Source: Scatophagus argus (taxonomy: Eukaryota > Chordata > Actinopteri > Scatophagidae). Taken from it: a DNA stretch of 64,000 bases. Position 1 is the stretch's first letter. Each line of letters begins with the position of its first letter. The notes beneath the pieces were generated by a model. The model was not told the DNA's origin. It ran no database searches and saw nothing but the letters and a program-made list of their open reading frames with translations. A program made the position numbers and the translations under genes. The stretch lies in contig NC_058504.1 of assembly GCF_020382885.2 (NCBI RefSeq), forward strand, positions 6,438,519 to 6,502,518, in the 5' to 3' direction. Below are positions 1 to 64,000 of the stretch, one piece after another.

Positions 1-1520
1 CATGTAACCCCAATGTATGGATCAGCGTTTTCTGCCTCTAGAATGGATGTAAAGGTTTATGAGAATATGAGCAATCTGACCATAAGGAGCACAATTTCAG
101 AAGACGAGGGAATGTATCACTGTGCTGTCGTGGACTGGATCCAAATGACTTGGAGTGGGACCTATTTATTGTTCAAAGGTAATTATGTGATTTGTCTTTC
201 AAAGTTTGAAATCACTTAATCCACTGTAAGCTTCCCTGTGTTAATTGGTCTGTTTCTCAGAGACATAACAGGAGAGAATTTGATGTATCAGGATATCCAC
301 TTGAAATGCTATGTGTGTACGTTATGTTAGGAGGTTTCACCCAGCATCTAACTTTACTTCCTCTTTGTGTTACCGATATTTCTTTACTGTTTTTACAGAG
401 TATCGTGTCAAATCATGATGTCTATTGAACTTTTCTTAAATACTTTAAGATTTACGAATGTAAATGAAAATCCCATACATTTAACACAGTTCTGTAACTT
501 ACAGGAAACACTCAGAGGACATCAAACTACACTGTTGTTCAGTGGCCGACAGTTTCTGATCCAGTCCGTCCAGGAGACTCGGTGACTTTCCAGTGTTCGG
601 TCCTCTCCGACTCTGACAGTAACATGTGTCGAGGAGGTCGCAGTGTGTTCTGGTTCAGAGCCGGATTAGACAAATCTCATCCAAACATCATCTACGCAGA
701 TGGAAACAGACATGATGAATGTGAAATGAGATCTGACACACAGAAAAGCTGTGTTTATCGCCTCACTAAGGACATCAACTCCACTGATGCTGGGACGTAC
801 TACTGTGCTGTGGCCACATGTGGAGAGATAATATTTGGAGATGGAAGCAAACTGGATGTTCAAGGTTTGATTACTCTGCAAACTCAAATAAAATCCGTCA
901 AAGTCCAGTAATGTAATTACTATTTTTTTTACATTCTAAAGAATTCAAATCTAATACAATAGAATATGTAATCATTTATCATTGGTAACATTCAGTCTTT
1001 TCTCCTTTCGACAATATTTCAGGAACCAGTATATGGTCGTCGATGGCTAATGGAATTATTGTTCTGCTGTGTGCCGTCTTGGCTATAAGCCTGACTGTGA
1101 TAGCCTTCCTTATTTACACCATCAAGAAAAACAAGTGTGATTGTTGCAATGGTAACTGAAGTTACTGACAGTTTCCTGTTTAGTGCTGTTACATTAAAAC
1201 AAGTGCATCCCTATTTATTATTGTTTTTATATTTCTATTTCATAATCTAGCTGCTTTTGCCTTGCAAAAAAACAGCGGTGGTCACAAAAGTCAACGGGTA
1301 AGGTATTTAAAGGATGGATTACTCTTCTTTAAACATTTGCAATTTTTTATTTTTTTAACTTTGCCATCTCTTATTTTCTCAGAGCGATGAGGGCAGGTGG
1401 ATTTATTCTACTGTCATCTTCACCATGATGAAAACTAACAGTGGTGCAATAAAGGATGCAAAAACACCTGAGAGAGAGAGGATCTATGCAGCTGCCGGGG
1501 CTTTTGGGTTTGATTCATGA
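1..1520 (+). CDS. nitr: NITR gene A, 5'-partial: end of V domain, I domain, TM, tail
   Basis: 3' part of a novel immune-type receptor, a single-pass Ig-family surface receptor. Visible exons: V end 1-178 (EDEGMYHCAV, a D-x-G-x-Y-x-C type motif), I domain 505-864, transmembrane 1023-1151, linker 1251-1297, tail 1383-1520 ending in TGA. All junctions are GT-AG and joining them keeps one frame. The I domain has the family cysteines and a J-like FGDGSKLD. The membrane helix (IIVLLCAVLAISLTVIAFLIY) has no charged residue, so an activating adaptor-binding form is unlikely. The tail holds WIYSTV and RIYAAA, only loosely ITIM-like. V and I sequences are clearly diverged from genes B-J, so A stands outside the recent expansion; its tail is related to the type-2 tail of D, E, G and I. 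The start of the gene lies left of the window. Confidence 0.82.
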
Positions 1521-1662
1521 GTTGACAGTGCAGGTTTTCATCAATTGGATCTGTATTATCTAGTTTGTTATTGGGTAATGATGTACATCTCGCTCAAATA
1601 CAGTTGCATGAAGGTTTGTTTGTACATTTGCATAAACTTTGATCAAAATAGATATAATGATG

Positions 1663-1668
1663 AATAAA
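1663..1668 (+). promoter_or_regulatory. polyadenylation signal of gene A
   Basis: AATAAA about 143 bp after the stop codon of gene A, in an AT-rich 3' flank. Position and sequence fit a poly(A) signal; not tested by transcript data. Confidence 0.55.
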
Positions 1669-1689
1669 TATTGAAATGAATCAAAAGCG

Positions 1690-2130
1690 TGGTTGAAATT
1701 TTCCATCCGTTGTTTATACCTGCTTATCCAACGAGCACAACCCCTTTAAGAACGCAAGAACGAGTGTCGTGTCAAGCAAGTTTTAAACTTTTCATTTCAT
1801 TTCACGCCATCTACATTTTATGGGTTTTAGGCTCGCAGGGAAGGATCGAGTCAGGTGAATGTCATCAAGTGATCTTTCTTGTCTTGTTCACGTAATCTGC
1901 TGTTGCAGACCGGCTGGGTTTCAAATCTACTTGCATAGGTTTGGCAAAAGATCGTGGTCTGGGTTAAAAATAACTTTGGTTACATGATATATGTGACCTA
2001 AGTTAACTCAGGAACTGAAGTTAAGTTAGGACATCTTGGTTTCACACAGTGTATGAACACTGGTCTCCTGGTTGAAAGTCACCACACCAAACCTCCTCCA
2101 TGTGTGGACTTTATTGCTCACTCAATTGTT
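1690..2130. other. spacer without recognised feature
   Basis: No coding potential, RNA gene or recognisable repeat seen between the end of gene A and the LINE tail that follows. Confidence 0.4.
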
Positions 2131-2133
2131 TTT

Positions 2134-2700
2134 CAGAATCAGAATCAGAATCAGAATTCCTTTATTTATCCCTGAAGGGAAATTCTTATTCTTACAGACA
2201 TTGCACATGCAGTATTCCCGACCAAGAAAGGTGAAAAGTGAAGAGTATAAAAATAGGATTAAAATAAAGATAGGATAAACAAAAACTAAAATCTCAAAGT
2301 AGAGGTATTTACAATGTGTTCAATTTTTTTTAAGAAAATTTAAAAATACAGGTATGTACATGTGTAAAAAAACAATATATACATTGTATATATAAAGTAA
2401 GTGTGTCCGTCACAGTGCAGAGTTTAACAGTTTGATGGCGACAGGCAGGAATGATTTCCTGTGTCGCTCTGTGGTGCATCATGGGAGTATGAGTCTGTTG
2501 CTGAACGAGCTCCTGTAGCTGATCAGCACATTGTGGAGAGGGTGAGAGGGAAAGTCCAGTATAGTTCTTATTTTGGACAACATCCTCCTCTCAGACACCA
2601 CCATCAGAGAGTCCAGTTCCTCTCCCACAACATGGCTGGCCTTCTTAATGATTCTGTTGAGTCTGTTAGTTTCCTCCCTGACATTCACACTTAAACTGAC
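2134..2700 (-). mobile_element. 5'-truncated CR1/Rex1-type LINE, 3' end
   Basis: On the minus strand the region around 2480-2690 translates to the C-terminal end of a CR1/Rex1-clade reverse transcriptase protein (NRLNRIIKKASHVVG, RRMLSKIRTILDFPSHPLHN). It is followed by a 3' UTR with the common fish LINE end: an imperfect hairpin around TCCCTGAAGGGA, then a terminal (CAGAAT)n run at 2134-2157. Only about 0.57 kb remains, the usual result of 5' truncation at insertion. The sub-family cannot be fixed by eye. Confidence 0.65.
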
Positions 2701-2869
2701 ACAAAAGAAGCTTAATGCAAATGATGTTAAATGACACGCAAAGAGCAAAGAAATTTACGACATCAAACATGGTTTCATATTTCTTATGCCATTTGGTTAG
2801 ATCATGCTGGCTTGTCCTGTGCTGCATCGCTGGAAGCTGCAGGTACCAACTCACAATGTGCAGTGTGAG

Positions 2870-2990
2870 GTACGACCTGGACAGATCGCCAGTCTATCAC
2901 GGTGATAACAGCTGCAGACACCTACTCATACGTACATTTACAATTGCAGGAAAATTCTCCAATTGCCCGAAACTTAATGCCTTCTGATTC
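2870..2990 (-). repeat. fragment of a dispersed fish repeat
   Basis: Resembles, in reverse orientation, the repeat seen near 58770-58982 (the stretch reading 'gacctggacagatcgccagt' is typical of that family). Only part remains, with no visible ends. Confidence 0.4.
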
Positions 2991-4240
2991 TGAGTGGAAA
3001 GAGGAAAACATTCAAACTCTACCCAGAGAGGATTTTATGTCATTCTTTATTCAATTAAAAGTTACATGACCACCACAAACTGGAACACTCATGTTCTTTT
3101 ATCTCTGTGCTATTGCCACTGAAGAAAGGCAAAAATAACTTTGCAACCTGATTAAAGAAAAGTTCCATTAACATGGATATACTGAGCTCATATTGTTTAA
3201 ATATGTAATACAATTTGTATTAGGTGAAGAAAATATCAAAGAGGTTCACAGATCTTAGTAACCAGGACCAGCCAGTAACCCAGGTTTTTGTTGTTTTCTG
3301 GCTGTTCTTCTTGTTTTACCACACAAACAGCCAACATGATGTAACTTTATCAAACTATGGTAATAAGTAAACCACATTGTATTGTGCTGCCTGTAGAGGG
3401 GAGAGTTTCTGGTTGTGGTTATGTGCTGTAACAACTCTTGTGGCAACACTTTTTTGTTCCTCCTATCACTTTCCTTGTGTTGAAATTGAGTGCTCCACCA
3501 TGTGGAGAAAAAGAAAAGTCACCATGTGGGGGACAAATAATTCAGAGATTTGGGTTGTAAAATCAAGATCAAATCTCAGAACATAAGTGGTAGGATTGCT
3601 GCACAATGACTTTACAGCCCACTTAACATGCTTTATTTTTTTTCTAATATAATTGTGACATTTTGAATAAAATACTTCTTACATTTCTCAGTCAGTATAT
3701 TAATCAGCTTGACTTCATTCCCATTTGCCACATATTTACATGCTGTAGCTTCTCAAGAGTTAGTTTGTTATATTTTTTCTTATGAGGATAATATTATGTG
3801 TCCTGTGCAGAGGATGCGACAAAATAAAAGGTTAAGAGTTGGCAGAATATAAAGGAAAATTTCACACAAGTTCATAACCTGTAAAACTTGTACTCATCGA
3901 CTTTTTCCCTCCTCTCCGAACCCCTTTTGCTGAACATATTTTGCAATACATGTCAGTGGAAGCCATTGTCACCTCTGTTTATCAGCTACAATTTCACTGA
4001 TATGATAGATAGCCAATAATACACATTTCCCAGTGAATGATTTTGTGTACACACAAGAAAAAGAAATGTGAGCAATGAGGGAGTGTGTGTGCTTTGGACA
4101 ATTGGGTGATCGTCTGTGAGTTCATATGAACAGTTCTGTCTCCAAAAGATATGTTTAAGAATTCATTTGCAACAGCAAATTAGAGAAGTGCTTTTGTTCT
4201 GGTTTTTGTGCAGCTTGAAAATAACAGAGAGAACATAGAT
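2991..4240. other. AT-rich spacer
   Basis: No exon, RNA gene or transposon end recognised. Short open frames here have no NITR likeness and no splice context. Confidence 0.4.
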
Positions 4241-4241
4241 A

Positions 4242-4456
4242 CACTATATAGACAAAAGTATCCAGACAAACCTCTTTATGGGGCCATTTTTCAGGGGTTG
4301 GGCAAGACGCCTGAAGGGAAATTCTTAAAGCTTCAGCATCCCAAGACATTTTGGACAATGCTATGCCTCCAATTTGTGACAACAGTTTGGGGAAGGCCCT
4401 TTTTCTTTTCTTTTTCCGTAACCGTCAGATGGCCCAATAGTTTTGTCTATATAGTG
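4242..4456. mobile_element. Tc1-like MITE, 215 bp
   Basis: Both ends carry an inverted repeat beginning CACTATATAGACAAAA and the element is flanked by TA dinucleotides (4240-4241 and 4457-4458), the Tc1/mariner target-site signature. The inside is a shortened piece of a Tc1-type element: the stretch with 'cattttggacaatgctatgc' reappears in reverse orientation near 63005-63030. It has no transposase and is non-autonomous. Confidence 0.75.
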
Positions 4457-4458
4457 TA

Positions 4459-5339
4459 TGTAGATAAAAATAATGTGCATATAAAAGGTAAGAATTACAC
4501 CCATACAAATTCCTACAAAAGGTATGAAAAGGGCTTTGTACTGCATGAAAGACACCAACCACAATAGTCAATATAAGTCGATCTGTCAATGTGTGAACAG
4601 AGCTGGCTCAACAGCTGTAACTGCTGTCAGCTGCTAGCCAGTGATGTACATGTTTTACCAAAACAGTAAAAACATTTCTAACATGGGAGTCCTTTAAAAA
4701 CATGAAAGCCTTTGATAATTATTTAAACCACTTTACTTACAGACACATAGTCTCCAAGGCTGAAGCACATCATAAAAGCAGAAAAAAATGAAGAATTACC
4801 TCTGGCCACTAGGTGGAGACATACTACAGGAACTGGTAGGAATAAATGAAAGGTTTTAATGTGTAATGTTTTAACACTTATTCATATTACTAACTTATCA
4901 TTAAAGGCAGTAGGCAGTTTCCCTAATCAAAGTGCATTTGTTGCTTAAACTTAACCTTCTAGTGTCCTGAACTGTTTCACTAGTTAAAACACATTTAAAC
5001 ATGGTGTTTTACATAATCCAGGCAACAATTGCATTTCCCCTATAACTTAAAAACTGCAGTTGCACAACAGTTCTTTATAAATGTCATTTCCAGGAGACAC
5101 GGATTGACATGATTTACCTCTGAATACAGGCTGCAGTGGCACTTCTGCTTGTGTAAAATATTGTCAAAGAGAAAGAGGCTAGCAGACAGACATTTGGATG
5201 CTTTGACAGTGAACTGCAGGGTGTCTGTTCACTACAGCAGCCCACAACTGAAGACAAAAGCATGGCTATCAAAACACAAAACAATTTATAGAGTATCATA
5301 AACTTTCTGGAATGAAATGTCCGGGCAAGGACATATCAG
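4459..5339. other. spacer without recognised feature
   Basis: No gene or repeat recognised; AT-rich with short random frames only. Confidence 0.35.
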
Positions 5340-6490
5340 TAAGTCTTTCTTATCTCACACTCATTTGTAAACTTCTTGTGAACTTCTTCGGTGTGTCTGC
5401 CGTGAGAACAAGCAAAGCCACAGGCAATAGCTACATCGATGGGCTCAGGCTGCGGTAGGCCATTTCTGTGCCCTTTGACGAGCCATCAAGGCTGTTTACT
5501 CAGAAGAGACCTGACTGCGGGCTTCAACAGGATATGCAGTGAGGGGAGTGTGACAACAGGTTTCAGCAGGCTAAGATTGCTTTAACAAATTAAAATGTTT
5601 TAGGTTATCTGGTTAATGTGCTCTTTCAAAGCACAATTTATGTTGTTGTTAGTGTTTTTAAGATGCAGCCAAAGACATCAACAACCACCTGCTGGCTCAG
5701 CTATGAGCTATAAAATATATTCACATGTACAAATGCCCCTTTGTATTCACACCTCAGTTTGAAGACCGACCACAACAAAGCTTAAGTTTCCATGCATCAT
5801 TTCACTGCCAGAGATGACAGTGAATGCGCTTCTCTGTGTGAAAGCACAAAGCAGGCTAAAGGTGCATTAAGAACTGCTTTAATCTGCATTTTACATTTGT
5901 TACTGTTCTTATGTCCACAACACTTGTTTTGGTTTGTGGTCAACAGTATCTTGACCCTGATGAAGGCCACAAACCACAACATGCTGCTCTAAACAATGTT
6001 ATGGTAGTTTTGGCCCTGTAGATAGACAGGTTGTCTACTGATTTGTCTTCATTCTCATGCACCATTCAGATTGGTAAAGTGAGGGAAGAAAACTCTGTTT
6101 TGTGTAGTCATTCTGATGCCACAGTTTATGTTGTTGAACTGGACTGTATTATACTGTGAGGTGCTCCAGTCCACATGGGTTCCCTCCCTCAGATAAAAAT
6201 ATATAGTTCAGACACTCTAAAAGCCTCCAGCTGAACAGCTCCTGAACAGCTCCTGTTCCTCTGACACTGTGAGCATCACTTTGCTGCTACCTTTTGCCCT
6301 CAGCAGAGAAGTAAAGCAGTGGTTTAACAGCCCAACTCAACTCTGTGTGCTGTGCTCTTCCTGTTGATGTGACTAACCTCAGAGTGGGCGGGTCATCAGT
6401 GATGATGTGGAGCGTCTGGATTGGCTGCCTCACAAACTATTTAAGATGGCTCCTCTGACTTGGTGCATCACTGTGGTAAATGAATGGATG
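5340..6490 (+). repeat. NITR upstream block (copy for gene B)
   Basis: Noncoding block that recurs upstream of C, E, F and I and, in parts, D. It starts with a module containing GGCTGTTTACTCAGA and GGCTTCAACAGGATATG (about 5488-5545). Near the end it carries a promoter-like stretch: GGGCGGG, inverted CCAAT (GGATTGGCTG) and a TATA-like CTATTTAAG at about 6384-6444. That is 850 bp before the gene B start codon, so it may be a distal promoter or simply a duplicated flank. Confidence 0.55.
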
Positions 6491-7034
6491 CATATTTTTT
6501 AAATACACAGACCAATCAGTTCTTGTTAAGATCACATTGAAGATATAATAATTACTAATAATTAATAATTAATTACTGATTTTCCACAATAAATGACCAA
6601 TTAATGTAATTCTATAGAGCATATTGTTAGTGACTTTCTAAAGTATATATATTTCCATAATTTTCCATAATTTTTTCCTGCAGTACATTATTGGTTACTG
6701 TGATTTCATGGAATTTCACGATTTCATGAAATTAGATGTTATTGTTATTTTTTTGACAGTAGTTACTTTTATTTTACCGTGATTTTACTGTGATTCAACC
6801 CTAATGACAATATAATTATAAATATCATATTCCATTTCTTAAAAACACACGGGGCCTTGAACACATGACCCTCACAAGGTAAAATCACGTCATTTCGGGT
6901 GATGTGTGTCTGTCCGAAGCAGTTTGACCATGTTAGTGAGTGTCCACTGAATGGTCCATCTAAACATTGAGAAAATACAAGAGAGGAAATGAGCAAAAGA
7001 GTTTTGGAATACAGAAGTTAACCCACATGTTAAG

Positions 7035-7293
7035 TCAAACCAGATCTTGTGTTTACTCTCACTGTCAGTGATAGAAACCCACCGTGAAACATCAAACAAC
7101 AGCTTGCTGTTAGTGTTGCTGCATTTCGGTTGGAAAGATGGTCAATGCTGTTTCCACTGATGTACAGCGAAATGCCAACATAACAAGAGACCAATCAGAC
7201 TGCAGTGAAATTGTTCCCTCCCACTTCATATCATCACACAGAGATGAATTGCCTTATAATATCATCTAAAATAACTGCTGTCACAGCCAGAAG
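7035..7293 (+). promoter_or_regulatory. proximal promoter of gene B
   Basis: Conserved block immediately before the signal-peptide exon. A CCAAT box (GACCAATCAGAC) lies at 7191-7195, 103 bp before the ATG, the same spacing as in C, D, E, F and I. The RUNX-type TGTGGT found in C, E-J is changed here (CCACTGATG in place of CCACTGTGG). A TATA-like CTTATAATA lies just downstream. Confidence 0.55.
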
Positions 7294-10200
7294 ATGCTCT
7301 CCTTTTATTTACTGCTGACATTCACTTTAGGGCGTAAGTACTAAACGTCAAATTCTTTCCTTATACATTTCAAGTATGTTGTCATCATCTTGTATCGGTT
7401 CAATACCAGATATGTATGAATGTACTGCGTCTCTGTTGTTCGTCACTGATGTATTTAATGTTATGTTTAGGATGCACAGATGATGTGATCTTTGACATGA
7501 AGACTGTTGGTGTTGGAGATGATGTGACTCTGACCTGTACCCGCCAAGAATCAAAGGATGCAGCAGCCTTGTTTTGGATCAGGCTTGTTTCTGGAAACTT
7601 ACCTGAACTCTTGGGAGGAACATTTGCATTTGATTATGAGGATGTTAATGAGGCTCCTCGTATCACAGCAAAACAAGGGCCTGGAACGTTTCTTCTCCAT
7701 ATTAAAGAAACCAAGAGAAGTGATACTGGAGTTTACTACTGTGTAAAAGTACACCAAGTTGACATGAAATTTTTGAATGGAACATTTCTGAGAATTAAAG
7801 GTAAACACCATTTATAACAGCAGTGTACATACATTTTCATATGGAGGCAGGACTTCAGAGGAAAGTGTTGATGTGTATTTTAAAGTTTTCATTAGGAGAG
7901 TAAAGCATGTTTCATTTCATGTTTGTATTTCCCAGGATCAGAACCTGATATCACTGCTGTCATTCAGGAGCCTCCATCTGATTCAGTCCATCCAGGAGAC
8001 TCAGTGACCCTGCAGTGTTCAGTCCTCTCTGACCCTGAAGACAAAACATGTCCAGGAGGTCCCAGTGTGTTCTGGTTCAAAGCTGGATCAGATGAATCTC
8101 ATCCCAGTGTCATTTACACTCATGGAGACTCTGGTGATGGATGTGACAAGAGTCCTGAGGCTCACGCTCCACAGAAATGTGTCTACAGCTTCTCTAAGAA
8201 CGTCAGCTCCTCTGATGATGGGACTTATTACTGTGCTGTGGCCACATGTGGGGAGATATTATTTGGAAATGGAACAAAACTGGACACTGAAGGTAACTGC
8301 TGAACATTTCAATATCCATGAAGATGTTTGGCAAACCCTGCATTGTAACATCATATTAACTTTCATTGTTTGTTCTTCTTCATATTGTTTCAGCCCCTAA
8401 CACGCAGGAGGCCAATACAGTTCTGCTTCTGTTATGTGCTGCTTTGGCTCTAAGTCTGATTGTTATAACCTGCCTGATTTATACCATCAAGAAAACATCT
8501 TGTGGTTGTTGCAAAGGTAACAGAATTTCAGCCTATGAAACAGCATTTTGTCAAAGCTAACATCAAGATATATACAGTGCATCTGGAAAGTATTCACACC
8601 GCTTCTCTTTTTCCACATTTTGTTATGTTACAGTCTCATTACAAAATGGATTAAGTTCATTTTTTCCCTCAAAGTTCTACACAAAATACCCCATAATGAC
8701 AAAGTGAAACAAGCTGCTTGAGTTTTTGCTAACTTCTTAAAAATGAAAAACAAAATATGTACATAAACATAAACATGTACATAAGTATTCACACCCTTTG
8801 ACCCGATGACACTCAAATTTGAGCTCAAGTGCATCCTGTTTCCATTGATCATCCTTCAGAGGTTTCTACAACTTGAGTTGAGTCCACCTGTGGTAATTTC
8901 AGTGGATTGGGCATGATTTGGAAAGGCTGTTGGTTGTTTGGAAAAGGACAACCTGTCCATATAAGCCCTCACAGTTGACATTGCATTTCAGAGCACAAAC
9001 CAAGCCATGAAGTCAAAGAAATTGTTTGCAGACCTCTGAGACACAGTGGCCTCCATAATCCATAAGTGGAAGAAGATTGGAACCACCAGGACTCTTCCTA
9101 GACCTGGCTTCCCAGCTAAATTGAGTGATCAGAGTAGAAGTGCCTTAGTCAGGGAGGTGACCAAGAACCCAATGGTCACTCTGACAGAGCTCCAGTGTTG
9201 CTCTGTGGAGAGGAGAACCTTCAAGAAGGACAACCATTTCTGCAGCACTCCACCAATCAGGCCAGATGGAAGCCACTACTGAGTAAAATGCATATGAAAA
9301 CCTGCTTGGAGTTTGCCAAAAGGCACCTGAAAGACTCTCAGACCACAAGAAACAAAATTCTCTGGTCTGATAAAAATGAACAGAGACATCCTTGCTGACA
9401 ACCCGTTCCAGAGTGCACTGGACCTCAGACTGGGCCGAAGGTTTATCTTCCAACAGGACAACGACCCTCAGCATACAGCCAACATCACAAAGGAGAGGCT
9501 TTGGGACAACACTCTGAATGTCCTTGAGTGGCCCAGCCAGAGCCCAGACTTGAACCCTATTGAGCATCTCTGGAGAGAACTGAAAATGGCTTTGCACTGA
9601 CGCTCCCCATCCAACCTGATGGAGCTTGAGAGCTTCTGCATTGAAGAGTGGGAGAAACTGCCCAAAAATAAGTGTGCCAAGCTTATAGAATCATACTCAA
9701 AAAGACTTGAGGCTGAAATTGCTGCCAAAGGGGCTTCAGCAAACTATTGATCACAAGGTGTGAATACTTATGTACATGTTATATTTTATTGTATTTTAAT
9801 TTTTAATAAATTTGCAAAAAAATTCAAGTAAACTTGTTCTACATTGTCAATATGGGGTATTTTGTGTAAAATTTTGAGAGAAAAAAAATGAATTTAATCC
9901 ATTTTGGAATGACACTGTAACATAACAAAATGTGTAAAAAGTGAAGCGGTGTGAATACTTTCTGGATGCACCATACATTAAGCCAAGTCAATTTTAATGA
10001 TGTTGCCCCATTTCCAATAAATATAATATTGTCTATTCGTGTAAAATTAACCTACAGCTTCTTTCCCCTTAAATCTTTGTTTTTATTTGTTAATAAAGCT
10101 CAAATAGCCAGTGGTGACCAGCAAAGTCAGCAGGTAAGGTATAAAGAAAAGATGACGACTGAAATACGTAAATGTCAACATGTGGTATCTCATAACATTT

Positions 10201-10357
10201 TGTTCATATATTTGCTCAGAGAGACGAGAACTCATTGGTTTATTCTGCACCAACCGTCACCAAGAGCAAAGCTGCCAAATCAGGGAAAAGGAATGTAAAA
10301 ACAACTGAAGGAGGGATAATCTACTCTGATGTCAGGACTTTTGTATCTGCCAGTTAA
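7294..10357 (+). CDS. nitr: NITR gene B, type-1 tail with canonical ITIM, Tc1 in intron 4
   Basis: Predicted inhibitory NITR of 340 aa. Exons: signal peptide 7294-7333, V 7471-7800, I 7936-8292, TM 8394-8516, linker 10099-10133, tail 10220-10357. All sites are GT-AG and the sum is 1023 bp. Signal [15 protein letters not shown] domain: C36, FW49, DTGVYYC104, and a J-like NGTFLRI. I domain: six cysteines (151, 162, 193, 205, 223, 228), FWF at 169-171 and FGNGTKLD at 233-240. Helix about 252-272 without charge, followed by a CGCC cluster that could be palmitoylated. Tail: IIYSDV (328-333) matches the ITIM consensus for SH2 phosphatase binding; LVYSAP (301-306) does not, because it has Pro at +3. 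Intron 4 holds a 1.4 kb Tc1-like element. Head and promoter are nearly the same as gene D, but the tail is that of C, F and H. Ligand unknown. Confidence 0.88.
8575..9973 (+). mobile_element. Tc1-like transposon with dead transposase, in intron 4 of gene B
   Basis: About 1.40 kb with inverted ends of roughly 80 bp (left CAGTGCATCTGGAAAG, right end the complement of TGGTGCATCCAGAAAG) and TA on both sides. Genes C, F and H keep the empty site. Transposase pieces on the plus strand include [18 protein letters not shown] (about 9052-9105), [19 protein letters not shown] (9358-9381), [18 protein letters not shown] and [19 protein letters not shown] (about 9531-9587). The pieces lie in different frames with stops. 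The segment between LWSDKNE and the later catalytic region is missing relative to a full Tc1 transposase, so the copy is inactive. Left-end fragments of this insertion remain in genes E, G and I. Confidence 0.88.
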
Positions 10358-11942
10358 AGCTAAGATATTTTTGTCTTTTGCGAAGCAGCTTCTTTCTGAT
10401 GAGATGAACAAAGAACCACTTTTCATCTGCCATTGGTAACTATATTTAATTTGGAAAAACTTAAGAATGTTATCATTTTGACATCATATTTTGTCCAGTC
10501 TGAAATTGTATAAAACAATAAGAATATCCAGATTTGATCATTTTCAGCTTTTGGTGACATCAGTTTTGTGCATCTACATCTTGATTTATTTTTGTGCATT
10601 TTCTCTTATTAAAGTCACTGAAGAGTTTTATCAGGCCACCACTCAAACAGGCTTTTTCAATGATTAATCTTAAAGACGACGAGGGTTGAGGAAGGTTTTT
10701 AATCTGTTTTTCTTTTATCTGCTGCTCAGTTTTAAGTCTGTTAGCATCTCTCATGTATCAACAACATGTAAAAATAATTGCAGCAAATAAAGCTGATGTT
10801 GGTGTACATGTGTTGTTTTCTTCCTTAAAAATCTAAAAATCTTTCAACAGAAAACTAAAAACCTGTAAACATATTTTCAGTTTGTGCCCCATGACTCAAA
10901 GTCCTTTCCAACATGAGCCAGCATTCACACACGCGTACGCACACACGTACACACACAGCTGGCAGAGGACACCATGTAAGCTCATCAGGACCGAAAACCA
11001 TTCACATGAACACTGACACACTGATAGAAAAGCCATCAGGAGCAATTTGTGGTCCAGTATCAGGATGAGTGTCTTGCCCATGGACAAGGACAAGGATATG
11101 AAAAGCAAACATGTTCTTTGTAAATAGAATTTCCATGAAGAAAATGTTGAACTCATAGCTAACAGTACCAAAAAAACAAAAGGCAAATAAAAACTTCATG
11201 GGGACTGAATACATGTTTCATATTGTCAACAAGTGAATGTGATGTACTGCATGTCTTAACCCTAACATATAAATATTCTGCCGAAAGAACAGATTTAATT
11301 CAGTCATCAGGACAAACAAATATGCTTTCAAGCACAATCACACTCTGCACTCTGAAGCATATTCTCTTAACAACAACATGCCATGACATTGTATTTCGAT
11401 AATTAAACGTTTCCAAAGCAAATGTAGCCTGCTAATATGTTGGTTTTACCACCTGACTTACGTAGCAGCACTGGCAGGTTGACACTTTTGTTGGTGTGTG
11501 AAACATCACTTTGTAGGCCTCCTGCATGTCTGCTAACAACAAGCAAAGCCACATGCAGCAGAAACACACACAGACAGGCTGTGGTGGGCTGTTTCTCTAC
11601 CATTTGATCAACCATCAAGGCTGTTTACTCAGAACAGACCTGACCATGTGCTTCAACAGGATATGTAGTGAGGGTAACGCTGCAAAGAGGGAGAAGACAC
11701 AAGAGACTTTTGTTGCTGAACAAATTGAAATAATTTCTTTAGTTTTTCTTTCTGATTAATGTGCTCATTCAGTTTGATTGGTTTCTGAATTGTTGCTGAC
11801 ACACTGCCTGTACTGTTGACTTCTTGAACTGCCTGCCAGTGTGTGTCTGGTGTATTTCTGTTTCTGTAAAGACTGTGCTATTTTGAGCTCCACACAGCCT
11901 CTCATGTCTCTCTCTATCTGTTGCTGCTACAGATGTAAAACT
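10358..11942 (+). repeat. type-1 3' flank of gene B
   Basis: Noncoding block shared with the 3' flanks of C, F and H. It contains a likely poly(A) signal AATAAA at 10786-10791, an ACAC-rich stretch near 10925-10960, and a copy of the conserved GGCTGTTTACTCAGA module at about 11609-11670. It ends in a stretch (TGTGTGTCTGGTGT near 11837) that borders the Rex3 remnants. Confidence 0.6.
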
Positions 11943-13467
11943 GATTCTCATCCCAGCCGCTTCACACTCGGCTGCAAACCTCCCCAGTGCATGCTGAAGG
12001 TCCTGGCTCAAAGAAACCAACAGGACAACATTGTTCACAAAAAGCAGAGATGAAATCCTATGGTTCCCAAAAGGTTCCCTCCAGTCCCTGGCTGCCCCTA
12101 GAAATCCTGTCCATGAAAATGATGAACAAGACCGGTGACAACAGGCTGCCCTGCCTGAGTCCAACATGCACTGGGAACAGGTCTGACTTATTGCCAGCGA
12201 TGCAAACCAGACTCCGAGAGTACAGAGACCGCACAGCCCATAGCAACGAGCCCCGGACCCCATACTCCCAGAACCAAGAACTCCACAGAATGCTACCGAG
12301 AACACGGTCGAATGCCTTCTCAAAGTCCACAAAACACATTTGGACAAACTCCCATGAACCCCCGAGCACCCTGTGGAGGGTATAGAGCTGGTCCAGTGTT
12401 CCACAACCAGGGCGAAAAGCACATTGTTCCTCCTGGATCCGACGTTCGACTATCAGTCGAGTTCTCCTCTCCAGTACCCTGGAATAGACTTTCCAAGGGA
12501 GGCTGAGAAGTGTGATCCCTCTGTAGTTGGAGCACACCCTCCAGTCCCCCCTCTTGAAAAGAATAATCACCACCCCAGTCTGCCAGTCCTGGGGCCCTGT
12601 CCCCCATTGCCACGTGATGGTGCAGAGGCGTGTCAGACAAGACAGCCCTACAACATCTAGAGACTTAAGGTACTCAGGACAGATCTCATCCACCCCTAGT
12701 CCTGTGCCACAGAGGAGCTTTCCAACCACTTCAGTGACTTCAGCTTGGATGATGAATGGATCAGTCTCTGGGTCCTCAGCCTCTGCTTCCATGACGGAAT
12801 GCGTGTCAGCAAGTTTGAGGAGACTCTCGAAGTATTCCTTCCACCTTCCCACAGTGTCCCCAGTCAATGTCAGCTGCTCCCAACTTACAACTGCTCAGTC
12901 TACTTTGCACAGCTTTTTGATCCATAGGCAGAAGCAACAGTGAGAGACCCAAAGGCGCAGGAAAACTACCCTCCCGTTCACTAGGGAGAACTCCAACACA
13001 TGGCGGCTGAGCTGGGGGCTATAAGCAAGCCCACACCAGATCGCTGCCTCACACCATGGGCAACTCCAGAATACAAGATAGTCCAGCCTCTCTCAAGGAG
13101 TTGGGTTCCAGAGCCCAGGCTGTCCATGGAAGTAAGCCCGGCTATCTTTAACCGGTACCACTCAATTTCCTACACGAGCTCAGGCATGTGCCTGGCCAGG
13201 TCCCGTGGCAGAGCCCCAACCCCAGGCCTGGCTCCAGGGTGGGGCCCCAGTAACGGCAATCTGGGTGACATACACGTTCTTGTTGTTAAATTATTCATTC
13301 GAGGTGGCTGAACCACTCTTAGACAGACCTGTCACATAAGACCTGTTTGCCTTGGAAGACCTCCAACAGGGGCATTAAGGTCCCAACAACAAAGCCTGTC
13401 GAATCATTCGGGTACTCAAATCCCTCCAACACGTTAAGGTGGCAGTTCAAGAAGGGATCGGCAAGTG
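11943..13467 (-). mobile_element. Rex3 (RTE-clade) LINE remnant, internally deleted
   Basis: Minus-strand Rex3. Frame 12867-12058 encodes a reverse transcriptase stretch: GRWKEYFESLL, DWQTGVVI (the segment used for the classic Rex3 primer), YRGITLLSLPWKVYSRVLERR, FVDFEKAFDRV, LRQGSLLSPVLFIIFMDRISR. The lower end (11943-12060) holds the part coding for the region after the YADD box. Upstream of the RT most of the endonuclease is missing; the 5' UTR-like part (GC-rich, about 12915-13467) follows directly. It shares its right-hand flank with the Rex3 copies near 20.6 and 49.2 kb, indicating one ancestral insertion. Confidence 0.8.
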
Positions 13468-14960
13468 ATTTACAGTGATCTGCAAAGTAAAATATATTTT
13501 CTTTAAATGCAGTCTGCTGACTCTGGTTAAACAAAAAGGATTGTACTCTTTAACAGAAAGGTCTTTGTCTGTTGGGATCTTTTCCAAAATGTCTAACACT
13601 TAAAATAAAAATAAGATGCTCAAAATAATCAGATTGTCAGGGCCTGTCAGTACTCCTCCCATATTCCTTTGTGTTCTCCTCCTCCTAACATCTGTGGCAG
13701 AGAAGAGGACTCCAAACAAACTCAGATCCATAATGAACAATGTCCATCATCCTCTGCACAGAACCTTAAATAGGCAGAGGAGCACAATCAGCCACAGGCT
13801 GCTGTCTCTGTTCTACTCCATGGACAGGTTGAGGAGGTCACTTGTCCCTCAGGACATACAGCTCTTCAGCTCCTCCCTGGGAGGACAGCATTAGACTGCG
13901 TCACTGAACGGTTTCACATTATACATTTCCTTAATCACTTCATCACTTTATCACTCAGAGACCTGACTGCAGGCTTCAACAGGATATGCAGCAAGGGGAC
14001 AGCGACAACAGGTTTCAGCAGGCTAATATTACTTGAACAAACTGAAATGTTTTACTTTTCCACGGTTTCCTGGTTAATGTGCTCTTTCAAAGCACAAACT
14101 ATGTTGTTGTTAGTGTTTTCAAGTTGCAGCCAAAGACATCAACAACCACCTGCTGGCTCAGCTATGAGCTATAAAATATATTCACATGTACAAATGCCAC
14201 TTTGTATTTACACCTCAGTTTGAAGGCCGACCACAACAAAGCTTAAGTTTCCATGCATCATTTCACTGTCAGCGATGACAGTGAAATGTGTTTCTCTGTG
14301 TGTGAAAGCACAAAGCAGGCTAAAGGTACATTAAGAACTTCTGCTTTAAACTACATTTTACATTTGTTACTGTTCTTATGTCCTCAACACTTGTTTTGGT
14401 TTGTGGTCAACAGTATCTTGACCCTGATGAAGGCCACAAACCACAATGCGCTGCTCTAAACAATGTTATGGTAGTTTTGGTCATGTAGATAGACAGGTTG
14501 TCTACTGATTTGTCTTCATTCTCATGCACCATTCAGATTGGTAAAATGAGGGAAGAAAACTCTGTTTTGTGTAGTCATTCTGATGCCACAGTTTGTGTTG
14601 TTGAACTGGACTGTATTATACTGTGAGGTGCTCCAGTCCACATGGGTTCCCTCCCTCAGATAAAAATATATAGTTCAGACACTCTAAAAGCCTCCAGCTG
14701 AACAGCTCCTGAACAGCTCCTGTTCCTCTGACACTGTGAGCATCACTTTGCTGCTACCTTTTGCCCTCAGCAGAGAAGTAAAGCAGTGGTTTAACAGCCC
14801 AACTCAACTCTGTGTGCTGTGCTCTTCCTGTTGATGTGACTAACCTCAGAGTGGGCGGGTCATCGGTGAAGATGTGGAGCCTCTGGATTGGCTGCCTCGC
14901 AAACTATTTAAGATGGCTCCTCTGACTTGGTGCATCACTTTGGTAAATGAATGGATGCAT
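13468..14960 (+). repeat. NITR upstream block (copy for gene C)
   Basis: Homologous to the blocks before B, E, F and I. Includes a LINE protein-end fragment (separate entry), the CAACAGGATATG module near 13960-14060, and the GGGCGGG / inverted CCAAT / CTATTTAAG stretch near 14853-14912. Confidence 0.55.
13686..13894 (+). mobile_element. CR1/Rex1-type LINE C-terminal fragment
   Basis: Plus-strand frame LRSIMNNVHHPLHRTLNRQ ... RLLSLFYSMDRLRRSLVP resembles the extreme C-terminus of CR1/Rex1-clade LINE proteins. Near-identical copies at 24.17-24.47 and 30.67-30.98 kb sit at the same place in the upstream blocks of E and F, so it was inserted once before the block was duplicated. Confidence 0.6.
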
Positions 14961-15369
14961 ATTTTTTAAATACACAAGAATGAAACAAATCGTATTTAGA
15001 TGATTGCTACAGACATTGGATCATTTGTGACTTTCTACAATGTATTGTCAGTTACTGGGTTTATTCTGCAGTTTTTTTTTACAGTAGTTACTCTATTACT
15101 GTGCTTTTCACTGTAACCCTTTGATTACTGTGATTCTACACTAATGACAACAGAATAATATATGAATATTATATTCATTTCTATTCCTAAATCCTCCAGA
15201 ATCCAACTCACTGGACCTTTAACACATGACCTCCACAAGGTAAAATTACATCATTTAGGATGAGATTTGTGTGTCCTACACAGTTTAACTACATGAGTGA
15301 GTGTCGACTGAAAGGTCCATCAACTTGTTTTTAAAATACGAGAGAAAATGAACAAAATATTTTTGGATT

Positions 15370-15648
15370 ACATTTGTAGTACATCAGATCAAATCATCTC
15401 TTGTGTTAACTCTCAGTGTCAGTTATAGAAACCCACCAACAAACATCAAACAAAAACGTGCTGTTGTTTCATGCCTTTCGGTCGGAAAGATGGGTGATAT
15501 TATTTCCACTGTGGTAGTACAGTGACAGGCCATCATAACGACAGGCCAATCAGATTGTTGTGAAATTGTTCCCTCCCACTTGATATCATCACTATAAGAT
15601 GAAGCGTCTTCTAATATCATCTAATTTAACGGCTGTCACGGCCAGAAG
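15370..15648 (+). promoter_or_regulatory. proximal promoter of gene C
   Basis: RUNX-type TGTGGT at 15510-15515, CCAAT (GGCCAATCAGA) at 15546-15550 and TATAAGA at 15593-15599, followed by the ATG at 15649. The same order and spacing recur in E, F and I. Confidence 0.6.
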
Positions 15649-17322
15649 ATGTTCTTCATATTTTATTTACTGCTGACACTCAGGGTGGGAAGTAAGTGCA
15701 TGAAATCAAATTCTTTCCATATACATTTCAAGTATATTGTCATCGTATCAGTTTAATACAAGATATGTATGAATATACTGCATCTCTGTTGTTTGTCACT
15801 GATGTATTTAATGTTATGTTTAGGATGCACAGATGATGTGATCGTTGACGTGAAGACTGTTGGTGTTGGAGATGATGTGACTCTGACCTGTACCCGCCAG
15901 AAAGCTCACGATACAATAACAGCCTTGTTCTGGATCAGGCTTGTTTCTGGAAGCTTACCTGAATTCTTGGGAGGAACATATACCTTTGATTATGAGGGTA
16001 TTAATCAGACTCCTCGCATCACAGCAAAACAAGGACCTGGAACGTTTCTTCTCCATATTAATGAAACAAAGAGAAGTGATACTGGACTTTACTACTGTGT
16101 AAAAGTTCAGCGACGTGACATGAAATTTTTGAATGGAACATTTCTGAGAATTAAAGGTAAACACCATTTATAACAGCAGTGTACATACATTTTCATATGG
16201 AGGCAGGACTTCAGAGGAAAGTGTTGATGTGTATTTTAAAGTTTTCATCAGGAGAGTAAAGCATGTTTCATTTCATGTTTGTATTTCCCAGGATCAGAAC
16301 CTGATATCACTGCTGTCATTCAGGAGCCTCCATCTGATTCAGTCCATCCAGGAGACTCAGAGCCTCTGAAGTGTTCAGTCCTCTCTGACCCTGAAGACAA
16401 AACATGTCCAGGAGGTCCCAGTCTGTTCTGGTTCAAAGCTGGATCAGATGAATCTCATCCCAGTGTCATTTACACTCATGGAGACTCTGGTGATGGATGT
16501 GACAAGAGTCCTGAGGCTCACGCTCCACAGAAATGTGTCTACAGCTTCTCTAAGAACGTCAGCTCCTCTGATGCTGGGACTTATTACTGTGCTGTGGCCA
16601 CATGTGGGGAGATATTATTTGGAAATGGAACAAAAATGGACACTGAAGGTAACTGCTGAATATTTCGATATCCATGAAGATGTTTGGCAAACCCTGCATT
16701 GTAACATCATGTTAACTTTCATTGTTTGTTCTTCTTCATATTGTTTCAGCCCCTAACACGCAGGAGGACAATACAGTTCTGCTTCTGTTATGTGCTGCTT
16801 TGGCTCTAAGTCTGATTGTTATAACCTTCCTGATTTTTACCATCAAGAAAACATCTTGTGGTTGTTGCAAAGGTAACAGAATTTCAGCCTATAAAACAGC
16901 ATTTTGCAAAAGCTAATGTCAAGATATATACATTAAGCCAAGTCAATTTTAATGATGTTGCCCCATTTCCAATAAATATAATATTGTCTATTTGTGTAAA
17001 ATTAACCTACAGCATCTTTCCCCTAAATCTTTGTTTTTATTTGTTAATAAAGCTCAAACAGCCAGCGGTGACCAGCAAAGTCAGCAGGTAAGGTATAAAG
17101 AAAAGATGACGACTGAATAGTTATTAACATACGTAAATGTCAACATGTGGTATCTCATAACATTTTGTTCATATATTTGCTCAGAGAGACGAGAACTCAT
17201 TGGTTTATTCTGCACCAACCTTCACCAAGAGCAAAGCTGCCAAATCAGGGAAAAGGAAAGTAAAAACAACTGAAGGAGGGATAATCTACTCTGACGTCCG
17301 GACTTTTGGATCTGCCAGTTAA
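15649..17322 (+). CDS. nitr: NITR gene C, type-1 tail with canonical ITIM
   Basis: Complete six-exon NITR of 342 aa: signal 15649-15691, V 15824-16156, I 16292-16648, TM 16750-16872, linker 17053-17087, tail 17185-17322 (1029 bp). Signal MFFIFYLLLTLRVGR. The V domain is one codon longer than in B (KAHDTIT in the CDR1 region) and keeps DTGLYYC and NGTFLRI, with N-glycosylation sequons NQT and NGT. The I domain is nearly identical to the other copies, with SEPLKC in place of SVTLQC. The helix has no charge and is followed by KKTSCGCCK. The tail has IIYSDV, a canonical ITIM. Intron 4 keeps the empty Tc1 target, so C represents the uninterrupted type-1 gene. Expected on the plasma membrane of immune cells as an inhibitory receptor; ligand unknown. 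Confidence 0.9.
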
Positions 17323-19244
17323 AGCTAAGATATTTTTGTGTTTTACAAAGCAGCTTCTTTCCAATAAGATGTATAAACTATCACTGTCATTTGCCGTTGG
17401 TAACTATATTTAAAAACTAAATTTTTGTCCAGTCTGAAATTGTGTAAAAAAATAAGAATATCCAGATTTGATCATTTTTGGCTTTTGGTGACATCAGTTT
17501 TGTGCATCTACATCTTGATTTATTTTTGTGCATTTTCTCTTATTAAAGTCATTGAAGAGTTTTATCAGGCCACCACTCAAACAAAGATTAATCTTAAAGA
17601 CGACGAGGGTTGAGGAAGGTTTTTAATCTGTTTGTCTTGTATCTGCTGCTCAGATTTAAGTCTGTTAATGTCTTTCATGTATCAACAACATGTAAAAATA
17701 ATTGCAGGAAATAAAACTGATGTTGGTGTACATGTGTTGTTTCCTTCTTTGAAAGTCAAACTTTTAACCGAAAACTAAAAACCTGTAAACATGTTTTCAG
17801 TTTGTGCCCCATGACTCAAAGTTCTTTCCAACATGTGCCAGCATTCACACACACATTCACACACACATTCACACACAGCTGGCAGAGGACACCATGTAAG
17901 CTCATCAGGACCGAAAACCATTCACATGAACACTGACACACTGATAGAAAAGCCATCATGAGCAATTTGTGGTCCAGTATCAGGATGAGTGTCTTGCCCA
18001 TGGACAAGGACAAGGATATGAAAAAGCAAACATGTTCTTTGTAAATAGAATTTCCATGAAGGAAATGTTGAACTCATAGGTAACAGTACCAAAAAACAAA
18101 AGGCAAATAAAAACTTCATGAGGACTGAATACATGTTTCATATTGTCAACAAGTGAATGTGATGTACCGTCTGTCGTAACCCTAATAAACCTGACATCTC
18201 AATATTAAACTTAAGACAGATTTAATTCAGTCATCAGGACAAACAAATATGCTTTCAAGCACAATCACACTCTGCACTCTGAAGCATTTTCTCTTAACAA
18301 CAACATGCCATGACATTTTATTTCAATAATTCAAGGTTTCCAGAGCAAATGTAGCCTGCTAATATGTTGTTTTTACCCTCTGACTTACATAGCAGCACCG
18401 GCAGGTTGACATTTTTGTTGGTGTGTGAAACATCTGCTGGGTGGATTGTGATGAAATTTGTCTCACAGTGTCTTAAAAACGTGTCAGGGGCATCCCTGTG
18501 GCTTTGTGATTAAGTTACCAAACATGAACTGCAGCTTCTGGTTGGGGACTTTTGTTTCTTCTCTCTGTCACTTATTTCAGAAACAGCTGGCTTGTGTATT
18601 TCCTGTTGCTCCTCATCTCATCAAGTTTGCACCATTCAGTCGTCATGCAAGTTTGAGATGTGAGCACCCATCAGAGCCCATCTCACAGTCAAGAAGGGTG
18701 TTGCTGCTTGTGAACTGATACAACAAATCAATTACATGCACAGTAGTTTGTGTTGTAAACACAATTAATCATTCCGAAGAGAAATCTGTATAAAATATAC
18801 TGTGTAAAAAATGTTGTAAACTCCTCCATCTTTCTGGTTCCACATCACTTTGTAGGCCTCCTGTATGTCTGCTAACAACAAGCAAAGCCACATGCAGCAC
18901 AAACACAGACAGACAGGCTGTGGTGAGCTGTTTCTCCACCCTTTGACCAACCATCAAGGCTGTTTACTCAGAACAGACCTGACCATGTGCTTCAACAGGA
19001 TATGTAGTGAGGGTAAAGCTGCAAAGAGGGAGACGACACAAGAGACTTTTGTTGCTGAACAATCTGAAATCATTTCGTTAGGGTCAATGTGCTCATTCAG
19101 TTTGATTGGTTTTTGAATTGTTGCTCACTGCCTGCCTGTGATGTTGACTTTTTGAACTGCCTGCCAGTGTGTGTCTGGTGTGTATCTGTCAAGACTGTGC
19201 TATTTTGAACTCCACACAGCCTCCCATGTCTCTCTCTATCAGTT
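17323..19244 (+). repeat. type-1 3' flank of gene C
   Basis: Shared with the flanks of B, F and H: ACACATTC-rich stretch near 17845-17878, GGCTGTTTACTCAGA module at about 18957-19020. The stretch 18435-18780 is found also downstream of F (35510-35850) but not of B. No gene seen. Confidence 0.55.
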
Positions 19245-20665
19245 GCTGAGTAGGGCAGCCTGAGTAGGGATACCCAGACTTCCCTTGGAGCCTCCTCCCA
19301 GTGGGGCATGCCCAGAACACCTCCCCAGGGAGGCGTCCAGGAGGCATCCGAGACAGATGCCTGAGCCACCTCAACTGGCTCCTTCCAATGTGGAGGAGCA
19401 GTAGCTCTACTCCGAGCTCCTCCTGAAAGAGCTCCTCACCCTATTTCTGAGGGGGTGCCCCTCCCGCTGTTGCTGCACCGATCCATCTGTCAATCTCATG
19501 CTCCCATCTTCCCTCACTCATGAACAAGACCCCAAGATACTTCAACTCCACTTGAGACAGGAGCTCTCCTCTGACCTAGAGGGGGCAGACCACATTTTTT
19601 CCGATAGAGAACCATGGCCTCAGATTTGGAGGTGCTGGTTCTCATCCCAGCCATCCCAGCCTCGTGGTGCCACAGGCACTTATGGAAATCCTTATGGATC
19701 AACATGGTGTTTGTTACGGACAAACTGTGACTAGCACAGAAGTCCAACAAAAAAACATCACTCGGGTTCAGATTGGGGAGGTCGTTCCTCCCAATCACGC
19801 CCCTCCAGGTGTCACTGTCGTCACCCACATGGGCATTGAAGTCCCCCATTAGAACTATGGGTTCCCCAGCCAGAGCATCTTGGCTCACCCGTCCCTAGAA
19901 AGCCTTGTACCCTGCACTGCTGTTTGGCCCATAGGCCAGAACAACAGTGAGTGACCCGAAGGCACAGGGAAACTACCCTCCCGTTCACCGGAGAGAACTC
20001 CAACACATGGCAGCTGAGCTGGGGGGCCATAAGCAAGCGCACACCAGGTTGCCGCCTCACACCATGGGCAAATCCAGAATAGAAGAGAGTCCAACCTCTC
20101 TCAAGAAGTTGGGTTCCAGAGCCCAGGCTGCGTGTGGAAGTGAGCCCAACTATCTCTAGCCGGTAGCGCTCGATTTCCTGCACTAGCTCAATTTTCTCAC
20201 TAGCTAGCCCCCCCAGTAAGGTGACATTCCATGTCCTCACAGCCAACGTTTTTGTCGAGGGTTTGGATCACCGGAGCACCCGGCCGCAGCTGTCACCCAA
20301 ACCACATTGCATCAGCCCCTTCTGAACCCTCCCACGGGTGATGGGCCTCACCTGACCTACGTTGCCTATTTGGGCTGTGCCCGGCCGGATCCCGTGGCAG
20401 GAGAATGCCTGTTGGCACTCTCCTGTGAACCCCAACCCCAGGCCTGGCTCCAGGGTGGGGCCCCGGTAACACCAATCTGGCCAACGTACATGTCCTTGTT
20501 GTTAAATTATTCACTAGAGGCTTCTGAACCGCTGTTAGTCAGACCTGTCACATAGGACCTGTTTGCCTTGGAAGACCCTACCAGGGACATTGAGTTCCCG
20601 ACAACAAAGCCCCTCGGATCATTTGGGTACTCAAATCCCTCCAACAGTTCAAGAGGTGATCGGCA
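19245..20665 (-). mobile_element. Rex3 LINE remnant, RT core deleted
   Basis: Minus strand. The 3' end (19245-19500) encodes the C-terminal part (LRHLSRMPPGRLPGEVFWACPTGRR). A short C-terminal RT piece follows to about 19650 and then jumps directly to endonuclease sequence: [30 protein letters not shown], and upstream VRTWNVTLLGGLASE and RYRLEIVGLTSTRSLGSG. The catalytic RT core is missing. The GC-rich 5' UTR ends near 20665. Both flanks match the copy at 48.1-49.2 kb. Confidence 0.8.
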
Positions 20666-21235
20666 AGTGATCTACAGTGATCTGCAAAGTAAAATATATT
20701 TTCTTTAAATGCAGTCTGCTGACTCTGGTTACACAAAAAGGATTGTACTCTTTAACAGAAAGGTCTTTGTCTGTTGGGATATTTTCCAAAATGTCTAACA
20801 CTTAAAATAACAATAAGATGCTCAAAATAATCAGATTGTCAGGGCCTGTCAGTACTCCTCCCATATTCCTTTGTGTTCTCCTCTGTTTCCCCTTCCTGGA
20901 CACCCCTTCCTGGCTCAAGGTACATTAAGAACTTCTGCTTTAAACTACATTTTACATTTCTTACTGTTCTTATGTCCGCAAAACTTGTTTTGGTTTGTGG
21001 TCAACAGTATCTTGACCTGATGGCCACAAACCACAACATGCTGCTCTAAACAAAGTTATGGTAGTTTTGGCCCTGTAGATAGACAGGTTGTCTTCTGATT
21101 TGTCTTCATTCTCGTACACCATTCAGATTGGTAAAGTGAGGGAAGAAAACTCTGTTTTGTGTAGTCATTTCACTGCACATTGTACCGTGTATGATTGTGT
21201 GTGTGACAAATAAACCTATCTTGTATCTTGTATGT
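20666..21235 (+). repeat. shortened upstream block of gene D
   Basis: Matches parts of the blocks before C, E and F but with large internal losses. At about 21167-21235 it carries an unrelated LINE-like 3' tail (TTTCACTGCACATTGTACCG ... GACAAATAAACC) not present in the other copies. Confidence 0.5.
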
Positions 21236-21500
21236 TGTAAATCAAACCATCTCTTGTGTTTACTCTCACTGTCAGTGATAGAAACCCACCGTGAAACATC
21301 AAACAACAGCTTGCTTTTAGTGTTGCTGCATTTCGGTTGGAAAGATGGTCAATGCTGTTTCCGCTGATGTACAGTGAAATGCCAACATAACAAGAGACCA
21401 ATCAGACTGCAGTGAAATTGTTCCCTCCCACTTCATATCATTACACAGAGATGAATTGCCTTATAATATCATCTAAAATAACTGCTGTCACAGCCAGAAG
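21236..21500 (+). promoter_or_regulatory. proximal promoter of gene D
   Basis: Nearly identical to the gene B promoter. CCAAT at 21398-21402, 103 bp before the ATG. The RUNX-type hexamer is altered as in B (CGCTGATG). Confidence 0.55.
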
Positions 21501-23267
21501 ATGCTCTCCTTTTATTTACTGCTGACATTCACTTTAGGGCGTAAGTACTAAACGTCAAATTCTTTCCTTATACATTTCAAGTATGTTGTCATCATCTTGC
21601 ATCGGTTCAATACGAGATATGTATGAATGTACCCCGTCTCTGTTGTTCGTCACTGATGTATTTAATGTTATGTTTAGGATGCACAGATGATGTGATCTTT
21701 GACATGAAGACTGTTGGTGTTGGAGATGATGTGACTCTGACCTGTACCCGCCAAGAATCAAAGGATGCAGCAGCCTTGTTTTGGATCAGGGTTGTTTCTG
21801 GAAACTTACCTGAACTCTTGGGAGGAACATTTGCATTTGATTATGAGGATGTTAATGAGGCTCCTCGTATCACAGCAAAACAAGGGCCTGGAACGTTTCT
21901 TCTCCATATTAAAGAAACCAAGAGAAGTGATACTGGACTTTACTACTGCATAAAAGTACACCAAGTTGACATGAAATTTTTGAATGGAACATTTCTGAGA
22001 ATTAAAGGTAAACACCATTTATAACAGCAGTGTACATACATTTTCATATGGAGGCAGGACTTCAGAGGAAAGTGTTGATGTGTATTTTAAAGTTTTCATT
22101 AGGAGAGTAAAGCATGTTTCATTTCATGTTTGTATTTCCCAGGATCAGAACCTGATATCACTGCTGTCATTCAGGAGCCTCCATCTGATTCAGTCCATCC
22201 AGGAGACTCAGTGACTCTGCAGTGTTCAGTCCTCTCTGACCCTGAAGACAAAACATGTCCAGGAGGTCCCAGTGTGTTCTGGTTCAAAGCTGGATCAGAT
22301 GAATCTCATCCCAGTGTCATTTACACTCATGGAGACTCTGGTGATGGATGTGACAAGAGTCCTGAGGCTCACGCTCCACAGAAATGTGTCTACAGCTTCT
22401 CTAAGAACGTCAGCTCCTCTGATGCTGGGACTTATTACTGTGCTGTGGCCACATGTGGGGAGATATTATTTGGAAATGGAACAAAACTGGACACTGAAGG
22501 TAACTGCTGAATATTTCTCCACCATCTGTAAAATCAGATTAGTTGTATGTTTAATTGTAAAACAACCACAATCCATGAAGATAAACTGTGCTTAGTTTTA
22601 TCATTTTAACAGATGATTAAATGTTGATTAATTATGGCTAATTATGCTTTTACTAATTGTTCATTTTCATCAATTGTCCTTTTCGATATTTTTCAGCAGT
22701 CGACATTCAGCTTTCTGAGAAGGTCAATACAATATTGTTTGTGCTCTGTGGTGTTTTGGTTATAAGCCTGATTCCTGTAGCTTTCCTCATTTGTTCCACA
22801 AAGAGTTATGGTAAGAGAACATTACTTATCCTTTGTTCTATGTGGGAACAACTAACTTCACTGGATTCACAGTAGAAATCAACATACAGAACCGTTCATC
22901 TTTAATATAATTAAATTCAATTAGCTAATCTTTTTTTCTTGTCTGTATTTACAGTATGTGTTCTCATACGTTTCTCATTGTTTGGTTAACAGGCACTGTG
23001 ACCACTGCTGGGCAGCAGAATCAGCATTTAAGGATGTTAATGGTAAGATTAACCTTCCACAAGAATGTTTATGATATTTAAACCCATTTATTGAGATTGT
23101 CATCTCACAATACATGCCATGTATTTTCTCAGAGAGTTGAGGACACTTGGGTTTATTCTGCTGTCATCTTCACCACCATGAGAACTGACAGCAGTGGAAC
23201 GAGGGATGCAAACACATCAGAGAGAGAGAGGATCTACGCTGCTGTCAAGGCTTTGGGGTTGGGTTAG
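21501..23267 (+). CDS. nitr: NITR gene D, own TM exon and type-2 tail
   Basis: Complete NITR of 341 aa: signal 21501-21540, V 21678-22007, I 22143-22499, TM 22697-22810, linker 22993-23042, tail 23133-23267 (1026 bp). Signal, V and I are almost the same as gene B. The TM exon is unlike all others: AVDIQLSEKVN stalk, helix TILFVLCGVLVISLIPVAFLI with an internal proline, and CSTKSYG in place of the CGCC cluster. The linker reads GTVTTAGQQNQHL. The tail has WVYSAV and RIYAAV: both tyrosines have V at +3 but W or R at -2, so they are ITIM-like only. D probably shows the uninterrupted form of the type-2 rear end that E, G and I acquired. Similarity to type-1 sequence ends just after the I exon (about 22516). 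Confidence 0.88.
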
Positions 23268-23940
23268 AAGTTCAGTCAACTGCAGCCAAAAATCTCTGTG
23301 TAAAATGAGTTATTACATGCTAAACGCATTTTGCAATTCACAAAAAACTTTTCATGTTGTGTATCTTTTAAGTCAGCATGCCTGCAAGTTATTAAAATCC
23401 AACTGAAATCACATTTAGTCATCCATTCTTGAGATCAGAAATGAATTAAAATTTGAATATATCCTGGCCAGCATCTGAACAAACAGACCTGACATTTTGA
23501 CACAGCTTGTTCAGTTAGTCTCTGTGTAAAATGAGTTATTATAAATAATTTGAACTGGATAAAAGAAACATGAGTATGCTATTTGATGCTGTTTGATCAT
23601 TAAACAAATCTCTCAACTTCATTTGTGACCCACCATCTTACTTTTATATTTTCATTTCTGTGAGTATAATGAAGACTTACACGTATAGCCTAACAATTTT
23701 CATCAAAAATTGCTCCACTCGTATTAAACAGGTCTACTGTGTGCAAAGTGACTTATCATTAACTTGTCTTGACTTGCCTTAACTTGACTTGTCATTTTGT
23801 CTATTATGTCATTTTCAATGCAAAATTGATAAGAACTTGACATTAATCAAGGTAACAATAATTTTGTTATAACAATGAAAATAAAATTTTGGGAAAAGAC
23901 AGAGCAAGAGGCCAGGCTCCAAGCAATCTGAATGAAATGT
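23268..23940 (+). repeat. type-2 3' flank of gene D
   Basis: Noncoding and shared with the flank of E (29588-30440) and in part G and I. ATTAAA at 23391-23396 is a plausible poly(A) signal. No gene seen. Confidence 0.5.
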
Positions 23941-25240
23941 CATCAGTGATCTGCAAGGTAAAATATATTTTCCCTCAATGCAATCTGCTGACTCTGGTTA
24001 AACAAAAAGGATTGTACTCTTTAACAAAAAGTTCTATGTCTGTGGGGATCATTTCCAACGTGTTTAACACTTAAAATAACAGTGACAGACTGTATATTGT
24101 CAGTTTGTCAGGGCCTGTCAGTTCTCCTCCCATATTCCCTTGTGTTCTCTTCTGTTTCACCTTCCTGGACACTGAAAAGTCGACTTGATTTCCTGAGGAG
24201 GCTGAAGTCCTTCAGCGTCTGTGGGAAGCTGCAGCAGAAGTTCTACCACACTGTCTAAGCCAGCGTCCTCTTCTGTGGCAGAGAAGAGGACTCCAAACAA
24301 ACTCAGATCCATAATGAACAATGTCCATCATCCTCTGCACAGAACCTTTAAAAGGCAGAGGAGCACAATCAGCCACAGGCTGCTGTCTCTGTCCTACTCC
24401 ATGGACAGGTTGAGGAGGTCACTTGTCCCTCAGGACATACAGCTCTTCAGCTCCTCCCTGGGAGGACAGCATTAGACTGCGTCACTGAACGGTTTCATAT
24501 TATACATTTCCTTAATCACTTCATCACTTTATCACTCAGAGACCTGACTGCAGGCTTCAACAGGATATGCAGCAAGGGGACAGCGACAACAGGTTTCAGC
24601 AGGCTAATATTACTTGAACAAACTGAAATGTTTTACTTTTCCACGGTTTCCTGGTTAATGTGCTCTTTCAAAGCACGAACTATGTTGTTGTTAGTGTTTT
24701 CAAGTTAAAGCCAAAGACATCAACAACCACCTGCTGGCTCAGCTATGAGCTATAAAATATATTCACATGTACAAATGCCACTTTGTATTTACACCTCAGT
24801 TTGAAGGCCGACCACAACAAAGCTTAAGTTTCCATGCATCATTTCATTTGCGTTTGTCTGTGTATAAAAGCACAAAGCAGGCTAAAGGTACATTAAGAAC
24901 CTCTGCTTTAAACTACTTTTTACATTTCTTACTGTTCTTATGTCCAACTGTTCCACAAAACTTGTTTTGGTTTGTGGTCAACAGTATCTTGACCCTGATG
25001 AAGGCCACAAACCACAACGCGCTGCTCTAAACAATGTTATGGTAGTTTTGGCCCTGTAGATAGACAGGTTGTCTACTGATTTGTCTTCATTCTCATGCAC
25101 CATTCAGATTGGTAAATTGAGGGAAGAAAAGCCTGTTTTGTGTAGTCATTCTGATGCCACAGTTTGTGTTGTTGAACTGGACTGTATTATACTGTGAGGT
25201 GCTCCAGTCCACATGGGTTCCCTCCCTCAGATAAAAATAT
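23941..25240 (+). repeat. NITR upstream block (gene E), left part
   Basis: Copy of the block before C and F, with the CAACAGGATATG module near 24555 and GAGCTATAAAATATATTCAC near 24746. Interrupted at about 25240 by a LINE. Confidence 0.55.
24165..24473 (+). mobile_element. CR1/Rex1-type LINE C-terminal fragment
   Basis: Plus-strand pieces SRLDFLRRLKSFSVCGKL and then LRSIMNNVHHPLHRTFKRQ resemble the C-terminus of CR1/Rex1 LINE proteins. Longer than the copy before gene C; same location as the copy before gene F. Confidence 0.6.
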
Positions 25241-26845
25241 GACTGAGTGGAGCCAGAGGGACAGCTGACAGCTGAAGACGACCAGCGCTGGGCAAGTGAA
25301 TTAAACCTGTTTTTCAACAGATTTATATCCAACCCCACCCTCTCTGCCACCTTTCCTCTCCCATCTTCACACATCTCCAGGCCAGCAGACACTACCACCA
25401 TCACCCAATCATCACCATCTTCACCTTCACTCGCCTGTATTCACAACACTTCATACCAGCCCACTCCACCACCATCAGACCCCCTATCCCCCACTGTCCA
25501 TCCCTTTCCCCTCCTCACCCCCTCCTCTCACCCCTCTCCTTAACATTGGACCACATGAGGAGAGAACTGAGGCGGCTGAAGAACAGAAAAGCTGCAGGAT
25601 CAGCACCAGACTGCTGAGGGACTGTGCTGACCAGCTCTGTGAGGTGGAACCAAACCACTACAGGCCTGTCGCCTTGACCTCCCACCTGATGAAGACCATG
25701 GAGAGGCTCATCCTCAGCCACCTTCGCTCTGTGGTGAGCACAACGATGGACACGCTGCAGTTTGCCTACAGGCCAAACTCAGGGTGGATGACACTGTCAT
25801 CTACCTGCTGCACCGGGCGCTGACTCACCTGGAGAGTGCTGGGAGCGCTGCGAGAATCATGTTTTTTGACTTCTCAAGCGCATTCAACACAATTCAGCCG
25901 GTGCTGCTGAGACGGAAGCTGGAGAGAGCAGGAGTGGACGGACATTTGGCATCGACTACCTCACCAACAGGCCACAGTATGTGAGACTGCGTAACTGTGT
26001 GTCTGAGGTGGTGGTCTGCAGCACCGGGGCCCCCCAGGGAACAGTACTCTTACCTTTCCTCTTCACCCTCTACACCTTAGACTTCACCTACAACACCAGC
26101 GGATGTCACCTCCAGAAGTTCTCCAACGACTCAGCCATTGTTGGCTGTGTGTCTGAGGGGAATGAGACAGAGTACAGGTCAGGCATCGTGGACTTTGTGG
26201 ACTGGTGTGAGTGCAACTGCCTGTGCTTAATCACCAGTAAAACAAAGGAGATGGTGATTAGGACATTACCACACACACTGGTGAACATCCAGGGCTCAGA
26301 CATTGAGATGGTGAACAGTTTTAAGTATCTGAATGTTTACCTCAACCATAAACTGCACTGGTGACATAACACCGATGCCCTGTACAAGAAGGGCCAAAGT
26401 CGCCTCCACCTTCTGAGGAGACTGAGGTCCTTTGGACATTTTATGACTCTGTGGTAGCCTCTGCTATTGATTATGTTGTGGTCTGTTGGGGAACAACACC
26501 TCTCACCCTCTGCATCAGACAGTGGAGGCTCTGAGCAGCTCCTTCAGCAGCAGACTGCTACACCCTCAGAGCAGGAAGGAGCTACTGCAGGTCCTTCATT
26601 CCCACTGCTGTTAGACTGTAAAACTCAACAGTCTTGTCCTCATTCCCTCCCTCATGCAGACTTGTATATAGCTATATATTGTACAGTGCTTATTCGAAAA
26701 CTGTTAGTTTAGAAACTCTTTATATGTTTTGAAACTGTTTTGCACACTTTATGCTTCTGGCACTCTTTTCTGTTCTTGGGACCTGTCACGAGAAGTGAAT
26801 TTCCCTGCTGTGGGATCAATAAAGTTCATCTTATCTTAACTCTTA
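25241..26845 (+). mobile_element. Rex1-type LINE, 5'-truncated and inactive
   Basis: About 1.6 kb lying inside the gene E upstream block; blocks C, F and I lack it. Reverse transcriptase pieces: MKTMERLILSHLRS region, DDTVIYLLHRALTHLE (25785-), FFDFSSAFNTIQPVLLRRKL (25862-), VCSTGAPQGTVLLPFLFTLY (about 26012-26070), and LQKFSNDSAIVGC, in which the usual FSDD catalytic box reads FSND. The C-terminal frame continues as SKTKEMVI ... FKYLNVYLNHKLHW. Ends with GGGATCAATAAAGTTCATC and an ATCTTATCTTA tail. Short frame breaks and the changed catalytic Asp make it inactive. Confidence 0.8.
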
Positions 26846-27200
26846 TAGAAACTCTCAAAGCCTCCAGCTGAACAGCTCCTGAACACCTCCTGTTCCTCTG
26901 ACACTGTGAGCATCACTTTGCTGCTACCTTTTGCCCTCAGCAGAGAAGTAAAGCAGTGGTTTAACAGCCCAACTCAACTCTGTGTGCTGTGCTCTTCCTG
27001 TTGATGTGACTAACCTCAGAGTGGGCGGGTCATCAGTGATGATGTGGAGCGTCTGGATTGGCTGCCTCACAAACTATTTAAGATGGCTAATCTGACTTGG
27101 TGCATCACTTTGGTAAATGAATGGATGCATATTTTTTAAATACACAAGAAAGAAACAAATCACTTCATATTTAGATGATTGCTACAGACATTGGATCATT
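26846..27200 (+). repeat. NITR upstream block (gene E), right part
   Basis: Continues the block interrupted by the LINE, with GGGCGGG, inverted CCAAT and CTATTTAAG at about 27023-27082. Confidence 0.5.
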
Positions 27201-27539
27201 TGTGACTTTCTACAATATATTATCAGTTACTGGGTTTATTCTGCAGTTTATAATACAGTAGTTACTCTATTATTGTGTGTTTTGCTGTAACCCTTTGATT
27301 ACTGTGATTCTACACTAATGACAACAGAAAAATAAATATTATATTCCATTTCTATTCCTAAATCCTCCAGAATCCAACTCACTGGACCTTTAACACATGA
27401 CCTCCACAAGGTAAAATTACATCATTTAGAATGAGATTTGTGTGTCCTACACAGTTTAACCACATGAGTGAGTGTCGTCTGAAAGGTTCATCAAAATATT
27501 TTTACAATACGAGAGAAAACGAACAAAATATTTTTGGAT

Positions 27540-27819
27540 TACTCTGGTAATTCATCAAATCAACCCATCTCTTATGTTAACTCTCACTGTCAGTTATAGA
27601 AACCCACCAACAAACATCAAACAAAAACGTGCTGTTGTTTCATGCCTTTCGGTCGGAAAGATGGGTGATATTATTTCCACTGTGGTAGTACAGTGACAGG
27701 CCATCATAACAACAGGCCAATCAGATTGTTGTGATATTGTTCCCTCCCACTTGATATCATCACTATAAGATGAAGCGTCTTCTAATATCATCTAATTTAA
27801 CGGCTGTCACGGCCAGAAG
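27540..27819 (+). promoter_or_regulatory. proximal promoter of gene E
   Basis: TGTGGT at 27681-27686, CCAAT at 27717-27721 and TATAAGA at 27764-27770. The CCAAT-to-ATG distance is 103 bp. Confidence 0.6.
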
Positions 27820-29587
27820 ATGTTCTTCATATTTTATTTGCTGCTGACACTCAGGGTGGGAAGTAAGTGAATGAAATCAAATTCTTTCCATATACATTTC
27901 AAGTATGTTGTCATCGTCTTGTATCAGTTTAATACAAGATATGTATGAATGTACTGCATCTCTGTTGTTCGTCACTGATGTATTTAATGTTATGTTTAGG
28001 ATGCACAGATGATGTGATCATTGAGATGAAGACTGTTGGTGTTGGAGATGATGTGACTCTGACCTGTACCCGCCAGAAAGCTCAAGATGGAACAACAGCC
28101 TTGTTTTGGATCAGGGTTGTTTCTGGAAACTTACCTGAATTCTTGGGGGCAACATATGCCTTTGATTATAAGGGTATTAATCAGACTCCTCGCATCACAG
28201 CAAAACAAGGACCTGGAACGTTTCTTCTCCATATTAAAGAAACAAAGCGAAGTGATACTGGAGTTTACTACTGTGTAAAAGTATACCTACGTGACATGAA
28301 ATTTTTGAATGCAACATTTCTGAGAATTAAAGGTAAACACCATTTATAACAGCAGTGTACATACATTTTCATATGGAGGCAGGACTTCAGATTAAAGTGT
28401 TGATGTGTATTTTAAAGTTTTCATTAGGAGAGTAAAGCATGTTTCATTTCGTGTTTGTATTTCCCAGGATCAGAACCTGATATCACTGCTGTCATTCAGG
28501 AGCCTCCATCTGATTCAGTCCATCCAGGAGACTCAGTGCCTCTGAAGTGTTCAGTCCTCTCTGACCCTGAAGACAAAACATGTCCAGGAGGTCCCAGTCT
28601 GTTCTGGTTCAAAGCTGGATCAGATGAATCTCATCCCAGTGTCATTTACACTCATGGAGACTCTGGTGATGGATGTGACAAGAGTCCTGAGGCTCACGCT
28701 CCACAGAAATGTGTCTACAGCTTCTCTAAGAGCGTCAGCTCCTCTGATGCTGGGACTTATTACTGTGCTGTGGCCACATGTGGGGAGATATTATTTGGAA
28801 ATGGAACAAAAATGGACATTCAAGGTAACTGCTGAACATTTCAATATCCATGAAGATGTTCGGCAAACCCTGCATTGTAACATCATGTTAACTTTCATTG
28901 TTTGTTCTTCATATTGTTTCAGCCCCTAACATGCAGGAGGACAATACAGTTCTGCTTCTGTTATGTGCTGCTTTGGCTCCAAGTCTGATTGTTATAACCT
29001 TCCTGATTTTTACCATCAACAAAAATTCTTGTGGTTGTTGCAAAGGTAACAGAATTTCAGCCTATAAAACAGCATTTTGTCAAAGCTAACATCAAGATAT
29101 ATACAGTGCATCTGGAAAGTATTCACACCGCTTTGCTTTTTCCACATTTTATTATGTTACAGTCTCATTACAAAATGAATTAAATTCATTTATTTCCTCA
29201 AAATTCTACACAAAATTCCCCATAATGACTTCAATTCAATCAGCTAATCATTATTTATTTTTCTTGTCTGTATTTATGTGTTCTCATACGTTTCTCATTG
29301 TTTGGTTAACAGACACTGTGACCACTGCTGGGCAGAAAAATCAGCATTTAAGGATGTTAATGGTAAGATTAACCTTCCACAAGAATGTTTATGATATTTA
29401 AACCCATTTATTGAGATTGTCATCTCACATTACATGCCATATATTTTCTCAGAGAGTTGAGGACACTTGGGTTTATTCTGCTGTCGTCTTCACCACCATG
29501 AGAACTGACAGCAGTGGAACGAGGGATGCAAACTCATCAGAGAGAGAGAGGATCTACGCTGCTGTCAAGGCTTTGGGGTTGGATTAG
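27820..29587 (+). CDS. nitr: NITR gene E, type-1 head joined to type-2 tail across a Tc1 scar
   Basis: Complete NITR of 346 aa: signal 27820-27862, V 28000-28332, I 28468-28824, TM 28923-29045, linker 29313-29362, tail 29453-29587 (1041 bp). The V domain reads [10 protein letters not shown] ... DTGVYYC ... NATFLRI. The I domain is standard except KSVSSSD in place of KNVSSSD, which removes an NVS glycosylation sequon. The TM exon is type 1, but the helix reads CAALAPSLIVITF with a proline where the others have leucine. INKNSCGCC follows, then a type-2 linker and tail (WVYSAV, RIYAAV). Intron 4 contains 126 bp of a Tc1 left end exactly at the type-1/type-2 join. Still a full open frame with intact splice sites, so probably functional; whether its signalling is inhibitory is less certain than for type 1. 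Confidence 0.88.
29104..29229 (+). mobile_element. Tc1-like left-end scar in intron 4 of gene E
   Basis: Begins CAGTGCATCTGGAAAG after TA at the same target site as the full element in gene B and stops after CCCATAATGAC. It is followed at once by TTCAATTCAATCAGC, which is gene D-type intron sequence. Confidence 0.85.
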
Positions 29588-30440
29588 AAGTTCAGTCAAC
29601 TGCAGCCAAAAATCTCTGTGTAAAATGAGTTATTACATGCTAAACGCATTCTGCAATTCACAAAAAACTTTTCATGTTGTGTATCTTTTAAGTCAGCATG
29701 CCTGCAAATTATTAAAATCCAACTGAAATCACATTTAGTCATCCATTCTTGAGATCAGAAATGAATTAAAATTTAAATATATCCTGGCCAGCATCTGAAC
29801 AAACAGACCTGACATTTTGACACACCTTGTTCAGTTAGTCTCTGTGTAAAATGAGTTATTATAAATCATTTGAACTGGATAAAAGAAACATTTCTTCCAT
29901 TTTTCAAATGGACATGAGTATGCTATTTGATGCTGTTTGATCATTAAACAAATCTCTCAACTTCATTTGTGACCCACCATCTTACTTTTATATTTTCATT
30001 TCTGTGAGTATAATGAAGACTTACACGTATAGCCTAACAATTTTCATCAAAAATTGCTCCACCCGTATTAAACAGGCCTACTGTGTGCAGTTTTGGCATC
30101 GTATGTTGTGTATGTTTTATGTCAACATTTCTGCATGCTATTAAAATTTGAATGAAAACACATTTAGTCATCGCTCATTCAAAAATGTTAGTAGGCGACA
30201 ACACTGTGTTTGAATAAATGTAAATAGGTGTGACACAACACGTGTCCTAAAAAAGTGACTTATCATTAACTTGTCTTGACTTGCCTTAACTTGACTTGTC
30301 ATTTTGTCTATTATGTCATTTTCAATGCAAAATTGATAAGAACTTGACATTAATCAAGGTAACAAGAATTTTGTTATAACAATGAAAATAAAATTTTGGG
30401 AAAAGAGAGAGAGCAAGAGGCCAGGCTCCAAGCAATCTGA
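29588..30440 (+). repeat. type-2 3' flank of gene E
   Basis: Matches 23268-23940 downstream of D, with an extra stretch near 30080-30255 absent from the D copy. No gene seen. Confidence 0.5.
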
Positions 30441-32030
30441 ATGAAATGTCATCAGTGATCTGCAAGGTAAAATATATTTTCCCTCAATGCAATCTGCTGA
30501 CTCTGGTTAAACAAAAAGGATTGTACTCTTTAACAAAAAGTTCGATATCTGTTGGGATCATTTCCAGAGTGTTTAACACTTAAAATAACAGTGACAGACT
30601 GTATATTGTCAGTTTGTCAGGGCCTGTCAGTTCTCCTCTCATATTCCCTTGTGTTCTTTTCTGTTTCACCTTCCTGGACACTGAAAAGTCGACTTGATTT
30701 CCTGAGGAGGCTGAAGTCCTTCAGCGTCTGTGGGAAGCTGCTGCAGAAGTTCTACCACACTGTCTAAGCCAGCGTCCTCTTCTGTGGCAGAGAAGAGGAC
30801 TCCAAACAAACTCAGATCCATAATGAACAATGTCCATCATCCTCTGCACAGAACCTTAAATAGGCAGAGGAGCACAATCAGCCACAGGCTGCTGTCTCTG
30901 TCCTACTCCATGGACAGGTTGAGGAGGTCACTTGTCCCTCAGGACATACAGCTCTTCAGCTCCTCCCTGGGAGGACAGCATTAGACTGCGTCACTGAACG
31001 GTTTCACATTATACATTTCCTTAATCACTTCATCACTTTATCACTCAGAGACCTGACTGCAGGCTTCAACAGGATATGCAGCAAGGGGACAGCGACAACA
31101 GGTTTCAGCAGGCTAATATTACTTGAACAAACTGAAATGTTTTACTTTTCCACGGTTTCCTGGTTAATGTGCTCTTTCAAAGCAGGAACTATGTTGTTGT
31201 TAGTGTTTTTAAGTTAAAGCCAAAGACATCAACAACCACCTGCTGGCTCAGCTATGAGCTATAAAATATATTCACATGTACAAATGCCACTTTGTATTTA
31301 CACCTCAGTTTGAAGGCCAACCACAACAAAGCTTAAGTTTCCATGCATCATTTCGTTTGCGTTTGTCTGTGTATAAAAGCACAAAGCAGGCTAAAGGTGC
31401 ATTAAGAACTTCTGCTTTAAACTACATTTTACATTTGTTACTGTTCTTATGTCCACAAAACTTGTTTTGGTTTATGGTCAACAGTATCTTGACCCTGATG
31501 AAGGCCACAAACCACAACATGCTGCTCTAAACAATGTTATGGTAGTTTTGGCCCTGTAGATAGACAGGTTGTCTACTGATTTGTCTTCATTCTCATGCAC
31601 CATTCAGATTGGAAAAGTGAGGGAAGAAAACTCTGTTTTGTGTAGTCATTCTGATGCCACAGTTTGTGTTGTTGAACTGGACTGCATTATACTGTGAGGT
31701 GCTCCAGTCCACATGGGTTCCCTCCCTCAGATAAAAATATATAGTTCAGACACTCTAAAAGCCTCCAGCTGAACAGCTCCTGAACAGCTCCTGTTCCTCT
31801 GACACTGTGAGCATCACTTTGCTGCTACCTTTTGCCCTCAGCAGAGAAGTAAAGCAGTGGTTTAACAGCCCAACTCAACTCTGTGTGCTGTGCTCTTCCT
31901 GTTGATGTGACTAACCTCAGAGTGGGCGGGTCATCAGTGATGATGTGGAGCGTCTGGATTGGCTGCCTCACAAACTATTTAAGATGACTTGGTGCATCAC
32001 TTTAGTAAATGAATGGATGCATATTTTTCA
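30441..32030 (+). repeat. NITR upstream block (gene F)
   Basis: Uninterrupted copy of the block: CAACAGGATATG module near 31065, TATAAAATATATTCAC near 31260, GGGCGGG / inverted CCAAT / CTATTTAAG at about 31923-31982. It shows what the E copy looked like before the Rex1-type insertion. Confidence 0.55.
30673..30983 (+). mobile_element. CR1/Rex1-type LINE C-terminal fragment
   Basis: Third copy of the fragment before C and E: SRLDFLRRLKSFSVCGKLLQ, then LRSIMNNVHHPLHRTLNRQ in another frame. Confidence 0.6.
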
Positions 32031-32429
32031 AATACACAAAAATCAAACAAATCACTTCATATTTAGATGATTGCTACAGACATTGGATCATTTGTGACTT
32101 TCTACAATGTATTGTCAGTTACTGGGTTTATTCTGCAGTTTTTTTTACAGTAGTTACTCTATTACTGTGCATCTTACTGTAACCCTTTGATTACTGTGAT
32201 TCTACACTAACGACAACAGAATAATAAATATTCTATTCCATTTCTATTCCTAAATCCTCCAGAATCCAACTCACTGGACCTTTAACACATGACCTCCACA
32301 AGGTAAAATGACATCATTTAGGATGAGATTTGTGTGTCCTACACAGTTTAACCACATGAATGAGTGTCGTCTGAAAGGTCCATCAAAATATTTTTGCAAT
32401 ATGAGAGAAAATGAGCAAAATATTTTTGG

Positions 32430-32711
32430 ATTACATTTGTAGTTCATCAGATCAAATCATCTTTTGTGTTTACTCTCACTGTCAGTTATAGAAACCCACC
32501 AACAAACATCAAACAAAAACGTGCTGTTGTTTCATGCCTTTCTGTCGGAAAGATGGGTGATATTATTTCCACTGTGGTAGTACAGTGACAGGCCATCATA
32601 ACGAGAGGCCAATCAGATTGTTGTGAAGTTGTTCCCTCCCACTTGATATCATCACTATAAGATGAAGCGTTTTCTAATATCATCTAATTTAACGGCTGTC
32701 ACGGCCAGAAG
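32430..32711 (+). promoter_or_regulatory. proximal promoter of gene F
   Basis: TGTGGT at 32573-32578 and CCAAT at 32609-32613, 103 bp before the ATG, with a TATAAGA element between CCAAT and ATG. Confidence 0.6.
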
Positions 32712-34415
32712 ATGTTCTTCATATTTTATTTACTGCTGACACTCAGGGTGGGAAGTAAGTGCATGAAATCAAATTCTTTCCATATACATTTCAAGTATGT
32801 TGTCATCGTCTTGTATCAGTTTAATACAAGTGATGTATGAATGTACTGCATCTCTGTTGTTCGTCACTGATGTATTTAATGTTATGTTTAGGATGCACAG
32901 ATGATGTGATCATTGAGATGAAGACTGTTGGTGTTGGAGATGATGTGACTCTGACCTGTACCCGCCAGAAAGCTCAAGATGTAACAACAGCCTTGTTTTG
33001 GATCAGGGTTGTTTCTGGAAACTTACCTGAATTCTTGGGAGGAACATTTGCATTTGATTATGAGGTTATCAACGAGACTCCTCGTATCACAGCAAAACAA
33101 GGGCCTGGAACGTTTCTTCTCCATATTCATGAAACAAAGAGAAGTGATACTGGACTTTACTACTGTGTAAAAGTAGAACAACGTGACATGAAATTTTTGA
33201 ATGGAACATTTCTGAGAATTAAAGGTAAACACCATTTATAACAGCAGTGTACATACATTTTCATATGGAGGCAGGACTTCAGATTAAAGTATTGATGTGT
33301 ATTTTAAAGTTTTCATGAGGAGAGTAAAGCATGTTTCATTTCATGTTTGTATTTCCCAGGATCAGAACCTGATATCACTGCTGTCATTCAGGAGCCTCCA
33401 TCTGATTCAGTCCATCCAGGAGACTCAGTGACTCTGAAGTGTTCAGTCCTCTCTGACCCTGAAGACAAAACATGTCCGGGAGGTCCCAGTGTGTTCTGGT
33501 TCAAAGCTGGATCAGATGAATCTCATCCCAGTGTCATTTACACTCATGGAGACTCTGGTGATGGATGTGACAAGAGTCCTGAGGCTCACGCTCCACAGAA
33601 ATGTGTCTACAGCTTCTCTAAGAACGTCAGCTCCTCTGATGATTACTGTGCTGTGGCCACATGTGGGGAGATATTATTTGGAAATGGAACAAAACTGGAC
33701 ATTGAAGGTAACTGCTGAATATTTCCATAAAAAACAATAAATATTAATTCTACATCTGATAGAATCAATAAAGATGTTCAGCAAACCCTGCATTGTAACA
33801 TCATGTTAACTTTCATTGTTTGTTCTTCTTCATATTGTTTCAGCCCCTAACATGCAGGAGGACAATACAGTTCTGCTTCTGTTATGTGCTGCTTTGGCTC
33901 TAAGTCTGATTGTTATAACCTGCCTGATTTTTACCATCAACAAAAATTCTTGTGGTTGTTGCAAAGGTAACAGAATTTCAGCCTATAAAACAGCATTTTG
34001 CAAAAACTAATGTCAAGATATATACATTAAGCCAAGTCGATTTTAATGATGTCACCCCATTTCCAATAAATATAATATTGTCTATTTGTGTAAATTAACC
34101 TACAGCTTCTTTCCCCTGAAATCTTTGTTTTTATTTGTTAATAAAGCTCAAACAGCCAGCGGTGACCAGCAATGTCAGCAGGTAAGGTATAAAGAAAAGA
34201 TGACACTGAATAGTTATTAACATACGTAAATGTTAACATGTGGTATCTCATAACATTCTTTTCATATATTTGCTCAGAGAGACGAGAACTCATTGGTTTA
34301 TTCTGCACCAACCTTCACCAAGAGCAAAGCTGCCAAATCAGGGAAAAGGAATGTAAAAACAACTGAAGGAGGGATAATCTACTCTGACGTCAGGACTTTT
34401 GGATCTGCCATTTAA
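32712..34415 (+). CDS. nitr: NITR gene F, type-1 tail, 3-codon deletion in I domain
   Basis: Complete NITR of 339 aa: signal 32712-32754, V 32892-33224, I 33360-33707, TM 33844-33966, linker 34147-34181, tail 34278-34415 (1020 bp). The I exon is 348 bp rather than 357: near 33640 SSDDYCAVATC replaces [14 protein letters not shown]. The Asp-x-Gly-x-Tyr-x-Cys motif just before the second core cysteine is therefore lost, although the frame and all six cysteines remain. The V domain is normal (DTGLYYC, NGTFLRI; NET sequon). The helix has no charge, then INKNSCGCC. The linker reads AQTASGDQQCQQ with an additional Cys. The tail has IIYSDV, a canonical ITIM. Intron 4 has the empty Tc1 site, and intron 3 has a short insertion near 33725-33770. 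The I domain may fold poorly; the gene may be a recent functional loss or a length variant. Confidence 0.87.
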
Positions 34416-36650
34416 AAGATATTTTCATCTTTTTCTTCTGATGAGGTGTATAGAATATCACTTTCATTTTCCGTTGGTAACTATATTTAAAATCAAAATT
34501 TTTGTCCAGTCTGAAATTGTGTAAAAAGATAAGAATATCCAGATTTGATCATTTTCGGCTTTTGGTGACATGAGTTTTGTGCATCTACGTCTTGATTTAT
34601 TTTTGTGCATTTTCTCTTATTAAAGTCATTGAAGAGTTTTATCTGGCCACCACTCAAACAGGCTTTTTCAATGATTCATCTTAAAGAGGACGAGGGTTGA
34701 GGGAGGTTTTTAATCTGTGTTTGTCTTTTATCTGCTGCTCAGTCTGTAAGCGTCTCTTATGTATCAACAACATGTAAAAATAATTGCAGCAAATAAAACT
34801 GATGTGTACATGTGTTGTTTCCTTCCTTAAAAGCCAAACTTTTAACAGAAAACTAAAAACCTGTAAACATGTTTTCAGTTTGTGCCCCACGACTCAAAGT
34901 CCTTTCCAACATGAGCCAGCATTCACACACACATTCACACACACATTCACACACAGCTGGCAGAGGACACCATGTAAGCTCATCAGGACCGAAAACCATT
35001 CACATGAACACTGACACACTGATAGAAAAGCCATCAGGAGCAATTATGTGGTCCAGTATCAGGATGAGTGTCTTGCCCATGGACAAGGACAAGGATATGA
35101 AAAGCAAACATGTTCTTTGTAAATAGAATTTCCATGAAGGAAATGTTGAACTCATAGGTAACAGTACCAAAAAAACAAAAGGCAAATAAAAACTTCATGA
35201 GGACTGAATACATGTTTCATATTGTCAACAAGTGAATGTGATGTACCGTCTGTCGTAACCCTAATAAACCTGACATCTCAATATTAAACTTAAGACAGAT
35301 TTAATTCAGTCATCAGGACAAACAAATATGCTTTCAAGCACAATCACACTCTGCACTCTGAAGCATTTTCTCTTAACAACAACATGCCATGACATTTTAT
35401 TTCAATAAATCAAGGTTTCCAGAGCAAATGTAGCCTGCTAATATGTTGTTTTTACTGACTTACATAGCAGCACCGGCAGGTTGACATTTTTGTTGGTGTG
35501 TGAAACATCTGCTGGGTGGATTGTGATGAAATTTGTCTCACAGTGTCTTAAAAACGTGTCAGGGGCATCCCTGTGGCTTTGTGATTAAGTTACCAAACAT
35601 GAACTGCAGCGTCTGGTTGGGGACTTTTGTTTCTTCTCTCTGTCACTTATTTCAGAAACAGCTGGCTTGTGTATTTCCTGTTGCTCCTCATCTCATCAAG
35701 TTTGCACCATTCAGTCGTCATGCAAGTTTGAGATGTGAGCACCCATCAGAGCCCATCTCACAGTCAAGAAGGGTGTTGCTGCTTGTGTACTGACACAACA
35801 AATAAATTACATGCACAGTAGTTTGTGTTGTAAACACAATTAATCATTCCGAAGAGAAATCTGTATAAAATATACTGTGTAAAAAATGTTGTAAACTCCT
35901 CCGTCTTTCTGGTTCCACATCACTTTGTAGGCCTCCTGCATGTCTGCTAACAACAAGCAAAGCCACATGCAGCAGAAACACACACAGACAGGCTGTGGTG
36001 GGCTGTTTCTCCACCCTTTGACCAACCATCAAGGCTGTTTACTCAGAACAGACCTGACCATGTGCTTCAACAGGATATGTAGTGAGGGTAACGCTGCAAA
36101 GAGGGAGACGACACAAGAGACTTTTGTTGCTGAACAAACTGAAGTCACTTCTTTAGTTTTTCTTTCAGGCTAATGTGCTCATTCACACAATAAATAATGA
36201 ATTGTGTTGTAAAGCACCACAGGCAACAGATGCATATCAGGTTATGTTTTCAACCATGCAATGAGCACTTTAGCGTGGCTGTCAAATCATTTTGTCGATA
36301 GTCTGGACAATTTGACTTAAAATCTCATTTCAAAGTTCTTGTCTTGTCAGGAAAGACCAGGACAGGACCAGTGAACCTGTACTTGAACACCTCTTTGTTC
36401 CTGACCACATAGTCTTTGTATCTCCTCATGTGTGCTTCACTCGCCAGCCTTCCTCCTTGTGTCTGCTGTCTTGATTTGTACATTTAATTGTTTTTGAATT
36501 GTTGCTCACTCCCTGCCTGTGCTGTTGACTTCTTGGACTGCCTGCCAGTGTGTGTCTGGTGTATTCCTGTAAAGACTGTGCTATTTTGAACTCCACACGG
36601 CCTCCCATGTATCTTCTATCAGTTCCTGCTGAAGATGTAACAACTCAATA
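34416..36650 (+). repeat. type-1 3' flank of gene F
   Basis: Matches 17323-19240 downstream of C, including the ACACATTC repeats near 34921-34955 and the GGCTGTTTACTCAGA module at about 36030-36090. Around 36545-36650 it includes the stretch that borders Rex3 in other copies, but here no Rex3 is present. The segment 36180-36470 has no match elsewhere in the window that I could see. Confidence 0.55.
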
Positions 36651-37140
36651 AACTAAGACTAAATTAATAATAATAACATCATTTTACATCATGGTCCCAG
36701 TCACAGGTGTATACATGTAAAAAACAAAACCACAGAGAATCAGCAGCTGATCCTGCAGTTCCCTCAGCTCTGCAGAGGGTTTTAGCATCGTTCCTTCCCA
36801 CAGCTCTCATCAGAGTCGTACATAACACTGTGCTGTTTTCAGCAAGTGTAAAAACAAATAATGTAACTGTGGCTCTCCAGGATTAATCAGCATCAAAGTT
36901 AATACCACACACCATGAATGACAGAACATTAGCACCTGTTGGCTAGTTTGTATTCTGAGAGTCAGCTGAGAACCCCAATGAATATGGTGATGAATGAAGC
37001 CCACTGAAGAAGCAGCACACAATCATGTTTTGTTCTGTGTCATGTGGTCTCTCCTTCCTCTTTCTTGTACATGTCATGGAGGGGAGATATGTGTCAAAAA
37101 TAGCTTCATCATATCAGTGAGGAGGCCCAACATGTGAAGC
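36651..37140. other. spacer before gene G, not shared with other copies
   Basis: No gene or repeat recognised, and unlike the upstream blocks of B, C, E, F and I. Confidence 0.4.
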
Positions 37141-37149
37141 GTCACATTA

Positions 37150-37409
37150 AGATCAAATCAAACCATCTCTTGTGTCAGTTACAGAAACCCACCCTGAAAC
37201 ATCAAACAAAAACTTGCTGTTCGTGTTGTTTCATGTGTTTCTGGTGGAAATAGTTTTGATATTATTTCCACTGTGGTAGTACAGCGACAGGTCAACATCA
37301 CGAGAGGCCAATCAGATCGCAGTGAAATTGTTCCCTCCCACTTGTTATCATTACATTAAGATGAAGCGTCTTCTAATATCATCTAATTTAACTGCTGCAG
37401 AGCAAGAAG
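37150..37409 (+). promoter_or_regulatory. proximal promoter of gene G
   Basis: TGTGGT at 37272-37277 and CCAAT at 37308-37312, 102 bp before the ATG. Confidence 0.6.
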
Positions 37410-39181
37410 ATGTTTTTCACATTTTATTTGCTGCTGACACTCACTTTAGGACGTAAGTACATGAAATCAAATTCTTTCCACAAACATTTCAAGTATTTGA
37501 TCATCGTCTTGTATCAGTTTAACATGACATATGTACGAATGGATTGCATCTCTGTTGTTTCTTTACTGATGTATTTAATGTTATGTTTAGGATGCACAGA
37601 TGATGTGATCGTTGAGATGAAGACTGTTGGTGTTGGAGATGATGTGACTCTGACCTGTACCCGCCAGAAAGCTCAAGATGGAACAACAGCCTTGTTTTGG
37701 ATCAGGGTTGTTTCTGGAAACTTACCTGAATTCTTGGGGGCAACATATACCTTTGATTATAAGGGTATTAATCAGACTCCTCGCATCACAGCAAAACAAG
37801 GACCTGGAACGTTTCTTCTCCATATTAAAGAAACAAAGCGAAGTGATACTGGACTTTACTACTGTGTAAAAGTATACCTACGTGACATGAAATTTCTGAA
37901 TGCAACATTTCTAATAATTAAAGGTAAACACCATTTATAACAGCAGTGTACATACATTTTCATATGGAGGCAGGACTTCAGAGGAAAGTGTTGATGTGTA
38001 TTTTAAAGTTTTCATTAGGAGAGTAAAGCATGTTTCATTTCATGTTTGTATTTCCCAGGATCAGAACCTGATATCACTGCTGTCATTCAGGAGCCTCCAT
38101 CTGATTCAGTCCATCCAGGAGACTCAGTGACTCTGCAGTGTTCAGTCCTCTCTGACCCTGAAGACAAAACATGTCCAGGAGGTCCCAGTGTGTTCTGGTT
38201 CAAAGCTGGATCAGATGAATCTCATCCCAGTGTCATTTACACTCATGGAGACTCTGGTGATGGATGTGACAAGAGTCCTGAGGCTCACGCTCCACAGAAA
38301 TGTGTCTACAGCTTCTCTAAGAACGTCAGCTCCTCTGATGCTGGGACTTATTACTGTGCTGTGGCCACATGTGGGGAGATATTATTTGGAAATGGAACAA
38401 AACTGGACACTGAAGGTAACTGCTGAATATTTCAATATCCATGAAGATGTTTGGCAAACCCTGCATTGTAACATCATGTTAACTTTCATTGTTTGTTCTT
38501 CTTCATATTGTTTCAGCCCCTAACATGCAGGAGGACAATACAGTTCTGCTTCTGTTATGTGCTGCTTTGGCTCTAAGTCTGATTGTTATAACCTGCCTGA
38601 TTTTTACCATCAACAAAAATTCTTGTGGTTGTTGCAAAGGTAACAGAATTTCAGCCTATAAAACAGCATTTTGTCAAAGCTAACATCAAGATATATACAG
38701 TGCATCTGGAAAGTATTCACACCGCTTTGCTTTTTCCACATTTTATTATGTTACAGTCTCATTACAAAATGAATTAAATTCATTTATTTCCTCAAAATTC
38801 TACACAAAATTCCCCATAATGACTTCAATTCAATCAGCTAATCAATATTTATTTTTCTTGTCTGTATTTATGTGTTCTCATACGTTTCTCATTGTTTGGT
38901 TAACAGACACTGTGACCACTGCTGGGCAGAAAAATCAGCATTTAAGGATGTTAATGGTAAGATTAACCTTCCACAAGAATGTTTATGATATTTAAAGCCA
39001 TTTATTGAGATTGTCATCTCACAATACATGCCATATATTTTCTCAGAGAGTTGAGGACACTTGGGTTTATTCTGCTGTCGTCTTCACCACCATGAGAACT
39101 GACAGCAGTGGAACGAGGGACGCAAACTCATCAGAGAGAGAGAGGATCTACGCTGCTGTCAAGGCTTTTGGGTTGGATTAG
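37410..39181 (+). CDS. nitr: NITR gene G, type-1 head joined to type-2 tail across a Tc1 scar
   Basis: Complete NITR of 346 aa: signal 37410-37452, V 37591-37923, I 38059-38415, TM 38517-38639, linker 38907-38956, tail 39047-39181 (1041 bp). The signal MFFTFYLLLTLTLGR mixes features of the B/D (LTLGR) and C/E/F (MFF) signals. The V domain is closest to E (NATFL, here followed by IIKG). The I domain is standard. The TM exon is type 1 with INKNSCGCC. The type-2 tail ends AVKAFGLD and holds WVYSAV and RIYAAV. Intron 4 keeps the same 126 bp Tc1 scar and the same join as gene E, so E and G share that event. All splice sites are intact. Confidence 0.88.
38698..38823 (+). mobile_element. Tc1-like left-end scar in intron 4 of gene G
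   Basis: Same start, end and join as the scar in gene E (29104-29229). Confidence 0.85.
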
Positions 39182-40561
39182 AAGTTCAGTCAATCACAGC
39201 CAAAAATCTCTGTGTAAAATGAGTTATTACATGCTAAACGCATTCTGCAATTAACAAAAAACTTTTCATGTTGTGTATCTTTTAAGCCTGCAAGTTATTA
39301 AAGTCCAACTGAAATCACATTTAGTCATCCATTCTTGAGATCAGAAATGAATTAAAATTTAAATATATCCTGGCCAGCATCTGAACAAACAGACCTGACA
39401 TTTTGACACACCTTGTTCAGTTAGTCCTGTTTTCTTGTTCTCTGCTGTGTACTGTGCTTCCTGTTTTATTTTGTCAGTCTCCTCTCCGCTGCACTCCTAC
39501 TTCCTGTTCTGTTGATTGCTCTTCCAGCCCTAATTAGTTCCACCTGCGTCTTGCTCTCTCAGTGTATTTAAGCCATGTCTTGTCTTCCCTTGTTATCAGT
39601 TAGTTTTTCTTTTTCCTCTTGTGTTATTTGTTCCAGCATAATTTCATTGACCTGTAGATTTCATTGAGACCTCTTTGTTATGTTGTTCACTTGAGTCCAA
39701 CTCTCTATGGTCTACCAGTTTTAACACATCTGCCAGCATGTTTATATGCTGTTTCCTGTGCTGCCGCTGAGCAGCTACTTCATAGTCTTCCCTCTGCCCC
39801 TCAAACTGCCTTTAGTGGAGAAATCTTTTCAAACAACGGTTTGTTTGGTCCTTCAATCAACACGTGATGGTGCAGAACAAGAAGTTTGTTCATGCATAAG
39901 ATGCAGCTTTTAGCAGGAAAGCGAATGTGGGCTGATGTTTACAGTCTGTGGCTCTTGTGTAGCAAGCAGCCGTCTTGCTCACAGCAGGAGTTTCAACTTG
40001 ACTACTTTTGAACTGCATGAGGAAACTGGTTCAAGCACCAGCACAACAAGCAAATTTCACACAAAGTGGACTTGAGTCTGGGTTCAAAGATACTGCCTTG
40101 ACTTTCTTTAAAGTGCAAGTAGTAAAATCTGGACATCTTAATAGGTTTTGGGAATATTTTCCTCCTGGTATTGCTGATGTTGTTTCATATTCCATCACTG
40201 CAAATCTCTCACAGAGGGTGAAATTGTCTTACAACGTATTTATTTATTTGTCTACAATACTGGCCTCATGGAGATGTTAATGGACAAGTGGTACACATTT
40301 GATTTTTGTTAAAGCCTTGACATTATAACCATGGGAACTGAATCTACTAGTTGAACTCTTTTTCATTTCTAATGTGCCAGCTGGTTTGCATGGAAGTGAA
40401 ACGCACATTGTTCTACATGGTCATTTAGTTGTACTGTATGTTCACAGGAAAAGATTTTAATCAGGCTAAAGAAGCTTTGTGCAGACAGTCAGGCAAAGTC
40501 AAGATGGCAGTTCAGACTTCTGCTTTTGCCACATGTTTCCGGGTGGGACTGGTGAATATAA

Positions 40562-40592
<31 letters not shown>

Positions 40593-41235
40593 AGACACAC
40601 ACGCCTTTAGCATCTACCAATGAAAAGTCACTAAACCACAAAGTAGTGCAGTGAAAACAGTTGTGACATACCATGACTGAACAGGCCCAACCTCCCTCTG
40701 CACACTTTAACTACTGTCAAGAGTTTCTGTGGTGCTTAATCATGACAATAAAATGGTTTTACAGCAGTGATCAGGTTCCTGAGACTAACACAGAGAGCAA
40801 GAGGGGCAGGGGAAGACCCCGTTGAATGTGTTATGCTGTTATGCCTGGCCTCAACAATGCAGCTTTCCTTGTATTAGTTGACTGAAGTGTTTCAGGTGTA
40901 TCTTTTGTTAAAAACAGCATTTTCTGGTTATTTCTTTTCTGTCGATCATTGTGTGTATTGAATTGTGTGCATGTGTTCAAAAAGAAGTGGAGACAACATT
41001 TTGAGTTATTGATTTAACGGTACGTTAATATATTACCATGCACATGTTCCTGTCCCTTTTATTGATGGACAGGTCACCACACATCACTGAGCCAGTGGAC
41101 TTTATTTGCGTTACTAGAACTACATTTCTGTAGCGCCGCAATGTGAGGACTAGACTACAACTACCAAAAAAACAGCATAATGGGTCTTTTAACAAAAGAA
41201 AAGCTCTAAATTTCCCACAGGGGAAAGTGTTTCTG
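39182..41235. other. 3' flank of G and spacer, duplicated downstream of I
   Basis: The first 0.27 kb is type-2 3' flank. The rest is noncoding and recurs nearly unchanged at 52383-54480. A pyrimidine-rich start (39425-39640) with TGTATTTAAGCC looks like an old repeat end but could not be classified. No gene seen. Confidence 0.45.
40562..40602 (+). repeat. (C)17 plus (AC)n microsatellite
   Basis: A run of 17 C followed by AC repeats with one AG interruption. Its duplicate lies at 53776-53828 with a longer AC run. Confidence 0.9.
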
Positions 41236-41239
41236 TTAT

Positions 41240-42305
41240 GGTCCTCCAACAGAGTGCTGCTCTGGAATCAGTTTTGTCTGCACATCATTTAATAACTTTT
41301 GATTTTATTTTAGCCAATTGCACAAAACCCAGCAGAAGCACTCTCACTAGATGTCTGTCTGATAATGCCATAGCCAAATTTAAGGAAGCAGTTCCTTCGA
41401 TTCTTAGTACAATACCCAGATTCAGTGTGTCAGGGGACTCATGCACCCCTAGTTGCCATGACATTGATAACTTTGTACGCTCAACCTAATTGTGCCTCTA
41501 TCAAAAAATAATATAACTAGAAGAAGCTCTGCTCCATGGTACACCCAGGAAACACGCGAGTTATAGCAAAGATCACGACACATAGAGAAGAAATGGCGTT
41601 CAACAAAAAAAGTTGAATTCTATCAGGCCTGGCAAGATGGTCTAAAAACATACAGGGCAGCACTCCGTACAGCCAGAGCCAGTTATTACTCATCACTCAT
41701 AGAAGACAATAAGAGCAGCCCCAGGTTTTTATTCAGCACTGTAGCCAGGCTGACGCAGAGTCATAACTCTATTGAGTAATCCATTCCTCCACATCTCAGT
41801 AGCAGTCATTTCATGAACTTCTTCAATGAAAATTTGTAACCATTAGAGATAACATTCAAGACCCCCTAGCATCACCTAGCATCACCTATCACTTAGAGAT
41901 AACCACTAACTCAGATACGTACCTGGACTCATGTCTTCCTATCAACCCTCAACAATTGGCTTCTATCATTTCCTCCTCTAAGATCTCTTAGATCCAAGTC
42001 CTACCGGGTTACTTAAGGAAGTGTTCCCTTTACTTGGCACCTCCTTACTAGACATTATTAATTTGTCCCTGACACCAAGCTATGTCCCACAGTCTTTTAA
42101 AGTTGCTGTAATCAAACCCCTGTTAAAAAAAGAGCCCACTCTTGATCCAACTATAGGCCTATCTCCAACCTGGTCGTCATTTCAAAAAATTTGGAGAAAG
42201 TTGTCGCCAGTCAGGTGTGCAAGTATCTCCATAATAACAGCCTATTTGAAGTCTTTCAGTCAGGTTTTAGGGAACATCACAGCACAGAGACTGCACTGAA
42301 TTGAA
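41240..42305 (+). mobile_element. L2-type LINE fragment
   Basis: Plus-strand pieces in several frames: SRSTLTRCLSDNAIAKFKEA (41331-), VFPLLGTSLLDIINLSLTPSYVPQSFKVAVIKPLLKK (start about 42019), then a stretch corresponding to the region leading to the RT palm. These match fish L2 (Maui-like) LINE proteins. 5' and 3' parts are missing and the frame is broken; inactive. The copy at 54490-55406 is its duplicate. Confidence 0.7.
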
Positions 42306-42839
42306 TTGAATTGCTCTCTGAGTGCCTTCCACCTAATGCATGTTGTTATGTTGGCATGGGCCCCTGCCCAACTGAACAGCAGTGAAGCAGCAGAACGTAC
42401 GATGGATATAAGTATTTCTGAGGTGTTCTTCCTGCTCATGTGTTTCACTACAGATGAGTGAAAGGCAGAGTGGGCTGATTAAGAGGGGTAGCTTGTCCTG
42501 GTCCTGTCCTCTGGCTAACTCTGTGGGTTATTGTGATGAATGGCTGTGTAGATGTTTTAGCTATGCAAGCAGCAACAACTATGAAATATCTCAGTTGTAT
42601 GGATTGTCATGACATTTTGCACAAACGTTCATAAACTTTAAGGACAAATTCTAATTGGTTTGGTGATCCACTGACTTCATCTCTGAGCCAGCAGAATGCT
42701 GGTCTGTCAAACTTCTCAACCATTTTAGGGTGGATTTCAACTTGAATTGTAATGAATGGTGATCCTCCAAAAAACCAAAAACATTTATTTAAAAAAAAAA
42801 TCTTTCACCACCATAAAAAAAAGTACACCACAAACAATA
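42306..42839. other. spacer before gene H
   Basis: The stretch 42306-42635 is absent from the duplicate before gene J, where the L2 piece joins directly to sequence matching 42636 onward. No gene seen. Confidence 0.45.
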
Positions 42840-43079
42840 TAAATTAACCCACCATGAGAACCAAACACCACCATGAGATGACAAAAGCGTGCTGTTGATG
42901 CTGTTTCATGTCTGAAAGTTGGAAAGTTTTGGTTGATATATTTCCACTGTGGTAGTACAGTGAAACACCAACGTAAGGACGGGCCAATCAGATTGTTCTT
43001 GAATTGTATCCTCCCATTTGATATGCTCACATAAAGGTGAATCGTCTTAATATACACAGCAAATTAACAGCATTCTCTC
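42840..43079 (+). promoter_or_regulatory. proximal promoter of gene H
   Basis: TGTGGT at 42948-42953 and CCAAT (GGGCCAATCAGA) at 42984-42988. The element order is conserved, but the distance to the preferred ATG (43098) is 114 bp. Confidence 0.55.
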
Positions 43080-44819
43080 ATGTGGAAAGAGCAGAAAATG
43101 TCTTATATCTTATTTTACATACTGCTGATGCTCAGAGTGGGACGTAAGTACATGTACAAGGTCAGAAGTACTAAGGAGGCATACAAATGTTTTTCTGCTG
43201 TTACTCACTGTTCTGTGTTTCTTTTATGTTTCAGGATGCGCAGCCCAGCAAAACTTTGTAAGAAAGACTGTTGCTGTTGGACAAAATGTGACTCTAACAT
43301 GTGCCCGTCAGTCATCTGAGAATGTTTGGACCCTTTTTTGGATCAAGCTCGTTGCTGGAAAGTTGCCTGAAATCTTGGGGAAAGCTTTTAGCTTTGATCA
43401 TGATGATGGTGTGAAAGGAATTTCTCGCATTTTTTCCAAACAAGAGCCCGATAGATTTGATCTCCACATTACAAAAGCAATGTTGAGCGATACTGCATTT
43501 TACTACTGTTTGAAAGTCAAGCGTCTTAACATCACTTTTGTGAAAGGAGCATTTCTGAATATCAAAGGTAACTATAGGAAAAACACTGGCCTACAAATTC
43601 CTTAAAATTATTCTGAGCAATTTAATGTGAAACCATACACAGCCACGGTATTATAGAACAGCATTTATGTGTTGGATATGAATAGATTTAAACATGATGC
43701 TGTGATGATGTGTTTTTATGGATTAAACTGCCTGTACTGAACTTTTAATTGTCATGAAAGTAAACATGTATGTTTTACATTTTCCCAGGATCAGAACCTG
43801 ATATCACTGCTGTCATTCAGGAGCCTCCATCTGATTCAGTCCATCCAGGAGACTCAGTGACTCTGCAGTGTTCAGTCCTCTCTGACCCTGAAGACAAAAC
43901 ATGTCCAGGAGGTCCCAGTCTGTTCTGGTTCAAAGCTGGATCAGATGAATCTCATCCCAGTGTCATTTACACTCATGGAGACTCTGGTGATGGATGTGAC
44001 AAGAGTCCTGAGGCTCACGCTCCACAGAAATGTGTCTACAGCTTCTCTAAGAACGTCAGCTCCTCTGATGCTGGGACTTATTACTGTGCTGTGGCCACAT
44101 GTGGGGAGATATTATTTGGAAATGGAACAAAAATGGACATTCAAGGTAACTGCTGAATATTTCAATATCCATGAAGATGTTTGGCAAACCCTGCATTGTA
44201 ACATCATGTTAACTTTCATTGTTTGTTCTTCTTCATATTGTTTCAGCCCCTAACACGCAGGAGGACAATACAGTTCTGCTTCTGTTATGTGCTGCTTTGG
44301 CTCTAAGTCTGATTGTTATAACCTGCCTGATTTTTACCATCAAGAAAAATTCTTGTGGTTGTTGCAAAGGTAACAGAATTTCAGCCTATAAAACAGCATT
44401 TTGCAAAAGCAAATGTCAAGATATATACATTAAGCCAAGTCAATTTTAATGATGTTGCCCCATTTCCAATAAATATAATATTGTCTATTGGTGTAAAATT
44501 AACCTACAGCTTTTTTCCCCTAAATCTTTGTTTTTATTTTTTAATAAAGCTCAAACAGCCTGTGGTGACCAGCAATGTCAGCAGGTAAGGTATAAAGAAA
44601 AGATGATGACTGAATAGTTATTAACATACGTAAATGTCAACATGTGGTATCTCATAACATTTTGTTCATATATTTGCTCAGAGAGACGAGAACTCATTGG
44701 TTTATTCTGCACCAACCTTCACCAAGAGCAAAGCTGCTAAATCAGGGAAAAGGAATGTAAAAACAACTGAAGGAGGGATAATCTACTCTGACGTCCGGAC
44801 TTTTGGATCTGCCAGTTAA
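43080..44819 (+). CDS. nitr: NITR gene H, divergent V domain on a type-1 rear end
   Basis: Complete NITR, 343 aa from ATG 43098 or 349 aa from ATG 43080. The inner start is preferred because MSYILFYILLMLRVGR aligns with the other signals. Exons: signal to 43143, V 43235-43567, I 43789-44145, TM 44247-44369, linker 44550-44584, tail 44682-44819. The V domain (CAAQQNFVRKTVAVGQNV) is strongly diverged from B-G; the usual DTGxYYC reads DTAFYYC, with G changed to A, and it ends GAFLNIKG. The I exon and everything after it are nearly identical to C and F, including IIYSDV (canonical ITIM) and KKNSCGCC. The join lies just before the I exon (about 43783). The linker reads AQTACGDQQCQQ with two extra cysteines. 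Probably an inhibitory receptor made by replacement of the rear end of a J-like gene. Confidence 0.87.
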
Positions 44820-45706
44820 AGCTAAGATATTTTTGTGTTTTACAAAGCAGCTTCTTTCCAATGAGATGTATAAACTATCACTGTCATTTGCCGTTGGTAA
44901 CTATATTTAAAAACTAAATTTTTGTCCAGTCTGAAATTGTGTAAAAGATAAGAATATCCAGATTGGATCATTTTCGGCTTTTGGTGACATGAGTTTTGTG
45001 CATCTACGTCTTGATTTATTTTTGTGCATTTTCTCTTATTAAAGTCATTGAAGAGTTTTATCAGGCCACCACTCAAACAGGCTTTTTCAAAGATTCATCT
45101 TAAAGACGACGAGGGTTGAGGGAGGTTTTTAATCTGTGTTTGTCTTTTATCTGCTGCTCAGTTTTAAGTCTGTTAACATCTCTCATGTATCAATGTGTAC
45201 ATGATATGTAAAACTAATTGCAGTAAATAAAACTTTTAACAGAAATCTAAAAACCTGCGAACATATTTTCAGTTTGTGCCCCACAACTCTGCACAACATT
45301 GCACTACTTCACCATTTGCACAATACCGCAGTACTGCTGTAAATATTGTTGCTCCCTGATTACTGTTTTTATATCTTTTATTCTGATTGTTTTATTACAT
45401 TTTTATAGTGTTGTTTTATATTTATAGCATTAGGTATTTTGTTAGGTTTTTGGGCTTATACCGGGATCAGGTAAACTAATTTCATTCCACCTCATGTTTC
45501 TACATGTGTGAAATGTAGAACACCATGTAAGCTCATCAGGACCGAGAACCATTCACATGAACACTGACACACTGATAGAAAAGCCATCAGGAGCAATTTG
45601 TGGTCCAGTATCAGGATGAGTGTCTTGCCCATGGACAAGGACAAGGATATGAAAAGCAAACGTGTTCTTTGTAAATAGAATTTCCACAAAGGAAATGTTG
45701 AACTCA
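44820..45706 (+). repeat. type-1 3' flank of gene H
   Basis: Matches the flanks of C and F, except that 45285-45515 is replaced by unrelated AT-rich sequence including a LINE-like tail (GGGATCAGGTAAACTAATTT). Interrupted at 45708 by the next element. Confidence 0.5.
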
Positions 45707-45708
45707 TA

Positions 45709-47440
45709 CACTGTAACAAATTGCTGTGAAAATACGGGATATTTGGTACAGTAGTGTACCGTTTTTCATTAATACTGTTGAATACTGTAAATTCTCATGT
45801 CTTCAGTAAAACAGTAAGCTTCTGTAAAATCTTACAGTATAATACATTAGTATTAGTACATTACATTACATTAGTATTTATTTTTATTTTACAGCAAGCT
45901 ACCGTATGATCTTACGGTATGATACAGTATTTTTTTAAATCAGACTTGAAGCCCCACCCGCTGTTTTCTCTCGGTTCTCTCGTCAACTGCGCAGCATACC
46001 CTCATCCATCCTGATCCTGTGGCTTTCTTAAGAAGGTAAATATAATCTTGCAAAAGATTAACATTTCATTGACTGTTTTTCTGCCGAAAAGACTGACTCA
46101 AAATTATGTGTCTCAAGCTAGCATAAGTTAAACTATATGGACAAAAGTTTAGCTCTCTGTTGAGGCACGTTACTTAAGTTAGCATAAATTGGCTAGGTCA
46201 TTAGCGGTTCACTAAATTTGCAGTTTAATCAAATGTCCAAGATTTTATTGTGATCCTTGACTGATTTGTTGTCAGATCTACTAATGGTGGGCTGCAATGT
46301 TCTATTTTACCATTTGTAGTGGTACTCTTTCGAGTAAAACGAGTTATAGGCGTTTATAGGGAGAACAGTTAGTTAACTAGTTGTTGATGCAATGCTTTTA
46401 TTTTCCTTGACAGAGTAGCTTAAATATCGTGTGTTGGTGAGATAATAGTAGTAGTGAAAACATGAAAATTTGCAACATATGTGGTAAGACCTGCAGGAAT
46501 ACATATTCTAATATCTTATATACTTTATTATTACATTTTAGGCACTTCGTGGGAATTAACCCTGAGAGGGGAAGAAAGACCAGCCAGGGGAAGGTGGTGT
46601 CAAAGAGACAGGGAAGCTGGTCCACAGAAAGACAACAACAGTCAATCCCCAGGTCGTCACTCTCATAAAAAATGTGATGGACTTTGAGTGGGGCTTTATT
46701 TAGCCAATATAGTTCAGATCAAACTGTCAAATGCCCAAGTTCTTTTTTGGACTATATGATATGTTTAGTAGTTGACGTTAATGGAATGTGTGAAATAAAG
46801 TTAGCGTTTACTCAGTTTTTTTCTTCGTTGCTATGATATTGGTGCAGGAAAGCAGGAAACAAACTCCCAGTATAGTTAGTAAAGTGGGATTGGCTGAAGA
46901 TTTGTACTTTCAAACAGTCAAACCAAACCCACTCAGTTTTTATCCGGAAGGACAATACAAAGTTAAATACATGTAATGTTATGTTAATGGTGTTCTTATG
47001 GATTCTTATGGACACTAAAAATGTTAAGCTTTAATAAATGCCCACTGTTTGTCTGCCCACAAGCCATCTCTTGTCTGAGCTATTTCCGTGGTATTCTGTT
47101 CATTTATTATTATTTTTGGGGTTTTCATTTTTAAATGTGAAACTTTTAACTCATTAGCTTATATCACTGTGAAGATCACATTCTACAGTATTCAACCTAG
47201 TTTTAATAAGTTGTTATTGGAGAATACTGTAGGAACTGTAAAATAACGGTATAATGGCAACAAAGAGCTGACAGTATAATAATGTAATGTTTATTTTCCA
47301 TACAGCACAATACTGTAATATTTTTACAGTATTAAACTGTTGTTGTAGATCACAGTAGATACACCGTAAAATAACGGTGAAGCTGGCAACTGTAGCTGCC
47401 AGTAGTTTACTGTAATTTAACAGGAAAATTTGTTACAGTG
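45709..47440. mobile_element. 1.73 kb inverted-repeat DNA element, TA target site
   Basis: Perfect 14 bp inverted ends (CACTGTAACAAATT) flanked by TA. The matching place in C and F reads ...CTCATAGGTAACAG with no insert, so both ends are exact. Both flanks inside are rich in ACAGTA / TACGGTA-like motifs. No transposase is recognisable, so it is non-autonomous; the superfamily is not settled. The centre looks like a small gene piece (see separate entry). Confidence 0.75.
45985..46687 (+). other. gene-like segment inside the inverted-repeat element
   Basis: A CG-containing stretch ends in a good donor (AAGAAG/GTAAAT, about 46035). Then ATG at 46462 opens MKICNIC followed by a donor (GTGGTAAGA). 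An acceptor (CATTTTAG) near 46542 leads to a frame TSWELTLRGEERPARGRW that stops at 46687. AATAAA motifs follow near 46793 and 47033. Read this way it encodes a ~50 aa basic peptide starting with a CxxC knuckle. I do not recognise the protein, and the splicing is inferred only; it may equally be meaningless element filler. Confidence 0.3.
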
Positions 47441-48139
47441 TAGGTAACAGTACCAAAAACAAAAGGCAAATAAAAACTTCATGGGAACTGAATACATGTT
47501 TCATATTGTCAACAAGTGAATGTGATGTACCGTCTGTCGTAACCCTAATAAACCTGACATCTCAATATTAAACTTAAGACAGATTTAATTCAGTCATCAG
47601 GACAAACAAATATGCTTTCGAGCACAATCAAACTCTTCACTCTGAAGCATTTTCTCTTAACAACAACATGCCATGACATTTTATTTCAATAATTAAAGGT
47701 TTCCAAAGCAAATGTAGCCTGCTAAGATGTTGTTTTTACCCCCTGACTTACATAGCAGCACCGGCAGGTGTGTGAAATATCTTTGTAGGCCTCCTGCATG
47801 TCTGCTAACAACAAGCAAAGCCACATGCAGCAGAAACACACACAGACTCTGTTTACTCAGAACAGACCTGACCATGTGCTTCAACAGGATATGTAGTGAG
47901 GGTAAAGCTGCAAAGAGGGAGACGACACAAGAGACTTTTTTATAATTGAACAAACTGAAATCATTTCTTTAGGGTCAATGTGCTCATTCGGTTTGATTGG
48001 TTTTTGAATTGTTGCTCACTCCCTGCCTGTGATGTTGACTTTTTGAACTCCCTGCCAGTGTGTGTCTGGTGTGTATCTGTCAAGACTGTGCTATTTTGAA
48101 CCCCACACAGCCTCCCATGTCTCTCTCTATCAGTTGCTG
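47441..48139 (+). repeat. type-1 3' flank of gene H, continued
   Basis: Resumes the flank interrupted by the element, with the CTGTTTACTCAGA module near 47847-47910, ending at the Rex3 border (TGTGTGTCTGGTGTG near 48059). Confidence 0.5.
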
Positions 48140-49240
48140 AGTAGGGCAGCCTGAGCAGGGATACCCAGACTTCCCTTGGAGCCTCCTCCCAGTGGGGCAT
48201 GCCCAGAACACCTCCCCAGGGAGGCGTCCAGGAGGCATCCAAGACAGATGCCTGAGCCACCTCAACTGACTCCTTCCATGCATCAACATGGTGTTTGTTA
48301 TGGACAAACTGTGACTAGCACTAGCACTCGGGGAGGCCGTTCCTCCCAATCACGGCCCTCCAGGTGTTACTGTCGTCACCCATGTGGGCATTGAAGTCCC
48401 CCATTAGAACTATGGGGTCCCCAGGCAGAGCACCTTGGATCACCTGTCCCAAGAAAGCCTTGTACCCTGCACTGCTGTTTGGCCCATAGGCCAGAACAAC
48501 AGTGAGAGACCCGAAGGCACAGGGAAACTACCCTCCCGTTCACCGGAGAGAACTCCAACACATGGAAGCTGAGCTGGGGGGCCATAAGCAAGCGCACACC
48601 AGCTTGCCGCCTCACACCATGGGCAACTCCAGAATAGAAGAGAGTCCAGCCTCTCTCAAGAAGTTGGGTCGGAGAGCCCAGCCTGCGTGTGGAAGTGAGC
48701 CCAACAATCTCTAGCCGGTAGCGCTCAATTTCCTGCACTAGCTCAATTTCCTCACTAGCTAGCCCCCCCAGTAAGGTGACATTCCATGTCCTCACAGCCA
48801 GAGTTTTTGTCGAGGGTTTGGGTCGCCGGGGCACCCGGCCGCAGCTGTCACCCAAACCACATTGCATCAGCCCCTTCTGAACCCTCCCACGGGTGATGGG
48901 CCTCACCCGACCTACGTGGCCTATTTGGGCTGTGCCCGGCCGGATCCCGTGGCAGGAGAATGCCTGTTGGCACTCTCCTGCGAACCCCAACCCCAGGCCT
49001 GGCTCCAGGGTGGGGCCCCGGTAACACCAATCTGGCCAACGTACATGTCCTTGTTGTTAAATTATTCACTAGATTCTTCTGAACCGCTCTTAGTCAGACC
49101 TGTCACATAGGACCTGTTTGCCTTGGAAGACCCTACCAGGGACATTGAGTTCCCGACAACAAAGCCTCTCGGATCATTCGGGAACTCAAATCCCTCCAAC
49201 ATGTTAAGGTGGCAGTTCAAGAAGGGATCGGCAAGTGATC
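48140..49240 (-). mobile_element. Rex3 LINE remnant, RT deleted
   Basis: Minus strand. C-terminal piece (LRHLSWMPPGRLPGEVFWACPTGRR) at 48150-48270, then directly endonuclease start sequence (VRTWNVTLLGGLASEEIELV) and GC-rich 5' UTR up to about 49240. Same flanks as the copy at 19.2-20.7 kb but a larger internal deletion. Confidence 0.8.
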
Positions 49241-49790
49241 TACAAACCACAATGCGCTGCTCTAAACAATGTTATGGTAGTTTTGGCCCTGTAGATAGAC
49301 AGGTTGTCTACTGATTTGTCTTCATTCTCGTGCACCATTCAGATTGGAAAAGTGAGGGAAGAAAACTCTGTTTTGTGTAGTCATTCTGATGCCACAGTTT
49401 GTGTTGTTGAACTGGACTGTATTATACTGTGAGGTGCTCCAGTCCACATGGGTTCCCTCCCTCAAATAAAAATATATAGTTCAGACACTCTAAAAGCCTC
49501 CAGCTGAACAGTTCCTGAACAGCTCCTGTTCCTCTGACACTGTGAGCATCACTTTGCTGCTACCTTTTGCCCTCAGCAGAGAAGTAAAGCAGTGGTTTAA
49601 CAGCCCAACTCAACTCTGTGTGCTGTGCTCTTCCTGTTGATGTGACTAACCTCAGAGTGGGCGGGTCATCGGTGATGATGTGGAGCGTCTGGATTGGCTG
49701 CCTCACAAACTATTTAAGATGGCTCCTCTGACTTGGTGCATCACTGTGGTAAATGAATGGATACATATTTTTTAAATACACAAAAATAAA
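49241..49790 (+). repeat. NITR upstream block (gene I), right part only
   Basis: Matches the right part of the B, C and F blocks, with GGGCGGG / inverted CCAAT / CTATTTAAG at about 49657-49716. Confidence 0.5.
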
Positions 49791-50179
49791 ACAAATCACT
49801 TCATATTTAGATGATTGCTACAGACATTGGATCATTTGTGACTTTCTACAATGTATTGTCAGTTACTGGGTTTATTCCTCCGTTTTTCTTACAGTAGTTA
49901 CTCTATTACTGTGTGTTTTACTGTAACCCTTTGATTACTGTGATTCTACACTAATGACAACAGAATAATAAATATTCTATTCCATTTCTATTCCTAAATC
50001 CTCCAGAATCCAACTCACTGGACTTTTAACACATGACCTCCACAAGGTAAAATTACATCATTTAGAATGAGATTTGTGTGTCCTACACAGTGTAACCACA
50101 TGAATGAGTGTCGTCTGAAAGGTCCATCAAAATATTTTTGCAATATGAGAGAAAATGAGCAAAATATTTTTGGATTACA

Positions 50180-50455
50180 TTTGTAGTTCATCAGATCAAA
50201 TCATCTTTTGTGTTAACTCTCACTGTCAGTTATAGAAACCCACCAACAAACATCAAACAAAAACGTGCTGTTGTTTCATGCCTTTCGGTCGGAAAGATGG
50301 GTGATATTATTTCCACTGTGGTAGTACAGTGACAGGCCATCATAACGAGAGGCCAATCAGATTGTAGTGAAATTGTTCCCTCCCACTTGATATCATCACC
50401 ATAAGATGAAGCGTCTTCTAATATCATCTAATTTAACGGCTGTCACAGTCAGAAG
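50180..50455 (+). promoter_or_regulatory. proximal promoter of gene I
   Basis: TGTGGT at 50317-50322 and CCAAT at 50353-50357, 103 bp before the ATG. The TATA-like element reads CCATAAGA. Confidence 0.6.
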
Positions 50456-52382
50456 ATGTTCTTCATATTTTATTTACTGCTGACACTCAAGGTGGGAAGT
50501 AAGTGCATGAAATCAAATTCTTTCCATATACATTTCAAGTATGTTGTCATCGTCTTGTATCAGTTTAATACAAGATATGTATGAATGTACTGCATCTCTG
50601 TTGTTCGTCACTGATGTATTTAATGTTATCTTTAGGATGCACAGATGATGTGATCTTTGACATGAAGACTGTTGGTGTTGGAGATGATGTGACTCTGACC
50701 TGTACCCGCCAGAAAGCTCAAGATACAGCAACAGCCTTGTTCTGGATCAGGGTTGTTTCTGGAAGCTTACCTGAATTCTTGGGAGGAACATATACTTTTG
50801 ATTATGAGGTTATTAATCAGAATCCTCGCATCACAGCAAAACAAGGGCCTGGGACGTTTCTTCTCCATATTAATGAAACAAAGAGAAGTGATACTGGAGT
50901 TTACTACTGTGTAAAAGTTCTGCGACGTGACATGAAATTTTTGAATGGAGCATTTCTGAGAATTAAAGGTAAACACCATTTATAACAGCAGTGTACATAC
51001 ATTTTCAGATGGAGGCAGGACTTCAGAGGAAAGTGTTGATGTGTATTTTAAAGTTTTCATTAGGAGAGTAAAGCATGTTTCATTTCATGTTTGTATTTCC
51101 CAGGATCAGAACCTGATATCACTGCTGTCATTCAGGAGCCTCCATCTGATTCAGTCCATCCAGGAGACTCAGTGACTCTGAAGTGTTCAGTCCTCTCTGA
51201 CCCTGAAGACAAAACATGTCCAGGAGGTCCCAGTCTGTTCTGGTTCAAAGCTGGATCAGATGAATCTCATCCCAGTGTCATTTACACTCATGGAGACTCT
51301 GGTGATGGATGTGACAAGAGTCCTGAGGCTCACGCTCCACAGAAATGTGTCTACAGCTTCTCTAAGAACGTCAGCTCGTCTGATGATGGGACTTATTACT
51401 GTGCTGTGGCCTCATGTGGGGAGATATTATTTGGAAATGGAACAAAACTGGACATTCAAGGTAACTGCTGAATATTTCAATATCCATGAAGATGTTCGGC
51501 AAACCCTGCATTGTAACATCATGTTAACTTTCATTGTTTGTTCTTCTTCATATTGTTTCAGCCCCTAACATGCAGGAGGACAATACAGTTCTGCTTCTGT
51601 TATGTGCTGCTTTGGCTCTAAGTCTGATTGTTATAACCTGCCTGATTTTTACCATCAAGAAAAATTCTTGTGGTTGTTGCAAAGGTAACAGAATTTCAGC
51701 CTATAAAACAGCATTTTGTCAAAGCTAACATCAAGATATATACAGTGCATCTGGAAAGTATTCACACCGCTTCACTTTTTCCACATTTTGTTATGTTACA
51801 CTCTCATTACAAAATGGATTAAATTCATTTTTTCCCTCAAAATTCTACACAAAATGCCCCATAATGACAAAGTGAAACAAGTTGCTTGAGTTTTTGCTAA
51901 CTTATTAAAAATGAAAAACAAAATATGTAACATGTATTCACAAGGATTCACACCCTTTGACCCGATGACACTCAAATTTGAGCTCAAGTGCATCCTGTTT
52001 CCATTGAACCGTTCATCTTTAATGCAGTTAAATTCAATCAGCTAATCATTATTTATTTTTCTTGTCTGTATTTATGTGTTCTCATACGTTTCTCATTGTT
52101 TGGTTAACAGACACTGTGACCACTGCTGGGCAGCAGAATCAGCATTTAAGGACGTTAACGGTAAGATTAACCTTCCACAAGAATGTTTACATTTAAACCC
52201 ATTTATTGTGATTGTCGTCTCACAATACATGCCATATATTTTCTCAGAGAGTTGAGGACACTTGGGTTTATTCTGCTGTCGTCTTCACCACCATGAGAAC
52301 TGACAGCAGTGGAACGAGGGATGCACACACATCAGAGAGAGAGAGGATCTACGCTGCTGTCAAGGCTTTGGGGTTGGATTAG
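50456..52382 (+). CDS. nitr: NITR gene I, type-1 head joined to type-2 tail, longer Tc1 scar
   Basis: Complete NITR of 346 aa: signal 50456-50498 (MFFIFYLLLTLKVGR), V 50636-50968, I 51104-51460, TM 51562-51684, linker 52111-52160, tail 52248-52382 (1041 bp). The V domain is of the C type (KAQDTAT; DTGVYYC) with NGAFLRI at its end, so the NGT sequon seen in most copies is absent. The I domain reads AVASCGEILFG, with T changed to S before the last cysteine. The TM exon is type 1 with IKKNSCGCC. The tail has WVYSAV and RIYAAV. Intron 4 carries 265 bp of the Tc1 left end before the type-2 intron begins, a longer remnant than in E and G. All splice sites are intact. Confidence 0.88.
51743..52007 (+). 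mobile_element. Tc1-like left-end scar in intron 4 of gene I
   Basis: Starts at the same TA site as in B, E and G, runs through CATCCTGTTTCCATTGA (in gene B at about 8831-8847) and then joins ACCGTTCATCTTTAATG, which is gene D-type intron 4 (22889-). Confidence 0.85.
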
Positions 52383-53788
52383 AAGTTCAGTCAATCACAG
52401 CCAAAAATCTCTGTGTAAAATGAGTTATTACATGCTAAATGTATTTTCCAATTAATGAAAACCTTTTCATGTTGTGTATCTTTTAAGCCTGCAAGTTATT
52501 AAAGTCCAACTGAAATCACATTTAGTCATCCATTCTTGAGATCAGAAATGAATTAAAATTTAAATATATCCTGGCCAGCATCTGAACAAACAGACCTGAC
52601 ATTTTGACACACCTTGTTCAGTTAGTCCTGTTTTCTTGTTCTCTGCTGTGTACTGTGCTTCCTGTTTTATTTTGTCAGTCTCCTCTCTTCTACGCTCCTA
52701 CTTCCTGTTCTGTTGATTGCTCTTCCAGCCCTAATTAGTTCCACCTGCGTCTTGCTCTCTCAGTGTATTTAAGCCATGTCTTGTCTTTTCCCTTGTTACC
52801 AGTTAGTTTTTCTTTTTCCTCTTGTGTTATTTATTCCAGCATAATTTCATTGACTTGTAGATTTCATTGAGACCTCTTTGTTATGTTTTTCACTTGAGTC
52901 CAACTCTCTATGGTCTACCAGTTTTAACACATCTGCCAGCATGTTTATATGCTGTTTCCTGTGCTGCCGCTGAGCAGCTACTTCATAGTCTTCCCTCTGC
53001 CCCTCAAACTGCCTTTAGTGGAGAAACCTTTTCAAACAACGGTTTGTTTGGTCCTTCAATCAACACGTGATGGTGCAGAACAAGAAGTTTGTTCATGCTT
53101 ATAAGCTCGATAAGATGCAGCTTTTAGCAGGAAAGCGAATGTGGGCTGATGTTTACAGTCTGTGGCTCTTGTGTAGCAAGCAGCCATCAGGCTCACAGCA
53201 GGAGTTTCAACTTGACTACTTTTGAACTGCATGAGGAAACTGGTTCAAGTACCAGCACAACAAGCAAATTTCACACAAAGTGGACTTGAGTCTGGGTTCA
53301 AAGATACTGCCTTGACTTTCTTTAAAGTGCAAGTAGTAAAATCTGGACATCTTAATAGGTTTTGGGAATATTTTCCTCCTGGTATTGCTGATGTTGTTTC
53401 ATATTCCATCACTGCAAATCTCTCACAGAGGGTGAAATTGTCTTACAACGTATTTATTTATTTGTCTACAATACTGGCCTCATGGAGATGTTAATGGACA
53501 AGTGGTACACATTTGATTTTTGTTAAAACCTTGACATTATAACCATGGGAACTGAATCTACTAGTTGAACTCTTTTTCATTGCTAATGTGCCAGCTGGTT
53601 TGCATGGAAATGAAACGCACATTGTTCTACAGGGTCATTTAGTTGTACTGTATGTTCACAGGAAAAGATTTTAATCAGGCGAAAGAAGTTTTGTGCAGAC
53701 AGTCAGGCAAAGTCAAGATGGCAGTTCAGACTTCTGCTTTTGCCACATGTTTCCGGGTGGGACTGGTGAATATAACCCCCCCCCCCCC

Positions 53789-53833
<45 letters not shown>

Positions 53834-54485
53834 TTTTAGCATCTACCAATGAAAAGTCACTAAACCACAAAGTAGTGCAGTGAAAACAGTTGTGACATAC
53901 CATGACTGAACAGGAACGCCCAACCTCCCTCTGCACACTTTAACTACTGTTAAGAGTTTCTGTGGTGCTTAATCATGACAATAAAATGGTTTTACAGCAG
54001 TGATCAGGTTCCTGAGACTAACACAGAGAGCAAGAGGGACAGGGGAAGACCCCGTTGAATGTGTTATGCTGTTATGCCTGGCCTCAACAATGCAGCTTTC
54101 CTTGTATTAGTTGACTGTCAGTGAAGAGACTGTGTGCACAAGTAGAAAGTACAAAACACAGCACAAAATACACGGAAGTGTTTCAGGTGTATCTTTTGTT
54201 GACAATAGCATTTTCTTTTCTGTCAATCATTGTGTATATTGAACTGTGTGCATGTGTTCAAAATATATTACCATGCACATGTTCCTGTCCCTTTTATTGG
54301 CAAACAGGTCACCACACATCACTGACCCAGTGGACTTTATTTATGTTACTAGAACTATGTTTCTGTAACGCCGCAATGTGAGGACTAGACTACAACTACC
54401 AAAAAAAACAGCGTAATGGGTCTTTTAACAAAAGAAAAGCTCTAAATTTCCCACAGGGGAAAGTGTTTCTGTTATAGTCCTCCAA
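52383..54485. other. 3' flank of I and spacer, duplicate of 39182-41235
   Basis: Near-identical to the region downstream of G, apart from small insertions (one at about 54115-54172) and a longer AC run. No gene seen. Confidence 0.5.
53776..53828 (+). repeat. (C)n plus (CA)n microsatellite
   Basis: About 16 C followed by a perfect CA run; the duplicate of 40562-40602. Confidence 0.9.
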
Positions 54486-54489
54486 CAGA

Positions 54490-55406
54490 GTGCTGCTCTG
54501 GAATCAGTTTTGTCTGCCCATCATTTAATAACTTTTGATTTTATTTTAGCCCATTGCACAAAACCCAGCAGAAGCACTCTCACTAGATGTCTGTCTGATA
54601 ATGCCATAGCCAAATTTAAGGAAGCAGTTCCTTCGATTCTTAGTACAATACCCAGATTCAGTGTGTCAGGGGACTCATGCACCCCTAGTTGCCATGACAT
54701 TGATAACTTTGTACGCTCAACCTAATTGTGCCTCTATCAAAAAGTAATATAACTAGAAGAAACTCTGCCCCATGGCACACCCAGGAGAAACTGGAGTTAA
54801 AGCAAAGATCACGACACATAGAGAAGAAATGGCGTTCAACAAAAAAAGGATGAATTCTATCAGGCCTGGCAAGATAGTCTAAAAACATACAGGGCAGCAC
54901 TCCATACAGCCAGAACCAGTTATTACTCATCACTCATAGAAGACAATGAGAACAGCTCCAGGTTTTTATTCAGCACTGTAGCCAGGCTGACGCAGAGTCA
55001 TAACTCTATTGAGCAATCCATTCCTCCACATCTCAGTAGCAGTCATTTCATGAACTTCTTCAATGAAAAATTGTAACCATTAGAGATAACATTCAAGACC
55101 CCCTAGCATCACCTAGCATCACCTATCACTTAGAGATAACCACTAACTCAGATACGTACCTGGACTCATGTCTTCCTATCAGCCCTCAACAATTGGCTTC
55201 TATCGTTTCCTCCTCTAAATCCACAACCTGTCTCTTAGATCCAAGTCCTACAGGGTTACTTAAGGAAGTGTTCCCTTTACTTGGCACCTCCTTACTAGAC
55301 ATTATTAATTTGTCCCTGACACCAGGCTATGTCCCACAGTCTTTTAAAGTTGCTGTAATCAAACCCCTGCTAAAAAAAAGAGCCCACTCTTGATCCAACT
55401 ATAGGC
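54490..55406 (+). mobile_element. L2-type LINE fragment (duplicate)
   Basis: Same pieces as at 41240-42305 (SRSTLTRCLSDNAIAKFKEA; LLGTSLLDIINLSLTPGYVPQSFKVAV), but the 3' part beyond DPTIG is lost and the end joins host spacer directly. Confidence 0.7.
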
Positions 55407-55589
55407 TTTAAGGACAAATTCTAATTGGTTTGGTGATCCACTGACTTCATCTCTGAGCCAGCAGAATGCTGGTCTGTCAAACTTCTCAACCATTTTAGGA
55501 TGGATTTCAGCTTGAATTGTAATGAATGGTGATCCTCCAATAAACCAAGAACATTTATTTAAATAAAAAAATCTTACACCACCATAAAA

Positions 55590-55849
55590 AAAGTACACCA
55601 CAAACAATATAAATTAACCCACAATGAGAACCAAACACCACCATGAGATGACAAAAGCGTGCTGTTGATGCTGTTTCATGTCTGAAAGTTGGAAAGTTTT
55701 GGTTGATATATTTCCACTGTGGTAGTACAGTGAAACACCAACGTAACGACAGGCCAATCAGATTGTTCTTGAATTGTATCCTCCCATTTGATATGCTCAC
55801 ATAAAGGTGAATCGTCTTAATATACACAGCAAATTAACAGCAGTCTCTC
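55590..55849 (+). promoter_or_regulatory. proximal promoter of gene J
   Basis: TGTGGT at 55718-55723 and CCAAT at 55754-55758. Nearly identical to the gene H promoter. Confidence 0.55.
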
Positions 55850-57646
55850 ATGTGGAAAGAGCAGAAAATGTCTTATATCTTATTTTACATACTGCTGATG
55901 CTCAGAGTGGGACGTAAGTACATGTACAAGGTCAGAAGTACTAAGGAGGCATACAAATGTTTTTCTGCTGTTACTCACTGTTCTGTGTTTCTTTTATGTT
56001 TCAGGATGCGCAGCCCAGCAAAACTTTGTGAGAAAGACTGTTGCTGTTGGACAAAGTGTGACTCTAACATGTGCCCGTCAGACATCTGAGCGTGTTGGGA
56101 CCCTTTTTTGGATCAAGCTTGTTGCTGGAAAGTTGCCTGAAATCTTGGGGAAAGTTTTTAGCTTTGATTATGATGATGGTGTGAAAGAAATTTCTCGCAT
56201 TTTTTCCAAACAAGAGCCCAATAGATTTGATCTCCACATTACAAAAGCAATGTTGAGCGATACTGCGTTTTACTACTGTTTGAAAGTCAAGCGTCTTAAC
56301 ATCACTTTTGTGAAAGGAGCATTTCTGAATATCAAAGGTAACTATAGGAAAAACACTGGCCTACAAATTCCTTAAAATTATTCTGAGCAATTTAATGTGA
56401 AACCATATACAGCCACGGTATTATAGAACAGCATTTATGTGTTGGATATGAATAGATTTAAACATGATGCAGTGATGTGTTTTTATGGATTTAACTGCCT
56501 GTAATGAACTTTTAATTGTCATGAAAGTAAACATGTATGTTTTAGATTAAAGTGTTGATGTGTATTTTAAAGTTTTCATTAGGAAAGAAAGCATGTTTCA
56601 TTTCATGTTTGTATTTCCCAGGATCAGAACCTGATATCACTGCTGTCATTCAGGAGCCTCCATCTGATTCAGTCCATCCAGGAGACTCAGTGACTCTGCA
56701 GTGTTCAGTCCTCTCTGACCCTGAGGACAAAACATGTCCAGGAGGTCCCAGTCTGTTCTGGTTCAAAGCTGGATCAGATGAATCTCATCCCAGTGTCATT
56801 TACACTCATGGAGACTCTGGTGATGGATGTGACAAGAGTCCTGAGGCTCACGCTCCACAGAAATGTGTCTACAGCTTCTCTAAGAACATCAGCTCCTCTG
56901 ATGCTGGGACTTATTACTGTGCTGTGGCCACATGTGGGGAGATATTATTTGGAAATGGAACAAAACTGGACATTGAAGGTAACTGCTGAATATTTCTGTG
57001 TTAAGGGGAAATTAACCTTTAGTGTTTTTCTTAACTTTTAATTACTTTTATTACTTTCTTTCAGATGTTTCAGTTGACAGCATTCGTGATTTCCAGAAAG
57101 ACGATGTAATTTTCTATCTGGTGTGCGCTGCTTTGGCTATAAGTCTGATTGTTATAGCCTTCCTTGTTTATACCATCAGGAATAAACCCTGTGGCTGTTG
57201 CAATGGTAAGTGACATTACTCACACATTGATTTATAAAACTGTGTTTACCGAAAACAAAGATGATTTGATGTACCTTTGTGCTCTGTGTACTTACATCCT
57301 CCTAAATCATTCCTCTTCAATGCTCTAAAGTCCATCCTTTTACATTCTATCATTTTTATTTTGTCATAATACAGATGTTGTCACTCTGCAAACAAATGCC
57401 ACAACAGGGAATGATGATAAGCCAAGTCAGCAGGTAAATAATCTTAAAATGCTGCTAAACAAGTTATCAGAATGTGGTAAAATCTGTTCTCAGTTTTGCA
57501 CTTTATTTTTTCAGAGAAATGATGACACTTTGGTTTATTCTACACCAAACTTTACCAAGAGGAAAGCTGGCAAAGCAGGGAGAAGAAGGGCACCAGCAAT
57601 GGAAGAGACAGTCTACACTGATGTCAGAGCTTTTGTGATAAATTAA
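55850..57646 (+). CDS. nitr: NITR gene J, divergent V domain with its own TM and tail
   Basis: Complete NITR, 355 aa from ATG 55868 (361 aa from 55850). Exons: signal to 55913, V 56005-56337, I 56622-56978, TM 57065-57205, linker 57375-57433, tail 57515-57646. The V domain is close to H (DTAFYYC). The I exon is nearly identical to the rest of the array. The TM exon is unique: DVSVDSIRDFQKDDVI stalk, helix about FYLVCAALAISLIVIAFLVY without charge inside, then CGCC. The linker reads DVVTLQTNATTGNDDKPSQQ. Tail motifs are LVYSTP and TVYTDV (T at -2, V at +3), close to but not strictly an ITIM. Type-1-like sequence is confined to about 56545-56995, so only the I exon and a little intron appear to have been replaced. 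J is probably the older form from which H was derived. Confidence 0.87.
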
Positions 57647-58129
57647 CAATCTACACCAATTTATCATCTGCACTATAATTTTCTGTGATGCACTGGGAGT
57701 GAGAAATACACTCCTGCAGCAGCAGTGGTCCTTGTATTTCATCACAGAAGTTGGTATTATAAAATATTTTGGAAAAACTAAGACAGTTAGCAATATTGTT
57801 GTAATTTCTTTTCTCAATATGGGGTGGGGGCTTTTGGTGATTTTATCAGAAAGGACAGTAGCAATGTCCTGCAGATCAGAAATGAAGCTGAGGAAGCTGC
57901 TGAGGAATCAGCCCTTAATGCTAACAGGTGAGCTACCAAGGAAAAACATTTTTGAGTTCGGTTATTTCAGAAAAAAAAATTATTATGATCCAAAAATGTC
58001 CACATTTAACAGTTAAGTATTTTTGGTAATAGCCTTTAGCCTTCCATTTTATTTTTAAAGCACTGCAATTCATTCAGCTTATTCAATTTTGACATGAGAA
58101 GGGTTGCGTTTGTGTCTTTTTTTATCTTT
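57647..58129. other. 3' flank of gene J
   Basis: No gene recognised; open frames here have no recognised likeness or splice context. Confidence 0.35.
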
Positions 58130-58188
58130 TTATAAGATAAGATAAGATGAAATTTATTGATCCCACAGTGGGGAAATTAATTTGTCAC
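58130..58188 (-). mobile_element. LINE 3' tail fragment
   Basis: (ATAAG)n followed by ATTTATTGATCCCACAGTGG, the typical 3' end of CR1/Rex1-type fish LINEs in reverse orientation. Confidence 0.55.
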
Positions 58189-58769
58189 TATTAACTTCCT
58201 CCCAAAATTCTTGTATGTTGATCAATGGGATGCAAAACAATTGTAGTATTTATTAAGAAATGCTTTTCTACAATGTCTACAATGAGCTCCTCTTAATTCA
58301 TTAAACTATGTTTCTCTTATATTAATAAATGCACAATAACTGAAACGTGAAACACAAGTGTCACAATACACATTTTATACCCACAGGAGCCTGGTTCTTT
58401 TTTAAAATGAGGAGCATATTAAAATCACAGTAATGGCAATGGAGGTCCTGAGGGTTGATATTCTCACCATTCACAAGGCCATGTTCAAAGTGAAAAAGTG
58501 GAAACAATCTGGATAAATTAATGTGTCTTACAACAACTATCTAATCCCACCTGTTATTTTTATACTCAGGTGGTAGCCAGTGGTAGCTTCCCAAGGCATC
58601 ACTACATAACATATTTGATGTGTTATATGCACAAATGAACCAAGTCCAACTTTAACAACAAATCATTTTAACTTACATCATATCAGATCAGAGACTATTT
58701 AATGCTCAACTCAAAACAGGACTTGGGCGAGAGGGAGCTAAGCGGTGAGTGGCTTCCCTCCACAATCCC
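58189..58769. other. spacer without recognised feature
   Basis: No coding potential or repeat recognised. Confidence 0.35.
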
Positions 58770-58982
58770 AAAAAATGCACATTAGGTTAATTAGCTACTC
58801 TACATTGCCCCTAGGTGTGAGTGTGTGTGTGTGTGATTGTCTGTCTTTGTGTGTCGGCTCTGTGATTGACTGACTATTCCAAGATGTATCCCACCTCTTG
58901 CCCATTGCCAGCTGGGATAGACTTCAGCCCCTTCACCACCACCCTGCATGGATAAGCAGTATAGAAAATGGATGGATGGAGG
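58770..58982 (+). repeat. dispersed fish repeat ending in (ATGG)n
   Basis: Contains ACATTGCCCCTAGGTGTGAG, a GT microsatellite, and the end AAAATGGATGGATGGA, which I recognise as a very common interspersed repeat in fish genomes. Family name not assigned. Confidence 0.5.
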
Positions 58983-59279
58983 GAGTTCGGCTCAGCAAAT
59001 TAGTTTTCTATAACATGTTCCTGCAAATGTTTCACAGTAAAAGTCTTGTTAAGAAAGTAAGGGGTTTCTGCTCGCTGAAACACTAGAAGGCTTTTCGGAA
59101 CCAATACAAGACTCTTTGATAAGGGTCCTTCTCCATAGTCTCATCATGTTTGACGAGGGACATTAGATGGTCTGGCAGGCAAAGTTATTTCAGTGACATC
59201 AGTGGTCAGTGGACTCTCTACTGTCAAGAAAATATACTGTATCAAAAAAGTACGGGTATAACTACTGTAATTACTAAAC

Positions 59280-59470
59280 TCTTCTTTCTGGTCTCATAAC
59301 GCTTTGTAAAGTTGTCTGTCATGAGAATAAGCAAGCTGTGGTAGATCATTTCTCATCAAGGCTGTTTACTCAGAACAGACCTGACTATGGGCTTCAGCGT
59401 GATATGTAAGAAGGAAGGAGCAACAACAGGCTTTAGCAATACTTACTGGTTGTTCAGAAGGCAGATAATG
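59280..59470 (+). repeat. diverged copy of the NITR intergenic module
   Basis: Contains ATCAAGGCTGTTTACTCAGA and CTTCAGCGTGATATG. Aligns with modules near 5488, 11610, 18957, 36030 and 47847 but is more diverged, as expected for the flank of an older neighbour gene. Confidence 0.55.
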
Positions 59471-59779
59471 TTTCCAAGTTGTGTTTAAAAGATTCAGCCA
59501 AAGGCATCTACAGCCTCACGAATAAGCAATGTTAAAATATACAGGCTTTGAATTTATTTTAAATTTTATATTAACTCATTCACATTCATTTCAGACAGGC
59601 TCTCAAGCCATCAGTGTGCAAAGTGATGCACGCTGGAACAAGGCTTTAGTAAGCATGTGAATCTATATTCAGGTTTCATGTCTCTTCCTCTGCAAGTAGA
59701 TGGTTACAGGTGGTGGTTTCAGACCGCCTTCCTCTCAGGTTGATTCTCCTTCTGACTCCTGAAGGCTCTCTCCAAGGAT

Positions 59780-60160
59780 CAAGAATCTCTTTATTATCCC
59801 CGAGGGGCATTTTGTGGTACAGACAACAGTATGCACAAAAGCTCAGCAGGACACATACAAGTTAAAGCACATTAAAACACATTAAAATGACAACTTAAAA
59901 ATGTAAAAACAATGCAAAAGTAAAAGATAATATTAAAAATCTGCAGTGTTATTTAAATAAGTTACAGTTAAGGACACAATAATTTACTTAAAGCCTATGC
60001 AAAAAAAGTTTTGTATCTGTTTGTCCTGAAAGTGGGTAACCTGTTTCTGTGGCCGGACAGAAACAGATTAAAAGTGCAGAACAAAGGAAGACTGGGGTCA
60101 GTCCAGGATTGCACGGGCCTTTTTTTAAGGTCCTCTCTTTGTACAGCTTGGTGAGGTCAG
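59780..60160 (-). mobile_element. LINE 3' UTR fragment
   Basis: Starts with CTTTATTATCCCCGAGGGGC, a typical LINE 3' terminal hairpin in reverse orientation, followed by UTR-like sequence. No protein part recognised with certainty. Confidence 0.45.
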
Positions 60161-60329
60161 TCAGTCAGGGCTGAAGTTTTAGGGTACACCTTCACAATAC
60201 CCTGTAAACAATGGCTATTTTTACAAATAAGTGTCCTGTTCCAGCTGACACTTGTTTTCTCATTTTCTGATTTGTTCACAATAAGCAATAACAAAGAATC
60301 ACAAATTCACACTAATAATATTCCTGCGA

Positions 60330-62590
60330 ATGGTGTTCTGTTGTTGGACTTCTGTGCTAGTCACAGCTTTTCCATAACAATTACCATGTTCATGCATAGG
60401 TCTGTCCATCAATGCACATGGCACCAGGACACCCTGGGCCGGAGGTCAATGATCGACTTTGTGGCTGTGTCATCTGGCCTTCAGCCATATGTTTTGGGCC
60501 CTCAGGTGAAGAGAGGGGCTGAGCTGTCAACTGATCACCACCTGGTGGTGAGTTGGATCCGCTGGAGGAGGAGGAAGCTGTGTGGAAGCTGGTCAAACTT
60601 GGCAGACCCAAATTCATTGTGAGGGTCTGCTGGGAACGTCTGGCAGAAGCCTCCATCAGAGGGATCTTCAACTCACACCTCCGGGAGAACTTCGACCAGA
60701 TCCCGAGGGAGACTGGGGACATTGAGTCCGAGTGGACCATGTTCTCCACCTCCATTGTGGAAGCTGCTGCTCGGACCTGTGGTCATAAGGTCTCTGGTGC
60801 CTGTCATAGTGGCAATCCCAGAACCCAGTTGTGGACACTGGAAGTAAGGGATGCGGTCAAGCTGAAGAAGGAGTCCTATCGAGCCTAGTTGGCTTGTGGG
60901 ACCCCCGAGGCAGCTGACGGGTATCAGAGGGCCAAGCGTGCTGCAGCCCGAGCGGTTGTGGAAGCAAAAACTCGGGTCTGGGAGCAGTTCGGGGAGGCCA
61001 TGGAGGACTATCGCTCGGCCTAGAGGAAATTCTGGCAAAACCGTCCGGCACCTTAGAAGGGGGAAGCAGTGTCCTGCTAATACTGTCTACAGTGAAAGAG
61101 GGGAGCTGCTGACTTCAACTGGGGATATTGTTGGAAGGTGGAAGGAATACTTCGAGGATCTCCTCAATCCTGCTGATGCATCTTCCGTCATGGAAGCAGA
61201 GGCTGGGGACTCAGAGGCGGATCCACTCATTACCCAAGCTGAAGTCACTGAGGTAGTTGGGAAGCAGTGGCAGAGCACCGGGAGTGGATGAGATCTGTCC
61301 TGGGTACCTTAAGGCTCTTGATGTTGTGGGGCTGTCTTGGTTGACACGACTCTGCAGCATCACGTGGCAGTCGGGGACAGTGCCTTTGGATTGGCAGACC
61401 GAGGTGGTGGTCCCTCTTTTTAAGAAGTGGACTGGAGGGTGTGCTCCAACTATAGAGGGATCACACTCTCAGCTTCCCCAGGAAAGTCTATTCCAGGGTA
61501 CTGAAGAGAATTCGGCCGATAGTCGAACCTCGGATCCAGGAGGAACAATGCGGTTTTCGCCCTGGTCGTGGAACACTGGACCAGCTTTATACCCTCCACA
61601 GGGTGCATGAGGGTTCATGGGAGTTTGCCCAACCGGTCCACATGTGTTTTGCGGACTTGGAGAAAGTATTCGACCCTGTTTCCTGCAGCATTCAGTGGGA
61701 AGTGCTCTGGGAGTATGGGGTCCGGGGCTCGTTGCTATGGACTGTGCGGTCTCTGTACTCCTGGAGCAGGAGTCTGGTCCGCATTGCCTTCAGTAAGTCA
61801 GACCTGTTCCTAGTGCATGTTGGCCTCTGGCAGGACTGCCCTTTGTCAGCGGTGCTGTTCATTATTTTTATGGACAGGATTTCTAGGTGCAGCCAGGGGC
61901 CGGAGGGTGTCTGGTTTGGGAACCACAGGATTTCGTCTATGCTTGTTGCAGATGATTTTGTCCTGTTGGCTTCTTCAAGCCAAGACCTTCAGCATGCACT
62001 GGGGAGGTTTGCAGTTGAGTGTGAAGCAGCTGGAATGAGAATCAGCACCTCCAAATCCGCGGCCAGGGTTCTTGACCAGAAAAAGGTGGTCTACCCTGTG
62101 CAGGTTGAAGAAGAGTTCCTGCATCAAGTGGAGGAGTTTAAATATCTCGGGGTCTTGTTCACGAGTGAGGGAAGATGGGAGCGTGAGATTAACAGGCGAA
62201 TCAGTGCAGCGACAGCAGTAATGCGGTCATTGTATCGGTCCGTCGTGGTAAAGAGCCATAAGGTGAAGATCTCAATTTACCAGTCAGTCTTCTTTCCTAA
62301 TCTTGCCTATGGACCGAAAGAACAAGATCTTGGATACAAGTGGCTGAAATGAGCTTCCTCCGCAGGGTGGCGGGGCGCTCCCTTAGGGATAGGGTGAGGA
62401 GCTCTGTCATTCGGGAGCAGCTCGGAGCAGAGCCGCTGCTCCTCCACATCCAGAGGAACCAGTTGAGGTGGCTCGGGCATCTGTTTTTGATACCTCCTGG
62501 ACGTATTCCTGGGGAGGTATTCTGGGCATGCCCCATCGGGAGGAGGCGCTGAGGAAGACCCAGGACAGGCTCGGGGGGACTATGTCACTC
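60330..62590 (+). mobile_element. Rex3 LINE, 5'-truncated, plus strand
   Basis: The longest Rex3 copy here. Endonuclease end: [49 protein letters not shown]. Reverse transcriptase: GRWKEYFEDLLNPAD, DWQTEVVVPLFKK (primer region), FADLEKVFDPV, LSAVLFIIFMDRIS, LVADDFVLLASSSQDLQHALGRF (the ADD catalytic box is kept), EFKYLGVLFTSEGRWE. C-terminus: MSFLRRVAGRSLRDRVRSSV, QLRWLGHLF. It is spread over several frames with at least one in-frame stop near 60886, so inactive. Opposite orientation and different flanks from the three minus-strand copies, so a separate insertion. Its 3' part is cut by a Tc1-like remnant. Confidence 0.82.
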
Positions 62591-63123
62591 GTAGTATTGA
62601 GACACCTGACCATGACACCAACAAGGACTTTAATGACATCACATTCTAAACACACAGACAGCTCAACAGCTATAACAGCTCCCACTCTTCTGTGAGGGTT
62701 TTGCACAAGATTTTGGAGGGTTTCTGTGGGAATGGTTGCCCATTCATGCAGTAAAGCATTTGTGAGGTCAGACACTGATGTTGGACCAAAAGGCCTGGCT
62801 CACAATCTCACAATGCCATCATTCCAGTTCATCTCAAAGGTGTTGGATGGGGTTGAGGTCAGGACCCTGTTTGGGTCAGTCAAGTTCTTCCACACCAAAC
62901 TCATCCAACCATGTCTTTATGGAGCTTTGCTTTGTGCATTGAGCACAGTCATGCTGGAATAGAAAAGGGCCTTCAACAAACTGTTGTCACAAAGTTGGAA
63001 GCATAGCATTGTCCAAAATGTCTTGGTATGCTGAAGCATTAAGATTTCCCTTCACTGGAAGTCAGGGGCTGAGCCCAACCCCTGAAAAACATCCCCATCC
63101 CAATACTTTTGCTTTTGTAGTGT
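62591..63123 (-). mobile_element. Tc1-like element remnant inside Rex3
   Basis: Minus strand encodes pieces of a Tc1 transposase C-terminus (LTNALLHEWATIPTETLQNLV; TWLDEFGVEEL further upstream) and then skips most of the transposase. It ends at GTAGTGTA near 63123, a TIR related to that of the MITE at 4242-4456. It joins Rex3 near 62590, within the Rex3 sequence before its 3' end. Confidence 0.7.
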
Positions 63124-63925
63124 AATAACATTGCCTTGGCTGCAAAGTTAAAATTATCACCGTAGTTTTACAGTTACTACTCAGCATTTTCCTGCTTCCT
63201 TCTTCTACACATAAATTCTGATTATATGACTTACTTGCGTGAGACTTCCACGTAAATGTCCTTACAAATACACTGCTCATGTCAAGACACTGACACCTAC
63301 TGACAATTTACAGGTGCTGCTGCCTGACAGTGACAATGGCTTTGGGTAACACTTTACATTATTGATCCAAAAAAATATTTTTTTTCATGTAATCATATAT
63401 AAATGCATAGGAAGTGTATATATTTAAAAAAAAACCCTCTGACCTTACATTAAAGGTAAGAAATTACTGTTCAGTAATCTGCACATAATTCATTATCCCA
63501 CAACAACACAATTTGATTTCAAGTTTTATTTGTTCAGTATACACCAAACAATAACATTTGTAAATCATGCATGACAGGGATAATATTTTCTATGAATATC
63601 CTACCTATGAATAACAAAAAATGAACCTGCTGTCAGTGTTACGATTTCTGGAAATCAGGTTACAACCCCCATAAATATGGCAGTACAGGAGTAAATGAAA
63701 ACATCACACCCCAGATTATCGTTGTGTTAAAGGAAATTCTCTTAAGGGTCCAGTGTGTAGAATTTAGCAGCATCTAACACTGTGCTTTCAGACTGCAACC
63801 TAGTAAATGCCACTCACCCTCCCCTCCTTTGACTGCTAAAAGAAGAATGAGAGTAAACAACCCTCCCTAGAGCCAGGATTTTGAAAGGTCCATCCAAGTT
63901 ATGAAGAGAATTATTGTAGTTTACG
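63124..63925. other. spacer; possible dispersed repeat near 63745-63870
   Basis: No gene seen. The stretch starting GGTCCAGTGTGTAGAATTTAG resembles a frequent fish repeat, but no ends are visible. Confidence 0.35.
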
Positions 63926-64000
63926 TAAAGAGCAAATCAAACCATCTGTTGTGGTTAGTCTCATTGTCAGTGATAAAACCCAGCTATGAAACATCAAACA
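63926..64000 (+). promoter_or_regulatory. start of the promoter block of a further NITR gene
   Basis: CAAATCAAACCATCTGTTGT ... TTGTCAGTGATAAAACCCA ... GAAACATCAAACA matches 7035-7097 before gene B and the same stretch before C-G and I. In gene B this point is about 200 bp before the ATG, so another NITR gene on the plus strand probably starts about 0.2 kb beyond the window. Confidence 0.65.

Follow-up and report, generated by a model that had tools for sequence, protein, structure and literature searches.

The stretch of Scatophagus argus DNA analysed here (the window, 64,000 nucleotides) lies on contig C12 of a genome comprising 570.7 Mb in 48 contigs and carries a series of receptor genes, lettered A to J after the initial annotation; K and L lie directly beyond it. 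Ten full gene models were built (B to I, K, and L). J was left out because its exon 5 was missed by the search pattern, and A as well as further genes upstream and downstream lack a model. The genes consist of leader, V, I, transmembrane (TM), and two tail exons, which corresponds to the L-V-I-TM-C1-C2 plan of the novel immune-type receptors (NITRs). All ten full models are open and join their exons in phases 1, 1, 1, 1, and 0, with introns 1 to 4 in phase 1 throughout. The predicted protein of gene E matches Pfam V-set (5.4e-19) and Ig_3/Ig_2, six cysteines were counted in its I domain, and the motif FGNGTK(L/M), a J-like FGXG end, closes the I domain in 11 of 11 models (B to L).

A genome search with the I-domain protein returned 42 matches, 16 on C12 and 26 on C23. 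The latter form a second NITR cluster at C23:4099025-4240818, where 24 of the 26 matches are each contained in one open frame of 240-273 aa, as would be expected if a single exon encoded V and I. The available text of PMC2442602, from which we took the defining NITR features (six-cysteine I domain, FGXG, exon plan), likewise describes two gene organisations in medaka, in which V and I occupy separate exons or a single one. We named the genes NITRs because of their Ig domains, the six cysteines, the FGNGTK(L/M) motif, and this two-organisation pattern between C12 and C23; judged from these sequence features, the window is part of a teleost NITR cluster. In a PDB comparison, the best 60 of 3575 matches were antibody-type chains, with no NITR among these 60. 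Between the genes, open frames at 11769-12894 and 60535-62352 resemble retroelement reverse transcriptase, as judged by eye from their translations.

The transmembrane and tail exons of five genes, which define a type-1 and a type-2 tail, are positioned as follows.

8394-8516, + strand: gene B transmembrane exon, type 1 (model, comparison)
10099-10133, + strand: gene B exon 5, type-1 tail (model)
10220-10357, + strand: gene B exon 6, type-1 tail with LVYSAP and IIYSDV (model)
22697-22810, + strand: gene D transmembrane exon, own type (model)
22993-23042, + strand: gene D exon 5, type-2 tail (model)
23133-23267, + strand: gene D exon 6, type-2 tail with WVYSAV and RIYAAV (model)
28923-29045, + strand: gene E transmembrane exon, type 1 (model, comparison)
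29313-29362, + strand: gene E exon 5, type-2 tail (model)
29453-29587, + strand: gene E exon 6, type-2 tail, stop at its end (model)
38517-38639, + strand: gene G transmembrane exon, type 1 (model)
38907-39181, + strand: gene G exons 5 (38907-38956) and 6 (39047-39181), type-2 tail (model)
51562-51684, + strand: gene I transmembrane exon, type 1 (model)
52111-52382, + strand: gene I exons 5 (52111-52160) and 6 (52248-52382), type-2 tail (model)

Following the definitions in the available text of PMC2442602, the type-1 tail contains one ITIM (IIYSDV) and one ITIM-like motif (LVYSAP), and the type-2 tail two ITIM-like motifs (WVYSAV, RIYAAV). Searching the genome with gene D from intron 4 through the tail gave six matches, all six of which were scored. 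Four are the genes D, E, G, and I; the other two are weaker, cover just the region of the last exon, and fall in gene A and in a gene upstream of the window. This agrees with the initial annotation, which had assigned D-type intron and type-2 tail exons to E, G, and I.

The same annotation had described a whole Tc1-like element in intron 4 of gene B, followed by a type-1 tail, and an empty site in C, F, and H. These features were located at the following positions.

8575-9973, + strand: Tc1-like element in gene B intron 4 (TA at 8573-8574 and 9974-9975; DDE_3 match)
16929-16930, + strand: empty TA site in gene C intron 4 (sequence comparison)
34023-34024, + strand: empty TA site in gene F intron 4 (sequence comparison)
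44426-44427, + strand: empty TA site in gene H intron 4 (sequence comparison)

The element in gene B was thus confirmed as a complete TA-flanked insertion ahead of the type-1 tail. It measures 1399 nt and, together with the extra TA, makes up 1401 of the 1582 nt (89%) of intron 4 (8517-10098). Its inverted arms (8570-8670 and 9878-9978) are 88% alike, and a DDE_3 match (3.8e-9) on a 66-aa piece points to the remnant of a DDE-class transposase. The family is multicopy, with at least 179 genomic matches when 40 of 536 candidates were scored; within the same scored set, several relatives align in two blocks separated by about 185 extra nt near query position 805, and the gene B copy therefore appears to be internally deleted. 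TA target, inverted ends, DDE_3 remnant, and many genomic copies are all as in Tc1-like elements. The insertion duplicated its TA, and the joined flanks read as the uninterrupted site of gene C. BLAST of the element against 114 kb gave matches only in B (whole) and in E, G, and I (left end).

The uninterrupted site occurs together with type-1 tails in C, F, and H in the window and in K and L beyond it. B, E, G, and I share the exact sequence CAAAGCTAACATCAAG upstream of the site, as had been reported. The variant AAAAGCTAATGTCAAG, previously given for C, F, and H alike, is exact only in C and is one base off in each of F and H; K has one B-type base just upstream of the site and L departs further from AAAAGCTAATGTCAAG. 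The empty site itself is thus upheld, and the upstream variant holds as a difference between groups. Differing flanks had been named as a sign of separate Tc1 insertions, but in the 58 aligned nt that reach to just beyond the TA, no base differs among E, G, and I, and B deviates by one base. Since intron 4 of gene C offers 21 TA sites in 180 nt and the carriers share orientation and flank variant, independent insertions in B, E, G, and I at the very same TA are unlikely and were rejected; a single insertion is far likelier.

E, G, and I retain only part of the element. The remnants and their junctions are listed below.

29104-29229, + strand: gene E Tc1 left-end remnant, 126 nt (alignment, BLAST)
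29230-29312, + strand: gene E D-type part of intron 4 (alignment)
38698-38823, + strand: gene G Tc1 left-end remnant, 126 nt, identical to that of E (alignment, BLAST)
51743-52007, + strand: gene I longer Tc1 left-end remnant, 265 nt, corresponding to nt 1-274 of the B element (alignment, BLAST)
51869-52027, + strand: 159 bp present in I and missing from E and G, comprising Tc1 and 20 nt of D-type intron (alignment)
52006-52007, + strand: GA common to both sides of the gene I junction between Tc1 and D-type intron (alignment)
22811-22992, + strand: gene D intron 4, no Tc1; homologous to the right-hand portion of intron 4 in I from 22891 and in E and G from 22911

Unlike an intact Tc1-like element, these remnants keep part of one end and travel as passengers in an intron whose splice ends are intact. 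Their position at the same TA had been predicted correctly; the difference between their right-hand junctions is new. In gene I, the sequence after 52007 continues as D-type intron 4 from ACCGTTCATC (D position 22891), with a 2-nt overlap. In E and G, which are 99% identical over the 665 nt from the TM exon to the stop, the D-type intron begins 20 nt further in (D position 22911). The E/G junction is therefore nested in the I junction, with less Tc1 and less D-type intron. No Tc1 sequence was found in or near intron 4 of gene D by BLAST of the element over 114 kb. Because this intron is only 84% identical to that of E where alignable, and E, G, and I agree in a form of the D-type intron whose indels are missing from D, the present-day gene D was not the direct donor.

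The remnants themselves are less uniform. Of the 126 sites compared between I and E, 8 are different, though the adjacent 58 aligned nt are identical. Comparison with 12 other genomic copies revealed no derived base uniting I with E and G at the ten variable sites; at two sites I and E/G agree against B, and there B is the odd one out. We also considered an origin of the E/G remnant from the right arm of the element, and rejected it because the bases private to E and G do not occur in that arm.

Separate trees for head and tail exons, proposed earlier as a check, disagree in their placement of E, G, and I. The TM tree was calculated from intron 3 through the TM exon to the TA; its bootstrap had not settled and D forms a long branch. 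It separates B, C, E, F, G, H, I, K, and L from D and J (100/98), recovers B+E+G+I weakly (55/85), and rejects D+E+G+I (AU p 0.016). The tail tree unites D+E+G+I (100/99.9) and rejects B+E+G+I (AU p 2.8e-40). The TM of E, G, and I thus groups with type-1 genes and their tail with D, and the two trees conflict; the agreement of head and tail that the initial annotation had named as refuting its reading did not appear. Within the tail, E+G+I is absent from the best tree but not rejected (AU p 0.30); for the choice between one and two fusions the tail was polarised with gene A as outgroup, which aligns poorly in the intron. The V-exon tree rejects D+E+G+I (1e-64) and, at the borderline, E+G+I (AU p 0.047), and the heads of E/G and of I are not sisters. 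It pairs E with G (99/93), H with J (100/100), and, more weakly, B with D (85/73).

The 3' flanks were compared on the same strand in pieces of 100 nt or more. Those of D (23269-27560), E (29589-32460), G (39183-42850), and I (52384-55620) fall into the sets D/E and G/I, which resemble each other for about 250 nt only. The first 0.5 kb past the gene E stop is D-like (94%), and the flanks of D and E match across most of the 2.9 kb of E. Past about 0.85 kb, however, the E flank is also common to the type-1 genes B and K, so that only the proximal part is type-2-specific and the distal match does not identify the D lineage. G and I have another flank in common, extending over 3.2-3.7 kb. Comparison on the same strand did not recover, downstream of E, G, or I, the flank that directly follows the type-1 stops of B, C, and F.

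We consider it probable that these structures go back to one transposon insertion, one illegitimate join within it, and a later deletion. As site and flank show, a Tc1-like element inserted a single time, at one TA within the fourth intron of a type-1 NITR gene. One descendant, gene B, kept both the element and the type-1 tail; in another, the DNA would have broken about 274 nt inside the element, and the broken end would have been joined, with a 2-nt overlap, to a D-like intron 4 about 100 nt upstream of the tail exons. The simplest route to such a join would be a deletion between neighbouring head-to-tail genes or an unequal exchange. The product would couple the ectodomain and transmembrane segment of type 1 to the tail of type 2 and, since both introns are in phase 1 with intact ends, the fusion splices normally on paper. 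The initial annotation had noted that codon phase is kept, and the intron-4 join is indeed in phase 1 in 10 of 10 full models. Gene I would preserve the original junction, E and G would derive from an I-type junction by the later loss of 159 bp across it, and heads and 3' flanks would have been exchanged after the copies had spread. Gene B as the direct ancestor of E, G, and I was rejected: it kept the type-1 tail, and its V exon and 5' flank are closest to those of D.

The alternative that survives best, although we think it unlikely, is gene conversion, by which a type-2 tail tract was copied into a Tc1-bearing type-1 gene with no fusion by deletion or unequal exchange. Homogenisation is evident elsewhere in the cluster, with 97-100% identity of I exons among 11 genes and V down to 67%. 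Also in favour of conversion, the D-like sequence of G and I ends about 250 nt past the stop, and the E flank beyond about 0.85 kb is common to the type-1 genes B and K. Yet Tc1 and the D intron have no homology that could have guided the left edge of such a tract, and the proximal stop flank of the B/C/F type, sought on the same strand, does not reappear after E, G, and I.

Quite unlikely, in our estimate, are two separate joins of a Tc1-bearing type-1 intron to a D-like tail, one leading to I and the other to E and G. The 8 differences in 126 remnant sites, the missing common derived base, and the absence of an E+G+I clade from the best tail tree speak for such a history. On the other hand, E, G, and I possess a single version of the D-type intron with indels absent from D, E+G+I in the tail is not rejected by the AU test, and the E/G junction lies inside that of I on both sides, as a later deletion predicts. 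The nested junctions thus favour, but do not prove, a single fusion over two.

A more active role of the transposon had been suggested by the initial annotation, according to which the element served as, or lay at, the recombination point. The second part of this proposal stands, as the breakpoint is inside Tc1; the first is not supported, given that D has no Tc1 and that the overlap is 2 nt. Tc1-like elements move by cut-and-paste and leave breaks for repair, and a transposase cut of the element could in this way have initiated the fusion. The break, however, is situated about 274 nt inside, away from the element end, and no Tc1 lies in or near D. Moreover, the element fills 89% of intron 4 in gene B, so a random break is expected to fall inside it; a passive target suffices and the scar needs no transposase. 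Recombination between two Tc1 copies was rejected, since none lies at or close to intron 4 of D and the 114 kb contain the element only in B, E, G, and I. A fusion driven by the transposon in either way is highly doubtful, and the absence of Tc1 from D argues for an illegitimate join resembling end-joining rather than recombination between elements. Finally, the high similarity of the tandem genes could invite assembly errors, but an artefact is very improbable, as the fusion occurs in three copies with two junction forms and differing 3' flanks, the 114 kb examined contain no N, and the 10 full models are open in every case.

For the single join followed by deletion, the predicted effect is altered phosphatase docking, since two ITIM-like motifs take the place of a canonical ITIM and an ITIM-like motif. 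Judged by eye, the hydrophobic part of the TM is uncharged in E, G, and I, which, together with the ITIM or ITIM-like tails, fits the inhibitory NITR class. From the predicted proteins, the tail swap probably changes the strength or the partners of inhibition rather than creating an activating receptor.

Tail exchange of this kind has parallels in primate KIRs, which, like the NITRs described here, are head-to-tail clustered Ig receptors with reshuffled binding and signalling parts. In the available text of PMC7516082, the few completely sequenced human fusion KIR genes have their breakpoints in intragenic transposable elements, and the cytoplasmic tail of rhesus KIR3DL20 was exchanged. The phenomenon is therefore known in kind. 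The S. argus case differs from these accounts in the receptor family and in that one DNA-transposon insertion, absent from D, was apparently cut by an illegitimate join. The combination of an NITR setting, a DNA transposon, and a preserved series of stages was not found among the open-access papers searched. The genes also resemble the medaka and zebrafish NITRs of PMC2442602 in their V and I domains, TM exon, two tail exons, ITIM and ITIM-like motifs, and family expansion. The available text of that paper regards concerted evolution as less likely in a primary role, whereas in S. argus genes whose V exons have diverged possess a nearly uniform I exon, and tails were swapped. Empty site, full element, long scar, and short scar together provide a base-resolved series for a tail change in an NK-like receptor of fish, with which related species can be used to test how often and in what order heads and tails were swapped. 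The scarred junctions are a record of how immune receptors can alter the signal they pass to the cell.

The wider cluster is more mosaic than the fusion of two receptor lineages proposed by the initial annotation. The joining of a type-1 head and TM to a type-2 tail is retained from that proposal, but two lineages are too simple, since D has a B-like head, H is a mosaic, and the V exons of E, G, and I form no clade. The head of gene D (V 98.9% identical to B) sits on its own TM and type-2 tail, and the V exons of H and J are 67-70% like those of the other nine genes. D, J, and the F/K pair cease to be homologous to the other genes at nearly the same point, about 18 nt into intron 3, counting the GT. 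The near-invariant I exon next to diverged V exons, together with these breaks, suggests that the I exon acted as a common hinge for exchange or conversion. More tentatively, and with somewhat less than even confidence, the cluster may be modular: the I-exon hinge would reassort V heads onto several TM and tail modules, with D and H as examples, joins in intron 4 like the Tc1-scarred one would swap tails without homology, and selection would keep swapped copies. If this scheme is true, ligand binding and signalling would evolve semi-independently.

Further details of this mosaic are seen in individual genes. The I-domain exons that are 97-100% identical across 11 genes, with V down to 67%, include those at 7936-8292, 43789-44145, and 56622-56978. 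Gene H (42860-44819) has a J-like 5' flank, leader region, and V (96.6-100%) and a type-1 intron 3, TM, and tail. F and K have in common a 5' part of intron 3 (33708-33843 and, in window coordinates, 65205-65340) that is unlike that of the other type-1 genes. The I exon of gene F (33360-33707) is nine nt shorter, with three residues lost before the YC cysteine and the frame open.
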